Part shown: positions 1 to 54,493 of the stretch, piece by piece
How positions within the stretch are numbered: position 1 is the stretch's first letter
Layout of the letters: each line of letters begins with the position of its first letter
Assembly (NCBI GenBank): GCA_011390365.1
Contig: JAABSM010000019.1
Span: 1-54,493, forward strand
DNA length: 54,493 nt
Direction: 5' to 3'
From: Gammaproteobacteria bacterium
GTDB taxonomy: Bacteria > Pseudomonadota > Gammaproteobacteria > Chromatiales > Chromatiaceae
Position numbers and translations under genes: made by a program
The notes under the pieces: generated by a model
The model's input: only the letters and a program-made list of their open reading frames with translations
Told to the model about the DNA's origin: nothing
The model's database searches: none

Positions 1-651
1 AACAGCGGGAATATTACCAATAACAGTAACAATATCTCGATCAACAGCGAGAACATCTCGGTGAACAGCGGGAATATTACCAATAACAGTAACAATATCG
101 CGATCAACAGCGAGAACATCTCGGTGAACAGCGGGAATATTACCAATAACAGTAACAATATCGCGATTAATAGCGGGAATATCAGGATTAACAGTAATAA
201 TATCGCGATTAATAGCGGGAATATCAGGATTAATAGTACTAATATCGCGATTAATAGTGGGAATATCAGGATTAATAGTGGAAATATCTATAACAATCAG
301 ATTAGCATCGCGACTAATAGTCGTAATATCAATATAAATAGTGGTAACATTACTATAAATAGCGGTAATATATCGATTAATAGTGAGAACATCACTAATA
401 ACAGCAACAATATTTCGATCAACAGTCGACATATTTACATAAATAGCGGTAATATATCGATTAATAGTGAGAACATCACTAATAACAGCAACAATATTTC
501 GATCAACAGTCAAAATATTTACGTGAACAGCGGTAATATTTACGTAAATAGCCGTAATATCCAGATTAATAGCGGAAACATCTACACCAACAGCCAGAAC
601 ATCACCAACAATAGTCAGAACATCACGAATATCAGTAATATCGTGAACGGC
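1..651 (+). repeat. 21-bp coding tandem repeat array (heptad stalk) with 63-bp and 84-bp higher-order copies
   Basis: Each 21-bp unit encodes one I-x-x-N-S-x-N heptad. Higher-order duplications are visible. Bases 1-63 and 64-126 differ at about one position, and a third copy begins at 127. Bases 355-427 are repeated exactly at 439-511, an 84-bp (four-heptad) offset. Such arrays can change length by slippage or recombination without frameshift. Confidence 0.95.
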
Positions 652-1020
652 CATGACTACTCCCTGCAGCAGCTTTGCGAGGAGATGGGCTGGACCTGGG
701 ACGCTGTCGAGAATCAGTGCGTCAACTTTGGCGGTCCGGGAGGAGATAGTCGCATTGATATCCTGGAAGATCGCATCGAGGCGGTCCGACTGGAGGCATT
801 GCGGGGTATTGCCATTACCAATGCCATGGAGGTCATGATGCCTGACCCGGATAAGCGTGGGCGAGTTAACGTTGGTTGGGGCCACTATGGCGGCGTGAGT
901 GCCTTGGGTGTGACGGCGGTGGGGCGAATCACGGACGATATGGCCTTCTGGGCAGGCATCGCGTCCGATACCTCGTTCGAGGAGGTTGGCGGCAAGGTCG
1001 GTGTCAGCGTCCAATGGTAG
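1..1020 (+). CDS. Trimeric autotransporter adhesin (YadA-type), 3' part; gene runs off the window start
   Basis: The frame is open from base 1, so the N-terminus (signal peptide, head) lies outside the window; 339 residues are visible. Residues 5-214 are about 30 consecutive heptads of the form I-x-x-N-S-x-N. This matches the known N@d coiled-coil motif (IxxNTx), in which Asn at core position d of a trimer holds an anion. One heptad (IYNNQIS) breaks the pattern at position e. A linker with two cysteines (C226, C240) follows, then a short coiled coil (DSRIDILEDRIEAVRLEAL) and a YadA-like outer-membrane anchor of four amphipathic strands ending in aromatic VSVQW, starting near RGIAITNAM. The expected role is a surface fibre for adhesion or autoagglutination, with the anchor forming a 12-stranded trimeric barrel. 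The stalk DNA is much more A/T-rich than the neighbouring genes. Family call is firm; ligand unknown. Confidence 0.9.
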   Translation, partial: NSGNITNNSNNISINSENISVNSGNITNNSNNIAINSENISVNSGNITNNSNNIAINSGNIRINSNNIAINSGNIRINSTNIAINSGNIRINSGNIYNNQISIATNSRNININSGNITINSGNISINSENITNNSNNISINSRHIYINSGNISINSENITNNSNNISINSQNIYVNSGNIYVNSRNIQINSGNIYTNSQNITNNSQNITNISNIVNGHDYSLQQLCEEMGWTWDAVENQCVNFGGPGGDSRIDILEDRIEAVRLEALRGIAITNAMEVMMPDPDKRGRVNVGWGHYGGVSALGVTAVGRITDDMAFWAGIASDTSFEEVGGKVGVSVQW

Positions 1021-1583
1021 CCGGTTAGCTCGGTGCTCAGTCTGGTCGGTTTCTGAAGGGGGCAGGTATCGCCCCCTTCCGCATGCTGGCCCATTGGTTT
1101 TCCAAGCTAGTGGGGTGAATCAGCGAGTCGGAGACGGACGCGGTCTTAATCAATCAATTAGTACAACTGCGCCGAACCTTTCATAAGAACTCTCAAGGAG
1201 GCACGGAGATCACGCAGATGGATCTCTCTGTGTGATTCGGTGTGGCTGTGGGTGATTTTGGGTATTGGATTTATCTGTAAATATTGTGTGTGTTGTGCTG
1301 GCTCGGGATCAATGGTCTTCAGAGTGCGTGTATATAGATTAAGTATTAGCGTTATCTTATTAAGATAGATTGATTCCGCGGCTTGGGTAATCTCCCGCCG
1401 TTCTTGGCCCTCGACACCCTGAAATCGCGCCATGCGCTCGTTCTTGCCGCCTTTTCCTGGTGATTTCGGGACTGCTCCCGTCCTGGTATTTCCGGGCGGG
1501 TCCTGCTCGGAAAATATGGCGGAATAGTTACCGCTAGTCAGTTATAATCACCCGTTTGCGCAAGAATCAGCATAGAGAGACGA
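1021..1583. other. Intergenic region between adhesin and hslV
   Basis: It holds the hairpin at 1055-1079, a degenerate copy of the genome's CACAGAG-type repeat around 1195-1240, and a perfect TATAAT at 1543-1548 upstream of hslV without a convincing -35. No credible gene is visible; the one minus-strand open frame here has no recognisable protein character. Confidence 0.6.
1055..1079 (+). terminator. Hairpin after the adhesin gene
   Basis: Perfect 9-bp inverted repeat GAAGGGGGC / GCCCCCTTC with a 7-base loop, 35 bases after the adhesin stop. No T-run follows, so it may act as an imperfect terminator or as a 3'-end stabiliser. Confidence 0.6.
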
Positions 1584-2135
1584 ATGAAGATGTTTCGAGG
1601 TACTACCATACTATCCGTGCGGCGTGGAAACGCCGTGGTAATTGGCGGTGATGGTCAGGTCAGTATGGGAAATACGATCATGAAAGGGAATGCCCGTAAG
1701 GTTCGTCGCTTGTATAAAGGTCAAGTGCTTGCAGGGTTTGCGGGTGCGACCGCCGATGCCTTTACCCTGTTCGAGCGTTTCGAGGGTAAGTTGGAAAAGC
1801 ATCAGGGGCACCTGATCCGTTCGGCGGTCGAACTGGCCAAGGATTGGCGTACGGATCGCATGCTTCGGCGCCTGGAGGCGTTGTTATGCGTGGCCGATAG
1901 CAAGGTCTCCCTGATCATTTCTGGTACTGGTGATGTAATAGAGCCGGAGATGGACTTGATGGCGATAGGCTCCGGCGGGCCCTACGCGCAATCCGCGGCG
2001 CGAGCACTGCTGGAAAATACCGAGCTGAGCGCGAGAGAGGTTGTGGAGAAGGGTTTGAATATCGCCGCGGATATCTGCGTGTTCACCAATCACAATCTGG
2101 TTGTCGAGGAACTGGAGATCAGGCAGGGTTCATGA
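1584..2135 (+). CDS. hslV: ATP-dependent protease proteolytic subunit HslV
   Basis: Proteolytic chamber of the HslUV (ClpYQ) protease, a cytoplasmic double hexamer with an N-terminal threonine nucleophile. The 183-residue product closely follows the family: TTILSVRR at residues 7-14, [25 protein letters not shown], and [21 protein letters not shown] six-residue propeptide (MKMFRG) precedes the catalytic Thr7 and should be removed autocatalytically. In E. coli only the initiator Met is removed; short propeptides occur in other Proteobacteria. An in-frame ATG at 1590 is a possible alternative start. hslU begins one base after the stop, so the two are co-transcribed and probably translationally coupled. 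Confidence 0.97.
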
Positions 2136-2136
2136 T

Positions 2137-3480
2137 ATGTCAGTGATTACTCCCCAGGAGATCGTGAAGGAGCTCGATAAGCATATCATCGGGCAGGCAT
2201 CGGCAAAGCGCGCGGTTGCCATTGCCTTGCGCAACCGCTGGCGGCGGTCTCAGGTTGACGAGAGCTTGCGCAACGAAATCACCCCCAAAAACATTCTCAT
2301 GATCGGCCCGACAGGGGTGGGCAAGACTGAGATTGCCAGGCGACTCGCGAGGCTGGCGAACGCCCCGTTCATAAAGGTGGAGGCGACCAAGTTCACGGAA
2401 GTGGGTTATGTCGGGCGGGACGTGGAATCGATCATTCGCGATCTGGTCGATTCCGCGGTGAAGATGGTGCGCGAGTCCGAGATGGAAAAGGTCGCGGAAG
2501 CGGCGGAAGCGGCGGCCGAGGAGCGGGTGCTTGATGCGCTTCTGCCCAGTCCATCTTCGGCTCCGTCGGGTTGGGAGCAGGAGGCGCAGGCGTCACGGCA
2601 GGACTCGGGGACCCGTGAAAAGTTTCGTCAGCGGATTCGTGAAGGACGCATGGATGATACCGAGATCGAGATCGAGGTGAGCGGAGCGAGCATAGGCGTC
2701 GAGATCATGGCCCCGCCGGGCATGGAAGAGATGACCAGTCAGTTGCAGGGCTTGTTTCAGAACCTTGGCGGCAAGCGCAGCAGGAAGCGGAAACTGCGGA
2801 TTCGGGATGCCCTCAAGATTCTGCGTGACGAAGAGGCGGCGAAGCGCATCAATGAAGAGGACCTCAAGTTACGCTCGGTCGAGATGGTGGAACAGAACGG
2901 TATCGTCTTCATCGATGAGATGGACAAGGTCGCCAGTCGTTCCGAGTATGGTGGACCGGATGTCTCCAGGGAGGGGGTGCAGAGAGACCTGTTGCCACTG
3001 GTGGAGGGGTGTACCGTCTCGACCAAGCACGGCATGGTGCGAACCGATCATATCCTGTTCGTGACCTCCGGCGCCTTTCACCTCTCCAAGCCATCGGACC
3101 TTATCCCGGAGTTGCAGGGACGCCTTCCGATCAGGGTTGAGCTTGATGCCCTTGGCGTGGAGGACTTCGTGCGTATTCTGACGGAACCGGATGCTTCACT
3201 TACGGATCAGTACAAGGCGCTGCTGGCCACCGAAGGGGTTGAAATCGAGTTCACGGAGGAAGGGATCCGTCGTATCGCGGAAATCGCCTGGCAGGTCAAC
3301 GAAACCACCGAGAATATCGGTGCGAGGCGATTGCATACGGTGATGGAAAGGCTGCTGGAAGGTGTCTCGTTTACCGCATCGGAATTGCCTGGGGCCAAGG
3401 TTCAGGTAGATGATGCCTATGTGCGGGACAATTTGTCTGAACTGGCCGCGGATGAGGATCTCAGTCGCTTTATTCTGTAG
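2137..3480 (+). CDS. hslU: ATP-dependent protease ATPase subunit HslU
   Basis: AAA+ unfoldase that recognises, unfolds and feeds substrates into HslV. The 447-residue product has Walker A GPTGVGKT (57-64), the substrate-gripping pore loop GYVG (90-93), a variable I-domain (about 110-240, rich in E/A and S/P), Walker B VFIDEMDK near 256-263, and the C-terminal DLSRFIL tail that docks into HslV. An upstream in-frame extension exists from 2101, but the ATG at 2137 gives the conserved N-terminus [10 protein letters not shown] and sits one base after the hslV stop. Length matches E. coli HslU (443). Confidence 0.97.
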
Positions 3481-3558
3481 TGAAGGGTTGGTTTATTGTG
3501 CGTTTTGGCAGCTTCGCGGAGAATCATCAAAAATCCCGACCGATAATGACGGGGTGAG

Positions 3559-3586
3559 GTGACAGGATTCGCGCCTGATCTATAAT
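3559..3586 (+). promoter_or_regulatory. Sigma70-type promoter for the P460 cytochrome gene
   Basis: GTGACA at 3559-3564, 16-base spacer, perfect TATAAT at 3581-3586; about 90 bases upstream of the start codon at 3675. It would leave a 5' leader of roughly 80 bases. Confidence 0.6.
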
Positions 3587-3674
3587 GCCGGGGTTACTAA
3601 AGGGCCGCGCTCAACGGTTGGATGCGGCGGTGAGACAGGCGCTTTTGCGTCGTTGATTCCCAGGAGATTTCGCA

Positions 3675-4232
3675 ATGATCGGAGCTAAACGTTATCTGGC
3701 GGCAATCTTGATCTCTGTCGCGGCATGCGGCACAAGCTTGGCGCAGAAGGACCCTGCTTACGGAACAGAGGATGATTTGGCGTTTGCCGGAAAGCTCTGG
3801 CAGGCCCTCGAAGAGGCGCGTCTGCTGGGCGAGCAGGGCGTCTATTCGACCCCACATGAAGGCCGCAACCCGCACGGGGCGTTTCTCGATACCTTTACCG
3901 CCGCGGTTCCCATCGACAACCAAGTCCACGAAGTGATTATTCAGCGCAATTATGCCGGTAATCAGATCAATCGGCGGGCAGTTGCGGACAATCCGGAGTC
4001 CTGGTTGCATGCGGTATCGGTCATGCTGAAGCGTCCCGGTTATTCGGACAAGACCAAGGACTGGTACTGGGTGCAGTATGGTGCTGATGGCAGTGTCCTG
4101 AAGGACGAAAAGAACATTCCCCAGGCCGGTGCGGTCGCGGTTGGCAAGTCCAAGGGATGCATCGCCTGCCATATCATGGCCCCAGGCGGCGACATGGTGT
4201 TCAATCATAACCGGTTTTCCATGCCGCGTTAG
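3675..4232 (+). CDS. Cytochrome P460 / cytochrome c'-beta family haem protein
   Basis: 185 residues with a Sec signal peptide (about 1-24, ending SLAQ) and a single haem-c motif CIACH at residues 162-166. The WYWVQYGADGSVLKDE segment and the motif near the C-terminus, followed by NH-R-F, are typical of the P460 fold, so the protein should be periplasmic. Family members oxidise hydroxylamine (P460, with a Lys-haem crosslink) or bind NO/CO (cytochrome c'-beta); I cannot tell which from the sequence because the crosslinking Lys is not placed confidently. It has its own promoter, an AGGAG ribosome site at 3662-3666, and no related redox genes nearby. It occupies the place before rpmH where dnaA often lies in Gammaproteobacteria. 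Confidence 0.85.
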   Translation: MIGAKRYLAAILISVAACGTSLAQKDPAYGTEDDLAFAGKLWQALEEARLLGEQGVYSTPHEGRNPHGAFLDTFTAAVPIDNQVHEVIIQRNYAGNQINRRAVADNPESWLHAVSVMLKRPGYSDKTKDWYWVQYGADGSVLKDEKNIPQAGAVAVGKSKGCIACHIMAPGGDMVFNHNRFSMPR

Positions 4233-4361
4233 GCCGGCACGTTGGCGAAGCCGGTCGCTGGTATGTGGCGGGCGGGGACATCAGGGGAAGGCTGGGGACC
4301 GTCATTTCCCTTCGCCGGCCAATCCCTGCACACCGTGCGCGCGGAAAATCTTTCTTCGCGA

Positions 4362-4390
4362 TTGACACCCGCGCCTTCGCCAAGTATCCT
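4362..4390 (+). promoter_or_regulatory. Sigma70 promoter for rpmH-rnpA
   Basis: Consensus TTGACA at 4362-4367, 17-base spacer, TATCCT at 4385-4390, about 80 bases upstream of rpmH. Strong match in the expected place for a ribosomal protein operon. The 4233-4361 stretch before it shows no DnaA boxes. Confidence 0.75.
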
Positions 4391-4470
4391 TTGCGCCCTT
4401 TTTAGCAGCGCATTTTCGGGTCGTCCCGCTCGCTGCGTGCAATTAGTATTTAATTCTAAGGTAACGAGCA

Positions 4471-4605
4471 ATGAAAAGAACCTTTCAACCCAGTAACCTC
4501 AAGCGCGCCCGCACGCACGGTTTTCGTGCTCGCATGGCGACCCGCAATGGCCGCAAGCTGATCAATCGTCGTCGCGCCAAGGGGCGCGCTCGTCTCGCTC
4601 CCTGA
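4471..4605 (+). CDS. rpmH: 50S ribosomal protein L34
   Basis: 44-residue, Arg/Lys-rich protein: [18 protein letters not shown] followed by R-A-R-M-x-T-x-x-G-R-K and ending KGRARLAP. It is the standard L34 sequence and length. L34 binds 23S rRNA in the large subunit. rnpA starts 13 bases after the stop, as in most bacteria. Preceded by a consensus promoter at 4362-4390. Confidence 0.97.
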
Positions 4606-4618
4606 TTCAGGAGTCCCG

Positions 4619-5029
4619 TTGGCTGGGCGAGAGAACGGATTCCCCAAGCGACTCCGACTGCTCAGCCGCGCCGATTACGGCGGCGTTTTCGCTGACGCAA
4701 AGGCCGTTTCGGACGATTCGTTCACCATCCTCTGCCGCCCCAATGAGTTGGGCTACCCACGCCTTGGGCTGGCCATCTCCAAAAAGATGTTGGCACGGGC
4801 GGTAGATCGTAACCGGATAAAACGCGTGGTCAGGGAAACTTTCCGATTGCGCGCAATTAGCCTTGGCGGGTGCGATTTCGTGGTGATGGCGCGACGCGGC
4901 ATAAGAGCAGACCAATCCGTCCATCATCAAGAGGCGCTGGCCCGTCTCTGGTCCCGTTCCCTCAAGCGGTGCGTTCCCGCGACGAACTCTCCGCATCGCC
5001 GACCCAACACCGCGGATGGGGTGGCGTAA
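4619..5029 (+). CDS. rnpA: Ribonuclease P protein component
   Basis: Protein cofactor of RNase P, which matures tRNA 5' ends together with the RNA subunit. The product has the N-terminal FPKRLRLLSRADYGGVF segment and the conserved RNR motif RNRIKRVVRETFR (residues about 62-74) of the RNA-binding helix. The best start is TTG at 4619, because no ATG or GTG gives the expected N-terminus; the upstream gap to rpmH is 13 bases. The last ~25 residues (Arg/Pro/Thr-rich) extend past the conserved domain. No yidD gene follows; yidC starts 40 bases downstream. Confidence 0.93.
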   Translation: MAGRENGFPKRLRLLSRADYGGVFADAKAVSDDSFTILCRPNELGYPRLGLAISKKMLARAVDRNRIKRVVRETFRLRAISLGGCDFVVMARRGIRADQSVHHQEALARLWSRSLKRCVPATNSPHRRPNTADGVA

Positions 5030-5069
5030 GCGCTGCTCGATCCCATGCCGCAAGAAACACGGGCTAAGT

Positions 5070-6734
5070 ATGGATAACTATCGTCTGATTCTCGTCTTCA
5101 CCCTGGCGTTCCTCGGTCTGATGCTCTATCAGGCCTGGCAACAGGACTATGGCCCCAAGCCCCTGACCGCCGAACAGCAGGCGGCGCAGACCCAACGGGC
5201 ATTACAAGAGACGCCCGCCGCCGGTGGCGATGTGGCGCTGCCGGACACCTCGGGCGCGGAGAGCATTGATTCCACCGTACCGACTCAACCGGGGCAGGCG
5301 AAGAGCGTTGCAGGCCGTACCGTGAAGGTGGAAACCGATCTCTACCGGTTGGAGATCGACACCCAGGGCGGCAATATCATTTCCCTGTATCTGCGGGAAT
5401 ATCCGGTTTCGGTGGATACCCCGGACGTCAAATTCCGACTGATGAGTCCTACCCGCCCCAATCTCTTCGTCGCGCAGTCCGGTCTGCTCGCCAAGAAAGC
5501 CGCGCCGACCCATGAGACCCCCTACCAGGTCGCCCAGGCGGAATACATCATGGCCGAAGACGAGGAGTCGCTGGTCGTCGATCTCAAGTGGCAGGAGGAA
5601 GGGGTCTCGGTCATCAAGCGTTTCGAGTTTCAGCGCGGCGATTACACCGTCAAGGTCCGTCATCTGGTGGAGAATCAATCGGGCGGCCCCTGGGCGGGTC
5701 GGGAATATCGCCAGCTGATCCGCACCGAGCTGGACGAAAGCATGCAGAGCCAGTTCATCTACACCTACACGGGGGCGGTTTACTACAGCCCGGAAGAGAA
5801 GTACAAGAAGTACTCCTTTGATGACATGGAGAGCGCCACGCTCGACCGGGATGTCAAGAATGGCTGGATCGCCATGCTTCAGCACTACTTTGTCGGCGCA
5901 TGGGTACCCCCGAAGGAGCAGATGGAGCACTTCTATTCAAAGGCGCTCAGCAACGGTCGTTACCTGGTTGGCGCCTACACCCCCGCTGTCGAGGTCGCCT
6001 CTGGTGGCGCCCATACCTTCGAGACCACCCTCTATGTCGGCCCCAAATTGCAGGATGAGATGGCGGCGATCGCGCCGGGGCTGGAGCTGGCCGTCGACTA
6101 CGGTTGGCTTACCATCCTCGCTCAGCCCATCTTCTGGCTGCTGCGCTGGATCCACGACATCGTCGGCAACTGGGGCTGGGCGATCATCATTCTGACCATC
6201 CTCATCAAGGGGGCCTTTTACAAGCTCTCCGAGGCCAGCTACAAATCAATGGCCGGGATGCGCAAGCTCGGGCCGCGGATTCAGGCGCTCAAGGATCGCT
6301 ACGGCGACGACAAGCAGCGCATGAATCAGGCGATGATGGAGATCTACAAGAAAGAGAAGATCAATCCGCTGGGCGGTTGTCTGCCGATTCTGGTGCAGAT
6401 TCCGGTTTTCATCGCCCTCTACTGGGTGCTGCTGGAGAGCGTCGAGATGCGCCAGGCGCCCTTCATCCTGTGGATCGAGGATCTCTCGGTCAAGGATCCC
6501 TACTTCGTGCTGCCGCTGATCATGGGCGTCTCCATGTTCATCCAGCAGAAGCTCAATCCCGCGCCCCCCGATCCCATGCAGGCCAAGATCATGATGAGTC
6601 TGCCGTTCGTCTTCACCATCTTCTTCGCCTTCTTCCCTTCGGGGCTGGTGCTCTACTGGGTGGTCAACAATATCCTCTCGATCACCCAGCAGTGGTACAT
6701 CACCCGCAAGGTCGAGGCGGGCGAGAAGGTCTAG
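5070..6734 (+). CDS. yidC: Membrane protein insertase YidC
   Basis: 554 residues. N-terminal membrane segment (about 5-20, LILVFTLAFLGLMLYQAW), a large periplasmic beta-supersandwich (about 60-340) and the conserved insertase core with five C-terminal membrane segments, including GGCLPILVQIPVFIALYWVL and LYWVVNNILSITQQW. It inserts and folds inner-membrane proteins alone or with SecYEG. The ATG at 5070 gives the canonical MDNYRLIL start; an upstream in-frame extension from 5016 overlaps rnpA and is not conserved-looking. The TAG stop (6732-6734) lies inside the left inverted repeat of the element at 6731-6830, so the last codons may have been changed by its insertion. Confidence 0.97.
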   Translation: MDNYRLILVFTLAFLGLMLYQAWQQDYGPKPLTAEQQAAQTQRALQETPAAGGDVALPDTSGAESIDSTVPTQPGQAKSVAGRTVKVETDLYRLEIDTQGGNIISLYLREYPVSVDTPDVKFRLMSPTRPNLFVAQSGLLAKKAAPTHETPYQVAQAEYIMAEDEESLVVDLKWQEEGVSVIKRFEFQRGDYTVKVRHLVENQSGGPWAGREYRQLIRTELDESMQSQFIYTYTGAVYYSPEEKYKKYSFDDMESATLDRDVKNGWIAMLQHYFVGAWVPPKEQMEHFYSKALSNGRYLVGAYTPAVEVASGGAHTFETTLYVGPKLQDEMAAIAPGLELAVDYGWLTILAQPIFWLLRWIHDIVGNWGWAIIILTILIKGAFYKLSEASYKSMAGMRKLGPRIQALKDRYGDDKQRMNQAMMEIYKKEKINPLGGCLPILVQIPVFIALYWVLLESVEMRQAPFILWIEDLSVKDPYFVLPLIMGVSMFIQQKLNPAPPDPMQAKIMMSLPFVFTIFFAFFPSGLVLYWVVNNILSITQQWYITRKVEAGEKV

Positions 6735-6830
6735 TGCAGCACCCGCCAAATAGGCAATGACGCTATTTATATGGAAATCAATACCCTATGACCCGCATTA
6801 TTCATGGTCACTTGGCGGGTGCTGCACTAG
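6731..6830. mobile_element. 100-bp MITE-like element with perfect 19-bp terminal inverted repeats
   Basis: CTAGTGCAGCACCCGCCAA at 6731-6749 is exactly inverted at 6812-6830. The 62-bp interior has no open frame and is A/T-richer than its surroundings. The outermost CTAG at each end could be a 4-bp target duplication, which would fit the CTAG-like targets known for some IS5-group elements. That affiliation is only a suggestion. The yidC stop codon lies within the left repeat. The hairpin could also act as a terminator between yidC and mnmE. Confidence 0.75.
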
Positions 6831-7034
6831 TGGGGTTAGCGAGTTGCGCCCGGGGGCAAGACACCGCGGAACTGGGTGCTCGTGCGACCGCGCATAAGGT
6901 TTACGGAAATCGCCAGGCCCAAAAATCGTTCACGTAGACAAGGCGCACGCAGAGAGACCCTTCCCGTGACCTCTGTGCACCTGCGGGAGATCTTGTGAAA
7001 ACCATGGCGCAGCGCTACTAGTACCGATACAGAC
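6735..7034. other. yidC-mnmE intergenic region
   Basis: After the palindromic element (to 6830) about 200 bases remain. They include a partial CACAGAG-family repeat at about 6937-6985 (CGCACGCAGAGAGAC and GACCTCTGTGCAC). No gene or clear promoter seen. Confidence 0.5.
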
Positions 7035-8384
7035 ATGTCTGACTCTGATACCATCGCCGCCATTGCCACCCCGCCGGGGGCGGGCGGGGTCGGTATCATC
7101 CGCCTCTCCGGGCCGGAGACGCCGCGAATCGCCGAGGACCTGATCGGCGGCCTGCCACAACCCCGCCATGCGGTGTTTCGTCGTTTCCGGGATCGCAACG
7201 GCGACGCCATTGACGAGGGCATCGCCCTCTATTTCCCCCAACCCCACTCCTTTACTGGCGAGGATGTCCTTGAGCTGCAAGGCCATGGCGGCCCGGTGGT
7301 GATGGATCTCTTGCTCCAACGGGTGCTGCAATGCGGCGCGCGTATCGCCCATGCCGGTGAATTCAGCAAACGCGCCTTCCTTAACGGCAAGCTCGATCTG
7401 ACCCAGATCGAGGCGGTGGCGGATCTGATCGAGGCGGGAACCGCCGCGGCCGCTCGCCTCGCGGTACGCTCCCTGGAGGGGGCCTTTTCGGAGCGCGTCC
7501 ATGCCTTGGTCGAACAGCTGATCCAATTGCGCATGTACGTGGAGGCGGCCATCGATTTCCCTGAAGAGGAGATCGACTTCCTCTCCGATGGCAAGGTGGC
7601 GGCGGATACCGCCCATTTGCAACAGGCCCTCAGCCAGACCATTGCCGCCGCACGCACCGGCAGGCTGTTGCGGGACGGCATCTCGCTGGTGATCGCCGGC
7701 CCCCCCAATGCCGGGAAATCGAGCCTGCTCAACGCCCTCGCGGGTCGTGAATCGGCGATTGTCACCGAGATCCCCGGCACCACCCGCGATCTCCTGCGTG
7801 AACGCATCCAGATCGACGGCATCCCTGTGCACGTGGTCGACACCGCCGGGCTGCGGCACAGCGACGATCGGGTCGAGCAGGAGGGGATCCGTCGCGCCCG
7901 TGATGAGCTGCACAAGGCGGATCTGATCCTGTGGCTGCTCGACGAGCGGGACTTTCAGGAACAGGGCTATCCCGACACCTCGCAGTTGCCCCCCGGTATC
8001 CCGCTTATCCTGGTGCGCAACAAGATCGATCTGACGAATAGCAAACCGGCCATATTTGAGGGAAGTCAGGGCGCCGAAGTGCTGATCTCCGCCCGCGCCG
8101 GGACAGGGTTGGAGTTGCTACGCCAGCATATCAAACAGCGAGCGGGCGCCAGCGCCGTCGGCGGCGAGGGGGAGTTTCTCGCCCGCCGCCGCCATCTCGA
8201 CGCCCTGGAACGAGCAGATCGCCATGTACAGGATGGTCTCGAACAATTGCAAACCACCGGCTCCGGCGAACTGCTCGCCGAGGAGCTGCGCCTTGCTCAG
8301 CAAGCCCTGAACGAAATCACTGGCGAGTTCACCGCCGACGATCTGCTGGGGGAGATCTTCGCCGGGTTCTGTATTGGTAAGTGA
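7035..8384 (+). CDS. mnmE: tRNA uridine-5-carboxymethylaminomethyl modification GTPase MnmE
   Basis: 449 residues. N-terminal tetrahydrofolate-binding domain (DTIAAIATPPGAGGVGIIRLSG), helical domain, and an inserted G domain with G1 GPPNAGKSS (about 222-230), GTTRD, G3 DTAGLR and G4 NKID. It ends in the family's C-terminal FCIGK, whose Cys is characteristic. Works with MnmG to install the cmnm5 group on U34 of several tRNAs in the cytoplasm. Convergent with the M48 protease gene downstream. Gene order rpmH-rnpA-yidC-mnmE is conserved in Proteobacteria. Confidence 0.97.
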   Translation: MSDSDTIAAIATPPGAGGVGIIRLSGPETPRIAEDLIGGLPQPRHAVFRRFRDRNGDAIDEGIALYFPQPHSFTGEDVLELQGHGGPVVMDLLLQRVLQCGARIAHAGEFSKRAFLNGKLDLTQIEAVADLIEAGTAAAARLAVRSLEGAFSERVHALVEQLIQLRMYVEAAIDFPEEEIDFLSDGKVAADTAHLQQALSQTIAAARTGRLLRDGISLVIAGPPNAGKSSLLNALAGRESAIVTEIPGTTRDLLRERIQIDGIPVHVVDTAGLRHSDDRVEQEGIRRARDELHKADLILWLLDERDFQEQGYPDTSQLPPGIPLILVRNKIDLTNSKPAIFEGSQGAEVLISARAGTGLELLRQHIKQRAGASAVGGEGEFLARRRHLDALERADRHVQDGLEQLQTTGSGELLAEELRLAQQALNEITGEFTADDLLGEIFAGFCIGK

Positions 8385-8444
8385 CTCCGTTCACCGCGTC
8401 AGCGGGGGGGCTGGAGGATATTCCGCCACCGCTTGCATAGTGGA

Positions 8445-9335
8445 TCAATTCAGCACATGAGCGCGAAAGCGCTTGTCGCGCTGGGCCAGGCCCTGCCCAT
8501 GCCAATTCTTGTCGGCAATCTCCCGCCGTGCGGCATCCAGGCGGCCGCCGGCTGGAGGATGGGTGGCATAGAAACCGCCGTTCGCGCCACCGCCTTGGGC
8601 AAGGCGTTCCAGAAAACCAGCCAGTCCCGACGGATCGTAGCCGGCCCTATACAGGATCCGAAGCGCCTCGGCATCGGCGGCCAGTTCCTGGTCTCGGGAG
8701 TAGCCGGAGACCACCAATCGGTTGAGGATGTCATCGATGCTGGTGGAGAAGATGCTGGTGAGTTGCCGGACATTGCTCAGTTGCTGGCCTCGGCCAGACT
8801 CCTCCATGGCGGTTTTGCCGATCAGGGTGAAGGCATCGGTGAGATTGGAGGTCTGGATCGCCGAGAGGCCGTGATTCAGGGTGACGTGGGCGATCTCGTG
8901 GGCGAGCACGGCGGCCAGTTGCTCCTCGTTATCCAGCAGGTTGTAGAGGCCGCTGGTGATGACGATGAAGCCGCCGGGAGCGGCGAAGGCATTGATCTCA
9001 CTGGAACGTACCACCTGGAAGTGGTAGCCGCCGAAGGTAATGGGACGACTGGAATAGCGACTCAGCCAGCCGCCGAGTTGGTTGAGATAGTCGTTGATCT
9101 TGATATGGTTGATGGGCGGATAGTCGGCGAGGATGCGCGCGCTGACCGAGCGACCGATGTAGTACTCCTCCTCGGGTGTCAGATCCTCGATCCCCTTGCG
9201 TACCGAGGTAAAGAGTTGCGCGCCCTTGCCGGCGTATTGCTGAATCTTGCCGAGGTCGGAAAAATCGAAGGCCGTGGCGGGCATGGCAAAGAGCAGGAGA
9301 ATCGATAGTGGCAGAAAGTGGCTGTGCTTGATCAT
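8445..9335 (-). CDS. M48-family periplasmic metalloprotease (Oma1/LoiP/BepA-like)
   Basis: 296 residues from ATG 9335, with a signal peptide (about 1-22, LPLSILLLFAMPATAF). HEIAH zinc motif at 146-150 and third ligand Glu217 in RDQELAAD; also NAFAAPGG, typical of the family. It should be a soluble or membrane-associated periplasmic zinc endopeptidase involved in envelope quality control. A longer open frame starts at 9425, but its extra 30 residues (Thr/Pro/Ser-rich) precede the signal peptide and overlap the remains of the upstream gene. No TPR domain is present, unlike BepA. Substrate unknown. Confidence 0.88.
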   Translation of the reverse strand: MIKHSHFLPLSILLLFAMPATAFDFSDLGKIQQYAGKGAQLFTSVRKGIEDLTPEEEYYIGRSVSARILADYPPINHIKINDYLNQLGGWLSRYSSRPITFGGYHFQVVRSSEINAFAAPGGFIVITSGLYNLLDNEEQLAAVLAHEIAHVTLNHGLSAIQTSNLTDAFTLIGKTAMEESGRGQQLSNVRQLTSIFSTSIDDILNRLVVSGYSRDQELAADAEALRILYRAGYDPSGLAGFLERLAQGGGANGGFYATHPPAGGRLDAARREIADKNWHGQGLAQRDKRFRAHVLN

Positions 9336-9357
9336 GGGAAACTCCTTGTCACGGGGA

Positions 9358-10442
9358 TTAGAGGTCGAGGGGATTGGAGGCGTCGTGATCGTCGCTTGCG
9401 TCCCCATCCCGTTTGAATAGCTCACCCGCCTTGTCGAATAGATTGTCGAGGCCGCCGGAAGGGGATCAGAAAGTCGTTGTCCAGGGTATTCGCCTTCAGG
9501 GTGGCGAGGACCTCGACCCTGGGGGTGGTGTGCTTGACCTGCGTGGGCTTCAGGTCGAACAGGCCGGGTGCGGTATAGGCGATGAAGACACGGGCGTCAA
9601 CGAAACAGCTCGCCGTCCAGGACCGGCGCTTCGCCCGCCTGTTCGCGCATCTCCGAGTGGATCACATCCAGCGTGGAGACGCGTCGATAGGGCTCGCGGT
9701 GGCGAACGCGCAGCAGCACTTTCCCCTCGGCGTTGGTCTTCAGGCTCAGATCGCCGTGGCGGATGCGGTTCTCTCGGTCCCATTCGACGGTGCGATCCGG
9801 CTGCATCAGCCCGGCGATGCCAAGTGCGGGAATGGCGCGCTGTTCCATTTGAAAGAAGGGCATGACCCGACGATAGATGCCATCGGCATCTGGTTGTTGG
9901 GAGACAAGGCCGATGCCAGCGGCCTGTTCGAACAGGGGGGAGAGCGGCGGTGTGATCGCGGCTCTGCGGATGGCCGCGGGAGGGTCGCCCTCCAGGGGCA
10001 GACCGATTGGGAGGGGAGTCTTCCCATCACCGCCGCTCGCTGCCGCCAGAAAGGTGCGCCCCGAAGCCCCGATCGCCGCGCCGAACTCCTGATCCACCGC
10101 CGGCCCGAACGAGGTCTCGTCGGTAAACAGAATGTCGAACAGAATCGCCTTCGCGCCGTGGCGGGTGAGATAGTCGACGATTGGGTTGTAGAGGCTGCGC
10201 GGCCAGGGGAAGGGGATGTTGTCCTGCTCGAAATAGTCGAGGCTCGGCTGATCCACGGCGACGATGATAATGCGCGGATCCGTCCCCTCATCCAGGTGGG
10301 CGCGGTACTGAAGATCCAGCATCGCCCGCTCGAACGCCTCCAGACCGCCAAGCCTCTCCAGCAACAAGCCGCTGGCGACGGCGATCAGCAGCAGCGCGGG
10401 AAAAGCGATCCAGCGCGTTCGATTCAGCGAGCGACTCGCCAT
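9358..10442 (-). pseudogene. CHASE2-domain sensor gene, frameshifted and internally deleted
   Basis: From ATG 10442, with an AAGAGG-like ribosome site upstream. It encodes a membrane segment (WIAFPALLLIAVASGLLLE) and most of an extracytoplasmic CHASE2 sensor domain (IIIVAVDQPSLDYF, PWPRSLYNPIVDYL). The frame stops at 9597 after DGELFR. Removing one T near 9598 restores CHASE2 sequence: DARVFIAYTAPGLFDLKPT, then RVEVLATLKANTLDNDFLI. About 120 bases on, another shift enters a frame ending SGGLDNLFDKAGELFKRDGD and a stop at 9358-9360. The three C-terminal membrane helices and output domain (cyclase, kinase or GGDEF) that normally follow CHASE2 are missing, which implies a deletion. A sequencing error could explain the first shift but not the missing domains. 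Confidence 0.75.
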
Positions 10443-10566
10443 GCTTGCCAACCTCTTGGGTGCTGAAAAGGGCTATGGTATGGGGATTGTGCGGTACCGA
10501 CAATTACCGGTGGCTGGAAATGCTGGGTGGGACGCGGTTTTGAGCGGTTCGCCCATGATTGCTAAA

Positions 10567-11007
10567 TCAGCTCTCCCCGCTTCGAGAGGGTTTCGAAGGG
10601 GGTCGCAGTAGTGCCGACAAGCGCCGAGAGAGTTCCTCGATGTCCCGGGTTTCGCACTCCCAGATGACGACAACCCGCCAGCCAGCGTATTCGAGATGGG
10701 CGATGTTGTTGTCATCCCTGACCATGTTGCGATCCAGCTTTCGGTTCCAGTAATCGGTGTTGCTGGTTGGTCGGTGGGCAGCTTTGCAGCCCGGGTGTTG
10801 GTGCCAGAAACAGCCGTGGACGAAGATCGCCGTTTTGTATTTGGGCAAGATGATGTCAGGCTTGCCGGGCAGGTCCTTGCGATGAAGTCGGAAACGAAAA
10901 CCCAGACGGTGCAGCAGCGAGCGGACGACAATCTCCGGGGTAGTGTTCTTGCTGCGTACTTTGGCCATGATCCGACTTCTTTGCGACTTGTCAAAGACGT
11001 CGGTCAT
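10567..11007 (-). CDS. vsr: Very-short-patch mismatch repair endonuclease
   Basis: 146 residues from ATG 11007; a 20-residue upstream extension of the frame is not conserved-looking. Contains SRIMAKVRSKNTTPE, the catalytic GKPDIIL (Asp51) and FVHGCFWHQHPGC, which holds His64 and zinc ligands Cys66, His71 and Cys74; spacing matches E. coli Vsr at Asp51/His64. It nicks 5' of the T in T:G mismatches that arise when 5-methylcytosine deaminates. It lies directly after the nuclease gene of a cytosine-methylating R-M system, its usual setting. Two bases separate it from the upstream gene, so the three form an operon. Confidence 0.95.
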   Translation of the reverse strand: MTDVFDKSQRSRIMAKVRSKNTTPEIVVRSLLHRLGFRFRLHRKDLPGKPDIILPKYKTAIFVHGCFWHQHPGCKAAHRPTSNTDYWNRKLDRNMVRDDNNIAHLEYAGWRVVVIWECETRDIEELSRRLSALLRPPSKPSRSGES

Positions 11008-11009
11008 GG

Positions 11010-11711
11010 CTATTCGTCTTGCTCGTCCGGCGGGGACAGCATGCGGTAGCGCCGCTCCGCCAGCCACTCCAGGCGTTTCGCCTGGGTCACCAGCACGCGT
11101 CGCAACCCTGGCTGTACCTTGCGTTCCGCGATCACCTGAGCCAGTTTTGCGAGGGTGGCGGCTCTTCGCGCGATGCGCAGGTCGGGGTGGTCGCGTAGCC
11201 GACTTACCGGATCCGATACTACCTTGGCCTTGTAGGAGGGCGGAATGGATTGCTCGACCCTGGGGGCGGGCGGCTCCTTCTCGTTGAGGATCGCGCCGAA
11301 TTGGGACTCCTTCAGCAGCTTGCGGTAGACCTGGTATTCGAGAGCGTTCAGGCGGTCGCGGGCATTTCGGTCGGTGCTCGCCACGTCTTCCAGGTCCGAC
11401 AGAGGGAAGACCTCGATGTGGCAGACCTCGAAAGGGTCGAGGACGCTCATTGCTACTGCATCGGTTCGCTGGTTGGTCAGGTGGCGGCGAATGCGCGTGC
11501 GCAGTTTCTCGTTGGTCTGGCCGACGTAGATGGGTTCATCATCGTAATCAAAAAAGGCGTAGACGCCCCATTTGTAGTCGCCGATTCGCCGTTCCGAGCC
11601 GTCGATTGGGTCTTGCCAGACGGTGTTCAGATAGCGTTCCAGTTGCTCGCGTAGTTCCGCCGTTTCGAACGGTAATTCCTGCGCGGCATCTCCGGGGAGT
11701 TGCTCAACCAT
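11010..11711 (-). CDS. GIY-YIG nuclease, probable type II restriction endonuclease
   Basis: 233 residues. A GIY-YIG domain is visible at 49-66 (GVYAFFDYDDEPIYVGQT), followed by a helix with the likely catalytic Arg (LRTRIRRHL, 70-78). The rest (HIEVFPLSDLEDV, NALEYQVYRKLL) fits a Glu-containing second half of the domain. The C-terminal 80 residues are basic and may bind DNA. The gene overlaps the cytosine methylase gene by 8 bases and is followed by vsr, which is the basis for calling it the restriction enzyme; GIY-YIG type II enzymes are known (Eco29kI, Hpy188I). Recognition site unknown. It could instead be an accessory nickase. Confidence 0.75.
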   Translation of the reverse strand: MVEQLPGDAAQELPFETAELREQLERYLNTVWQDPIDGSERRIGDYKWGVYAFFDYDDEPIYVGQTNEKLRTRIRRHLTNQRTDAVAMSVLDPFEVCHIEVFPLSDLEDVASTDRNARDRLNALEYQVYRKLLKESQFGAILNEKEPPAPRVEQSIPPSYKAKVVSDPVSRLRDHPDLRIARRAATLAKLAQVIAERKVQPGLRRVLVTQAKRLEWLAERRYRMLSPPDEQDE

Positions 11712-12867
11712 GGGCTTCGAGAGGGGCGTTCTCGGTATTGCGATTGGCGGCGATGATCGGCATCAGCAGCCACTCGTTCAAGTGGCGAACCACCGGCACG
11801 ACCACGCCATCGCCAGTCAAATGGTAGGATTCGTTGTAGTTCGCGGGCAGTCGATACTCATCGGGCAACCCCATCAGTCGCGCGCCTTCACGGGGTGAAA
11901 GCAGGCGGGTGCGAATGCGTGGACCCTCGACCACCATGATTACCTGGCGGCTGGATCCTCCCGCCGGGGTGCGCAGGCAGCCGGAGACGCCATCGAAGCG
12001 AACTTCCGCGCGCTGGACGCCGTCCCGGGTGCGTCGGTAGAGCGTCCCCACGCTCAGGGCGCCCGCCTTCTGGGCGTTGAGCACCTTGCGGCGGTTGACG
12101 TCGTTCATCATGCCCAGCAGCTTTTGGGTTTGCTCCTCGCTATGCCACTCCACTCCCTGAGGGTCGGTCTCGATGACGTCATCAAGAACCTGCATGCGTT
12201 GCTCGGGAGGCGGCGGATTCCACCAGATCCATGCATCCTTCAGCGCATCCGGTAAACGATTGTGGGCGCTGATCACCGCCGCGCTGTGCCAACCCGGCAT
12301 GGGCCGATCCGAGACGAAACCCAGTGGCGCCTTGAGGCGTTCGTCAATGGCCAGAATGAACAGGCGGGGGCGGGACTGGGGGAGAAAGTGCACGGCGTCG
12401 ATGATCATCGGGCCGAAATGGTAACCCGCCTCGACCAACGCCCCGGCGATCGCCCTGAAGTCCTCGCCGCCATGGGAGGTGAGGGTCCCGGCCACATTTT
12501 CCAGCAGAATCATGCGAGGTTTGCGGTTCTGCCCGGCGAGTTCCCGCATCAGTCGCCAGAATCCCCAGAAGGTTCCGGAGCGTTCTCCTTTGAGCCCTTG
12601 TCCCTTGCCCGCCAGGCTGAGATCCTGGCACGGAAAGGAGGCCCAGGCCAGATCCGCGTGCCCCGGCAACTCCCGGGCTTCGACCTGGTTGACGTCTCCG
12701 ATTCGAAGGTGATCTCCCCCCCAGTTGGCGGCATAACTCGCCCCCTTTTTGGGAGAGATGTCGTTGGCGAAGGTGCACCGCCAAAGCTCACCCAGGCCGG
12801 CGCGCGCCATGCCGCCGCCAGCGAAAAATTCGTAGAACTCTGGTTGTTCGAAGGTATATTGAGTCAT
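11704..12867 (-). CDS. DNA (cytosine-5-)-methyltransferase of a type II R-M system
   Basis: 387 residues with the C5-methylase motifs in order: I FAGGGMARAGL (15-25, AdoMet binding), IV PCQDLS with catalytic Cys80 (79-84), VI ENVAG (about 122), VIII QSRPRLFI (about 164). A target-recognition region of about 130 residues lies before the C-terminal motifs IX-X (RLLSPREGARLMGLPDEY and a GDGVVVPVV segment). It methylates cytosine to protect DNA from the partner nuclease. First gene of a minus-strand operon with the GIY-YIG nuclease and vsr. A 5' repeat pair lies upstream (12911-13075). Confidence 0.94.
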   Translation of the reverse strand: MTQYTFEQPEFYEFFAGGGMARAGLGELWRCTFANDISPKKGASYAANWGGDHLRIGDVNQVEARELPGHADLAWASFPCQDLSLAGKGQGLKGERSGTFWGFWRLMRELAGQNRKPRMILLENVAGTLTSHGGEDFRAIAGALVEAGYHFGPMIIDAVHFLPQSRPRLFILAIDERLKAPLGFVSDRPMPGWHSAAVISAHNRLPDALKDAWIWWNPPPPEQRMQVLDDVIETDPQGVEWHSEEQTQKLLGMMNDVNRRKVLNAQKAGALSVGTLYRRTRDGVQRAEVRFDGVSGCLRTPAGGSSRQVIMVVEGPRIRTRLLSPREGARLMGLPDEYRLPANYNESYHLTGDGVVVPVVRHLNEWLLMPIIAANRNTENAPLEAHG

Positions 12868-12910
12868 GGTTCTGATCCGTGCACGGTTATCGCTCTGGCA
12901 CTAAGGCCAT

Positions 12911-13075
12911 TTTCAAGATAAAACCTACCACAGAGAACACAAAGCGCACAGAGAAACTATCGCATGAGAAAGCGGGTTAAGGGGTGTTTTCAGTTTAAAT
13001 CCCAACAGGTTGAATTTGCGATAACGCTTTTTCCGCCCTTGTCACTCTGTGTCCTCTGTGGTGTATTTTTTGTTG
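12911..13075. repeat. CCACAGAG-type intergenic repeat, long copy
   Basis: Left part 12911-12960 (AAAACCTACCACAGAGAACA...) and right part 13041-13075 (CACTCTGTG, CTCTGTGGTG, TTTTTTGTTGG) match 50901-50995 closely. The two ends are imperfect inverted complements (CCACAGAG...CTCTGTGG), so the unit can fold into a stem. This copy has about 80 extra bases in the middle compared with the other. Confidence 0.8.
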
Positions 13076-13220
13076 GCAATCGCCTAAGTCGGCATGTGAC
13101 CGTTGCAAGCTGCCGTTACAATGTCTATGTCATGGCAAAGGGTAATGGGGATTCGCGATTTGCGCAACACGAAGGGGCAAGATGCCCATGCCCAGTCGGT
13201 AAAGTGGTATCGCATTCGAT

Positions 13221-13299
13221 TTGGAGTACGCGCCTTGGCGTGTCAGAGATTTTTTGACCCCGGAAGTAGGAGACGCACAGCCCCAGGGCTCTACTCCAG
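13221..13299. repeat. GGAGTAC-ended palindromic intergenic element, copy 1
   Basis: Starts TTGGAGTACGCGCC and ends AGGGCTCTACTCCA. The same ends and the CAGCCCCAGGGCT block recur at 54425-54482. The middle sections differ in length between the copies, about 79 against 58 bases in all. It lies just after the aldo/keto reductase stop. Confidence 0.8.
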
Positions 13300-13302
13300 G
13301 CA

Positions 13303-14343
13303 TCACGGACTCGGATAAGGATGCTGGGAATGGATCTCCTCGATCCGCTCCAGCACCACATCCTCCAGTTTCACATCAATACTGCTGATGTTCTCCTTGA
13401 GCTGTTCCATGCTGGTGGCGCCGATGATGTTGGCGGCGAGGAAGGGGCGGGTGTTGATGTAGGCCAGTGCCAGTTGCGCGGGTGTGAGGCCGTTGGCGCG
13501 GGCCAGAGCGGCGTATTTCTCTACCGCTTGGGTGGCCGGTTGGCTGGAGTAGCGGGTGTAGTCGGGGAAGAGTGTCAGACGTGACGCGCCGGGCTGTTTG
13601 CCCTCCAGATACTTGCCGCTGAGCACGCCGAAGCCCAGTGGCGAGTAGGCCAGCAGGCCGACCTGTTCGCGCTGGGAGACCTCGGCCAGGCCCACCTCAT
13701 AGCTGCGGTTGAGCAGGTTGTAGGGATTCTGAACCGAGATCACTCGCGGCAGCCCCAGGCGTTCGGCGACCTGGAGGAACTTCATGGTCCCCCAGGCGGT
13801 TTCGTTGGAGAGGCCGATATAGCGGATCTTGCCCGCCTCGATCTGCCCCTGGAGCGCCTCCAGTGTTTCCGCGATGGGGGTGAAGTTGCCGCCATCGCCG
13901 TTGTAGCCAAGGCTACCGAAGAAGTTGGTCTGGCGCTCCGGCCAGTGTAGTTGATAGAGGTCGATGTAGTCGGTTTGCAAGCGCCGCAGGCTGCCTTCCA
14001 GGGCCGCCTTGATGTTGGCGCGATCGAAACGACTCTTGCCGTCGCGAATGTGATCCACCCAGCCCTCACCGGGGCCAGCGATCTTGCTGGCGAGGATCAT
14101 CTTGTCCCGCTTGTGCTGCTGTTTCAACCAACTGCCGATGATCTCCTCGGTACGCCCGTAGGTCGAAGCCTTGGGCGGGACGGCGTAGAGTTCCGCGGTG
14201 TCGATGAAGTTGACCCCCTGGTCGAGGGCGTAGTCGAGTTGCTGGTGGCCCTCCGCCTCGCTGTTTTGCTCGCCCCAGGTCATGCTGCCGAGGCAAATGG
14301 TGCTGACATTCAGGTCTGAGCTGCCGATCATGCGATATTCCAC
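13303..14343 (-). CDS. NADP(H)-dependent aldo/keto reductase, Tas-like
   Basis: 346 residues of the aldo/keto reductase (alpha/beta)8 barrel. Catalytic residues visible as Asp48 in NFIDTAELY, Tyr53, Lys87 in MILASKI and His near 133 in YQLHWPER. N-terminus MEYRMIGSSDLNVSTICLGSM and the PPKASTYGRTEEIIGSWL insertion resemble E. coli Tas and its relatives. Reduces aldehydes or ketones with NADPH; physiological substrate not known. Stands alone between repeat-containing spacers. Confidence 0.92.
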   Translation of the reverse strand: MEYRMIGSSDLNVSTICLGSMTWGEQNSEAEGHQQLDYALDQGVNFIDTAELYAVPPKASTYGRTEEIIGSWLKQQHKRDKMILASKIAGPGEGWVDHIRDGKSRFDRANIKAALEGSLRRLQTDYIDLYQLHWPERQTNFFGSLGYNGDGGNFTPIAETLEALQGQIEAGKIRYIGLSNETAWGTMKFLQVAERLGLPRVISVQNPYNLLNRSYEVGLAEVSQREQVGLLAYSPLGFGVLSGKYLEGKQPGASRLTLFPDYTRYSSQPATQAVEKYAALARANGLTPAQLALAYINTRPFLAANIIGATSMEQLKENISSIDVKLEDVVLERIEEIHSQHPYPSP

Positions 14344-14475
14344 TGCTGTTTCTCCTTGTTTGTTGGCGGTTCAAGGGCGTGTCCGAAAGAATTCAACCAC
14401 AGAGTGCACAGAGGTGAGCGGTTGAAGAGAGCTCCAATGACAACAGCGTCAGGTGAGGTCTGTCACCGGGCTCCT

Positions 14476-15216
14476 TTATTTACATGGTCTGTCGGTATAT
14501 TCAATCACGCCGTTTTCGTCTATGCATTGGTTGAAGTCGACTTCGCCTCCGTCCGAGAACGGCTGGTCGGGAATGGCAGGCAGTGAAATGCTTTCCAGAC
14601 CGCTGAGCCACTTCGGGGTCTCCATCTTCGGTCCCCAAACGGTGAGCCAGATCAGCACGCCGAGGTTTGCCGCCACCGTCAGCCAGAAGAGGGCCTGAAA
14701 GGGTTGCTTGCTGGTCTTGTGACGAAAGAGCCGCTGGGCAATCAGGGCGCCGGGCCAGCCGCCGGCGAGGGCGAAGAGGTGGAGGTTGGCCTCCGGTGTT
14801 CGCCATTGGTCCCGTTGCGCGGCGCGCTTGTCCCAGCCATAGAGGGCGAAGGTGATCAGGCTCAGCAGTCCATAGCCCAGGGGCCAGAGCGGGGAGATCC
14901 ATCCCATCAGCACCGCGAGTCCGAGCAGGGCGAAGAAGATGGCGCTGGCGAGCAGTGCCCAGCCCGTGCCGGAGACCCGTCCAAGTCGCTGGCGGTGCGG
15001 TCCCTTGGCCCCTGGCAATACCACCTGTTCGGCACAGGGTCGCCCCCGCTTGTCCTTGCCGATCTGGTAGCTAACCCGCTCGCCGCCGCTCGGCCTGATG
15101 CTGCGATCGGTAAAGGCGCTGATGTGGACGAAGAGCTGGAGCTTGCCATCGTCCGGGGCGATGAAGCCATAGCCCTTTTCGTCATCCCATTGTACGAGTT
15201 TACCCTTTGCCATCAA
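14476..15216 (-). CDS. Cold-shock domain / DUF1294 membrane protein with DUF4124-like tail
   Basis: 246 residues in three parts. A cold-shock domain at 3-68 has RNP1-like KGYGFI (14-19) and RNP2-like LFVHI (28-32). Two membrane segments at about 84-125 are followed by DUF1294, with the conserved YGWDKRAAQ, GWPGALIAQ and FRHKTSKQPFQ motifs and another hydrophobic stretch. The C-terminal 25 residues, DFNQCIDENGVIEYTDRPCK, look like the start of a DUF4124 domain. CSD-DUF1294 fusions are widespread in Proteobacteria, but the function is unknown; an RNA-binding domain tethered to the inner membrane is the obvious reading. Start could be the second Met (15213). Confidence 0.85.
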   Translation of the reverse strand: MMAKGKLVQWDDEKGYGFIAPDDGKLQLFVHISAFTDRSIRPSGGERVSYQIGKDKRGRPCAEQVVLPGAKGPHRQRLGRVSGTGWALLASAIFFALLGLAVLMGWISPLWPLGYGLLSLITFALYGWDKRAAQRDQWRTPEANLHLFALAGGWPGALIAQRLFRHKTSKQPFQALFWLTVAANLGVLIWLTVWGPKMETPKWLSGLESISLPAIPDQPFSDGGEVDFNQCIDENGVIEYTDRPCK

Positions 15217-15539
15217 CCCTGCCTTGTAAAATATCCGCTCTGTCAGTCACGGAAGGACTGCCAGTCCTCAGGGGACTGGCAGTCCCGCTCTCGATTCATG
15301 TTCCGGGGTGTCGTATTGCCACCTTCAGGGAACCATCGGTTTGGGCAGCGAGAGCTGCCAAGGCCTGGATTTCGGTGGGGACTCAAGCACAGGTGCCCGA
15401 TTCTATACCCTCACCCCAACCCCTCTCCCACGGGGAGAGGGGCTTTTGGGGGGGGCTTTTAGAATCTCTGAGGCTTGGGAACTAGCGGAATCGCCCTCGA
15501 CCAGAGCAATACAATCTGCGCTAATCTGCGGTTAACGGA
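15217..15539. other. Intergenic region between the DUF1294 gene and the EF-G-like gene
   Basis: 323 bases. Holds the hairpin at 15240-15290 and a C-rich/G-rich palindrome at about 15409-15450 (CCCCTCTCCCACGGGGAGAGGGG), a type scattered between genes in many proteobacterial genomes. No gene seen. Confidence 0.6.
15240..15290. repeat. Hairpin repeat of the GGACTGGCA family
   Basis: Contains GGACTGCCAGTCC followed within four bases by GGGACTGGCAGTCC, so the unit is strongly self-complementary. Related stems lie at 19997-20031 and 51018-51046. Confidence 0.65.
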
Positions 15540-17588
15540 TTACTCCTCGTCCTCCTTGATCTGGAAACCCGCGGCAAGCTGCTGCTGGATGTGGGCCGGT
15601 ACCGCCTCGTAACGACTGAACTCCAGGGTGTAGGTACCACGCCCGCCGGTGATGGCGTTGAGTTCGTTGGCGTATTCGTTCATCTCCGCTAGTGGCACCT
15701 CGGCGATGATGTCGAGCAGGCCGCCGCTCATGGCGTCGGTGCCCATCAGGCGACCGCGTTTGCCGGAGAGGTCGCCGGTGACCGCGCCCATGGTCTCGTC
15801 GGGCACCACCAGGTCGAGCTTGACGATGGGTTCCAGTACCACCCCCTTGGCCTGGGCGACGGCCTGCTGGAAGGCCTTCTTGCCGGCGGCGACGAAGGCG
15901 ACCTCCTTGGAGTCGACGGAGTGGTGCTTGCCGTCGAGGACCACCACCCGCACATCCTGCATCGGGTAGCCGGCGATCGCCCCTTCCTCCATCGCCTGGA
16001 TGACGCCCTTCTCGATCGCCGGGATGAACTGGTTGGGGATGACGCCGCCCTTGCTGTCGTCGCGATACTCAAAGCCGCCGCCTCGGGGCAGGGGTTCGAT
16101 GCGCAGCACCACCTCGCCGAACTGACCAGCGCCGCCGGTCTGCTTCTTGTGGCGATGGCTGCCCTCGGCACTGGCGGTGATGGTCTCGCGGTAGGGGATC
16201 TTGGGCGGATTGGTCTCCACATCCACGTTGAAGCGCTGTCTCATCTTCTCCAGCGTCAGGCGCAGATGCAGCTCGCCGAGGCCGCGCAGGATGGTCTCGT
16301 TGAGGGCGGCGTTGTGCTCCACCTTGAGGCAGGGGTCCTCTTCGACGATGCGGTGCAGGGCATTGCCCAGGCGTTGCTCGTCGCCGCGACTCTTGGCCTG
16401 AATCGCCAGCCCGAACACGGGCACTGGGAATTGCAGGGGTTTGAGGTGGAGATAGTCCTCCTCATGGGAGTCGTGGAGCACTGCGTCGAAGTGGATCTCG
16501 TCCACCTTGGAGACGGCGCAGATGTCGCCGGGGATGCCCACATTCACCTCGGTCTGGGTCTTGCCCTGGAGCTTGAACAGGTGGGTCACCTTGAACGGCT
16601 TGCGCCCGTCGCCCACAAAGAGCTGGCTGTTGGCGGTGACCGAGCCCTGGTGGATGCGGAAGATGGAGAGCTTGCCAATATAGGGGTCGGCGGTGACCTT
16701 GAATACGTGGGCCACTACATGCTTGTCCGGATCGGGATTGGCGGCGAAGGGCTTTTCGTCGTCGCCCTGGCCGATCAGGAAGGGGCGTGGGTTGCCCTCC
16801 ATGGGGTTGGGCATCAGCTTCTCGAACACGTTCAGCAATTCGGGTACGCCCGCGCCGGTCTCGGCGGAGACGAAGCAGATGGGCACCAGATGGCCTTCGC
16901 GCAGCGCCTTCTCGAACGGGTCGTGGAGTTGTTGCGGGTTCAGCTCCTGGCCCTGCTCCAGGTAGAGCTCCATCAGCGCCTCATCCACCTCCACTACCTG
17001 GTCGATGATCTGGGTGTGGGTCTCCGCCACCGAGGAGAAATCGGACTCGCCATCCGGGTTGAAGAAGCAGTCCACCACCTTGCCGCCATTGCCGGCGGGC
17101 AGGTTGATGGGCAGACACTCGCCGCCGAACTCCTCGCGGATGGCCACGACCAGTCCCGGCAGGTCGGCCTCTGGATCGTCGATCTTGTTGACGATGATCA
17201 TGCGGCACAGCTTGCGCTCCGCGGACCATTGCAGCATTCTCCGCGTGACCATCTCGACGCCGGCGGAGGCGTTGATGGTCACCGCCACCGTCTCCACCGC
17301 GGGAAAGGCGGCGATGGATTGGCCGATGAAGTCGGGCAGTCCCGGGGTGTCGATGAGGTTGAGGTGGATGTTGTCGTGGTCGATGCTCGTTACCGCCGAG
17401 GTGAGGGAGTGTTGATATTCCTTCTCCAGCGGGTCAAAATCACTCACCGTGTTGCCTTTTTCCACGCTGCCGGCGGCGGGAATGGCCCCGGCCTGGGCCA
17501 GCAGCCGCTCGACGAGGCTGGTCTTGCCGCAGCCGCTCTGGCCGACGAGTGCGATGTTGCGAATGGCTTCTCCGGTATAACGAGGCAT
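15540..17588 (-). CDS. Elongation factor G-like translational GTPase
   Basis: 682 residues from ATG 17588; an upstream in-frame extension to 17744 is rejected because MPRYTGEAIRNIALVG is the family N-terminus. EF-G architecture is present: G domain with P-loop GQSGCGKT (16-23), DTPGLPDF (about 86) and NKID (about 140), then domains II-V ending in GRGTYTLEFSRYEAVP. The P-loop differs from canonical EF-G (AHIDAGKTT), placing it in the EF-G-like/EF-G2 group rather than the main translocase. Other members have been linked to translocation or ribosome recycling; the role here is not known. No rpsL-rpsG-tuf genes surround it. Confidence 0.88.
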   Translation of the reverse strand: MPRYTGEAIRNIALVGQSGCGKTSLVERLLAQAGAIPAAGSVEKGNTVSDFDPLEKEYQHSLTSAVTSIDHDNIHLNLIDTPGLPDFIGQSIAAFPAVETVAVTINASAGVEMVTRRMLQWSAERKLCRMIIVNKIDDPEADLPGLVVAIREEFGGECLPINLPAGNGGKVVDCFFNPDGESDFSSVAETHTQIIDQVVEVDEALMELYLEQGQELNPQQLHDPFEKALREGHLVPICFVSAETGAGVPELLNVFEKLMPNPMEGNPRPFLIGQGDDEKPFAANPDPDKHVVAHVFKVTADPYIGKLSIFRIHQGSVTANSQLFVGDGRKPFKVTHLFKLQGKTQTEVNVGIPGDICAVSKVDEIHFDAVLHDSHEEDYLHLKPLQFPVPVFGLAIQAKSRGDEQRLGNALHRIVEEDPCLKVEHNAALNETILRGLGELHLRLTLEKMRQRFNVDVETNPPKIPYRETITASAEGSHRHKKQTGGAGQFGEVVLRIEPLPRGGGFEYRDDSKGGVIPNQFIPAIEKGVIQAMEEGAIAGYPMQDVRVVVLDGKHHSVDSKEVAFVAAGKKAFQQAVAQAKGVVLEPIVKLDLVVPDETMGAVTGDLSGKRGRLMGTDAMSGGLLDIIAEVPLAEMNEYANELNAITGGRGTYTLEFSRYEAVPAHIQQQLAAGFQIKEDEE

Positions 17589-17791
17589 GGTTTTTATTCC
17601 TGTAATGTCTGTAAAATGCCGTGCGACGAAGGGCCGGGCGAGTCGGCCCATCGTGACGCGGCGGGAGTATCCCGCGATTGTATGGGAAGCCGGGCCTGAT
17701 GGAAAAGGCGAGTGTTCACTTTTACCGTTTGTGACGCGATGCAATGAGCTGAGTCAGTTTTTTGCGTTGCCACGAGGATTTTACAAAGCCC

Positions 17792-18490
17792 ATGTTCGAT
17801 TTGATTCTGGCGGGCGGTTGGCTGATCTGGCCGATCCTGCTCTGTTCGGTATTGGCGACGGCGATCGTCGCCGAGCGCTTCTGGGCGCTGCGGGACGAGC
17901 GGGTTGCCCCGCAGGGGCTGGTGGCCCATGTCTGGAACCTGCACAAGAGCCACCGACTGACGCGCAACCACCTGAAGACCATACGCGAGGGCTCGCCGCT
18001 GGGACGGATACTCGCCGCCGGGCTGATTAACAGCGGCCATTCGCGAGAGGTGATGAAGGAGGCGATCGAAGAGGTGGGGCGACAGGTGGTGCATGAGCTG
18101 GAGCGCTATCTCAATACCCTGGGTACCATCGCCTCCATCACCCCGTTGCTGGGGCTGCTCGGTACCGTGATCGGCATGATCAAGGTCTTCTCCGCCATCG
18201 TCACCGCCGGCGTGGGCGACCCGGCGGTGTTGGCCGAGGGCATCTCGCAGGCCCTGATCACCACCGCCGCGGGTCTGTCGGTGGCCATCCCCTGCCTCGC
18301 CTTCTACCGCTATTTCGAGGGCAAGGTGGAGCGCCTGGTGCTGATCATGGAGGAGGAGGCGCTGAAGATGGTGCAGGTGATGAAACGGCAACGGGAGCCT
18401 GAAGGGACCGTTGAAAGCGGCTCAGAGAGCGCCCAAGGCGTGGTCGAGACACCTCCCGCCGTGGTCCAGGCGGAGGGGGCGGCGCCGTGA
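17792..18490 (+). CDS. exbB: MotA/TolQ/ExbB proton channel family protein
   Basis: 232 residues from ATG 17792. N-terminal membrane segment GGWLIWPILLCSVLATAIVAE (about 8-28), then a cytoplasmic loop, and two further segments: TLGTIASITPLLGLLGTVIGMIKVF and LITTAAGLSVAIPCLAFYRYF. These carry the family's GLLGTVIGM and AIP motifs. It forms the stator that uses proton-motive force together with ExbD, which follows with a 4-base overlap. The last 40 residues are an acidic, Val/Pro-rich tail. The usual third partner (TonB) is not adjacent; the exbB-exbD-lpxK linkage is common in this lineage, so the pair may serve envelope functions other than iron uptake. Confidence 0.92.
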   Translation: MFDLILAGGWLIWPILLCSVLATAIVAERFWALRDERVAPQGLVAHVWNLHKSHRLTRNHLKTIREGSPLGRILAAGLINSGHSREVMKEAIEEVGRQVVHELERYLNTLGTIASITPLLGLLGTVIGMIKVFSAIVTAGVGDPAVLAEGISQALITTAAGLSVAIPCLAFYRYFEGKVERLVLIMEEEALKMVQVMKRQREPEGTVESGSESAQGVVETPPAVVQAEGAAP

Positions 18491-18909
18491 ATCTGCGCCC
18501 CCACCGCAAGGATCCGCCGGAGTTGAGCCTTGCGCCGCTGATCGACGTGGTCTTTCTGCTGCTGATCTTCTTCATGGTCTCCACCACCTTCGAGAAGGAG
18601 AGCCGCCTGAAGCTGGAGCTGCCGGAGGCGGTCACCCAGAACCAGGAGGCGGATCCCAAACAGGTCATCGACATTCGTATCGCCCCCAACGGGGCCTATC
18701 GCATCGGCGACAGGATGCTCGCCAAGGGCGATCTGGAAGGGCTGATGCAGGAGCTGGAAAAGGCGGCGGGAGGCGACAAGGAGAAGCGGATTGCGATTCG
18801 CGCCGACGCCCAGACGCCGCACCGCTATGTAGTGCGGGCGATGGATGCGGCGAGTCAGCTGGGGCTGTTGCGCATCGCCATTCCCACCAAGGTCGTCGAG
18901 GGGGAGTGA
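18487..18909 (+). CDS. exbD: ExbD/TolR family proton-channel protein
   Basis: 140 residues starting at GTG 18487, overlapping exbB by 4 bases (GTGA). One membrane segment, LAPLIDVVFLLLIFFMVSTTF, with the essential proton-carrying Asp (Asp20 here). The periplasmic domain ends IAIPTKVVEGE. Inner-membrane partner of ExbB. The whole exbB-exbD-lpxK run is on one strand with small gaps, indicating an operon. Confidence 0.94.
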   Translation: MNLRPHRKDPPELSLAPLIDVVFLLLIFFMVSTTFEKESRLKLELPEAVTQNQEADPKQVIDIRIAPNGAYRIGDRMLAKGDLEGLMQELEKAAGGDKEKRIAIRADAQTPHRYVVRAMDAASQLGLLRIAIPTKVVEGE

Positions 18910-18939
18910 TCGCAAGATGTCTTCTGGCGGCATCGGGCA

Positions 18940-19932
18940 TTGCGCGGCTTGACCCAAAGCTGGTGGGATGGCGGTCGCCCCTGGTGGCCGCTGATCCCTC
19001 TCGCCTGGCTCTTTGGTGGCGTGGTGGCGCTACGCCGGCGACTCTACGCCAAGGGCTGGTTGGCCAGTGAACGGCTTGCGGCGCCGGTGATCGTGGTCGG
19101 TAATATCCTGGTCGGCGGCACGGGCAAGACGCCGCTGGTGATCTGGCTGGCGCAACAGTTGATGGCGGCGGGCTATCGTCCCGGCATCATCTCCCGAGGC
19201 TATGGCGGACACGCGGATTCTTATCCGCTGCGGGTCGATGCGGCGACGGATCCCGCCCATTGCGGCGACGAACCGCTGCTGATCGCCCAACGCACCGGCT
19301 GCCCGGTGGCGGTGGGCCCGGATCGGGTGGCGGATGGCCTGCGGTTGCTGGAGGAGGCCGGGGTCGATATCCTCATCGCCGATGACGGTTTGCAGCACTA
19401 TCGCTTGCGGCGGGACCTGGAGATCGCGGTCAGCGATGGCGGGCGAGGACTGGGCAATGGCTGGATGCTGCCCGTCGGCCCGCTGCGGGAGCCGCCAAAG
19501 CGCCTGGATGAGGTCGACTGGCGGGTGGTCAACGGCGGCTTGACAGGGGCGGGGGAGTTTCTGATGACCCTGGAGCAGGGCGACGCGATGCGTCTGACGG
19601 ATGGCATGCGTCGGCCCTTGAAGGATTTTGCCGGGGTACGCCTGCACGCGGCGGCGGGCATTGGTAACCCGGAACGCTTTTTCTCGCAACTGGAGCAAGC
19701 GGGGCTGACCATCCAACGCCACCCTTTCGAGGATCACCGCGCCTTTCAGGGCGGAGAGCTGGCTTTCGCGGACGCGGATGCCGTCCTGATGACCGAGAAG
19801 GATGGGGTAAAATACCGTCCCTACGCCGACGATCGCCACTGGATCGTGCCAGTAGAGGCGCGACTGGAGGCGCGGTTGGTGACGGAGATTCTTGAAAGGT
19901 TGCCTAGCGTCGCCGGCGCCGCGCTGGAGTGA
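18940..19932 (+). CDS. lpxK: Tetraacyldisaccharide 4'-kinase
   Basis: 330 residues. Adds the 4'-phosphate to the lipid A disaccharide at the inner membrane. N-terminal membrane helix (WPLIPLAWLFGGVVALRR), Walker A GGTGKT at 59-64 within VIVVGNILVGGTGKTPLV, then GIISRGYGG, CGDEPLLIA and DDGLQHYRL, all characteristic. TTG at 18940 is the start that fits; no ATG or GTG lies in frame nearby. Situated between exbD and trm112/kdsB, a familiar LPS-gene neighbourhood. Confidence 0.95.
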   Translation: MRGLTQSWWDGGRPWWPLIPLAWLFGGVVALRRRLYAKGWLASERLAAPVIVVGNILVGGTGKTPLVIWLAQQLMAAGYRPGIISRGYGGHADSYPLRVDAATDPAHCGDEPLLIAQRTGCPVAVGPDRVADGLRLLEEAGVDILIADDGLQHYRLRRDLEIAVSDGGRGLGNGWMLPVGPLREPPKRLDEVDWRVVNGGLTGAGEFLMTLEQGDAMRLTDGMRRPLKDFAGVRLHAAAGIGNPERFFSQLEQAGLTIQRHPFEDHRAFQGGELAFADADAVLMTEKDGVKYRPYADDRHWIVPVEARLEARLVTEILERLPSVAGAALE

Positions 19933-19996
19933 TGCAAGGCTGGGGGAGAGCCTTTAGGCGGGCTGTCGTGGCTACCCCCTCGGTTAACGAGTATAC

Positions 19997-20031
19997 CAGG
20001 AGTGCCAGCCATCGAAGGGCTGGCACTCCTG
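19997..20031. repeat. Perfect 14-bp hairpin between lpxK and trm112
   Basis: CAGGAGTGCCAGCC (19997-20010) and its exact complement GGCTGGCACTCCTG (20018-20031) with a 7-base loop. Member of the GGACTGGCA-like hairpin family. No T-tract, so a terminator role is uncertain. Confidence 0.75.
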
Positions 20032-20092
20032 CGCGAATTCACGCTGCTGCGTAAATCTCCCGCATACGGGCGATCTATTCTGGAGAGGACTG

Positions 20093-20278
20093 ATGGATAA
20101 ACGATTGCTGGATATTCTGGTCTGCCCCCTGTGCAAGGGTAAGCTGGTCTACGACAAGGGGGCGAAGGAGTTGATCTGCAAGGTGGATCGCTTGGCCTTC
20201 CCCATTCGCGACGAGATCCCGGTGATGCTGGAGGATGAGGCGCGGGCGCTCCCCGCCGACGAGGAGGTCAAGGCGTGA
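20093..20278 (+). CDS. Trm112 family protein (YcaR-like)
   Basis: 61 residues: [18 protein letters not shown], then [23 protein letters not shown]. This is the standard small Trm112/YcaR domain between lpxK and kdsB. CPLC (Cys11, Cys14) and a third Cys suggest zinc-ribbon ancestry. In eukaryotes Trm112 activates methyltransferases; the bacterial role is not settled. The stop overlaps the kdsB GTG start by 4 bases. Confidence 0.93.
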
Positions 20279-21057
20279 GTCATGCCCGTTCTCATCCGGG
20301 CTTTCACGTCGTGATTCCCGCGCGCTACGGCTCCAGCCGCCTGCCGGGCAAGCCGCTGCTGCAGATCGATGGCAAGCCGATGGTCCGCCATGTCTGCGAG
20401 CAGGCCAGGGAGAGCGGGGCGAAGCAGGTGGTGGTGGCCACCGATGACCAACGCATCGTTGACGCGGTAGATGCCTTTGGCGGCGAGGTAATGCTCACCT
20501 CCACTGAGCACCGCAGCGGTACCGACCGCATCGCCGAGGTGGCGGAACGCATGGGTTGGGCGGCGGATACGGTGGTGGTCAATCTCCAGGGCGACGAACC
20601 GGCGATGCCCCCCGAGTTGGTGCATCAGGTAGCGGAAGATATGCTCGCCCACGGCGATGCCGACGTGACTACCCTGGCCACGCCGATCCTCGACAAGCCG
20701 CACCTGTTCGACCCCCATGTGGTCAAGGTGGTGACGGATCGCCAAGGCTACGCCCTCTACTTCAGCCGCGCCCCCATCCCCTGGCATCGCGATGAATTCG
20801 CCAAGGGCGCGGATGCGGTGCCCCAAGGCGTTGATTTTCTGCGTCATATCGGTCTTTACGCCTATCGCGTCGGCTTTCTGGAGCGTTTCGTGGAGATGCC
20901 CCAGGCCCCCATCGAGGCGGCGGAGTCCCTGGAACAGCTGCGGGTGCTGTGGCAGGGCGGGCGAATCCACGTCAGTCTCGCCAAGATGGATCCCGGGCAT
21001 GGGGTGGATACCGTGGATGACCTCAATCGGGTGCGCGAGCGCTGGGGGAAGCGGTGA
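20275..21057 (+). CDS. kdsB: 3-deoxy-manno-octulosonate cytidylyltransferase
   Basis: 260 residues from GTG 20275. Makes CMP-Kdo from CTP and Kdo for LPS core synthesis. Nucleotide-binding N-terminus [17 protein letters not shown], then [21 protein letters not shown] and [12 protein letters not shown], all family signatures. Length is close to the usual ~250. Translationally coupled to the Trm112 gene. Confidence 0.96.
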
Positions 21058-21250
21058 TTTTGGGCGAGTACTCTGAAATGACGGGCTGTTGTGATACCCG
21101 TGTTGGAAAGCAAGCGCACCCGTCAACCGGATGCCCCCGCCAACGAGTCCCCCCCGGCCCTCCTTTGCGAAAGGGGGGGGCGGCTTGGGCGGTTTCGTTC
21201 GATGTTCGGGCAGCGATCGGCATTTCCGGTCTCATGGGCACGCCCGGTTC

Positions 21251-22219
21251 ATGAGCTCCACGCAAGCCAACAAACGCCCCAGCCCCGGCGTCTCCCACGT
21301 CACCATCGACCCGGAGAGCGACGGCCAGCGCATCGACAACTTCCTGCTGCGCCATCTAAAAGGGGTGCCCAAGAGTTACATCTATCGCATCCTGCGCAAG
21401 GGCGAGGTACGGGTCAACAAGGGGCGGGTGAAGGCGGTCTATCGGCTGAAAGTCGGCGATGTGGTGCGCGTCCCACCGGTGCGGGTGGCGGAGAAGGGGG
21501 ATGCGCCATCCCCCGGGCGGGCGGTGCTCGACCGTCTCGCCGACTCCATCCTCTACGAAGACAGGGGCTTGCTGGTGATCAACAAGCCCTCCGGGGTGGC
21601 GGTGCATGGCGGCAGCGGCCTCAGCTATGGCGTGATCGAGGCGATGCGGGAGCTAAGGCCCCAGGAGACGGGGCTGGAATTGATCCATCGTCTCGATCGC
21701 GACACCTCCGGTTGCCTGATGCTGGCCAAGCGACGCGGCACCTTGCGCCTTTTTCATGAACTGATCCGGGGTGACGGGATCCAGAAGCGCTATCTGGCGC
21801 TCGCGGCGGGGCAGTTTCCGGGGAAACGTCAGCGCGTCGATGCGCCGTTGCGCAAGAATACCCTGCGCGGCGGCGAGCGGCTGGTACGGGTCGATGAGTC
21901 CGGTAAAGCGGCCCTGACCCTTTTTCGTCTGGTTGAGTCGTTTCGGGATGGCGCGTTGCTGGAGGCCGACCTCAAGACCGGGCGCACCCACCAGATTCGG
22001 GTCCACCTCAACCACCTTGGCTGTCCGATTCTCGGTGATGACAAGTACGGGGATGATCAATCCGCCGCCGTCGCGGAGCGCATCGGCCTGAAGCGATTGG
22101 CGTTACACGCCGCGTCTCTACGCATCCACTTGCCTGAAGAGCCAAAACCGTTGGTCATCGAGGCCCCCCTCGATGACCGTTTGCAACGCGCCATCGCCAG
22201 CCTGCGAGAGATGTCATGA
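21251..22219 (+). CDS. rluC: 23S rRNA pseudouridine(955/2504/2580) synthase
   Basis: 322 residues from ATG 21251; a 40-residue in-frame extension upstream runs through a repeat-rich spacer and is rejected. An N-terminal S4 RNA-binding domain (about 25-80, QRIDNFLLRHLKGVPKSYIY) is followed by the catalytic domain with HRLDRDTSG (146-154; Asp149 catalytic) and GRTHQIRVHLNHLGCPILGD. Isomerises three uridines of 23S rRNA. Overlaps the next gene by 4 bases. In E. coli rluC is divergent from rne, which is not present here. Confidence 0.93.
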   Translation: MSSTQANKRPSPGVSHVTIDPESDGQRIDNFLLRHLKGVPKSYIYRILRKGEVRVNKGRVKAVYRLKVGDVVRVPPVRVAEKGDAPSPGRAVLDRLADSILYEDRGLLVINKPSGVAVHGGSGLSYGVIEAMRELRPQETGLELIHRLDRDTSGCLMLAKRRGTLRLFHELIRGDGIQKRYLALAAGQFPGKRQRVDAPLRKNTLRGGERLVRVDESGKAALTLFRLVESFRDGALLEADLKTGRTHQIRVHLNHLGCPILGDDKYGDDQSAAVAERIGLKRLALHAASLRIHLPEEPKPLVIEAPLDDRLQRAIASLREMS

Positions 22220-22875
22220 AATTCAAGCTGATCGTGTTCGACTGGGACGGCACGCTGATGGATTCCGAGGCGCGCATCGTCGCCTGTATTCGCGCCGCCG
22301 CCACCGATCTTGGCTTGCCCATTCCCAGCGAGGAGGCGTCGCGAAACATCATCGGCCTGGGCTTGAAGGAGGCGGTAAGCAGCCTTTTTGGAAGCGACGA
22401 GGATCATTTCGTACAGCGCATGGTCGGCGCCTACCGTCGCCATTTTCTGGAAGGGGATAACACCCCCAGCGCGCTATTCCCCGGCGCGGCGGAGACGGTG
22501 CGGGGGCTCGAGGCGCGGGGTTACCTGCTGGCGGTCGCCACCGGCAAGGGGCGGCAGGGGCTGGATCACGCGCTGGCGGAGACCGGTCTTGCGAAGGCCT
22601 TCCACGTCACCCGTTGCGCCGACGAGACCTTCTCCAAGCCCCATCCCGAGATGCTCTTGCAGATCATCTCCTTTCTTGGCGTCGAGCCGGAGGAGACCCT
22701 GATGATCGGCGACACCGAGTACGACATGGAGATGGCGGTCAATGCCGCAACCCATCGTCTCGCGGTCAGCTACGGGGTGCATGCCTCGGAGCGGCTGATG
22801 CGGCATCGGCCGTTGGGGTGCCTTGATGCCATATCGGAGCTGGAGGATTGGCTTGTGGAGTACGGCAATCGCTAG
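22216..22875 (+). CDS. HAD-superfamily hydrolase, phosphoglycolate phosphatase-like
   Basis: 219 residues; ATG at 22216 overlaps the rluC stop. HAD subfamily IA motifs: I FDWDGTLMD with nucleophile Asp9 and acid Asp11; II AVATGKG; III Lys near 138 in FSKPHPEML; IV MIGDTEYDMEMA. Cap helices lie between motifs I and II. The same rluC-HAD pairing is widespread in Gammaproteobacteria. Probable cytosolic sugar- or glycolate-phosphate phosphatase; substrate not determinable from sequence. Confidence 0.9.
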   Translation: MKFKLIVFDWDGTLMDSEARIVACIRAAATDLGLPIPSEEASRNIIGLGLKEAVSSLFGSDEDHFVQRMVGAYRRHFLEGDNTPSALFPGAAETVRGLEARGYLLAVATGKGRQGLDHALAETGLAKAFHVTRCADETFSKPHPEMLLQIISFLGVEPEETLMIGDTEYDMEMAVNAATHRLAVSYGVHASERLMRHRPLGCLDAISELEDWLVEYGNR

Positions 22876-22882
22876 AAAAAGC

Positions 22883-22911
22883 TTTACAAGAGATGACCGG
22901 AGAGATAGAAT
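22883..22911 (+). promoter_or_regulatory. Sigma70 promoter for tRNA-Val
   Basis: TTTACA 22883-22888, 17-base spacer, TAGAAT 22906-22911; 55 bases before the tRNA 5' end. Confidence 0.65.
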
Positions 22912-22965
22912 TTCGCGCTTCCTAAGGCTGGTTCCGATTCGATATCGGATTCGGAAAGCTGCTTC

Positions 22966-23042
22966 AGGCGCGTAGCTCAGTTGGTTAGAGCACCACCTTG
23001 ACATGGTGGGGGTCGTTGGTTCGAATCCGATCGCGCCTACCA
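22966..23042 (+). tRNA. tRNA-Val (GAC)
   Basis: 77-nt cloverleaf with encoded CCA. Acceptor stem AGGCGCG/CGCGCCT; D-arm with GCTCAGTTGGTTAGAGC; anticodon stem CCACC/GGTGG around loop TTGACAT, anticodon GAC (23000-23002); T-loop TTCGAATC. Confidence 0.97.
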
Positions 23043-23050
23043 ATTCCCAG

Positions 23051-23080
23051 GCCCCGCTGAATACGCGGGGCTTTTCGTTT
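23051..23080 (+). terminator. Rho-independent terminator after tRNA-Val
   Basis: Stem GCCCCGC (23051-23057) / GCGGGGC (23065-23071), 7-base loop, then TTTTCGTTT. Confidence 0.85.
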
Positions 23081-23111
23081 GTGCAAACCCCAGTGGCCGA
23101 GCCCTTACCGT

Positions 23112-23390
23112 ATGAAGAGCGAAGCAGAAAAGTACCAGAGATTGGTGAATCGATTCATCGCCCTGGCGAACAACATGAAGGACGAGGGGCTTGACCCCGC
23201 AATGGTCTCCGATGCCATGATGTTCGCCTCCGGCATCTATGCGACCTATCTTGCGGCCGGTAATACCGGCGGTCTGACCGAGAGTGGTATCGATAAGGTA
23301 GCGGAGCGCTATCGTCAGCGCCTGACCGAGGTTCAGGCGGCGAAAAAGCAGGGCGCCACCGGCGGCGACGCCAACAAAAAGGTCAAATAG
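23112..23390 (+). CDS. DUF3144 family protein
   Basis: 92 residues from ATG 23112. Core NRFIALANNMKDEGLDPAMVSDAMMFASGIYATYLAA matches the DUF3144 pattern (FI.LAN.., ..A.M.A..Y.. ..A). The rest is polar with a Lys/Gln/Gly-rich end. A small helical cytosolic protein of unknown function. It follows the tRNA-Val terminator and precedes thrS by 37 bases; its start is better placed here than at the upstream frame start inside the terminator. Confidence 0.8.
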   Translation: MKSEAEKYQRLVNRFIALANNMKDEGLDPAMVSDAMMFASGIYATYLAAGNTGGLTESGIDKVAERYRQRLTEVQAAKKQGATGGDANKKVK

Positions 23391-23427
23391 GGTTTGCGAC
23401 CGGTTGAGAGCTTAGCGGAGTAGCGGG

Positions 23428-25338
23428 ATGCCTCGAATTACCCTGCCGGATGGTTCCGGACGCGATTTTGATCACCCGGTCAGCGTAGTCGATGTGGCCG
23501 CCTCCATCGGTCCGGGGCTGGCCAAGGCCGCGCTGGCGGGCAAGGTGGATGGCCGCCTGGTGGATCTCGCCCATACCATGGACGAGGATTGCGAGCTGGC
23601 CATCGTTACCGAGCGTGACGAGGAGGGGCTGGATGTCATTCGTCACTCCACCGCCCATCTGCTGGCTCAGGCGGTCAAGGAGCTCTTCCCCGCGGCCCAG
23701 GTGACGATCGGCCCGACCATCGACAACGGCTTCTACTACGACTTCTCCTACCAGCGCCCCTTCACGCCCGAAGACCTGGAGGCGATCGAGAAACGCATGG
23801 CCGAGCTGGCCAGCCAGGATCTTCCGGTGGCGCGTTCGGTCAAGTCCCGAGACGACGCTGTAGCCTACTTTCGCGGCATCGGCGAGGCCTACAAGGCGGA
23901 GATCATTGAGTCCATTCCCGCCAACGAGGACCTCTCCCTCTACACCCAGGGCGAGTTCACGGACCTCTGCCGCGGTCCCCATGTACCCAGCACCGGCAAG
24001 CTCAAGGCCTTCAAGCTGATGAAGGTGGCCGGGGCCTACTGGCGCGGCGACTCCAGCAACGAGATGCTGCAACGCATCTACGGCACCGCCTGGCGGGACA
24101 AGAAGGAGCTCAAGCGCTATCTGAATCGTCTCGCCGAGGCGGAGAAGCGGGATCATCGCAAGATCGGCAAGGCGCTGGATCTGTTCCATACCCAGGAAGA
24201 GGCGCCGGGTATGGTCTTCTGGCACGACAAGGGCTGGCGGATCTATCTGGTGATTCAGCAGTATGTGCGCGACAAGCTGCGCGACAACGGCTATCAGGAG
24301 GTCCACACCCCGCAGGTGATCGACCGTGTTCTGTGGGAGAAGTCGGGGCATTGGGACAAGTTCGGTGACATGATCTTCACCACCCATTCGGAGAATCGCG
24401 ACTACGCGATCAAGCCGATGAACTGCCCGGCCCACATCCAGATCTACAACCATGGTCTGCGCAGCTATCGGGATCTGCCGTTGCGACTGGCGGAGTTCGG
24501 CTCCTGTCACCGCAACGAGCCGTCGGGCGCCTTGCACGGCCTGATGCGGGTGCGTAACTTCGTTCAGGATGACGCCCACATCTTCTGTACCGAGGGGCAG
24601 ATCCTCTCCGAAGTGTCGGATTTTATCGACCTGTTGTTCGAGGTCTATCGGGACTTCGGCTTCGAGGAGGTGCTGGTCAAGCTCTCCACCCGCCCGGAAC
24701 AGCGGGTCGGTGCGGACGAGTTGTGGGACAAGGCGGAGCAGTCCCTGGAGGATGCCCTCAACCACAAGCGCCTCGATTGGGAGTTGCAGCCGGGCGAGGG
24801 CGCCTTTTACGGCCCCAAGATCGAGTTTTCGCTGCGGGATTGCCTGGATCGGGTGTGGCAGCTGGGGACCATTCAGCTCGACTTCTCCATGCCGGGTCGT
24901 CTGGATGCGGAGTATGTCGCCGAGGATAACACCCGCAAGACGCCGGTCATGCTGCATCGTGCGATCCTCGGATCACTGGAGCGCTTCATCGGCATCCTCA
25001 TCGAGCACTATGCGGGGGCCATGCCGTTGTGGCTGTCGCCGGTACAGGTGATGGTGATGAATATTACCGATCGGCAGGCCGGATATGTGGAAAAAGTGGC
25101 CCGTTTCCTGGACGAAAGGGGATTTCGCGTGGAAATGGACTTGAGAAACGAAAAGATCGGCTTTAAAATTCGCGAGCATACCTTGACGCGAGTCCCTTAT
25201 CTAGTCGTGGTTGGGGATCGTGAGATGGAAAACGATAGTGTCGCGCTGCGCACCCGCGGCGGCGAGGATCTTGGGACCGTGTCTCTGGATGAACTTGCCG
25301 AACGCCTGGGGCGGGAGGTAGCGGCCCGATCGGCGTAG
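23428..25338 (+). CDS. thrS: Threonine--tRNA ligase
   Basis: 636 residues. Order: TGS domain (1-62), editing domain with [16 protein letters not shown] (about 71-86), TDLCRGPHV, catalytic core with [10 protein letters not shown] (zinc Cys near 333), class II motif 2 [20 protein letters not shown], motif 3, and anticodon-binding C-terminal domain. Charges tRNA-Thr in the cytoplasm and hydrolyses Ser-tRNA-Thr. First gene of the thrS-infC-rpmI-rplT run; in E. coli thrS represses its own translation through a leader operator, which I could not identify in the 37-base spacer. Confidence 0.98.
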
Positions 25339-25384
25339 CGGCCTGAGCAAATCGGCTTGGTCGCTTTGTTGTTTATGAATCCTT

Positions 25385-25402
25385 GGGAGGAACCGAGTTA
25401 TC
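25385..25402 (+). promoter_or_regulatory. Strong ribosome site with ATC initiation codon (infC)
   Basis: GGGAGG at 25385-25390, 9-base spacer, ATC at 25400-25402. The site decides the infC start and implies IF-3 autoregulation, as known for the AUU-started E. coli gene. Confidence 0.8.
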
Positions 25403-25918
25403 GCTGCGAAACGTAAAAATCGCCGTAATGATGAAATCACGGCGACAGAGGTGCGACTCATTGGCTCTGACGGCAATCAGGTCGGAGTGGTCGTTCTGGA
25501 GCAGGCGCTGAATATCGCGGGAGAAGAGGGCATGGATCTGGTCGAGATCGTGCCCAACGCCGAACCGCCGGTTTGTCGAGTGATGGATTACGGCAAGCAT
25601 GTCTTCGAGCAGAAGAAACAGCAGCAGGCCGCCAAGAAGAAGCAGAAACAGGTTCAAATCAAGGAGATAAAGTTTCGCCCAGGGACGGGGGAAGGGGATT
25701 ATCAGGTAAAACTGCGCAACCTGATACGTTTCCTTGAAGAAGGGGACAAGGCCAAGGTAACCATGCGGTTCCGTGGTCGTGAGCATGCCCACCGCGATCT
25801 GGGGCTGGAGCTCCTGCAGCGGATCGAGAACGATCTGGCCGAATATTCCGAAGTGGAGCAGAAACCACAGATGGAAGGTCGCCAGATGATCATGGTGCTG
25901 CGCCCCCTGAAGAAATAG
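25400..25918 (+). CDS. infC: Translation initiation factor IF-3, ATC start codon
   Basis: 172 residues. No ATG or GTG gives a full N-terminus; the first GTG (25451) would remove the conserved TATEVRLIG lead-in. The ATC at 25400 lies 9 bases after GGGAGG (25385-25390) and opens [22 protein letters not shown]. infC is known to start at AUU, AUC or AUA in many bacteria, allowing IF-3 to repress its own synthesis by rejecting non-AUG starts. Then [34 protein letters not shown] and [11 protein letters not shown] are canonical. 61 bases after thrS; part of the infC-rpmI-rplT operon. Confidence 0.95.
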
Positions 25919-25980
25919 CGCGACCATTGGGGTCGCGCCGTAACATCCTATGTAGCATACGAATGCGGAGTTGTCAGACA

Positions 25981-26178
25981 ATGCCCAAGATCAAAACCAA
26001 TCGCGGAGCGGCGAAACGGTTCAAGAAGACCGGTTCCGGCGCTTTCAAGCGTGCTCAGTCTCATCGTCGTCATATCCTGACGAAGAAACCGACCAAGCGT
26101 AAACGCCATCTGCGTTCGCCCTCCACGCTGGCCAAGGCCGACGTGGCAATGGCGCGTCGCATGATCCCCTACGCCTGA
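25981..26178 (+). CDS. rpmI: 50S ribosomal protein L35
   Basis: 65 residues: [20 protein letters not shown], then KRKRHLR and [12 protein letters not shown]. Standard L35. The ATG at 25981 is the family start; an in-frame extension from 25927 is rejected. 62 bases after infC and 33 before rplT. Confidence 0.97.
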
Positions 26179-26211
26179 TCCCACACCTGATCAAGTTTCG
26201 GAGACTGAACC

Positions 26212-26571
26212 ATGCCAAGAGTCAAACGGGGCGTAACCGCCCACGCACGTCACAAGAAGGTCCTCAAGGAAGCCAAGGGTTATTACGGTGCCCGCAGCAA
26301 GGTCTATCGCGTCGCCAAACAGGCGGTGATCAAGGCCGGCCAGTACGCCTATCGCGACCGCCGCCAGAAAAAGCGCCAGTTCCGTGCGCTGTGGATCGCC
26401 CGCATCAACGCCGGCGCCCGCGAGAACGGCATCTCCTACAGCCGCATGATGGATGGCCTGAAGAAGGCCAACGTCGAGATCGATCGCAAGATGCTCGCCG
26501 ACCTGGCCATCTTTGACAAACCGGCTTTTGCCAAGCTGGCGGAACAGGCCAAGGCCGCTATCTCCAGCTGA
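26212..26571 (+). CDS. rplT: 50S ribosomal protein L20
   Basis: 119 residues: [19 protein letters not shown], then [35 protein letters not shown]. Standard L20, needed early in 50S assembly. In E. coli L20 represses rpmI-rplT by binding mRNA; the corresponding site was not identified here. Followed by two hairpins. Confidence 0.98.
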
Positions 26572-27741
<1,170 letters not shown>

Positions 27742-27788
27742 AAAAAGCGCTATCGCCAAGTATAAAGAGTTTTAGACGGAAGAGTGAA

Positions 27789-30170
27789 ATGAAATTCAGT
27801 GTAGCCTGGTTGAGAGAGTGGGTGGATCCGCCGGTCGACGCCCAGCAGCTGGCGGATCAGCTGACCATGGCGGGCCTTGAGGTGGACGCGGTCGAGCCGG
27901 TGGCGGAGGCGTTCAGCGGCGTGGTCGTCGGCTACGTCGAGGCCCGCGAGGCCCATCCCGATGCCGACAAGCTGAGTCTCTGCACCGTCGATGTGGGCGG
28001 CGAAGAGAGACTTCAGATCATCTGCGGCGCCCCCAACGTCGCCCAGGGCCAGAAGGTCCCGGTCGCCACCATCGGCGGCGTCCTGCCCGGCAACTTCAAG
28101 ATCAAGCGGGCCAATCTGCGCGGGGTGGAGTCCTTCGGCATGATCTGCTCCGCCTTGGAGCTGGGCCTTGCCGACTCCTCGGACGGCATCATGGTGCTCG
28201 AAGGGGATGCGCCGGTCGGGCAGGATTTTCGTGAATATCTGAAACTGGAAGACGCTACCATCGAGGTCGATCTTACCCCGGATCGGGGCGATTGTCTCAG
28301 CATTGCCGGCATCGCCCGAGAGGTCGGGGTCCTCAATCGAACGCTGGTCGACGTGATCAGGAGCCGACCGATCAAGCCGGCGATCGAGGATCGTTTTGAT
28401 GTGGAGCTGGAGGCCCCGGAGGATTGTCCGGTCTACTGTTGTCGCGTCGTGCGCGGTATCGATCCTCGCGCCCGCTCGCCGCTGTGGCTAAAGGAGCGGT
28501 TGCGGCGCAGCGGCCTGCGCCCCATCAGCGCGGTAGTGGACATCACCAACTACGTGATGCTCGAGCTTGGCCAGCCCATGCATGCCTTCGATCTCGCCAG
28601 ACTCGAAGGGGGGGTTCGGGTGCGACGCGCCACCGAGGGTGAACGGCTGGAGCTGCTTGATGGCTCCGAAGTGACGTTACGCGACGATACCCTGGTCATC
28701 GCCGATCATGGTCGTGCGCTGGCGATGGCCGGCGTCATGGGCGGCGAAGATTCCGCGGTGACCGATGATACTCGAGACATCCTCTTCGAGAGCGCGTTCT
28801 TCTCGCCGCAATCGATTATCGGCAAGGCGCGCAGCTATGGCCTGCATACCGACTCCTCCTATCGCTTCGAGCGCGGCGTCGATCCCTCGCTGCAACAACA
28901 GGCGCTGGAGCGGGCCACCGAGCTGCTGCTGGAGATCGCCGGCGGCGAGGCCGGGCCCGTGGTTGAGTCGCTGGCCCTGGAGCACCTGCCGTCGCGCGCC
29001 ACCATTCGTTTGCGTCATGAACGGATCACCCGTCTGTTGGGTCTGGCGATAGAGCGGGATACGGTGGAGGAGATCCTGACGCGGCTGGATATGCAGGTGC
29101 GGCCCCAGGATGATGGCTGGCTGGTGTTGCCACCCAAATGCCGCTTTGATATCACCATCGAAGAGGATCTGATCGAGGAGGTAGGGCGGATCTACGGCTA
29201 CTCCCGCATACCAGCCAGCCACGGATCGATCAGCTCAGCGATGCGCCAGAGGCCTGAAAGGGATTTCCGACTTTCCGCCGCCAAGGCGGCGCTGGTTGAT
29301 CGAGACTATCACGAGGCGATCACCTACAGCTTCGTCAGCCCCGAGCTGAACCAGCTGATCACCCCGCAAGAAAAAGGGGTCCAGTTGGCCAATCCCTTGT
29401 CCGCTGACATGGCGGTAATGCGGACCAGTCTATGGCCCGGGTTGTTGCAGGCGCTGCGCTATAATACCGCTCGACAGCAAGCACGGGTGCGGATCTTCGA
29501 GGCCGGCCTGTGCTTTACCGGCGAACCGGGGGCGCTGATCCAGCAGCCGATGATAGCCGCCGCCATTACCGGCTCGCTAAACCCTGAGCAGTGGGGTGTT
29601 GGCGATCGCAGGGCGGACTTTTTCGATATCAAGGGCGACCTGGAGGCGCTGCTGGCCCTCACCGGCGATCGCGGCGGATTTCGATTTGTCGCCGAGAGGC
29701 AGGCGGCGTTGCATCCCGGCCAGAGCGCGGCCGTCTACCGGGATGGTCGGCGGGTGGGCTGGGTCGGCATGCTGCACCCGGAGATCGAGAACAAGCTGGA
29801 CCTGGACGCGCCGGTCTATCTGTTCGAGCTGGCGCTGGATGGTGGCATGTTGCATGGTCGCCTGCCCAGTTTCGAGGCGGTTTCCAAATATCCATCGACA
29901 AGGCGAGATATTGCCCTGGTCGTGGGAGAGGACGTGAGCATGAATCAGGTGGTAGAATGTGCCCGCCGAAGCGGGCCGGAATTTTTGCGAGACATTCTGC
30001 TATTTGATGTCTATAATGGGGAAAAGATTGAAGCAGGACGAAAAAGTCTTGCTTTGGGCTTGATTTTTCAAGAGACTGAAGGCAATCTCAGCGACGAACA
30101 GGTGGAGGAGGGGGTGGCTTCCATCCTCCGCGCCTTGGCCCAAGAATTAAAAGCACAGTTACGGGAGTAG
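27789..30170 (+). CDS. pheT: Phenylalanine--tRNA ligase beta subunit
   Basis: 793 residues. tRNA-binding EMAP-like domain (about 39-150, [21 protein letters not shown]), B3/B4 editing domain ([20 protein letters not shown]), B5 domain, catalytic-like core ([18 protein letters not shown]), and the C-terminal anticodon-binding FDX-ACB domain ([13 protein letters not shown]). Full length. ihfA follows after 7 bases, the classic pheST-ihfA arrangement. Confidence 0.98.
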
Positions 30171-30177
30171 ATTTGGG

Positions 30178-30474
30178 ATGGCGCTTACGAAGGCGGAGAT
30201 GGCGGAGCGGCTTTTTGATGATCTGGGGCTGAACAAGCGCGAAGCCAAAGAGATGGTCGAGCTCTTCTTCGAAAAGATTCGGGCCGCTTTGGAGGATGGC
30301 TCCCAAGTCAAGTTGTCGGGGTTTGGAAATTTCGATTTGCGCGAGAAGAAAGAGCGTCCCGGTCGCAATCCCAAGACCGGACAGGAGATTCCGATCTCCG
30401 CACGCCGTGTAGTAACTTTTCGTCCTGGACAAAAACTAAAAGCACGGGTTGAAGGCTATGCTGGAAGCGAGTAA
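30178..30474 (+). CDS. ihfA: Integration host factor subunit alpha
   Basis: 98 residues: [41 protein letters not shown], and [17 protein letters not shown]. The beta-arm Pro that intercalates DNA sits in [10 protein letters not shown]. Pairs with IhfB to bend DNA about 160 degrees. The merR-type gene starts inside its 3' end (17-base overlap). Confidence 0.97.
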
Positions 30475-30817
30475 TACCACCGCGGAACTGCCCGCGATCC
30501 CGGGAAAGCGTTACTTCACCATCGGTGAGGTCAGCGAGTTGTGCGGGGTAAAGCCCCATGTCCTGCGCTACTGGGAGCAGGAGTTCCCACAGCTCAAGCC
30601 GGTCAAGCGGCGCGGTAACCGACGCTACTATCAACGCAAGGATGTGTTGATGATTCGGCAGATTCGCAGCTTGCTTTACGAGCAGGGATTCACCATTGGC
30701 GGCGCTCGCCAGCAACTCTCCGGCGAGACCGCGAAGGAGGATTTGCAGCAAAGCCAGCAGATCGTTCGCCAACTCCGAACCGAACTGGAAGAGATTCTCC
30801 ATATTCTGAAGCGCTGA
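30458..30817 (+). CDS. MerR family transcriptional regulator (ihfA-linked)
   Basis: 119 residues from ATG 30458. MerR winged-helix HTH at about 20-90: [26 protein letters not shown] and [20 protein letters not shown]. The C-terminal 40 residues form a coiled coil ([21 protein letters not shown]). No metal-binding cysteines or effector domain. The ihfA-merR pair is conserved in many Gammaproteobacteria; the target is unknown. Confidence 0.9.
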
Positions 30818-31221
30818 TTCCCGCCGCGGAGCAAGCGCGCGGGGCCGGGCGTACCAACTCGTTTGGTCCCTCCGCCGGCGGCATGCGGCGTTCAACGGGG
30901 CTAGGGGCGTTTCGGCAGGGTCCGCCTCGCGCGGGCGGCGTGCTCACCATCCCCGTCTGCTGCGTCATTCACGCCCGCTCCATTCCACCCCATGAACTCA
31001 GCATGCCCGGTCGCGCCGGTGTTGCGGCCCTGGCACGCTCTCCGTCCGATCGCCCCGATTGCAAGTCGCCGGTTGCAATTGCCTGTTTCTTAGGGGATAC
31101 TTTGCGTTCTTGCTGATCATTTGTCAGGCCCCTTGCGGCGATGGCGAAAGACGAAAGCAAGTTTATGATTGAAAACGTTTTTACTAACAACATCGTGGTG
31201 CTCTCTTGCAGGAGGATGGAT
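30818..31221. other. Intergenic region between merR and the SCP2-like gene
   Basis: 404 bases. First 200 are very GC-rich (around GGCGGCATGCGGCG, CGCGCGGGCGGCG); the second half becomes A/T-richer and holds the palindrome at 31058-31079. In many Gammaproteobacteria a tRNA-Pro follows ihfA-merR; I do not see one. No gene supported. Confidence 0.5.
31058..31079. promoter_or_regulatory. Palindrome ATTGCAA-N8-TTGCAAT, possible operator
   Basis: Perfect 7-bp arms separated by 8 bases, about 145 bases before the SCP2-like gene. Size and spacing suit a dimeric regulator, but no promoter boxes are clear. Confidence 0.35.
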
Positions 31222-31617
31222 ATGGCGGATCTCTTTTCGGAAGAGTGGATGAAAAGCTTCATGGAACAGTGGAATGGCGAGCCGGACCTGAGTGATGCGT
31301 TGGCGCAAATCGACTTTTCCAGCGTGATCGGTTACGGTTTCGAGGGCGAGGATCAGCCGCGCGGCGTGCTGACCGTCGAGAACGGCAAGGCGACAGCCGC
31401 CGGCGCCTACAATGGCGAGACCATGAACTGGGATATTCGCTGCAGCGAAGATCAGTGGAAGAAGTGGATCGCCAAACCCCCGGGCATGATGGGGCTGGGG
31501 ATGGCGTTCACCTCCGGCAAGATGAAGTTCAAGGCGGGTGACTATGGCGCGATGCTCAAGGATCCGCGCATGGCCGGCCCCTTCATCAAGTCGTTCAGCG
31601 TCATGGGGCGCGCCTGA
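31222..31617 (+). CDS. SCP2-like sterol-transfer-fold protein
   Basis: 131 residues from ATG 31222, chosen because GGAGG (31211-31215) is 6 bases upstream; the ATG at 31216 touches the ribosome site. Pattern: short helical N-terminus (FSEEWMKSFMEQWN), beta-rich centre (GVLTVENGKATAAGAYNGETMNWDIRCSEDQWKKWI) and the SCP2-like end, GMAFTSGKMKFKAGDYGAMLKDPRMAGPFIKSF. No signal peptide. Family members bind lipids or acyl chains; the ligand is not known. Single gene between a GC-rich spacer and a strong hairpin. Confidence 0.75.
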   Translation: MADLFSEEWMKSFMEQWNGEPDLSDALAQIDFSSVIGYGFEGEDQPRGVLTVENGKATAAGAYNGETMNWDIRCSEDQWKKWIAKPPGMMGLGMAFTSGKMKFKAGDYGAMLKDPRMAGPFIKSFSVMGRA

Positions 31618-31631
31618 TCAAGACGGGCTGA

Positions 31632-31669
31632 AGGCCGCCCCGCGGATCTTGATCGGCGGGGCGGCCTTG
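31632..31669 (+). terminator. Strong hairpin after the SCP2-like gene
   Basis: Perfect 13-bp stem AAGGCCGCCCCGC / GCGGGGCGGCCTT with a 12-base loop; no long T-run. Separates the SCP2-like gene from the RND cluster. Confidence 0.7.
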
Positions 31670-31708
31670 TTATCGGATAAGTGAAAAGTTACGAGGCGGG
31701 AATTGGGA

Positions 31709-32866
31709 ATGATGGTAAAACCGATCCGGACACTGTTGGGATTTGCAGCGGCCATGGTGGCGGTGATGCCGGTCGCGGCACAGATCAGCGATGGCGAGAT
31801 CTATACCGTCACCCAGTCCAGAGACGTACCTCGCGTCTCGCTCGGGGGTACGGTGATCCCCTACAAAGAGGTCACCATGTCCGCCCAGATACCCGGGCGG
31901 GTGAAGTATATCGGAGGTATCGAGGGGGATCGCTTCAAGGAAGGGGAATTGCTGGTCGCGCTGGATGACAGCGAGCTGCTGGCGAATCGAAATTCCGCGC
32001 TGGCGCAACTCGGTAGCGCCGAGGCTCAGCTGCGTAATGCCGGTGTTCAGTTCAACCGCGAGCTCTGGTCGCCCAAGTCCAAGAGCGCGATGGGTGGTAT
32101 GGGCATGCCCAACCTGTTCGACCAGATGTTCTCCCGGCCCATGGAAGATTTTACGGGTACTCGGGATCGCGGGGTCGAGCGAGGCGCCGACATCTACTCC
32201 TCTCAGGTTCAGATCGCCCAGGCGCGAAACGCCATGGCCCAGGCCCAGGCCCAGATCCAGGCCATCGATGCCAAGTTGCGAGACGCCAAGAGCGTCGCCC
32301 CCTTCTACGGCGTGATCATGAAGAAGTTCGTCGAGGTCGGCGACACCATGCAGCCGGGCATGCCGCTGCTCAAATTCTCGGATATCGAATTCCTGCAGAT
32401 CGCGGTGGATGTGCCGGCGCGTCTGCGTCCCGGTCTGACCGAGGGCGCCTATCTTCAGGCGGAACTCGACGTGGGCGGGCAGATCGTGCCAGTGAGGGTT
32501 GCTCAGATCTTCCCCATGGCCGACGCCCAGCGACACACCGTCAGGGTCAAGTTCGACCTGCCCCAGGGGGTCTCCTCCCCCGGTATGTACGCGAAGGTGC
32601 TGGTTCCCGACTTTACCGCGTCGGCTCGGGAACACCCGATCATCCCGACCAGCGCGATTCGTTACAACGGCAGTCTCCCAGGGGTCTACGTGGTGGATGA
32701 AGAGGGCGAGCCCGAGCTGCGTCTGATCCGCGAAGGGGAACGGATGCCCAACGGTTTCACCAGCGTCCTGTCCGGACTGCGGGCGGGCGAGCGGATTCTG
32801 GAGAATCCGCCGCGCAACGTGGCGTCGGGCTGGTCCGGCGGGGCGCGGGACGAGAATAGCCGTTAA
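31709..32866 (+). CDS. RND efflux periplasmic adaptor (membrane fusion protein)
   Basis: 385 residues from ATG 31709 (TTG 31703 is possible). Signal peptide to about residue 24 (LLGFAAAMVAVMPVAAQ), no lipobox. Barrel-sandwich/lipoyl halves: VTMSAQIPGRVKYIGGIEGDRFKEGELLVALDD and AKSVAPFYGVIMKKFVEVGDTM. Helical hairpin in between, including an unusual Gly/Met/Pro-containing insertion (SAMGGMGMPNLFDQMFSRPMEDF). Then beta-barrel and membrane-proximal domains. It bridges the RND pump to an outer-membrane channel. The pump gene follows after 100 bases; no outer-membrane factor gene is present. First gene of the candidate cluster. Confidence 0.9.
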   Translation: MMVKPIRTLLGFAAAMVAVMPVAAQISDGEIYTVTQSRDVPRVSLGGTVIPYKEVTMSAQIPGRVKYIGGIEGDRFKEGELLVALDDSELLANRNSALAQLGSAEAQLRNAGVQFNRELWSPKSKSAMGGMGMPNLFDQMFSRPMEDFTGTRDRGVERGADIYSSQVQIAQARNAMAQAQAQIQAIDAKLRDAKSVAPFYGVIMKKFVEVGDTMQPGMPLLKFSDIEFLQIAVDVPARLRPGLTEGAYLQAELDVGGQIVPVRVAQIFPMADAQRHTVRVKFDLPQGVSSPGMYAKVLVPDFTASAREHPIIPTSAIRYNGSLPGVYVVDEEGEPELRLIREGERMPNGFTSVLSGLRAGERILENPPRNVASGWSGGARDENSR

Positions 32867-32966
32867 GCGTTCAGCGGCAAAAAATCGGCTTCTCCGCTTG
32901 CGGGCGGGGAAGGGTTCATCTCAATAAGGCCGCCGGATGCGCGGTTTCGGCACCATTGTTCTATAG

Positions 32967-35900
32967 ATGAGCGATCAAGAAAAACAAACCGGAAATCAGG
33001 GCGTCTCCGTTCTCGACGACGACGCGCACCTTGGCTTGGCAGGGCGCACCGCGCGCTTTTTCATCAAGTCTCCTCTCTCTCCGCTGCTGTTCGCGGCGAT
33101 GATGCTGATGGGCATCATGGGGCTGGTCCTGGCGCCCCGCCAGGAGGACCCCCAGATATCCGTGCCCATGGTGGACGTGTTCGTCCAGTATCCGGGCGCC
33201 TCGGCCGAGGAGGTATCGTCGCTGGCGATCGAGCCTCTTGAGCGGATCATGAGCGAAATCACCGCCGTCAAGCATGTCTACTCCGCTTCTCAGCGGGGGA
33301 TGGGCATGGTCACCATCGAGTTCGAAGTGGGCGAGGAGATGGGGCCTTCGCTGGTCAAGGTGAACGACAAGCTCGACTCCAACATGGACCGGATCCCGCC
33401 CGGGGTGATGCCGCCGATGGTCAAGGCCAAGGGCATCGACGACGTGCCGGTGGTGAATATCACGCTCTGGTCCAAGGATTTGGACGGCAACGGGCAGCCG
33501 GATGTGGACGACGGCCAACTGCGCATGCTTGCCCACGATGTGTTACAGGCCATCAAGGAGATCCCTGATACTGGTAATGGATTCGTGGTGGGTGGCCGCC
33601 CGGAACAGGTGACCGTGGAGGTCTTCCCGGAGCGACTCTCCGGTTACCAGATCAGCCTCGATCAGGTCGCGCAAACCATTCGCACCGCCAACAGCGAACA
33701 GCAGGCGGGCGGAGTAGAGGCGGGCGATATCCACTTCTCGGTGATGACCGGCACCTTCCTGGAGAGCGTCGAGGATATCTCGCGGCTGGTGGTGGGCACC
33801 CACAACAATGTTCCGGTCTATGTCCATGACGTGGCGCGGGTGATCCAGGGCCCCAAAGACGCGGATCAACTGGTCGCCTACTACACCGGTCCCGCCGGCC
33901 CCGAAGGCCTGCAAGCCGATGGCGTGCCGGCGGTCACCATTGCGGTGGCCAAGAAGAAGGGATCCAATGGCGTCACCGTGGCCAACGCCATCATTGAGCG
34001 GGTCGAGAGGCTCAAGGGGACCCGGATCCCCAGCAATGTGGAGGTCAGCATTACCCGCGACTATGGCGAGACCGCGGATGACAAGGTCAAGGAGCTCATC
34101 TTCAAGCTCTTCGTCGCCACCGGGTTCGTCTTCCTGTTGGTGCTGGTGGCGTTCCGCGCCTTTCGCCCCGCGATCGTGGTGGTGCTGGTCATTCCGGTGG
34201 TGCTGTTGTTTACCATCTTCGTGGCCTATATCGCGGGTTACACCATCGACCGGGTGAGCCTGTTCGCGCTGATCTTTTCCATCGGCATCCTGGTGGATGA
34301 TGCCATCGTGGTGGTCGAGAACATCTATCGTCGCTGGCTGGAGGAGGGGCGCACCGACGTCGAGACGGCGGTAGACGCGGTGCGAGAGGTGGGCAACCCG
34401 ACTATTCTCGCCACCTTCACCGTGATCGGCGCGTTGCTGCCGATGGGCTTCGTCAGCGGCATGATGGGTCCCTACATGGAACCGATCCCGGCGCTGGGCT
34501 CGGTGGCGATGCTGGTCTCCCTCTTCGCCGCCTTCGTCTTTACCCCCTGGTTGTCCATCTCGCCCTGGTTGCGCCCGAGCATGCGCTATCTCTCCGAGGC
34601 GGAAAAGCGTGAACACGCCAGCGCGGAGAAGATGGAGGGACTCTATCGCGGCATTCTCACACCACTGATTGAAAGCAAGGCCAAGGAACGGCTCTTCCGG
34701 CTGATCATGTGGGGCACGTTTTTCGCCATGTGCTCCATGTTCTACTTCAAGTGGGTGGCGGTGAAGATGCTGCCGCTGGACAACAAGCCGGAGTTCGCGG
34801 TGGTATTGGACATGCCGGAAGGGACCGCGTTGCCGGTAACCGTCAATACCGCCCACAGCATCGCCGAGAAGATGCGCGAGATCCCCGAGGTGACGGCGGT
34901 ACAGGTCTATGCCGGTACCGCACGCCCCTTTGACTTCAATGGAATGGTCCGCCACTACTACCTGCGCAGCGACCCGTGGCAGGGGGAGATCCAGGTGCAG
35001 CTGCTGCACAAGAGCCAGCGCGACCGATCGAGCCACGAGATCGCGGTGGCCGCCCGCGGCATGATCGGCGAGATCATCAAGGGCACGGGGGGCAACGTCT
35101 CGGTGGTGGAGATGCCGCCCGGGCCGCCGGTCCTGCAGTCGGTGGTGGCGGAAGTGCATGGCCCCGACGCCGACACGCGGCGTCAGGTGGCGGCCGACCT
35201 GACCCGCATCTTCTCCCAGACCGAGAGTCTGCGCGATGTGGACAATTACATGCGCGGCGAGTATCAATACTGGCGATTCAATGTGGATACCGAGAAGGCG
35301 GTGCGCCGCGGGATCTCCGTCGATGCCATCAATCGCAACCTCTCAATGGCCCTGGGCGGCTCCGCCATTGGCGACGTAAAGCAGCGCGCGGGCCATGAAC
35401 CGGTCAATATCGTCATCCAGGTACCGCTGGCGGAGCGTTCCCAGATTAGCCGCCTGGGAGACCTGCCGATCCAGTCCCAACAGGGGATAACCCTGCCGCT
35501 GCGGGAACTGGGCCATTTCGAGAAGGTGCGGGAAGACGACATCATCTACCACAAGGATCTGCGGCCGGTGGAGTATGTCGTCGCCGAAGTGGGCGGGCGT
35601 CTTGCCGCGCCGGTCTACGGCATGTTCCAGGTGGAGGACCTGGTTGCGCAACAGGATTACGTCACGCCGGACGGCGTGAGGCTCCACGAAGGCGGCATGC
35701 TAGACGATGGCTTTCACTGGTTTTCTCCCCCGGCGAGCGACAGTGGCTCCTCCATCGAATGGACCGGCGAATGGACGGTTACCTTCGAGACCTTCCGCGA
35801 CATGGGCGGCGCCTTTATCGTGGCGCTGGTGCTGATATATATGCTTGTCGTATGGGAGTTTGGCAACTTCCGCATACCGGCGCTGATCATGGCCCCCATT

Positions 35901-37091
35901 CCCCTCACCCTGCTCGGCATTATCCCCGCCCACATGCTCTTTTTCCAGATGGGCTGGGGCGGCGAGTTCACCGCCACCTCGATGATCGGCTGGATCGCCC
36001 TCGCCGGCATCATCGTGCGCAACTCGATCCTGCTGGTCGACTTTTCGATTCACGAGATCCAGCGCGGTGTGCCGGTCAAGGAGGCGGTGATTCGCTCATG
36101 CAAGACCCGTACTCGTCCCATCATGATCACCGCGCTGGCGCTGGTGTGCGGATCGAGCGTCATCTTTTTCGACCCCATCTTCCAGGGCATGGCCATCTCC
36201 CTCGCGTCCGGAGTCATGGTTTCGACTTTGCTGACGCTGGTCGTGATTCCCCTGGGCTGCATCAACGCCTCCAGATCCCTCTATGAGGTTGCCGCGATCG
36301 GGGCCGGCTCCGGCGCATCCCTGCAGGAGGTCGACGTTCTGAACGCGGAGCTGGACGAGGAGACCCAGCGGAGGGCCGGTTCCAGCAACGGACCCGGGGT
36401 GATGATGCGTATCTGGGCGGGGATCGTTACGGTTCTCACCATGCTCTTTTACCTGATCAGAGGCCTCTATCTGCTGATCGCGCAGATGGTGGCGAAGCGT
36501 CGTCACGATAATCCCGGGGCAGCGCAGGATCGACATCCGGACCGCTCCGGGGGCGCGGGGAGCGGCGGCGCTGCCCAGCCCCCGGTAACGACAGCGTCCA
36601 GGGATACGGCGGCGCGCCGGGCTTTCGACCAGGAGTCCTCCTCGCCACCGCAGGATGAAGGCGAATCCGGAGAGTCCGAGTCGGCGCCCTCACAAGCGGT
36701 CAGGCCGTCGCAAGGAACGATTGACGAAGAGGGTTCCGAGGCGAACAAGGAGCCGCCAGAGGAGTCCAGGCAGGCGGAGTCCAGGCAGGCGGAGTCCAGG
36801 CCAGAGGAGCCCGCGGAACCGAAGACGGAGTCGAAGTCGGCTCAAACCGCCAGCGACGGCAGCGCGCCTAAAAAGAAATCCGTGAAGAAATCTGTAAAGA
36901 AGACAGCGCCCGCCAGCAGCGCGACGCCCGCCAGCAACGCGGTCAAGAAGTCCGTCAAGGCAAAGACGGCAAGCAGCGCGATCACGGAAGCATCGCCAAA
37001 ACCCGAAGAGACGGAAGACGGGAAGAAAGGGGAAAAGGGAAGGCGGGGAATACGCCTGAAAAAGAATCGGGATGATGATTTTCTACTCTAG
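32967..37091 (+). CDS. RND efflux permease with extra hydrophobic segment and long Lys/Ser/Ala-rich C-terminal tail
   Basis: 1374 residues against about 1030-1060 for ordinary HAE1/HME pumps. The standard body is present: first membrane segment LLFAAMMLMGIMGLVLAP, porter domains, TM4 motif SIGILVDDAIVVVENI (about 438-453, proton relay Asp pair), second half with LAGIIVRNSILLVDFSIHE, ending near VMVSTLLTLVVIPLG. Two additions: a calcium-loop-like DLDGNGQPDVDD at 171-182 in the first porter region, and, beyond the twelfth helix, a further hydrophobic stretch (about 1146-1176) followed by about 195 disordered residues. These start acidic with three ESRQA/ESRPE repeats, then become basic (KKKSVKKSVKKTAP, NAVKKSVKAKTASS). 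Substrate unknown. The next gene overlaps its 3' end by 20 bases. Confidence 0.92.
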   Translation: MSDQEKQTGNQGVSVLDDDAHLGLAGRTARFFIKSPLSPLLFAAMMLMGIMGLVLAPRQEDPQISVPMVDVFVQYPGASAEEVSSLAIEPLERIMSEITAVKHVYSASQRGMGMVTIEFEVGEEMGPSLVKVNDKLDSNMDRIPPGVMPPMVKAKGIDDVPVVNITLWSKDLDGNGQPDVDDGQLRMLAHDVLQAIKEIPDTGNGFVVGGRPEQVTVEVFPERLSGYQISLDQVAQTIRTANSEQQAGGVEAGDIHFSVMTGTFLESVEDISRLVVGTHNNVPVYVHDVARVIQGPKDADQLVAYYTGPAGPEGLQADGVPAVTIAVAKKKGSNGVTVANAIIERVERLKGTRIPSNVEVSITRDYGETADDKVKELIFKLFVATGFVFLLVLVAFRAFRPAIVVVLVIPVVLLFTIFVAYIAGYTIDRVSLFALIFSIGILVDDAIVVVENIYRRWLEEGRTDVETAVDAVREVGNPTILATFTVIGALLPMGFVSGMMGPYMEPIPALGSVAMLVSLFAAFVFTPWLSISPWLRPSMRYLSEAEKREHASAEKMEGLYRGILTPLIESKAKERLFRLIMWGTFFAMCSMFYFKWVAVKMLPLDNKPEFAVVLDMPEGTALPVTVNTAHSIAEKMREIPEVTAVQVYAGTARPFDFNGMVRHYYLRSDPWQGEIQVQLLHKSQRDRSSHEIAVAARGMIGEIIKGTGGNVSVVEMPPGPPVLQSVVAEVHGPDADTRRQVAADLTRIFSQTESLRDVDNYMRGEYQYWRFNVDTEKAVRRGISVDAINRNLSMALGGSAIGDVKQRAGHEPVNIVIQVPLAERSQISRLGDLPIQSQQGITLPLRELGHFEKVREDDIIYHKDLRPVEYVVAEVGGRLAAPVYGMFQVEDLVAQQDYVTPDGVRLHEGGMLDDGFHWFSPPASDSGSSIEWTGEWTVTFETFRDMGGAFIVALVLIYMLVVWEFGNFRIPALIMAPIPLTLLGIIPAHMLFFQMGWGGEFTATSMIGWIALAGIIVRNSILLVDFSIHEIQRGVPVKEAVIRSCKTRTRPIMITALALVCGSSVIFFDPIFQGMAISLASGVMVSTLLTLVVIPLGCINASRSLYEVAAIGAGSGASLQEVDVLNAELDEETQRRAGSSNGPGVMMRIWAGIVTVLTMLFYLIRGLYLLIAQMVAKRRHDNPGAAQDRHPDRSGGAGSGGAAQPPVTTASRDTAARRAFDQESSSPPQDEGESGESESAPSQAVRPSQGTIDEEGSEANKEPPEESRQAESRQAESRPEEPAEPKTESKSAQTASDGSAPKKKSVKKSVKKTAPASSATPASNAVKKSVKAKTASSAITEASPKPEETEDGKKGEKGRRGIRLKKNRDDDFLL

Positions 37092-37863
37092 GTCCCTCTA
37101 CGCCACCTTGCTCCTTGGGGTGCTTAGCGCACCCGCGGCGGCGGAGTGGGGGAAATACCCGGAGCAAGAGGGGCAATCAGAGTATCGCTATCGGGAGCAT
37201 CCAGCCGAGCCCAATACCCAGGTGGCGCCAGGCTCGAGTTGGTATCAGAAAGAGCAATCCCCCTATTCGTTTCGTGAAGGGGGAGGGACGCGGGCGAGTC
37301 GGGTCGGTGATTCCGAGCGAAATCGCACCCATCCCGAAATGGAGCGTTTTCGTTACGATCCTTCGACTGGACGCCTGATACCCAGGGAGAGTGAGCAGGG
37401 ATACTCCTCGGCATATGCTTACCCGGGGGATCGACGCGGCGGACCAGGCAATACCCCGCCCGGCTATACCGCGCCGCCGCCAAGCTCCTATCGTTTCAGG
37501 GAGTTGCCCGAGCGCAACAGGGAAACCCGGAGCGGAGAGCTGCGCTATCGTCCGGATCAGAAGCTGGATGAAATCCCCTACATGCCCGGGCACGGACTGC
37601 CAAACTGGTTTGATTCATCCGGCGCGCCGCCGGTATTCCGACCGCGAGACGAAGACAGGCGGCGCAACACATCCGCGGGTTCGACGGCGCCGGAGTACCC
37701 TTATCCGCAAGAGGATTCCGAGTATCTCCGTCCCGGGGTTGGCCCGGATTATTCCTACCCAGCCGCTGAGCCCGGGTATCCCGGTCCGGCGGCAGAGTCG
37801 GATTACTCCTATCCGACGATCGCGCCCGGAGCGGATGAGGCGTGGATCTATCGGTCCTACTGA
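37072..37863 (+). CDS. Secreted Tyr/Pro/Arg-rich low-complexity protein
   Basis: 263 residues with a signal peptide (to about residue 25, LLLGVLSAPAAAEW). The mature part has no recognisable fold and no Cys. It is rich in Tyr, Pro, Gly, Arg, Ser and Glu, with repeated short motifs such as SxYRFRE, YxYPxxxxxY and PGYPGPAAESDYSYP. It starts inside the pump gene (20-base overlap) and the next gene starts 18 bases later, so it is part of the same transcript. It could be a structural or matrix protein, or an unfolded linker between envelope layers. I do not recognise a family. Confidence 0.75.
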   Translation: MMIFYSRSLYATLLLGVLSAPAAAEWGKYPEQEGQSEYRYREHPAEPNTQVAPGSSWYQKEQSPYSFREGGGTRASRVGDSERNRTHPEMERFRYDPSTGRLIPRESEQGYSSAYAYPGDRRGGPGNTPPGYTAPPPSSYRFRELPERNRETRSGELRYRPDQKLDEIPYMPGHGLPNWFDSSGAPPVFRPRDEDRRRNTSAGSTAPEYPYPQEDSEYLRPGVGPDYSYPAAEPGYPGPAAESDYSYPTIAPGADEAWIYRSY

Positions 37864-37881
37864 GGGAGGGGGAGAGGCGTA

Positions 37882-38643
37882 ATGGTGACTGCAAGGAGAC
37901 CCATGCGCGCCAGGTTGCCGTGGATATGGTTGACGGCGCTGTTCATCGCGGGCGCGACGCAAGCGGTGGAATTCTCCGCCGATACCTATCAGCTCGGTCC
38001 CCAGGGCGTGGAGCGGACCGGCAAACTCTATTTCGGGGTGGGGCGGGTGCGCACCGACTCGTTGGCGGAGCAGGGCGAGACGATTCGTATCGTCGACCAG
38101 GAGGCGGGCAGACAGTGGGTGTCATACCCGGGTGGGAAGGATTTTGTCGAGGAACCCCTGGAAGGGATGCTGGTAGAGGTGGGAGAGGGCGGCGAATTTT
38201 CCCCGTGCGACGGGGTCGTCGGGGCGAGTTGCGAAAAGCTGGGTCATGAGCGCATCGCCGGGAGGGCGGCGGTGAAGTGGCGCATGACCGTCGAGCATCA
38301 GGGCGCGCGGCAGACCATCGAGCAGTGGATCGACAAGGACCGGGCAATTCCGCTACGCTCAGAGATGTCCAACGGGCGGCGCATGGAGATGCGCATGGTC
38401 GGCGCCGACACCATGGACGGGCGCCAGGTCGAGAAGTGGGAGATGGTGATGTGGGGTGGAACCCGACAGATGCCCCAGCGCTCGTACCAATGGTTCGATC
38501 CGCGGCTCGGACTGGTGATCAAGGAAGAGTTGCCGGGCGGATTCGTGCGGGAACTGCGGAACATCAAGGTGGAACCTCAGCCGGATCACCTGTTCAGGAT
38601 TGCCGCGGATCCGGGTAGAGCCCCGGGCGCAAGGGCAAAGTGA
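37882..38643 (+). CDS. DUF4412-like (LolA-fold-like) periplasmic protein
   Basis: 253 residues; the GGAGAGG ribosome site precedes ATG 37882. Signal peptide about 8-29 (LPWIWLTALFIAGATQA). Then VEFSADTYQLGPQGVERTGKLYFGVGRVRTDS, HERIAGRAAVKWRMTV, YQWFDPRLGLVIKEELPGG and ELRNIKVEPQPDHLFRI, a pattern of short strands typical of DUF4412 and related outer-membrane lipoprotein-sorting-like folds. Two Cys (SPCDGVVGASCEK) could form a disulfide. Probable periplasmic carrier or surface-binding protein; ligand unknown. Confidence 0.7.
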   Translation: MVTARRPMRARLPWIWLTALFIAGATQAVEFSADTYQLGPQGVERTGKLYFGVGRVRTDSLAEQGETIRIVDQEAGRQWVSYPGGKDFVEEPLEGMLVEVGEGGEFSPCDGVVGASCEKLGHERIAGRAAVKWRMTVEHQGARQTIEQWIDKDRAIPLRSEMSNGRRMEMRMVGADTMDGRQVEKWEMVMWGGTRQMPQRSYQWFDPRLGLVIKEELPGGFVRELRNIKVEPQPDHLFRIAADPGRAPGARAK

Positions 38644-38671
38644 TGGGGTATCGATTGCCTAAGGGGGCGCG

Positions 38672-39310
38672 ATGATTACAGTCATTGGAAGTTTGAAAGG
38701 CGGTTCGGGCAAGAGCACCGTAACCTTTAACCTGGCGGTATGGCTCGCGATGACCGATGCCAAGGTTCGTGTCGTGGATATCGACCCCCAGGCGACACTT
38801 CGGGATGTGGTCGAGATTCGTGAAGAGGAGGGCTATCAGCCGGTGATTCATGCCGAGGGCCGGGAAGCGCTGGAAGATGAGGCGCTGAGCGAAGCCGATG
38901 AGGTGCTCATCGACGTAGGTACCGCCGACATCGAATCCCTCAAGCGGGCGGTCTCCATGGCGGATCGCATCGTCGTCCCGGTACCGCCAAGTCAGGCGGA
39001 CATATGGTCGACGCAGCGTTTCGTGAGGTTCGTCGAAGGCTTGATCAAGGAGAGTGACAAGAAGCCGGAGATCGTCGGTTTCATCAACCGGGGGGACACC
39101 CACCACGCGGTGCGTGAAACCCACGAGGCCGCGGCCGCGCTGGTGGCGCTTCAGGGGTTGCGCTTTATCAAACCCCGCCTCGCCCAGCGAACCATGTTTC
39201 GCCGCTCCTTCAGCGAGGGGCTGGCGGTATTCGAGATGAAGCCCTCCAGCAAGGGGGCGAGCGAGTTCAATGCGTTGTGCGGAGAGCTCTATCCCCACAT
39301 GCTCTCTTGA
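38672..39310 (+). CDS. ParA/MinD-family ATPase (orphan, altered switch II)
   Basis: 212 residues. Deviant Walker A KGGSGKST (9-16; signature Lys9 and Lys14), switch I-like DIDPQAT (36-42), hydrophobic strand VLIDVGTAD (78-86) where D-x-P-P/G is usual, then RIVVPVPPSQADIWS and KPEIVGFINR. ParA proteins form ATP-sandwich dimers that bind DNA or membranes and position plasmids, chemoreceptors, carboxysomes or pili. No ParB, parS-like site or plasmid gene lies nearby, so a cargo-positioning role for the neighbouring envelope proteins is more likely than DNA segregation. Lacks an amphipathic MinD-type C-terminal helix. Confidence 0.85.
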   Translation: MITVIGSLKGGSGKSTVTFNLAVWLAMTDAKVRVVDIDPQATLRDVVEIREEEGYQPVIHAEGREALEDEALSEADEVLIDVGTADIESLKRAVSMADRIVVPVPPSQADIWSTQRFVRFVEGLIKESDKKPEIVGFINRGDTHHAVRETHEAAAALVALQGLRFIKPRLAQRTMFRRSFSEGLAVFEMKPSSKGASEFNALCGELYPHMLS

Positions 39311-39361
39311 ACCGAGGGCAGGCAACCATAACAACAGCTATCAAGAAGAGGAGATGATCGA

Positions 39362-39994
39362 ATGAAAAAACTTTTTACAGCTTGTGTCCTGTTCGGGATC
39401 GCCGTCTGGGGTGTTCAGGGCGTCGCCGGGGAAGATGCAAAGGCGGGGCAGAAGGATCCGATGCAACCCTTCATGGAGGTCCTGCGGCAGTTCGGCAAGG
39501 ACATGGAGCATTTCGACCCCAAGGCCGCCGAAACCTACCTGCAACTCATGAAGGATGTGGTGCGCACCCGTAACGCGGCCGAGGCCACCATCTGGAAAAA
39601 CAAGGTCGCCGAAGGGCTGACGCCGGAGGATGTGGAGCAGTCCCTCAAGACGATCGCCAACGAACTCAATATCGCCAATGTCGGCGAGTTGCCGCTCTAC
39701 AAGGACGTCGAGGCGAAGACCGGTGAACCTTATCGTTTCGCCAAGATCTATATGTTCTGTAACTCGCTGACGGCGGCGATGATGATGGATTACAGCGACG
39801 CCTTCTCCGCCTATCTGCCGTGTCGCATCACCATGATCGAGGACAAGGAGGGTAACCTCTGGTTGTACGCCCTCAACATGGACCTCATGATCCATGGCGG
39901 AGAACCCCTGCCGAAGGAGCTGAAGGAAGAGGCGATTCGGGTCAAGGAGATCATCCTCGAGATCATGGAGCGCGCCGCTGAAGGAGATTTCTGA
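39362..39994 (+). CDS. DUF302 domain protein, secreted
   Basis: 210 residues with a signal peptide (to about residue 23, CVLFGIAVWGVQGVAG). The C-terminal half fits DUF302 (TT1751-like fold): FAKIYMFCNSLTAAMMMDYSDAFSAYLPCRITMIEDKEGNLWLYALNMDLM in outline (FCN...LPCRI...DKEGNLWLY). The N-terminal half is helical and charged. Two Cys are placed to form a disulfide. DUF302 proteins are frequent in sulfur- and metal-oxidising bacteria, sometimes beside redox or transport genes, without a settled function. Part of the cluster (51 bases after the ParA gene). Confidence 0.75.
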   Translation: MKKLFTACVLFGIAVWGVQGVAGEDAKAGQKDPMQPFMEVLRQFGKDMEHFDPKAAETYLQLMKDVVRTRNAAEATIWKNKVAEGLTPEDVEQSLKTIANELNIANVGELPLYKDVEAKTGEPYRFAKIYMFCNSLTAAMMMDYSDAFSAYLPCRITMIEDKEGNLWLYALNMDLMIHGGEPLPKELKEEAIRVKEIILEIMERAAEGDF

Positions 39995-40187
39995 GCGCCA
40001 AAGTATCACCCCGATGGGGAGGTCGAGCCTCCAGGCGACCCTGGTTGCTCTGGCCCGGGCAAGGCATCGACCTCCTTGGCAAGTCGCCGCGGGCATTTGC
40101 GCGCGGCTGTAATCATCAAAACCTTGTGCATGGGCGCGGCGCACGGAACCAACAGACAAGCGGTCCAGCAAGGGCCGGGATGAAGTA

Positions 40188-40691
40188 ATGGCGGAAGCAG
40201 AAAATCTCAAGCAGTCTCGCAATACCGGGGATCCGGACGCCCTGGACCCGGCTGCCGCCTATTCCATGGACCGTCTCTCCACCGCGTTCGAGAATAGCGC
40301 GAGGCGCTGGGAACTGATCGTCTATCCGTCGCTGTTCGCCTTCATCATCCTCGCCGCTTACGGCTTCTATCTCATCTTCAGCCTCGCCAAGGATGTTCAC
40401 TACCTGGCGATCAGCGTCGACTCCAACATGACCGTGCTTTCGAGCAACATGCAGTCCGTCGCCGAAAACATGGGACAGCTCTCGGGCAATATCCGCACCA
40501 TGACCGGCAACGTCGAGAGCATCGCCCAACAGGTCGCCTATCTGGAACCCATCAAGACCAACATGGACAGCATGGATCGTTCGATTCGTACCATGAGCGT
40601 CACCACCAAGAGCATGCAATCGGACATGGCGTTGATGAACTACAACGTCTCGCGTCCCATGTCGTTCATGAATACCTTCATGCCCTGGTAA
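40188..40691 (+). CDS. Single-pass membrane protein with Met-rich periplasmic coiled coil
   Basis: 167 residues. Cytoplasmic N-terminus (about 1-42), one membrane segment (VYPSLFAFIILAAYGFYLIFSLA, about 46-68), then about 95 residues of heptads with Met/Ile/Val at core positions: SNMTVLS, ENMGQLS, GNIRTMT, GNVESIA, and so on. It ends with NYNVSRPMSFMNTFMPW. Roughly one residue in eleven is Met. It resembles the N-terminal half of a chemoreceptor without HAMP or signalling domain. Possibly the membrane partner of the ATPase encoded 48 bases later. No named family recognised. Confidence 0.75.
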   Translation: MAEAENLKQSRNTGDPDALDPAAAYSMDRLSTAFENSARRWELIVYPSLFAFIILAAYGFYLIFSLAKDVHYLAISVDSNMTVLSSNMQSVAENMGQLSGNIRTMTGNVESIAQQVAYLEPIKTNMDSMDRSIRTMSVTTKSMQSDMALMNYNVSRPMSFMNTFMPW

Positions 40692-40739
40692 GGGCGATCT
40701 TCTTCCCAACGCAGCAAGGCCGATCCGGGCGGACAAGGA

Positions 40740-42527
40740 ATGCTTAACCGCAATCAGGAAAAAGGCTCCTGGCTGACGATCTCCCGAATGGTCGGGGAGT
40801 TGGCCAAGGCGGGCTGGATAAGCCGGGAGGACGCACTCGATCTGAATCGGCTGTTTCGTCTACGCGGCGCGGATGAGCCGGATATCCATCCTATCGTCTG
40901 GTTGTCGGGCAAGCACATCAAGAGCACCCGCTCGCCTTACGAAGAGCTGACCAGCGAGCGTCTGACCCGTCTGCTCGCCGATATCGCCCAACTCCCCTAT
41001 CTGCGCATCGATCCCCTCAAGATCGACGTCGACGCGGTTACCGATGTCCTCTCCAAGGCCTACGCCATGCGCTACCGGATCCTGCCGGTAGAGGTGAGCG
41101 ACGACCACGTCGTCTTCGCTACCGCCGAGCCCTTCAATCGGGAGTGGGTCGGGGAGTTGCGCGGCGTGCTCAACCGGGAGATCCGCTGCGTCGTCGCCAA
41201 CCCCCTTGATATCTCAAGGTATCAGGAGGAGTTCTTCGGCATCAGCCACTCCCTGCGCAGCATGCGCAAGGGCGAGAACGCCCAGCCCAGCGCCATCAAC
41301 AACGTTGAGGCGCTGGTGGAGTTGGGGCGCAGCGGCAAGCTCGACGCCAATGATCGGCATATCGTCAGTATCGTCGACTGGCTGCTTAACTACGCCTTCG
41401 AGCAGCGGGCCAGCGATATCCACATCGAACCGCGCCGGGAGGAGGGACAGATCCGCTTTCGCATCGACGGCGACCTGCATATCGTCTACGAAATGCCGAC
41501 CACCATCCTCATCGCCATTACCAGCCGTATCAAGGCGCTGGGGCGCATGGACGTGGTGGAGAAGCGGCGTCCCCAGGATGGCCGGGTCAAGACCAAGGCC
41601 CCCAACGGCAAGGAGGTGGAGTTGCGCCTCTCCACCATGCCTACCGCCTTCGGGGAAAAGATGGTGATGCGCATCTTCGATCCCCAGGTGCTGGTCTCCG
41701 ATCTCGGCGAGTTGGGGTTTTCAAGAAAGGACAGCGAGCTATGGACGGAGATGACCCGCCGCACCCATGGCATCATCCTGGTCACGGGTCCCACCGGCTC
41801 GGGTAAGACCACGACCCTCTACTCTACCCTCAAGTCCCTCTACCGCCCGGAAAGGAATATCTGCACCATCGAAGACCCCATCGAGATGGTCGAGCCCGAG
41901 TTCAACCAGATGCAGGTGAACCATGCCATCGGGCTGGACTTCGCCAGTGGCGTCAAGACCCTGTTACGCCAGGATCCGGACATCATCATGGTGGGGGAGA
42001 TTCGGGATATGGAGACCGCCCACATGGCGATACAGGCGTCACTCACCGGCCACTTGGTGCTTTGCACCCTGCATACCAATGATTCGGTATCCGCGGTTAC
42101 CCGCTTGATGGATATCGGCGTCCCCCCCTATCTGATCAACGCCACCCTGATCGGGGTGGTGGCGCAGCGGCTGGTGCGCAAGCTGTGCGTGCATTGCAAG
42201 CAGCCGGTCGCGACGGATGAATCGATCTGGCGGGCGCTGACCTATCCCTGGGAGATCAAGGCGCCGACCCATCTGCATCAGGGGAAGGGGTGTCTGGAGT
42301 GTCGCAATACGGGTTTCATGGGACGGATCGGCATCCATGAGATACTGCCCATTTCTACCCGGATGCGCGGCCTGATCAAGGGCGAGGCGGCCAACGACGA
42401 ACTTCGGGAGCTGGCCCTCAAGCAGGGCATGGAACCCTTGCGCATCAGCGGCGCGCGCAAGGTGGGGATGGGCATCACCACCGTGTCCGAGGTGCTGCGC
42501 GTCACCCCCGATCAGGATCAGCTTTGA
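40740..42527 (+). CDS. GspE/PulE/PilB-type secretion ATPase (orphan)
   Basis: 595 residues. MshEN/T2SSE N-domain at about 70-165, then the hexameric ATPase: Walker A GPTGSGKTT (about 349-357), Asp box CTIEDPIE, Walker B DIIMVGEIRD (about 412-421), His box GHLVLCTLHTND. A tetracysteine zinc site CVHC (about 482) ... CLEC (about 518) is typical of GspE/PilB extension ATPases. Such enzymes drive assembly of pseudopili or type IV pili. Here no gspC-O, pilC, secretin or pilin gene lies in the window; the closest partner is the small coiled-coil membrane protein just upstream. Its 3' end overlaps the convergent RND gene by 10 bases. Confidence 0.92.
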   Translation: MLNRNQEKGSWLTISRMVGELAKAGWISREDALDLNRLFRLRGADEPDIHPIVWLSGKHIKSTRSPYEELTSERLTRLLADIAQLPYLRIDPLKIDVDAVTDVLSKAYAMRYRILPVEVSDDHVVFATAEPFNREWVGELRGVLNREIRCVVANPLDISRYQEEFFGISHSLRSMRKGENAQPSAINNVEALVELGRSGKLDANDRHIVSIVDWLLNYAFEQRASDIHIEPRREEGQIRFRIDGDLHIVYEMPTTILIAITSRIKALGRMDVVEKRRPQDGRVKTKAPNGKEVELRLSTMPTAFGEKMVMRIFDPQVLVSDLGELGFSRKDSELWTEMTRRTHGIILVTGPTGSGKTTTLYSTLKSLYRPERNICTIEDPIEMVEPEFNQMQVNHAIGLDFASGVKTLLRQDPDIIMVGEIRDMETAHMAIQASLTGHLVLCTLHTNDSVSAVTRLMDIGVPPYLINATLIGVVAQRLVRKLCVHCKQPVATDESIWRALTYPWEIKAPTHLHQGKGCLECRNTGFMGRIGIHEILPISTRMRGLIKGEAANDELRELALKQGMEPLRISGARKVGMGITTVSEVLRVTPDQDQL

Positions 42528-45500
42528 CTGGCGGATTCAGGTTCATCTTTCTCTGTCTCCCTTGCCAGCGAGGTCACCCCGAAATCATGCAGCACGCTGT
42601 AGAAGGCAGGCACCACGAACAACACCAATAAGGTACTGGCGAGCAGGCCGAAGATAATGCTGGTGGCCAGTGGAATCAGGATCTGGGCCTGCATGCTCTT
42701 CTCCAGCAACAGCGGCGTGAGCCCGGCGATGGTGGTGATGGAGGTCAGCAGGATGGCGCGAAAGCGGTCGCGACTGGCCTGTTTCGCCGCCTCCAGTTGC
42801 GCCATCCCCTTGCCGACCCGGTACTTGAGAAAGGTCACCAGCAGGATCGAGTCGTTGACCACGATCCCCGCCAGCGAGGTGAAGCCGATGATGCCCGGCA
42901 TGGAGAGGGGCAGCCCCATCAGCAGATGCCCCCAGATCACCCCCATCAGCGCGAAGGGGATGATGATCATCACCACCACCGGCTCGATGTAGCTGCGGAA
43001 CTGGAAGCTCAGCAGGATGAAGATGCCGATCAGGCCGATGGCGAAGGCCCGCGCCATGGACTGGCCGGTCTTCGCCGACTCCCGCGCCTGGCCTTCAATG
43101 CCTACCCGGACGTCAGGAAAACGCTTTTTCAGATCCGGCAGAAAGTTCTCACGGGTATGGTTGACGATCTCGCGGGCGTTGGCGACGCGGGTATCCAGAT
43201 CACCCTGCACGGTAACGGTACGCAGGCCATTGATGCGCTGGATGCGGGAGAAGCCCCGCTGGTAATCGATGTTCACCACCGCGCTCAAGGGGATCTGATG
43301 GCCCTGGGCCGTGGTGATGCGGAACTCCTCCAGGTCCGTCAGGCTGGCGCGATCCGCCTCGTTCATGCGCACATCGACCTCGTAGGTCTCGGGCCCCACC
43401 TGGATCTCGGCGATCTTGGAACCGTAGAAGGCGGTGCGTAACTGGCTGGCGATGGCGGAGGCGTCGACCCCCAGCGCCAGCGCGCCGTCGCGCAGACTGA
43501 GCTGCAACTCCGGTTTGCCGGGGCGCAGGTTGTCTGATAGATCCTGCACCCCGGGATAGCGGGAGAACCACTCCTGGAGCGCCAGCGAGGCCTGTTTGAG
43601 CTGCTCCAGGTCCCGGCCCGAAAGGCGCATCTCCAGCGCGATGCCGCCGGGGCCGATCACCGGCTCCTTGAAGTTGAGCATCACCGCGTCGGGGATCTCG
43701 CCGCTCTCCTCCCGCCAGCGCTGAATGATGTCGTCGATGCGCCCGTTGCGCGCCTCGGCGGTGATCAGGTCGGCGCTGACGGTGGCCAGATGGGGGCCGC
43801 TCTCGTTGGCGTCGGCGTTGGTGTTGTAGCGGACCTGGATGTTTTGTACTAACGGACGTTCGCCGATTTGCAGCGGCGTGAACTCCGCATCCACCCGTTT
43901 CAGGGCCTCGCTTAACTGGTGTACTACCTCCTCCGTGCGCCACAAGGGGGTGCCCTGGGGCAGCAGCAGGCGCGCCTCGATGGTGTCCCCCTCTAGGTCG
44001 GGAAAGATCTGAAATTTGAGCTTGCCGCCGGCGACCATGCCGATACTCAATAGAAACAGCCCCACCACGCCGCCCAGGAAGAGGTAGCGGTTGTGGATCG
44101 CCCAATCCACCGCCGGGCCGACGATACGGTCGCGAAAGGCCATCAAGCCGCCGTCGAACCATTCGCGAAAGGCGGTCGCGCGCAGCCTTATCCACTCCCG
44201 AATCGGACCGCGATCGGTTTTGCGGTGACTCAGGGAGTGGGCGAGATGATGGGGCAGGATCAGAAACGCCTCGATCAGGCTGACCAGCAGCACCAGCACC
44301 AGCACCATGGGTATGAATTGCAGCACCTTGCCCATGTGCCCCGACAGGAAGGCGAGGGGGCCGAACACCGAGATGCTGGTGAGAAACGACGACAGCACCC
44401 CAGGCGCGACCTGACGGGTCCCCTCGATCGCCGCGCGGAAGGGGGCCAGGCCGTCGCGCACCTTGGTGGCGATGTTTTCGGCGATGACGATGGCGTCGTC
44501 CATCAGCAGGCCGATGGAGATCAGCAGCGCCACCATGGTGATCATGTTGATGGTCAGTCCCAGCAGACTCATGAACCACAGCGCGCCAAGAAATGACACC
44601 GGCAGGCCGAAGGCGACCCAGAAGGCGAAGCGCCCCTGAAAGAAGAGCCACATCACCAGAAATACCAATAGCAGCCCCTGCACGCCGTTCTTCACCAGCA
44701 GATTGAGGCGGTCCTCGACGATCGAGGAGCGATCCTGGGTGACCGTGAACGCCACCCCGGGCGGGGCGGTCTGGCGCGCCTGTTCGAGAAATTTCTCCAC
44801 CGCCGCGCGTACCACCAAGGTATCCTGCTGCTTGGTCTTGAGCACCTGCAAGATCGCCGCGCGGCGGTCGTTGAACAGGGTGCGGTCTTCGTCCAGGGCG
44901 AAGCGGTCGCTGACCTTGGCGATATCCCCCAGGCGGATCTCGCCGCCGGCGTCGCCGCCGATGATCACCAGATCATTCAGCTCCTCCACCGTTCGGCGCA
45001 GGTCGGTGAAGCGGATCAGATAGTCCCGTTCGTCGGTCTCCAAGGCGCCCGCCGGCAGGTCGATCCCCTGGCGGGCGATGGCCTGGGCGAAGTCGCTGAT
45101 GGAGAGGGCGTGGGCGCGCATCGCCTCCTCCGAGATCTCGATACGCAACTGGTGGGCCGAGAAGCCCTCCACCTCAACCAGCGAGATGGTAGGGTCGAGG
45201 TTCATGCGGTCCTTCAACTGTTCGGCATAGGCCTTGAGATCCGGCGTGGTCATGGGGCCGGTGACGGCGATGGCCACCACCCGGTCGGTGCGATTCAGCT
45301 CCTTGACGGTGGGGATCTCCACCTCCTCCGGGAAGTTGCTGATCCCCTCCACCTCGCTCTTGATGTCGTCCATGAAGCGGGGGAAGTCGCCACCCTCGGA
45401 CATCTCGATGCGCACCGTGCCTACCCCTTCGCGTGCCTCGCAGGTGATCTCTGCCACGTCGTTGATGCCGTCGATCGCCTCCTCGACCCGCTGACAGATC

Positions 45501-45679
45501 CCTTCCTCCACATCTTCGGTGGCCGCGCCCGGGTAGATCACCTGCACCTGGGCGTAGTCGGAATCGAAGCGGGGAAAGGTCTCCCGTTGCAGGTTGGGCA
45601 GCGCCGAGAGGCCGAGCACGCACAGAAACAGCAGCAGCAGATTGGCGGCGGTGGGGTGACGGGTGAAGAAGGCGATCAT
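42518..45679 (-). CDS. RND efflux permease (HAE1-like)
   Basis: 1053 residues, the normal length. MIAFFTRHPTAANLLLLFLC (first membrane segment), porter domains with VEEGICQRVEEAI, TM4 proton-relay motif SIGLLMDDAIVIAENI, second repeat with FTSLAGIVVNDSILLV and C-terminal FVVPAFYSVLH. The C-terminus is short and polar, in contrast with the pump at 32967. Works with the adaptor encoded 3 bases upstream; no outer-membrane factor in the window. Substrate unpredictable from sequence. Confidence 0.95.
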   Translation of the reverse strand: MIAFFTRHPTAANLLLLFLCVLGLSALPNLQRETFPRFDSDYAQVQVIYPGAATEDVEEGICQRVEEAIDGINDVAEITCEAREGVGTVRIEMSEGGDFPRFMDDIKSEVEGISNFPEEVEIPTVKELNRTDRVVAIAVTGPMTTPDLKAYAEQLKDRMNLDPTISLVEVEGFSAHQLRIEISEEAMRAHALSISDFAQAIARQGIDLPAGALETDERDYLIRFTDLRRTVEELNDLVIIGGDAGGEIRLGDIAKVSDRFALDEDRTLFNDRRAAILQVLKTKQQDTLVVRAAVEKFLEQARQTAPPGVAFTVTQDRSSIVEDRLNLLVKNGVQGLLLVFLVMWLFFQGRFAFWVAFGLPVSFLGALWFMSLLGLTINMITMVALLISIGLLMDDAIVIAENIATKVRDGLAPFRAAIEGTRQVAPGVLSSFLTSISVFGPLAFLSGHMGKVLQFIPMVLVLVLLVSLIEAFLILPHHLAHSLSHRKTDRGPIREWIRLRATAFREWFDGGLMAFRDRIVGPAVDWAIHNRYLFLGGVVGLFLLSIGMVAGGKLKFQIFPDLEGDTIEARLLLPQGTPLWRTEEVVHQLSEALKRVDAEFTPLQIGERPLVQNIQVRYNTNADANESGPHLATVSADLITAEARNGRIDDIIQRWREESGEIPDAVMLNFKEPVIGPGGIALEMRLSGRDLEQLKQASLALQEWFSRYPGVQDLSDNLRPGKPELQLSLRDGALALGVDASAIASQLRTAFYGSKIAEIQVGPETYEVDVRMNEADRASLTDLEEFRITTAQGHQIPLSAVVNIDYQRGFSRIQRINGLRTVTVQGDLDTRVANAREIVNHTRENFLPDLKKRFPDVRVGIEGQARESAKTGQSMARAFAIGLIGIFILLSFQFRSYIEPVVVMIIIPFALMGVIWGHLLMGLPLSMPGIIGFTSLAGIVVNDSILLVTFLKYRVGKGMAQLEAAKQASRDRFRAILLTSITTIAGLTPLLLEKSMQAQILIPLATSIIFGLLASTLLVLFVVPAFYSVLHDFGVTSLARETEKDEPESASQS

Positions 45680-45682
45680 GGC

Positions 45683-47056
45683 TCAGGACTCCGCGGCACT
45701 GACGACGTCGGCCGCTTCGAGCAGGCGTTGTCTCGCCGCATCGTCCGGGCTGGGTTTGAGCAGCATTCCGTCGATGGCCGGGACCAGATCCGAGATCACC
45801 ACCCGCTCCCCCGCCGCAAGGCCGGAAGCGATCACCGCGAAGGCGGGCTGGCGCAGGGCGACCTCCACCTCGCGGATCTCCAGGCGGTCTTCCCCATTGA
45901 CCAGATAGAGGCGCCCCTGGCGCAGGGCGTGACGGGGCACGATCAGGTTGTCATGGCGGCGTTTTCCGGTCAGCTCCACCTCCACGAACAGCCCCTTGAG
46001 CAGCGGCGGTCGAACGCCGGGGTTGACGTTTTCGTAGGGGCGGTCCACCTCGACGATGACGCCGATGGTGCGGGTCTTGGGGTCGAGGGTGTCGCTGACC
46101 CGGGCGAAGCGGGCCGGCCAGCTCGCGCTGATGCCATCCTCCTTGAAGAAGAGGGTAGCGCCCAGCCCCAGCCGCTCGGCGATGCCGCCATGGGTGGCGG
46201 AGACGATATCGATATCGTCGTTGCCGCGAATCAGGCCGGCGAAGCGATCGATGGGGAATTGCACCTCCACCTCCGCCTTGGCCAGGTCGTCGGCGATGGC
46301 CAGCACCTCCCCCTCCCGCACATAGCGGTCCAGCTCGACGCCGGCCTCGGCGATGCGCCCGGTGAAGGGCATGGTGACGCGGGTGTGTTCCAGGTCGCGA
46401 TGGGCGCTATCCAGGGTCGCCTGGTGGCGCGCCAGCTGCGCCTCCAGCAGGGTGCGCTGGCTGGGGATCAGGTTGAGGGTGTTCTTCTGGGTCAGCAGCT
46501 TCTGGCGCTGGCCGAGCAGCGCCCGCTCCTCGCCTTCGACGTCCGAGGCGCTGACCCCGCCGCGCCCCACCAGATCCCGCTTGCGCTCCAGCTCCTTGGC
46601 GATCAGCGTCAGCGACTGCTGCTCCACCGCCAGCGAGGCGCGGGCGTTGCGCTCCTTGACGTCCAGCTCCTCCAGCTGCGCCCGGGTGGCGGCGATATCC
46701 GCTTCGGTACGGGCGATGGTGAGACGATAATCGGTGGGGTCGATGCGCAGGATCTCGCTGCCCTGCTCGATGATCGCCCCCTTTTGCAGATGCGGATGCT
46801 TCTCCACGATCTTGCCCTTGACCTGGGCCACCGCCTCCCATACCCGCACCGGACGCACGCTGCCATGGCCGGAGATGTGGGGCGCGAGATCCACCGCCGG
46901 CACCGCGAGGGTACGCACTTGCACTGCCTGTTCCCGCAACTCTTGTTGCTGGGGCGGGGCCTTGTGCTGCTTGAGGTAGAAGATCGCCCCCGCACCGGCG
47001 AGAACGAGGATGAGAAAGGGCCACCTGCGTGGTCGGGACATGGGGGATACCTGCAT
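45683..47056 (-). CDS. RND efflux periplasmic adaptor
   Basis: 457 residues (ATG 47056; the second Met at 47041 would give 452). N-terminal anchor or uncleaved signal (PFLILVLAGAGAIFYL), lipoyl half-motifs (SVRPVRVWEAVAQVKGKIVE and VTMPFTGRIAEAGVELDRYV), a long coiled-coil hairpin between them (about 115-225, with repeated E/R/L heptads), and a beta-barrel domain. Directly upstream of its pump gene on the minus strand, with a 3-base gap. Confidence 0.93.
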   Translation of the reverse strand: MQVSPMSRPRRWPFLILVLAGAGAIFYLKQHKAPPQQQELREQAVQVRTLAVPAVDLAPHISGHGSVRPVRVWEAVAQVKGKIVEKHPHLQKGAIIEQGSEILRIDPTDYRLTIARTEADIAATRAQLEELDVKERNARASLAVEQQSLTLIAKELERKRDLVGRGGVSASDVEGEERALLGQRQKLLTQKNTLNLIPSQRTLLEAQLARHQATLDSAHRDLEHTRVTMPFTGRIAEAGVELDRYVREGEVLAIADDLAKAEVEVQFPIDRFAGLIRGNDDIDIVSATHGGIAERLGLGATLFFKEDGISASWPARFARVSDTLDPKTRTIGVIVEVDRPYENVNPGVRPPLLKGLFVEVELTGKRRHDNLIVPRHALRQGRLYLVNGEDRLEIREVEVALRQPAFAVIASGLAAGERVVISDLVPAIDGMLLKPSPDDAARQRLLEAADVVSAAES

Positions 47057-47358
47057 GTGTCGGTTGATCGGTCAGAATCCCGGGTCTGGAATGCTGGGTC
47101 AGACCCCGGCCCGAGTTTGGGGTTCAGTGGGGGGAAGTTTAGCCGATTGGCGGTCGGAGCGGATATGAGATTAAGCAAAGATGGGTAAAGATATGTCAGC
47201 AAGAAGCGGCCACGCCCGCGCGCCGCTTTCTGAGTGGCGGCAAAAACATTATTGCTGTGGATGTCTCGATTCGCGACGCCCCTGCATCGATCGAGCGCGG
47301 CTACTGCTGGGGCTTCGGTCGCCTTGCCGGGCAAGCGTGGCCGCGGTTGGCGTTCAGG
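47057..47358. other. Intergenic region between the RND adaptor gene and argH
   Basis: About 300 bases. A short stem AAGCGGC / GCCGCTT (47204-47210, 47222-47228) could help end argH transcription. Otherwise no feature is visible. The adaptor promoter should lie in the left part on the minus strand. Confidence 0.45.
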
Positions 47359-48738
47359 TCAAACCGCCCTGCGCCGAGCCCGCTCAATCGCCACGCGCAC
47401 CTGCCTGGGGGCGGTGCCGCCGATATGATCGCGGGCGGCGATGGAGCCTTCCAGGGTGAGCACCTCGAAGACGTCGTCTTCGATCTGGCCCGAGAAGCCG
47501 CGCAGCTCTTCCAACGAGAGATCGGCCAGGTCGCACCCCTTCCGCACGCCCAGCGCAACCGCCTTGCCCACCACCTCGTGGGCGTCGCGAAAGGGGATGC
47601 CCTTGCGCACCAGATAGTCGGCCAGGTCGGTGGCGGTGGCGAAGCCCTTCATGGCGGCGGCGCGCATGTTCTCCGTGCGACAGCGGATGCCGGGGATCAT
47701 GTCGGCGAAGACCTTGAGGGAGCCCTTGAGGTTGTCGACGGTGTCGAAGAGGGGCTCCTTGTCCTCCTGGTTGTCCTTGTTGTAGGCCAACGGCTGGCCC
47801 TTCATCAAGGTCAGGAGTCCGACCAGATGGCCGAAGATGCGCCCGCTCTTGCCGCGAATCAGCTCCGGCACGTCCGGGTTCTTCTTCTGGGGCATGATCG
47901 AGGAGCCGGTGCAGAAGCGGTCGGAAAGCTCGACGAATCCGAACTGGGCCGAGGACCAGATGATCAGCTCTTCAGAAAAACGTGACAGGTGCATCATGAG
48001 GATTGACGCCGCCGCGCTAAACTCAATGGCGAAGTCGCGATCGCTGACGCCGTCGAGGGAGTTCTCGCAGGGGCCGCTGAAGCCGAGCAGGCGCGCCGTC
48101 TGTTGTCGATCGATGGGGTAGGTGGTGCCGGCCAGCGCCGCCGAGCCCAGGGGCATGATGTTGACCCGCTTGTTGCAGTCGGCGAGGCGCTCCCGGTCCC
48201 GTTGCAGCATCTCGAACCAGGCCAGCATGTGGTGGCCGAAGGTGATCGGCTGGGCGGTCTGGAGGTGGGTGAAGCCGGGCAGGATGGTCTCCGCCTCCCG
48301 TTCGGCGAGGTCGATGAGGGCCGTTTGCAGGCGCAGCAATTCGCCGCGAATCGTCTCGATCTCGTCGCGCAGCCACAGGCGGATATCGGTGGCGACCTGA
48401 TCGTTGCGGGAGCGGCCGGTGTGCAGCTTCTTGCCGGCGTCGCCAATCGCCGCGGTGAGGGCGGACTCCACGTTCATGTGGACATCCTCCAGGCTCACCG
48501 ACCACTCGAACTGGTCGTTGTCGATGCGTTCACGGATCGCCTCCAGCCCCTGGATGATGCGCTCCCGCTCCTCCGCGGTGAGGATGCCGCGGTCGGCGAG
48601 CATGGTGGCATGGGCGATGGAGCCCTGGATGTCGTAGCGATACAGGCGGCGGTCGAAATCGACGGAGGCGGTAAACGCCTCGACGAAGGCGTCGGTGGGT
48701 TCGTTGAAGCGTCCGGCCCAGGGTTTTTTGTCGCTCAT
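47359..48738 (-). CDS. argH: Argininosuccinate lyase
   Basis: 459 residues. Splits argininosuccinate to arginine and fumarate, the last arginine step. Aspartase/fumarase superfamily signature [12 protein letters not shown] at about 279-290, with catalytic Ser in its flexible loop; also WGGRF-like [30 protein letters not shown]-like region and AQPITFGHH. Full length. Divergent from algZ-algR, the same arrangement as in Pseudomonas aeruginosa. Confidence 0.97.
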
Positions 48739-49079
48739 CGGCTTTGTCGGCTATGCTGGAAAAAGAGAGCGGATTCTATCGCGAATGGATACTTACGTCA
48801 TCTTTCCAACCGCCGGGAAGCGTGTCGACATGAGCAAGGCGATTTCCGAGAGAGTAGGTATCATGGTCGTATTGAAAAACATGGTGAATCTGGCTGATAA
48901 AAGGGAGGATTGATGGAATTCCCCGAGTATTACGCAAAATCACAAAAACCACTCCCCCTCCCCCTGGGAGGGGGCTGGGGGGAGGGTGTTCGGCATTGGC
49001 AGGGGAATTCAAATCATCCCGCCAACTCCAGCACCCCCTCCCTGCCCCTCCCCCGGCGGGGGAGGGGACCCTTCGGTCG
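48739..49079. other. argH-algZ divergent intergenic region
   Basis: 341 bases. Contains two C-rich/G-rich palindromes, at about 48950-48988 (CCCCTCCCCCTGGGAGGGGG) and 49030-49068 (CCCCTCCCCCGGCGGGGGAGGGG). The second supplies the GGAGGGG used as ribosome site by algZ. A small open frame at 48832-48913 looks random. Confidence 0.6.
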
Positions 49080-50174
49080 ATGCGGGAAGTAAACCCTCAG
49101 CCGCCGGGGGTGCCTAGAGCGGCCCGGTATGGTCTTTTCTGGAAATCGCCCAAGTCGGCGCGGAAGGGACGACAGGGCTTCCTCCCCGATTTCTGCGGTC
49201 TGCCGATGGTGCTCAGCGTCATCGTCACCGCCCAGTTGATGGCGGTGGTCTTCGCCCTCTATGTGGCGGAGTCACCCCAGGGGGTGATGAACGAGCTGGG
49301 CTTCAACTCCCTCTTCATCCTCTGGCTGGGGCTGGCATCGGCGCTGGTGCTGTGCCTGTTTCGTCCGCTGTGGCGCAGGCTTTCGCCCTTGCCGGCGGGG
49401 GTGCTGGCGTGGCTGGCATTGCTGGGGGTGGCGCTGCTGGTCTGTCATGTCGCCGCGTTGAAACTCGCGCCCCTGTTTCCCCAGCTCGACCAGTCCTGGT
49501 TTTACGTCAGAACCCTGGGTATCGTCGCAATTGTCGGCGCGCTGATGCTGCGCTACCTGCACATGCACCACCGCTGGCGGCAACAGGTCGAGGCGGAGGC
49601 GGAGGCCCGCTTGCAGGCGATGCAGGCGCGCATCCGCCCACACTTTCTCTTCAACAGCATGAATACCCTGGCGGAGTTGACCCGCACCGATGCGGAGAAG
49701 GCGGAGCGGGTGGTGGAGGATCTCGCCGATCTCTATCGCGTCGCCCTGAGTGACGGCGGCAAGGCCTACACCCTCGGCGACGAGCTGGATCTGGCCGAGG
49801 GCTACCTGCGCATCGAAAAGCTGCGTCTGGGCGAACGGCTGCGGGTCGAATGGGCGCTGGAGGAGGTCCCCCGCGAGCTCGCCATGCCCGGGCTGGTGTT
49901 GCAGCCGTTGCTGGAAAACGCCGTCTACCACGGCGTCGAACCATCGACCGAGGGCGGCTGGATCGGCGTCGCGGTGCGCGAGGAGCGGGGCGGGATTGTG
50001 GTGACCCTGCGCAATACCCTGCCGCGGACCGGCGCCAAGCGCCGCCAGGGTAATCGCATGGCGCTGGAGAACACCCGCGAACGACTGCTCGCCTTCTTCG
50101 GCGGGCGCGCCTCCCTTGACGCCGGCGAACGGGATGGCCACTATTGGGTCGAACTGAGAATCCCAAAAAAATGA
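49080..50174 (+). CDS. algZ: LytS/AlgZ-type sensor histidine kinase
   Basis: 364 residues from ATG 49080. Four membrane segments (about 43-150) with no sensor loop of note, a cytoplasmic linker, and the His_kinase domain with RPHFLFNSMNTLAEL (His near 187) and degenerate ATPase motif PLLENAVYHGVEP. It ends with LENTRERLLAFFGGRASL. Partner of the LytTR regulator encoded with a 4-base overlap. In Pseudomonas AlgZ (FimS) and AlgR control alginate and type IV pili, and sit next to argH as here. Symbol based on that synteny and domain match. Confidence 0.88.
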   Translation: MREVNPQPPGVPRAARYGLFWKSPKSARKGRQGFLPDFCGLPMVLSVIVTAQLMAVVFALYVAESPQGVMNELGFNSLFILWLGLASALVLCLFRPLWRRLSPLPAGVLAWLALLGVALLVCHVAALKLAPLFPQLDQSWFYVRTLGIVAIVGALMLRYLHMHHRWRQQVEAEAEARLQAMQARIRPHFLFNSMNTLAELTRTDAEKAERVVEDLADLYRVALSDGGKAYTLGDELDLAEGYLRIEKLRLGERLRVEWALEEVPRELAMPGLVLQPLLENAVYHGVEPSTEGGWIGVAVREERGGIVVTLRNTLPRTGAKRRQGNRMALENTRERLLAFFGGRASLDAGERDGHYWVELRIPKK

Positions 50175-50896
50175 AGATATTGATCGTTGACGACGAAGCC
50201 CCCGCCCGCGGCCGCCTGCGCCGTCTGCTCGACGAGATCGGCGACCACCAGGTCGTCGGCGAGGCCTCCAATGGCCGCGAGGCGGTGGTGCGCGCCCGCG
50301 AACTCAGCGTCGATCTGCTGCTGATGGATATCCGCATGCCCGGCATGGACGGGCTCGACGCCGCCGCCGAGCTGGCCCGCTTCGAGACACCGCCGGCGGT
50401 GATCTTCACCACTGCCTACGACACCCACGCCATCGAGGCCTTCGAGCGCAACGCGGTGGACTACCTGCTCAAGCCGGTGCGGCGTGAAAGGCTCGCCCGC
50501 GCCCTCAACAAGGCGGCGGCCCTGACCCGCCCCCAGATGGCGGCGGTGGAGCGGCTGCGCGAGGCCTCCGGCGAATTCGTCGAGATCGCCATTCGTGGCG
50601 GCATCAAGCGCATCCCGCTGGAGGGCATCGCCTTCTTCCGCGCCGATCAGAAATACGTGTTGGTCCGCCATGACGACGGCGAAGACCTCTCCGATGAGTC
50701 CCTGAAGGCGCTCGAAGAGCGTTTCGGCGACTGGCTGCTGCGCATCCACCGCAACACCCTGATCGCGGTCAATCGCCTGGAGGCGCTGGAGAAGGGCAGG
50801 GGCGGCGAGAACTACGCCCGGCTGCGCGGCCTGGATGACCGGCTGGAGGTGAGTCGCCGCCACGCCGCCGAGGTGCGCAGGAGATTGAAGGGTTGA
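50171..50896 (+). CDS. algR: LytTR-family response regulator, AlgR-like
   Basis: 241 residues from ATG 50171 (overlaps the kinase stop, ATGA). Receiver domain 1-118 with acidic pair Asp7/Asp8, phosphoacceptor Asp53 in LLMDIRMPG, and Lys near 104 in YLLKPVRRERL. LytTR DNA-binding domain about 140-240 (ISIRGGIKRIPLE-like, FFRADQKYVLVR, RIHRNTLIAVNRL). In Pseudomonas algR is followed by hemC; here a repeat and a fructosamine-kinase-like gene follow instead. Confidence 0.88.
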   Translation: MKILIVDDEAPARGRLRRLLDEIGDHQVVGEASNGREAVVRARELSVDLLLMDIRMPGMDGLDAAAELARFETPPAVIFTTAYDTHAIEAFERNAVDYLLKPVRRERLARALNKAAALTRPQMAAVERLREASGEFVEIAIRGGIKRIPLEGIAFFRADQKYVLVRHDDGEDLSDESLKALEERFGDWLLRIHRNTLIAVNRLEALEKGRGGENYARLRGLDDRLEVSRRHAAEVRRRLKG

Positions 50897-50900
50897 GCGA

Positions 50901-50995
50901 TTTTCAGGATAAAACCTACCACAGAGAATACAGAGAGCACAGAGGAACTGTCACTCTGCATTCTCTGTGTTCTTTGAGGTGTATTTTTTGTTGGA
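50901..50995. repeat. CCACAGAG-type intergenic repeat, short copy
   Basis: Second copy of the unit at 12911-13075, lacking the ~80-base middle section. Its ends, CCACAGAGAATACAGAG and TTCTCTGTG, are inverted complements. Located right after algR. Confidence 0.8.
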
Positions 50996-51017
50996 ATAGC
51001 ATTAATCGAATTAGGGG

Positions 51018-51046
51018 TACCAGTTCCTTCAAGGACTGGCACTTCT
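51018..51046. repeat. Hairpin repeat of the GGACTGGCA family
   Basis: TACCAGTTCCTTCAAGGACTGGCAC: stem CCAGT(T)CCTT / AAGGACTGG. Related to 15240-15290 and 19997-20031. 31 bases before the fructosamine-kinase-like gene. Confidence 0.6.
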
Positions 51047-51076
51047 GTGCATTGGAATGATTGCCTGGAGGACTGA

Positions 51077-51955
51077 ATGATCGATTGGCAACAGGTCGCG
51101 AACGCCATTGGCAAGGCCACGGGGGAATCTTTTTCCCCCAACACCCCCCGCAGTATCGGCGGCGGCTGCATCAACCAAGCGGTGCGCCTCTCCGACGGCC
51201 GGCGGGAATTCTTCGTCAAGATCAACGACGCCAGGCTCGCCGCCATGTTCGAGGCGGAGCTCCTCGGTCTCAAGGCCCTCGCCGATGCCGAAGCGATTCG
51301 GGTGCCGCGTCCCATTTGCCAGGGCGTCTCCGGTGACAGCGCCTGGCTCGCGCTGGAACACATCGACATGGGCGGGGGCGGCAACGCCGCCGAGGCCGGG
51401 GCGCGACTTGCCGCCCTGCACCAGGTCACCGAGACCCGCTTTGGCTGGATCATGGACAACACCATCGGCTCCACCCACCAGCCCAACGGCTGGCTCGACG
51501 ACTGGGTCGAGTTCTGGCGAAGCCGGCGGCTCGGCTATCAGTTGGAACTGGCCGCGCGTAACGGCCATGGCGGGCGTTTGCGGCAAAAGGGCGAACAACT
51601 GCTGGAGCGGTTCCCGGCGCTGATCGACCACAACCCCCGACCCTCTCTGCTGCACGGCGACCTGTGGGGCGGCAACCTCGCCTACGCCCGCAACGGCGAC
51701 CCGGTCATCTTCGACCCGGCGGTCTACTACGGCGACGGCGAGGCGGATCTGGCCATGACCGAGCTCTTCGGCGGCTTCGGTCCCGCCTTCTACGACGCCT
51801 ACCAGCAACAGCGACCCATCGACCCCGGCTACGCCACCCGCAAGACCCTCTACAACCTCTACCACATCCTCAACCACCTCAACATCTTCGGCGGCGGCTA
51901 CGCCGGCCAGGCCCTGAACATGACCGAGCGACTGCTGGCGGAACTGGGCCATTAA
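51077..51955 (+). CDS. Fructosamine kinase family protein
   Basis: 292 residues. Kinase-like fold: GRRESF-type loop replaced by SIGGGCINQAVRLSDG, FVKIND (ATP-binding Lys), AWLALEHIDMG hinge, catalytic HGDLWGGNLAY and metal-binding DPAVYYGDGEADLAMTELFGGF. Family members (FN3K, E. coli YniA) phosphorylate ketosamines or related sugar adducts and deglycate proteins. No neighbouring sugar genes. Length normal. Confidence 0.92.
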   Translation: MIDWQQVANAIGKATGESFSPNTPRSIGGGCINQAVRLSDGRREFFVKINDARLAAMFEAELLGLKALADAEAIRVPRPICQGVSGDSAWLALEHIDMGGGGNAAEAGARLAALHQVTETRFGWIMDNTIGSTHQPNGWLDDWVEFWRSRRLGYQLELAARNGHGGRLRQKGEQLLERFPALIDHNPRPSLLHGDLWGGNLAYARNGDPVIFDPAVYYGDGEADLAMTELFGGFGPAFYDAYQQQRPIDPGYATRKTLYNLYHILNHLNIFGGGYAGQALNMTERLLAELGH

Positions 51956-52265
51956 GCGCGGAGCGCGCGGCTTGACGCGCGAATGCCCGAGGAGTTGTTT
52001 GTTGTGGTGAGTGGTGAGTGGTGAGTGGTGAGTGGTGAGTGGTGAGTTGTGAGTGGTGAGTGATTGCGCGCCACATTCGTTTATGTCACCCCCTTGAGCC
52101 CAATTCCCGCAATTCTCAAGGGACGGGAATTTCCCGCTCCCCCTTTAAATTCGACGTCGATTCGTGTTTAATACGGGGCTTCGCGGCGCTTGCCCAGGGT
52201 CCTTGGGCCCCAGGCCCGTCGGCATGAAAATCAACGCCATCGGCGAAACACTTCAAGAAGAATTT
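51956..52265. other. Intergenic region upstream of lysC
   Basis: 310 bases with the GTGGTGA array and a GC-rich hairpin region at 52190-52225 (CCCAGGGTCCTTGGG). I do not see a lysine riboswitch. Confidence 0.5.
52004..52063 (+). repeat. Heptanucleotide tandem repeat GTGGTGA, about 8.5 units
   Basis: Units start at 52004, 52011, 52018, 52025, 52032, 52039, 52046 (one variant, GTTGTGA), 52053 and a partial at 52060. Non-coding; lies 200 bases before lysC. Likely length-variable by slippage. Confidence 0.95.
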
Positions 52266-53495
52266 ATGGCACTTATCGTCCAGAAATACGGCGGCACCTC
52301 GGTCGGTACCATCGAACGCATCGAATCGGTAGCGGCCAAGATCAAGAAATACCAGGATGAGGGCAATCAGCTGGTAGTGGCGGTCTCCGCCATGTCCGGC
52401 GAGACCAATCGTCTCATCGCCCTCGCCGAGCAGATCTCCGAACGCCCGGATCGGCGCGAGATGGATGTGCTGGTCTCCACCGGCGAGCAGGTCACCATCG
52501 CGCTGCTGTGCATGGCCCTGCACAAGATCGGCTGCAAGGCCCGCTCCTATACCGGCGGTCAGGTACGCATCCTCACCGACAGCGCCCACAGCAAGGCGCG
52601 GATTCAGAGCATCGACGGCGAAAAGATCCGCGAAGACCTGCAAAACAACCGCGTGGTGGTGGTTGCGGGGTTCCAGGGGGTCGATGAGGAGGGCAATATC
52701 ACCACCCTCGGCCGCGGCGGTTCCGATACCACCGCCGTAGCCCTGGCCACAGCCCTCAAGGCCGAAGAGTGCCAGATCTTCACCGACGTGGACGGCGTCT
52801 ACACCACCGACCCGCGCATCGAACCCCGGGCGCGCCGGCTCGACCGCATCACCTTCGAGGAGATGCTGGAACTGGCCAGTCTTGGCTCCAAGGTGTTGCA
52901 GATTCGCGCCGTCGAGTTCGCCGGCAAGTACAATGTTCCGCTGCGCGTCCTCTCCAGTTTCGAAGAGGGCCAGGGCACACTCATTACAACCGAGGAAGAG
53001 GGAATGGAAGAGGCAAAGATTTCTGGCATCGCCTTCAACAAGGATGAGGCCAAGCTCACCATCCGCGGCGTACCCGATCAGCCGGGCGTGGCGTACAAGA
53101 TCCTCGGACCCATCTCCGACGCCAACATCGAAATCGACATGATCGTGCAGAATGTGGGCTCCGACGATACCACCGACTTCACCTTCACCGTCCATCGCAG
53201 CGAATACGCCAAGGCGCTGGAGATCCTGCGCGGCATCGCCGGGGAGCTTGAGGCGCGCGAGGTCAAGGGCGACGACTCCATTGTCAAGATCTCCCTGGTC
53301 GGCGTCGGCATGCGCTCCCACGCCGGCATCGCCAGCACCATGTTTGCCGCTCTGGCCAAGGAAGCGATCAACATCCAGATGATCTCCACCTCTGAAATCA
53401 AGGTCTCGGTGGTGGTCGATGAAAAATACCTGGAGCTGGGCGTACGCTGCCTGCATCAGGCATTCCAGCTTGATGCCGACCCCGTCTCCGTATAA
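52266..53495 (+). CDS. lysC: Aspartate kinase (lysC-type)
   Basis: 409 residues from ATG 52266, giving [14 protein letters not shown]; an upstream GTG frame start (52164) adds 34 non-family residues. Kinase domain with [38 protein letters not shown] and [12 protein letters not shown]. Two C-terminal ACT domains (about 265-409) for Thr/Lys feedback, with [17 protein letters not shown]. First step of the Asp-family amino acid pathway. Short (beta-containing) form, as in Pseudomonas. csrA follows; alaS, often upstream, is not present. Confidence 0.95.
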
Positions 53496-53677
53496 GAACG
53501 AATTCCGACAAGGAAATGGTGCAAGGAGGCGCCCCCAAGCATAAAGCGCTTTTTTATTCAGCGACGGACTGATAAAATGCCCGCCTCCTAACGCCCCACG
53601 AACAAGAATGGCGGGGATGATCGGTTGGCGGCGCGGGGCCGCATTGGAGCACTACAAGGTAACAGGGAGATAGGACG

Positions 53678-53869
53678 ATGTTGATTCTGACCCGCAGGGT
53701 AGGCGAGACCTTGATGATAGGCGACGAAGTCACCGTCACCGTTCTCGGCGTAAAGGGAAACCAGGTGCGAATCGGCGTCAACGCGCCGCGTGACATCGCC
53801 GTACATCGTGAAGAGATCTACGAACGCATCAAGCGGGAACAGACGCATCACGAAATCGAAAGCGACTGA
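53678..53869 (+). CDS. csrA: Carbon storage regulator CsrA/RsmA
   Basis: 63 residues: [38 protein letters not shown]-binding residues Leu4 and Arg44-equivalent are present. A dimeric post-transcriptional regulator binding GGA-containing hairpins near ribosome sites. lysC-csrA-tRNA-Ser-tRNA-Arg order is common in Gammaproteobacteria. CATTGGAGC upstream (about 53641-53650) may be part of the leader. Confidence 0.97.
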
Positions 53870-53951
53870 CGATCACGCATCCCGGCGGGTGCAGGCATCG
53901 ACAGTCGTGGTCATCCATGACGATGGCCCCCGGGGGAAACCCCAACAATTC

Positions 53952-54042
<91 letters not shown>

Positions 54043-54048
54043 ATTCGC

Positions 54049-54077
54049 TTGACAAGGCGGCCCAACCAATAGATAAT
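54049..54077 (+). promoter_or_regulatory. Sigma70 promoter for tRNA-Arg
   Basis: TTGACA 54049-54054, 17-base spacer, GATAAT 54072-54077; starts 8 bases after tRNA-Ser. Confidence 0.8.
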
Positions 54078-54125
54078 GCCGCCTCTTTTGCGAAAGGCCG
54101 TTAGCAAAGGCCGAAAAAAGACCAA

Positions 54126-54202
54126 GCGCCCGTAGCTCAGCTGGATAGAGTACCTGGCTACGAACCAGGTGGTCGGAGGTTCGAATCCTTCCGGGCGCGC
54201 CA
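54126..54202 (+). tRNA. tRNA-Arg (ACG)
   Basis: 77-nt cloverleaf with encoded CCA. Acceptor GCGCCCG/CGGGCGC, D-arm GCTCAGCTGGATAGAGT, anticodon stem CCTGG/CCAGG around CTACGAA, anticodon ACG (54160-54162), whose A34 is expected to become inosine. Confidence 0.97.
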
Positions 54203-54210
54203 TACAAAAC

Positions 54211-54243
54211 AAAGGCTTAGCTGGAAACGGCTAGGCCTTTTTT
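54211..54243 (+). terminator. Rho-independent terminator after tRNA-Arg
   Basis: Imperfect stem AAAGGC-TTAGC / GCTA-GGCCTTT with an 8-base loop and a run of Ts to 54243. Confidence 0.8.
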
Positions 54244-54424
54244 AGTTCCTCCTAGCCGCTGATGCTTCCTGCACCCACATTTGATTTTGCTACCTTCGCA
54301 ATCCGGCCTACCGGCGATCCAACTTCAAATGCTCCGCCATCTCACCCAGGTCTGCCTAACCTCACCCCTACTACCAACATATCCATCTACCGTGAGATAG
54401 ACTATTATCGATCTGGTTGAGGGT

Positions 54425-54482
54425 TGGAGTACACGCTTGGGCGTGTGCGGGTAATCGGACAGCCCCAGGGCTGTACTCCAAA
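54425..54482. repeat. GGAGTAC-ended palindromic intergenic element, copy 2
   Basis: TTGGAGTAC at 54425-54433 and its exact complement GTACTCCAA at 54474-54482. Shares the internal CAGCCCCAGGGCT block and the GGCGTGT block with copy 1 at 13221-13299. The stretch 54244-54424 before it shows no gene. Confidence 0.8.
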
Positions 54483-54493
54483 CAAATGTCGCC

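Follow-up and report, generated by a model that had tools for sequence, protein, structure and literature searches.

Among the ParA/MinD systems that position cargo in bacterial cells is PpfA/TlpT. Others include ParAB, McdA and ParC, as the accessible portion of PMC10241942 describes for these A/D ATPases. In the accessible portions of two sources, ParA partners use charged, disordered, terminal peptides with aliphatic and basic residues, and no RND pump is among the cargos named (PMC10241942, PMC12462528). The array studied here lies in the window, the whole stretch of 54,493 nucleotides that was analysed, and likewise encodes a ParF-type ATPase with a deviant Walker A motif. In contrast to the ParA/MinD systems, its presumed partner is a membrane transporter with a C-terminal tag, and none of the eight genes was recognisable as ParB-like. 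The array also contains the RND pump and periplasmic adaptor that tripartite RND efflux requires, and the module to which it belongs shares pump and adaptor families and relay-type residues with AcrAB, MexAB and CusBA. However, the window's pump has a long tail bearing an RRGIRLK tag, and for each multidrug or metal pump family listed in NCBIfam its score is far under the cut-off. Pfam and NCBIfam searches found no outer-membrane factor among the eight genes.

Sulfur globules lie outside the cytoplasm, yet inside the cell. In other families, PF17228 proteins, the group of SgpA-D of Allochromatium vinosum, occur in or near this module and co-occur with it. In contrast, the window's own cluster has no sulfur globule protein (SGP) gene, and its secreted proteins C and D have no PF17228 match at the cut-off of 26.7 bits (the 21 D sequences matched 11 families, none of them PF17228). 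SgpD forms its own transcription unit according to the accessible text of PMC10386293.

Layout and conservation of the array

The eight-gene, same-strand cluster of the original prediction was confirmed, with eight open + strand genes at the predicted window positions and the predicted gaps of 18–100 bases, 20-base overlap and 193-base gap. Adaptor gene A (31709..32866) encodes an RND periplasmic adaptor, or membrane fusion protein (TIGR01730, 149.8 bits; cut-off 94.9). It is followed after 100 bases by gene B (32967..37091; PF00873, 483.5 bits), an RND pump of 1374 residues with an unusually long C-terminal tail. Pump gene B overlaps by 20 bases gene C (37072..37863), which encodes a secreted proline/tyrosine-rich protein of poorly conserved sequence. 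Gaps of 18, 28 and 51 bases then separate C, the secreted DUF4412/MucB-LolA-like protein gene D (37882..38643), the ParA-family ATPase gene E (38672..39310; CbiA, 52.3 bits) and gene F (39362..39994), a DUF302 protein with an N-terminal hydrophobic segment (PF03625, 44 bits; cut-off 23). The 193-base gap precedes gene G (40188..40691), encoding a bitopic coiled-coil protein and hereafter called the coil gene, and gene H (40740..42527) follows 48 bases later. A ninth + strand gene, Z (31141..31617), lies 91 bases upstream of A; relatives 55–82% identical to it occur in 9 other loci, and 14 of 62 named loci have a relative of Z within the array. Assignment of Z to the SCP2 family was rejected beyond a weak lead, with one of 10 members matching at E 0.009 and a PDB search giving no support. 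A scan of 30800–42900 for sigma-70-like promoters returned one site, on the - strand, with 3.6 expected from shuffles, and says little.

Genes A–G match a module that recurs in many gammaproteobacterial families and consists of an adaptor, an RND pump, variable secreted proteins, a ParA and a coiled-coil protein of the membrane; TPR and DUF302 members are frequent additions, as is a dynamin-like GTPase. Neighbourhoods were counted in those 62 of 80 named relatives' loci whose sequence extends 8 kb or more upstream of the coil. On the coil's strand, ParA was present in 62/62, the adaptor in 58/62 and the pump in 57/62; the linkage of the array parts is thus far above chance. Protein D was found in 36/62 loci, DUF302 in 15/62 and secreted C, by tblastn, in 2/62. 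The array order is kept in relatives and in distant families across the class. The array genes are linked in other genomes of many genera and families, and the earlier interpretation is partly supported: every gene except H fits the module. We read A–G as this genome's version of an envelope module that is widespread and occurs mainly in those Gammaproteobacteria that oxidise sulfur. The module GTPase of one locus (L226) matches PF00350 at 50.5 bits, a family shared with dynamin-like GTPases; unlike at that locus, no copy was found beside the window's cluster, and the single match in its genome lies on contig C81.

Co-variation of the pump tag with ParA

Residues D444, D445, R1018 and R1050 of pump B were invariant in 50/50 sequences, and we take them to be equivalent to the proton relay of AcrB. 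The tail past the last core transmembrane segment (residues 1099–1374; 36261..37088, +) has 41 K+R and 41 D+E residues, i.e. it is not basic overall, while its last 100 residues have 24 K+R and 15 D+E. Among 50 tails with the tag, 46 have more K+R than D+E. The tail is for the most part unconserved, and the RRGIRLK motif (residues 1359–1365; 37041..37061, +), the proposed ParA-contact tag, has the consensus residue at each position in 42–46 of 50 sequences. The window's tail holds one hydrophobic stretch, as do most others; a thirteenth membrane helix there would place the tag in the periplasm. Eight loci with both tag and ParA (L195, L212, L219, L221, L223, L228, L230 and L251) lack this stretch, and the tail of pump B probably lies on the cytoplasmic side. 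ATPase E has the deviant Walker A motif characteristic of ParA/MinD positioning ATPases (KGGSGKST, invariant in 18/18 sequences), and the solved chains closest to it are those of ParF and a ParA.

Tag and ParA were present or absent together. In 59 pumps from non-duplicate loci, 48 had both, 9 had neither, 2 had a tag but no ParA in the locus, and no locus had ParA with a tagless pump. Under looser scoring (RRGIRLK or a near variant within the final 130 residues; ParA above 100 bits on the same strand), a set of 112 loci that takes in duplicate genomes gave 104 with both, 5 with neither, 2 with the tag only and 1 with ParA only. The pump tail of this ParA-only locus is masked by N. The genome of one tag-bearing locus without linked ParA (L222) has a ParA elsewhere, and that of the other (L079; 76% complete) shows none. 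All 10 pumps from loci obtained after the hypothesis was noted, some of them from families already in the earlier set, agreed with it (6 with both, 4 with neither). The 9 genomes with a tagless pump, one of which (G234) is 72% complete, show no ParA of this subfamily; their best scores were 26–76 bits, compared with 245–308 bits for members and 169 bits in G141.

On the pump tree, with L222 scored ParA-positive by genome, L079 not counted and L201 dropped as too short, tag and ParA each change five times, in the same nine rows. The starred branches force at least 4 changes of ParA state. At locus level, before these decisions on L222 and L079, ParA changed 7 times and the tag 5 times. A tree-corrected sign test has only 4–5 independent pairs and cannot reach 0.05. 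The original idea that a ParA-like protein places the pump gains evidence, because the RRGIRLK tag co-varies with ParA; contact between ParA and the tail is its conjectural part. The absence of the tag where ParA is missing suggests that the cell places its pump deliberately, and the placement site is probably where sulfur stores are built.

These observations are consistent with the following model. The core would comprise the RND pump and adaptor, the secreted low-complexity and DUF4412/LolA-like proteins and coil G, with TPR, DUF302 and dynamin-like GTPase members often added. ParA would be an add-on with the pump as its cargo. By analogy with the binding of ParB and ParG tags to their ParAs, nucleoid-bound ParA-ATP dimers may bind this motif of aliphatic and basic residues, with which the long and probably cytoplasmic pump tail ends, and this binding would space pump complexes along the cell. 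At these sites the pump would most likely contribute to how sulfur globules are made, loaded or inherited. ParA is dispensable for globules, since there are genomes with SGP that have no ParA (G261).

Sulfur globule proteins and competing readings

The coil gene was present in 53 of 56 SGP-positive genomes and in 28 of the 313 others (369 genomes; p 2e-39). Three class-wide searches of 369 genomes each, with the same handles, were taken as the same draw. In the family-level Fisher test, the total of 167 families is an estimate, the highest code seen, and the weak coil families f57, f105, f110, f122 and f131 were omitted. An SGP match lies upstream of the coil gene, on its strand and 1.5–4.4 kb away, in at least 11 genomes; these near pairs belong to at least 17 same-contig pairs chosen by eye among the matches listed, and one of them (G137) scores 25.7 bits, just under the PF17228 cut-off. 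Two in-module proteins at other loci match PF17228 above the cut-off, and the window's genome has 5 SGP matches. The link to sulfur storage was absent from the original prediction. The favoured reading, at about even chances, is a machine for sulfur-globule storage in which ParA places the pump by way of its tail. More tentatively, and at somewhat less than even chances, gammaproteobacterial sulfur oxidisers may use a dedicated ParA to space the RND pump through its C-terminal tag and thereby place and partition their extracytoplasmic sulfur globules; the export sites would be coupled through the coil and, in many lineages, a dynamin-like GTPase.

A possible, though less probable, explanation is a general role of the module in the envelope or in lipid export, with ParA still placing the pump; its co-occurrence with SGP would then reflect only a shared sulfur-oxidising lifestyle. 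An RND pump with a LolA/MucB-like secreted protein resembles lipid-carrier export, and 28 of 81 coil-positive genomes have no SGP match, in a search that misses some SGP (G188). Against this stands the proximity of SGP and coil genes described above. Furthermore, dsrA-positive genomes were treated as sulfur oxidisers; among these, 44/50 SGP-positive and 15/68 SGP-negative genomes had the coil (E<1e-20). Equating coil presence with dsrA was rejected, since at the same threshold 59 genomes had both, 10 coil-positive genomes lacked dsrA and 59 dsrA-positive genomes lacked the coil.

ParA might instead position coil protein G through a cytosolic stretch, the pump tail serving another partner. In 24 aligned sequences (54 viewed), G has a conserved RLSxAFExSARRWE stretch, predicted to be cytosolic, followed by one putative membrane helix, a methionine-rich coil and a C-terminal RPMxFMNxFMPW. 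In favour of this reading, most of its invariant residues lie in the cytosolic and membrane part. However, the SARRWE stretch does not follow ParA: it is kept in 8 of 9 ParA-less loci, in all 9 of which the pump lacks the tag, and is missing from 3 of 6 ParA-bearing loci viewed. This argues for the pump rather than G as the contact, and we rejected G in that role as improbable. Pfam and NCBIfam searches with G gave nothing informative. Identity of G with SgpD was also rejected, by description, since the accessible text of PMC10386293 gives SgpD a signal peptide that can be cleaved off and describes it as transcribed on its own.

If the globule-placement reading through the pump tail is true, a mineral-storage organelle would be inherited by a ParA-type system acting across a membrane, with a transporter as a new class of ParA cargo and the C-terminus as a new tag position. 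The module would then be candidate machinery for placing and inheriting sulfur globules, directly testable in Allochromatium vinosum, for which gene deletions and fluorescent fusions are described in the accessible text of PMC10386293. Among the titles and abstract openings examined from freely accessible papers on sulfur globules or on ParA-like positioning of pumps and transporters, none described the module.

Gene H and the secreted proteins

Gene H had been called an orphan GspE ATPase. It is instead assigned to TfpB, since NF053534 matches residues 11–590 with 858.5 bits, above the equivalog cut-off of 850; the reference protein is TfpB of Acinetobacter baylyi. TfpB is a type IV pilus extension motor according to the accessible portion of PMC8213720; unlike in A. 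baylyi, H sits behind a non-pilus array, and its function here is predicted from sequence. The earlier machine of all eight genes, in which a GspE-like ATPase powers or assembles the pump, draws on the packed gene order, with its short G–H gap, and on the coil–TfpB succession in one same-genus genome. We consider it highly unlikely: among the genomes examined, TfpB follows the coil only in the window (G000) and that relative (G001). Eight further relatives (G003, G005, G017, G029, G036, G040, G044 and G047) combine a clear coil with a TfpB match above 740 bits; there the coil is followed by other genes, and TfpB sits on a separate contig or at a distance of 2.5 Mb. Judged by gene order, H is a lineage-specific neighbour of the array and not a module member, and is probably a second type IV pilus motor that arrived behind the array in this genus. 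The window's genome has two other ATPase-platform pairs, read as GspE-GspF (L001) and PilB-PilC (L002), PilB being the motor alongside which TfpB drives pilus extension; the platform-like genes adjoin these ATPases, not H, and Pfam and NCBIfam found no pilin, platform or secretin gene in the array. That unrelated genes came together here by chance, as differing optional members among lineages might suggest, is refuted with near certainty by the linkage counts and the order shared across families, and is further opposed by the co-varying traits on the pump tree.

Among D-family sequences, 19 of 21 matched DUF4412 (E up to 1; best 7e-8), with the window's D at 0.051. D matched MucB_RseB at 7.7e-4, under the cut-off, and a PDB profile search gave MucB at E 0.04 only; cysteines C109 and C117 are invariant. 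Protein C has no Pfam or NCBIfam match and carries YRYRE and YRFRE motifs at residues 38 and 140. The YRFRP motif, defined by eye on loci L038–L092, was absent from 18 distant loci. In the named loci L093–L172, which share some genomes with the defining set, it gave 71 matches in the 75 ORFs of the module and none in the remaining 664.

Gene array and its conservation

The genome, 4.26 Mb in 169 contigs, includes the window as its contig C80. The original prediction of eight clustered genes (31709..42527, + strand) was right in its observation: the reading frames are open, lie on a single strand and are spaced as described. In Pfam and NCBIfam searches, genes A and B matched RND adaptor and RND pump families, respectively, E was ParA-like, F was a DUF302 protein, and H was a secretion ATPase; secreted protein D gave weak family matches, and secreted protein C and the bitopic coiled-coil protein G (the coil) had no match in these two databases. 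In some members of the family the array begins with gene Z (31141-31617 in the window), whose 158-aa product is strongly conserved and has no family assignment; one relative of it gave a weak SCP2 score. A further RND pump-adaptor pair (42518-47056, - strand) lies tail to tail with H and overlaps the end of H by 10 bases; the C-terminus of its pump lacks the RRGIRLK tag carried by B.

The coil was matched in 54 of 93 genomes searched (E up to 0.001), a count that takes in the window's own and weak matches. Among the 55 coil loci retrieved from relatives in this set, most window-family loci repeat this gene order (adaptor, pump, secreted proteins, ParA, coil). Among contigs of named genomes, a scan detected 432 relatives of the coil, of which the best 80 were retained; these are labelled as Sedimenticola, Thiodiazotropha, Thiocapsa, Allochromatium, Thiohalocapsa, other Chromatiaceae/Chromatiales, and unclassified Gammaproteobacteria. 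Among the 62 of these best 80 loci with at least 8 kb upstream of the coil, ParA was present in 62, the adaptor in 58, the pump in 57, protein D in 36, DUF302 in 15, gene Z in 14, protein C in 2, and the TfpB ATPase (gene H) in 1. The position of C is filled in other loci by secreted proteins with little sequence similarity to C. Among 39 further distant loci, the same module (genes A-G in the window) recurred in families across the class Gammaproteobacteria, where a TPR protein often precedes the coil and a dynamin-like GTPase (50.5 bits against PF00350) often follows it; in both sets, the 55 and the 39 loci, some coil relatives are located elsewhere, without the module. The window's genome also encodes a dynamin-like GTPase apart from the cluster (contig C81:79507-81024), 67% identical to a module copy.

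In the window's family, YRFRP-like motifs occur both in the module's secreted proteins and in some TPR linkers. We found 44 matches in 67 unlabelled pump-to-coil ORFs versus 1 in 561 other ORFs, 71 in 75 module ORFs of the named loci versus 0 in 664 others, and none in 18 distant loci. Protein C (37072-37863) has two copies, YRYRE and YRFRE. The motif may serve for docking to a receptor of the module. In L209, L212, L219, L221, L228, and L229, loci of several distant families, the secreted ORF that comes first after the pump has an N-terminal PPPPGPY-like stretch.

The pump tag and ParA

Pump B comprises 1374 aa. Its residues D444, D445, R1018, and R1050 are invariant in 50/50 sequences and are taken as equivalents of the AcrB proton relay. 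Past the last core helix, the tail is long and mostly unconserved apart from the final RRGIRLK, each residue of which is the consensus in 42-46 of 50 sequences; the exact tag occurs in 38/51 tagged pumps and near variants, such as RRGIQLK, in the remainder. K+R exceeds D+E in 46/50 tag-bearing tails versus 3/9 tagless tails (in the window's tail, 41 and 41 overall, and 24 versus 15 in the last 100 residues). Most tails, including the window's, contain a hydrophobic stretch 30-80 residues past the last core helix, and the tag would be periplasmic if this stretch spans the membrane. Since eight tag-and-ParA loci lack the stretch, the tag is probably cytoplasmic.

The core idea of the original prediction, a pump placed by ParA, is supported by comparative evidence, since the tag and ParA are jointly present or absent. 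Pumps lacking the tag derived from ParA-less loci. When 112 loci were checked systematically, tag and ParA were both present in 104 and both absent in 5; the tag stood alone in 2 and ParA alone in 1 (L113, in which the pump tail is masked by N). Another 39 loci were retrieved after the tag-ParA idea was noted; all 10 with a pump agree (6 both, 4 neither), three of the four "neither" and some of the six "both" being from families already represented. Removal of duplicates left 59 pumps: 48 both, 9 neither, and 2 tag only. One of the latter (L222) has ParA elsewhere in the same genome (168.7 bits), and the other (L079) comes from a genome 76% complete, with no ParA seen. The nine genomes with a tagless pump yielded no ParA of this subfamily: their best scores were 61, 54, 56, 38, 26, 76, 55, 26, and 29 bits, compared with 245 to 308 bits for members elsewhere in the set searched and 169 in G141. 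Completeness is at least 95% for eight of these nine genomes and 72% for G234.

On a pump tree built from the cores, with the tail left out, locus-level states require 7 changes of ParA and 5 of the tag. Scoring at genome level (L222 by its genome, L079 not counted) gave five changes for each trait, and the two traits were absent from the same nine rows. The starred branches of the tree force at least four changes of ParA state, and the independent-pairs test found 4/4 pairs concordant on these branches, with p 0.125, the 0.05 level being out of reach for fewer than six pairs.

The SARRWE stretch of the coil is kept in 8/9 ParA-less loci and missing in L223, L224, and L228, half of the six ParA-bearing loci viewed, suggesting that the pump is a likelier partner of ParA than the coil. 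According to a survey, partners in ParA/MinD systems bear charged, disordered terminal peptides (PMC10241942), and the ParB tags described in a study of ParA and ParB contain aliphatic and basic residues (PMC12462528).

Association with sulfur globule proteins

Besides the ParA-linked tag on the pump, the tie of the module to sulfur globule proteins (SGPs) is the second of our two main new claims. Two secreted proteins within distant modules (L219 and L229) matched the SGP family PF17228 with 34.4 and 40.0 bits (cut-off 26.7). A class-wide search of 369 genomes, with dsrA (E up to 1e-40) taken as a marker for sulfur oxidisers, detected the coil in 81, dsrA in 118, and SGP in 56. The coil was present in 53/56 SGP-positive versus 28/313 other genomes (p 2e-39) and, among dsrA-positive genomes, at E<1e-20 in 44/50 SGP-positive versus 15/68 SGP-negative ones (p 6e-13). 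Counted per family, it occurred in 26/27 SGP-positive families (family total estimated as 167). The SGP search was not exhaustive, G188, the source of L229, being absent among the matches listed; none of 14 control genomes gave a match. Among the matches listed, at least 17 same-contig SGP-coil pairs were picked by hand, 11 at 1.5-4.4 kb and 6 at ≥13 kb, and in all 11 near pairs SGP lies upstream on the coil's strand; one of them (G137) is slightly below the PF17228 cut-off. SGP matches occur in 55/93 relatives. The window's genome has five, all on other contigs, and dsrA in two pieces. In G114 (C25), G119 (C122), G252 (C150), and G355 (C384), from two families, a coil-family gene and dsrA share a contig, at a distance of approximately 5-6 kb.

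We propose that nucleoid ParA-ATP would bind the tag on pump trimers, spacing the pump complexes. For the steps beyond ParA-tag binding, we infer that the pump and adaptor, with the DUF4412/LolA-like protein D and the secreted proteins, may move a hydrophobic or proteinaceous cargo within the periplasm, that G may use its periplasmic coil to link the complex with the globule side, and that in modules with the GTPase this enzyme may shape the membrane around the globule. ParA is optional, since ParA-less modules occur in SGP-positive genomes (G261); therefore, its effect should be on globule placement or inheritance rather than formation.

The ATPase gene behind the coil

A secretion-ATPase role for H in the machine, as first suggested, was not borne out: H passes the cut-off of the TfpB equivalog model (858.5 bits, cut-off 850), which was exceeded by a match in 14/93 genomes, and among the 93 TfpB lies behind the coil only in the window's genome and the same-genus G001. 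The sole named locus with TfpB (L093) is on a contig equal in length to that of G001. In eight other relatives that have an unambiguous coil and a TfpB match above 740 bits (G003, G005, G017, G029, G036, G040, G044, and G047, of which G005, G029, and G040, a partial match, fall below the cut-off), TfpB is on a different contig or 2.5 Mb off, and other genes follow the coil. Elsewhere in the window's genome are what we read as the ATPase-platform pairs GspE-GspF (L001) and PilB-PilC (L002). On the basis of this placement and these pairs, we regard H as a pilus motor added to the array in this genus rather than as the engine of the module. A report on Acinetobacter baylyi describes TfpB as a second pilus extension motor alongside PilB (PMC8213720).

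In L040-L081, a protein of approximately 305 aa, read as 5'-nucleotidase-like, lies about 0.5 kb behind the coil; its cluster has members in 27 loci, mostly directly behind the coil, and TfpB holds this place in the window.
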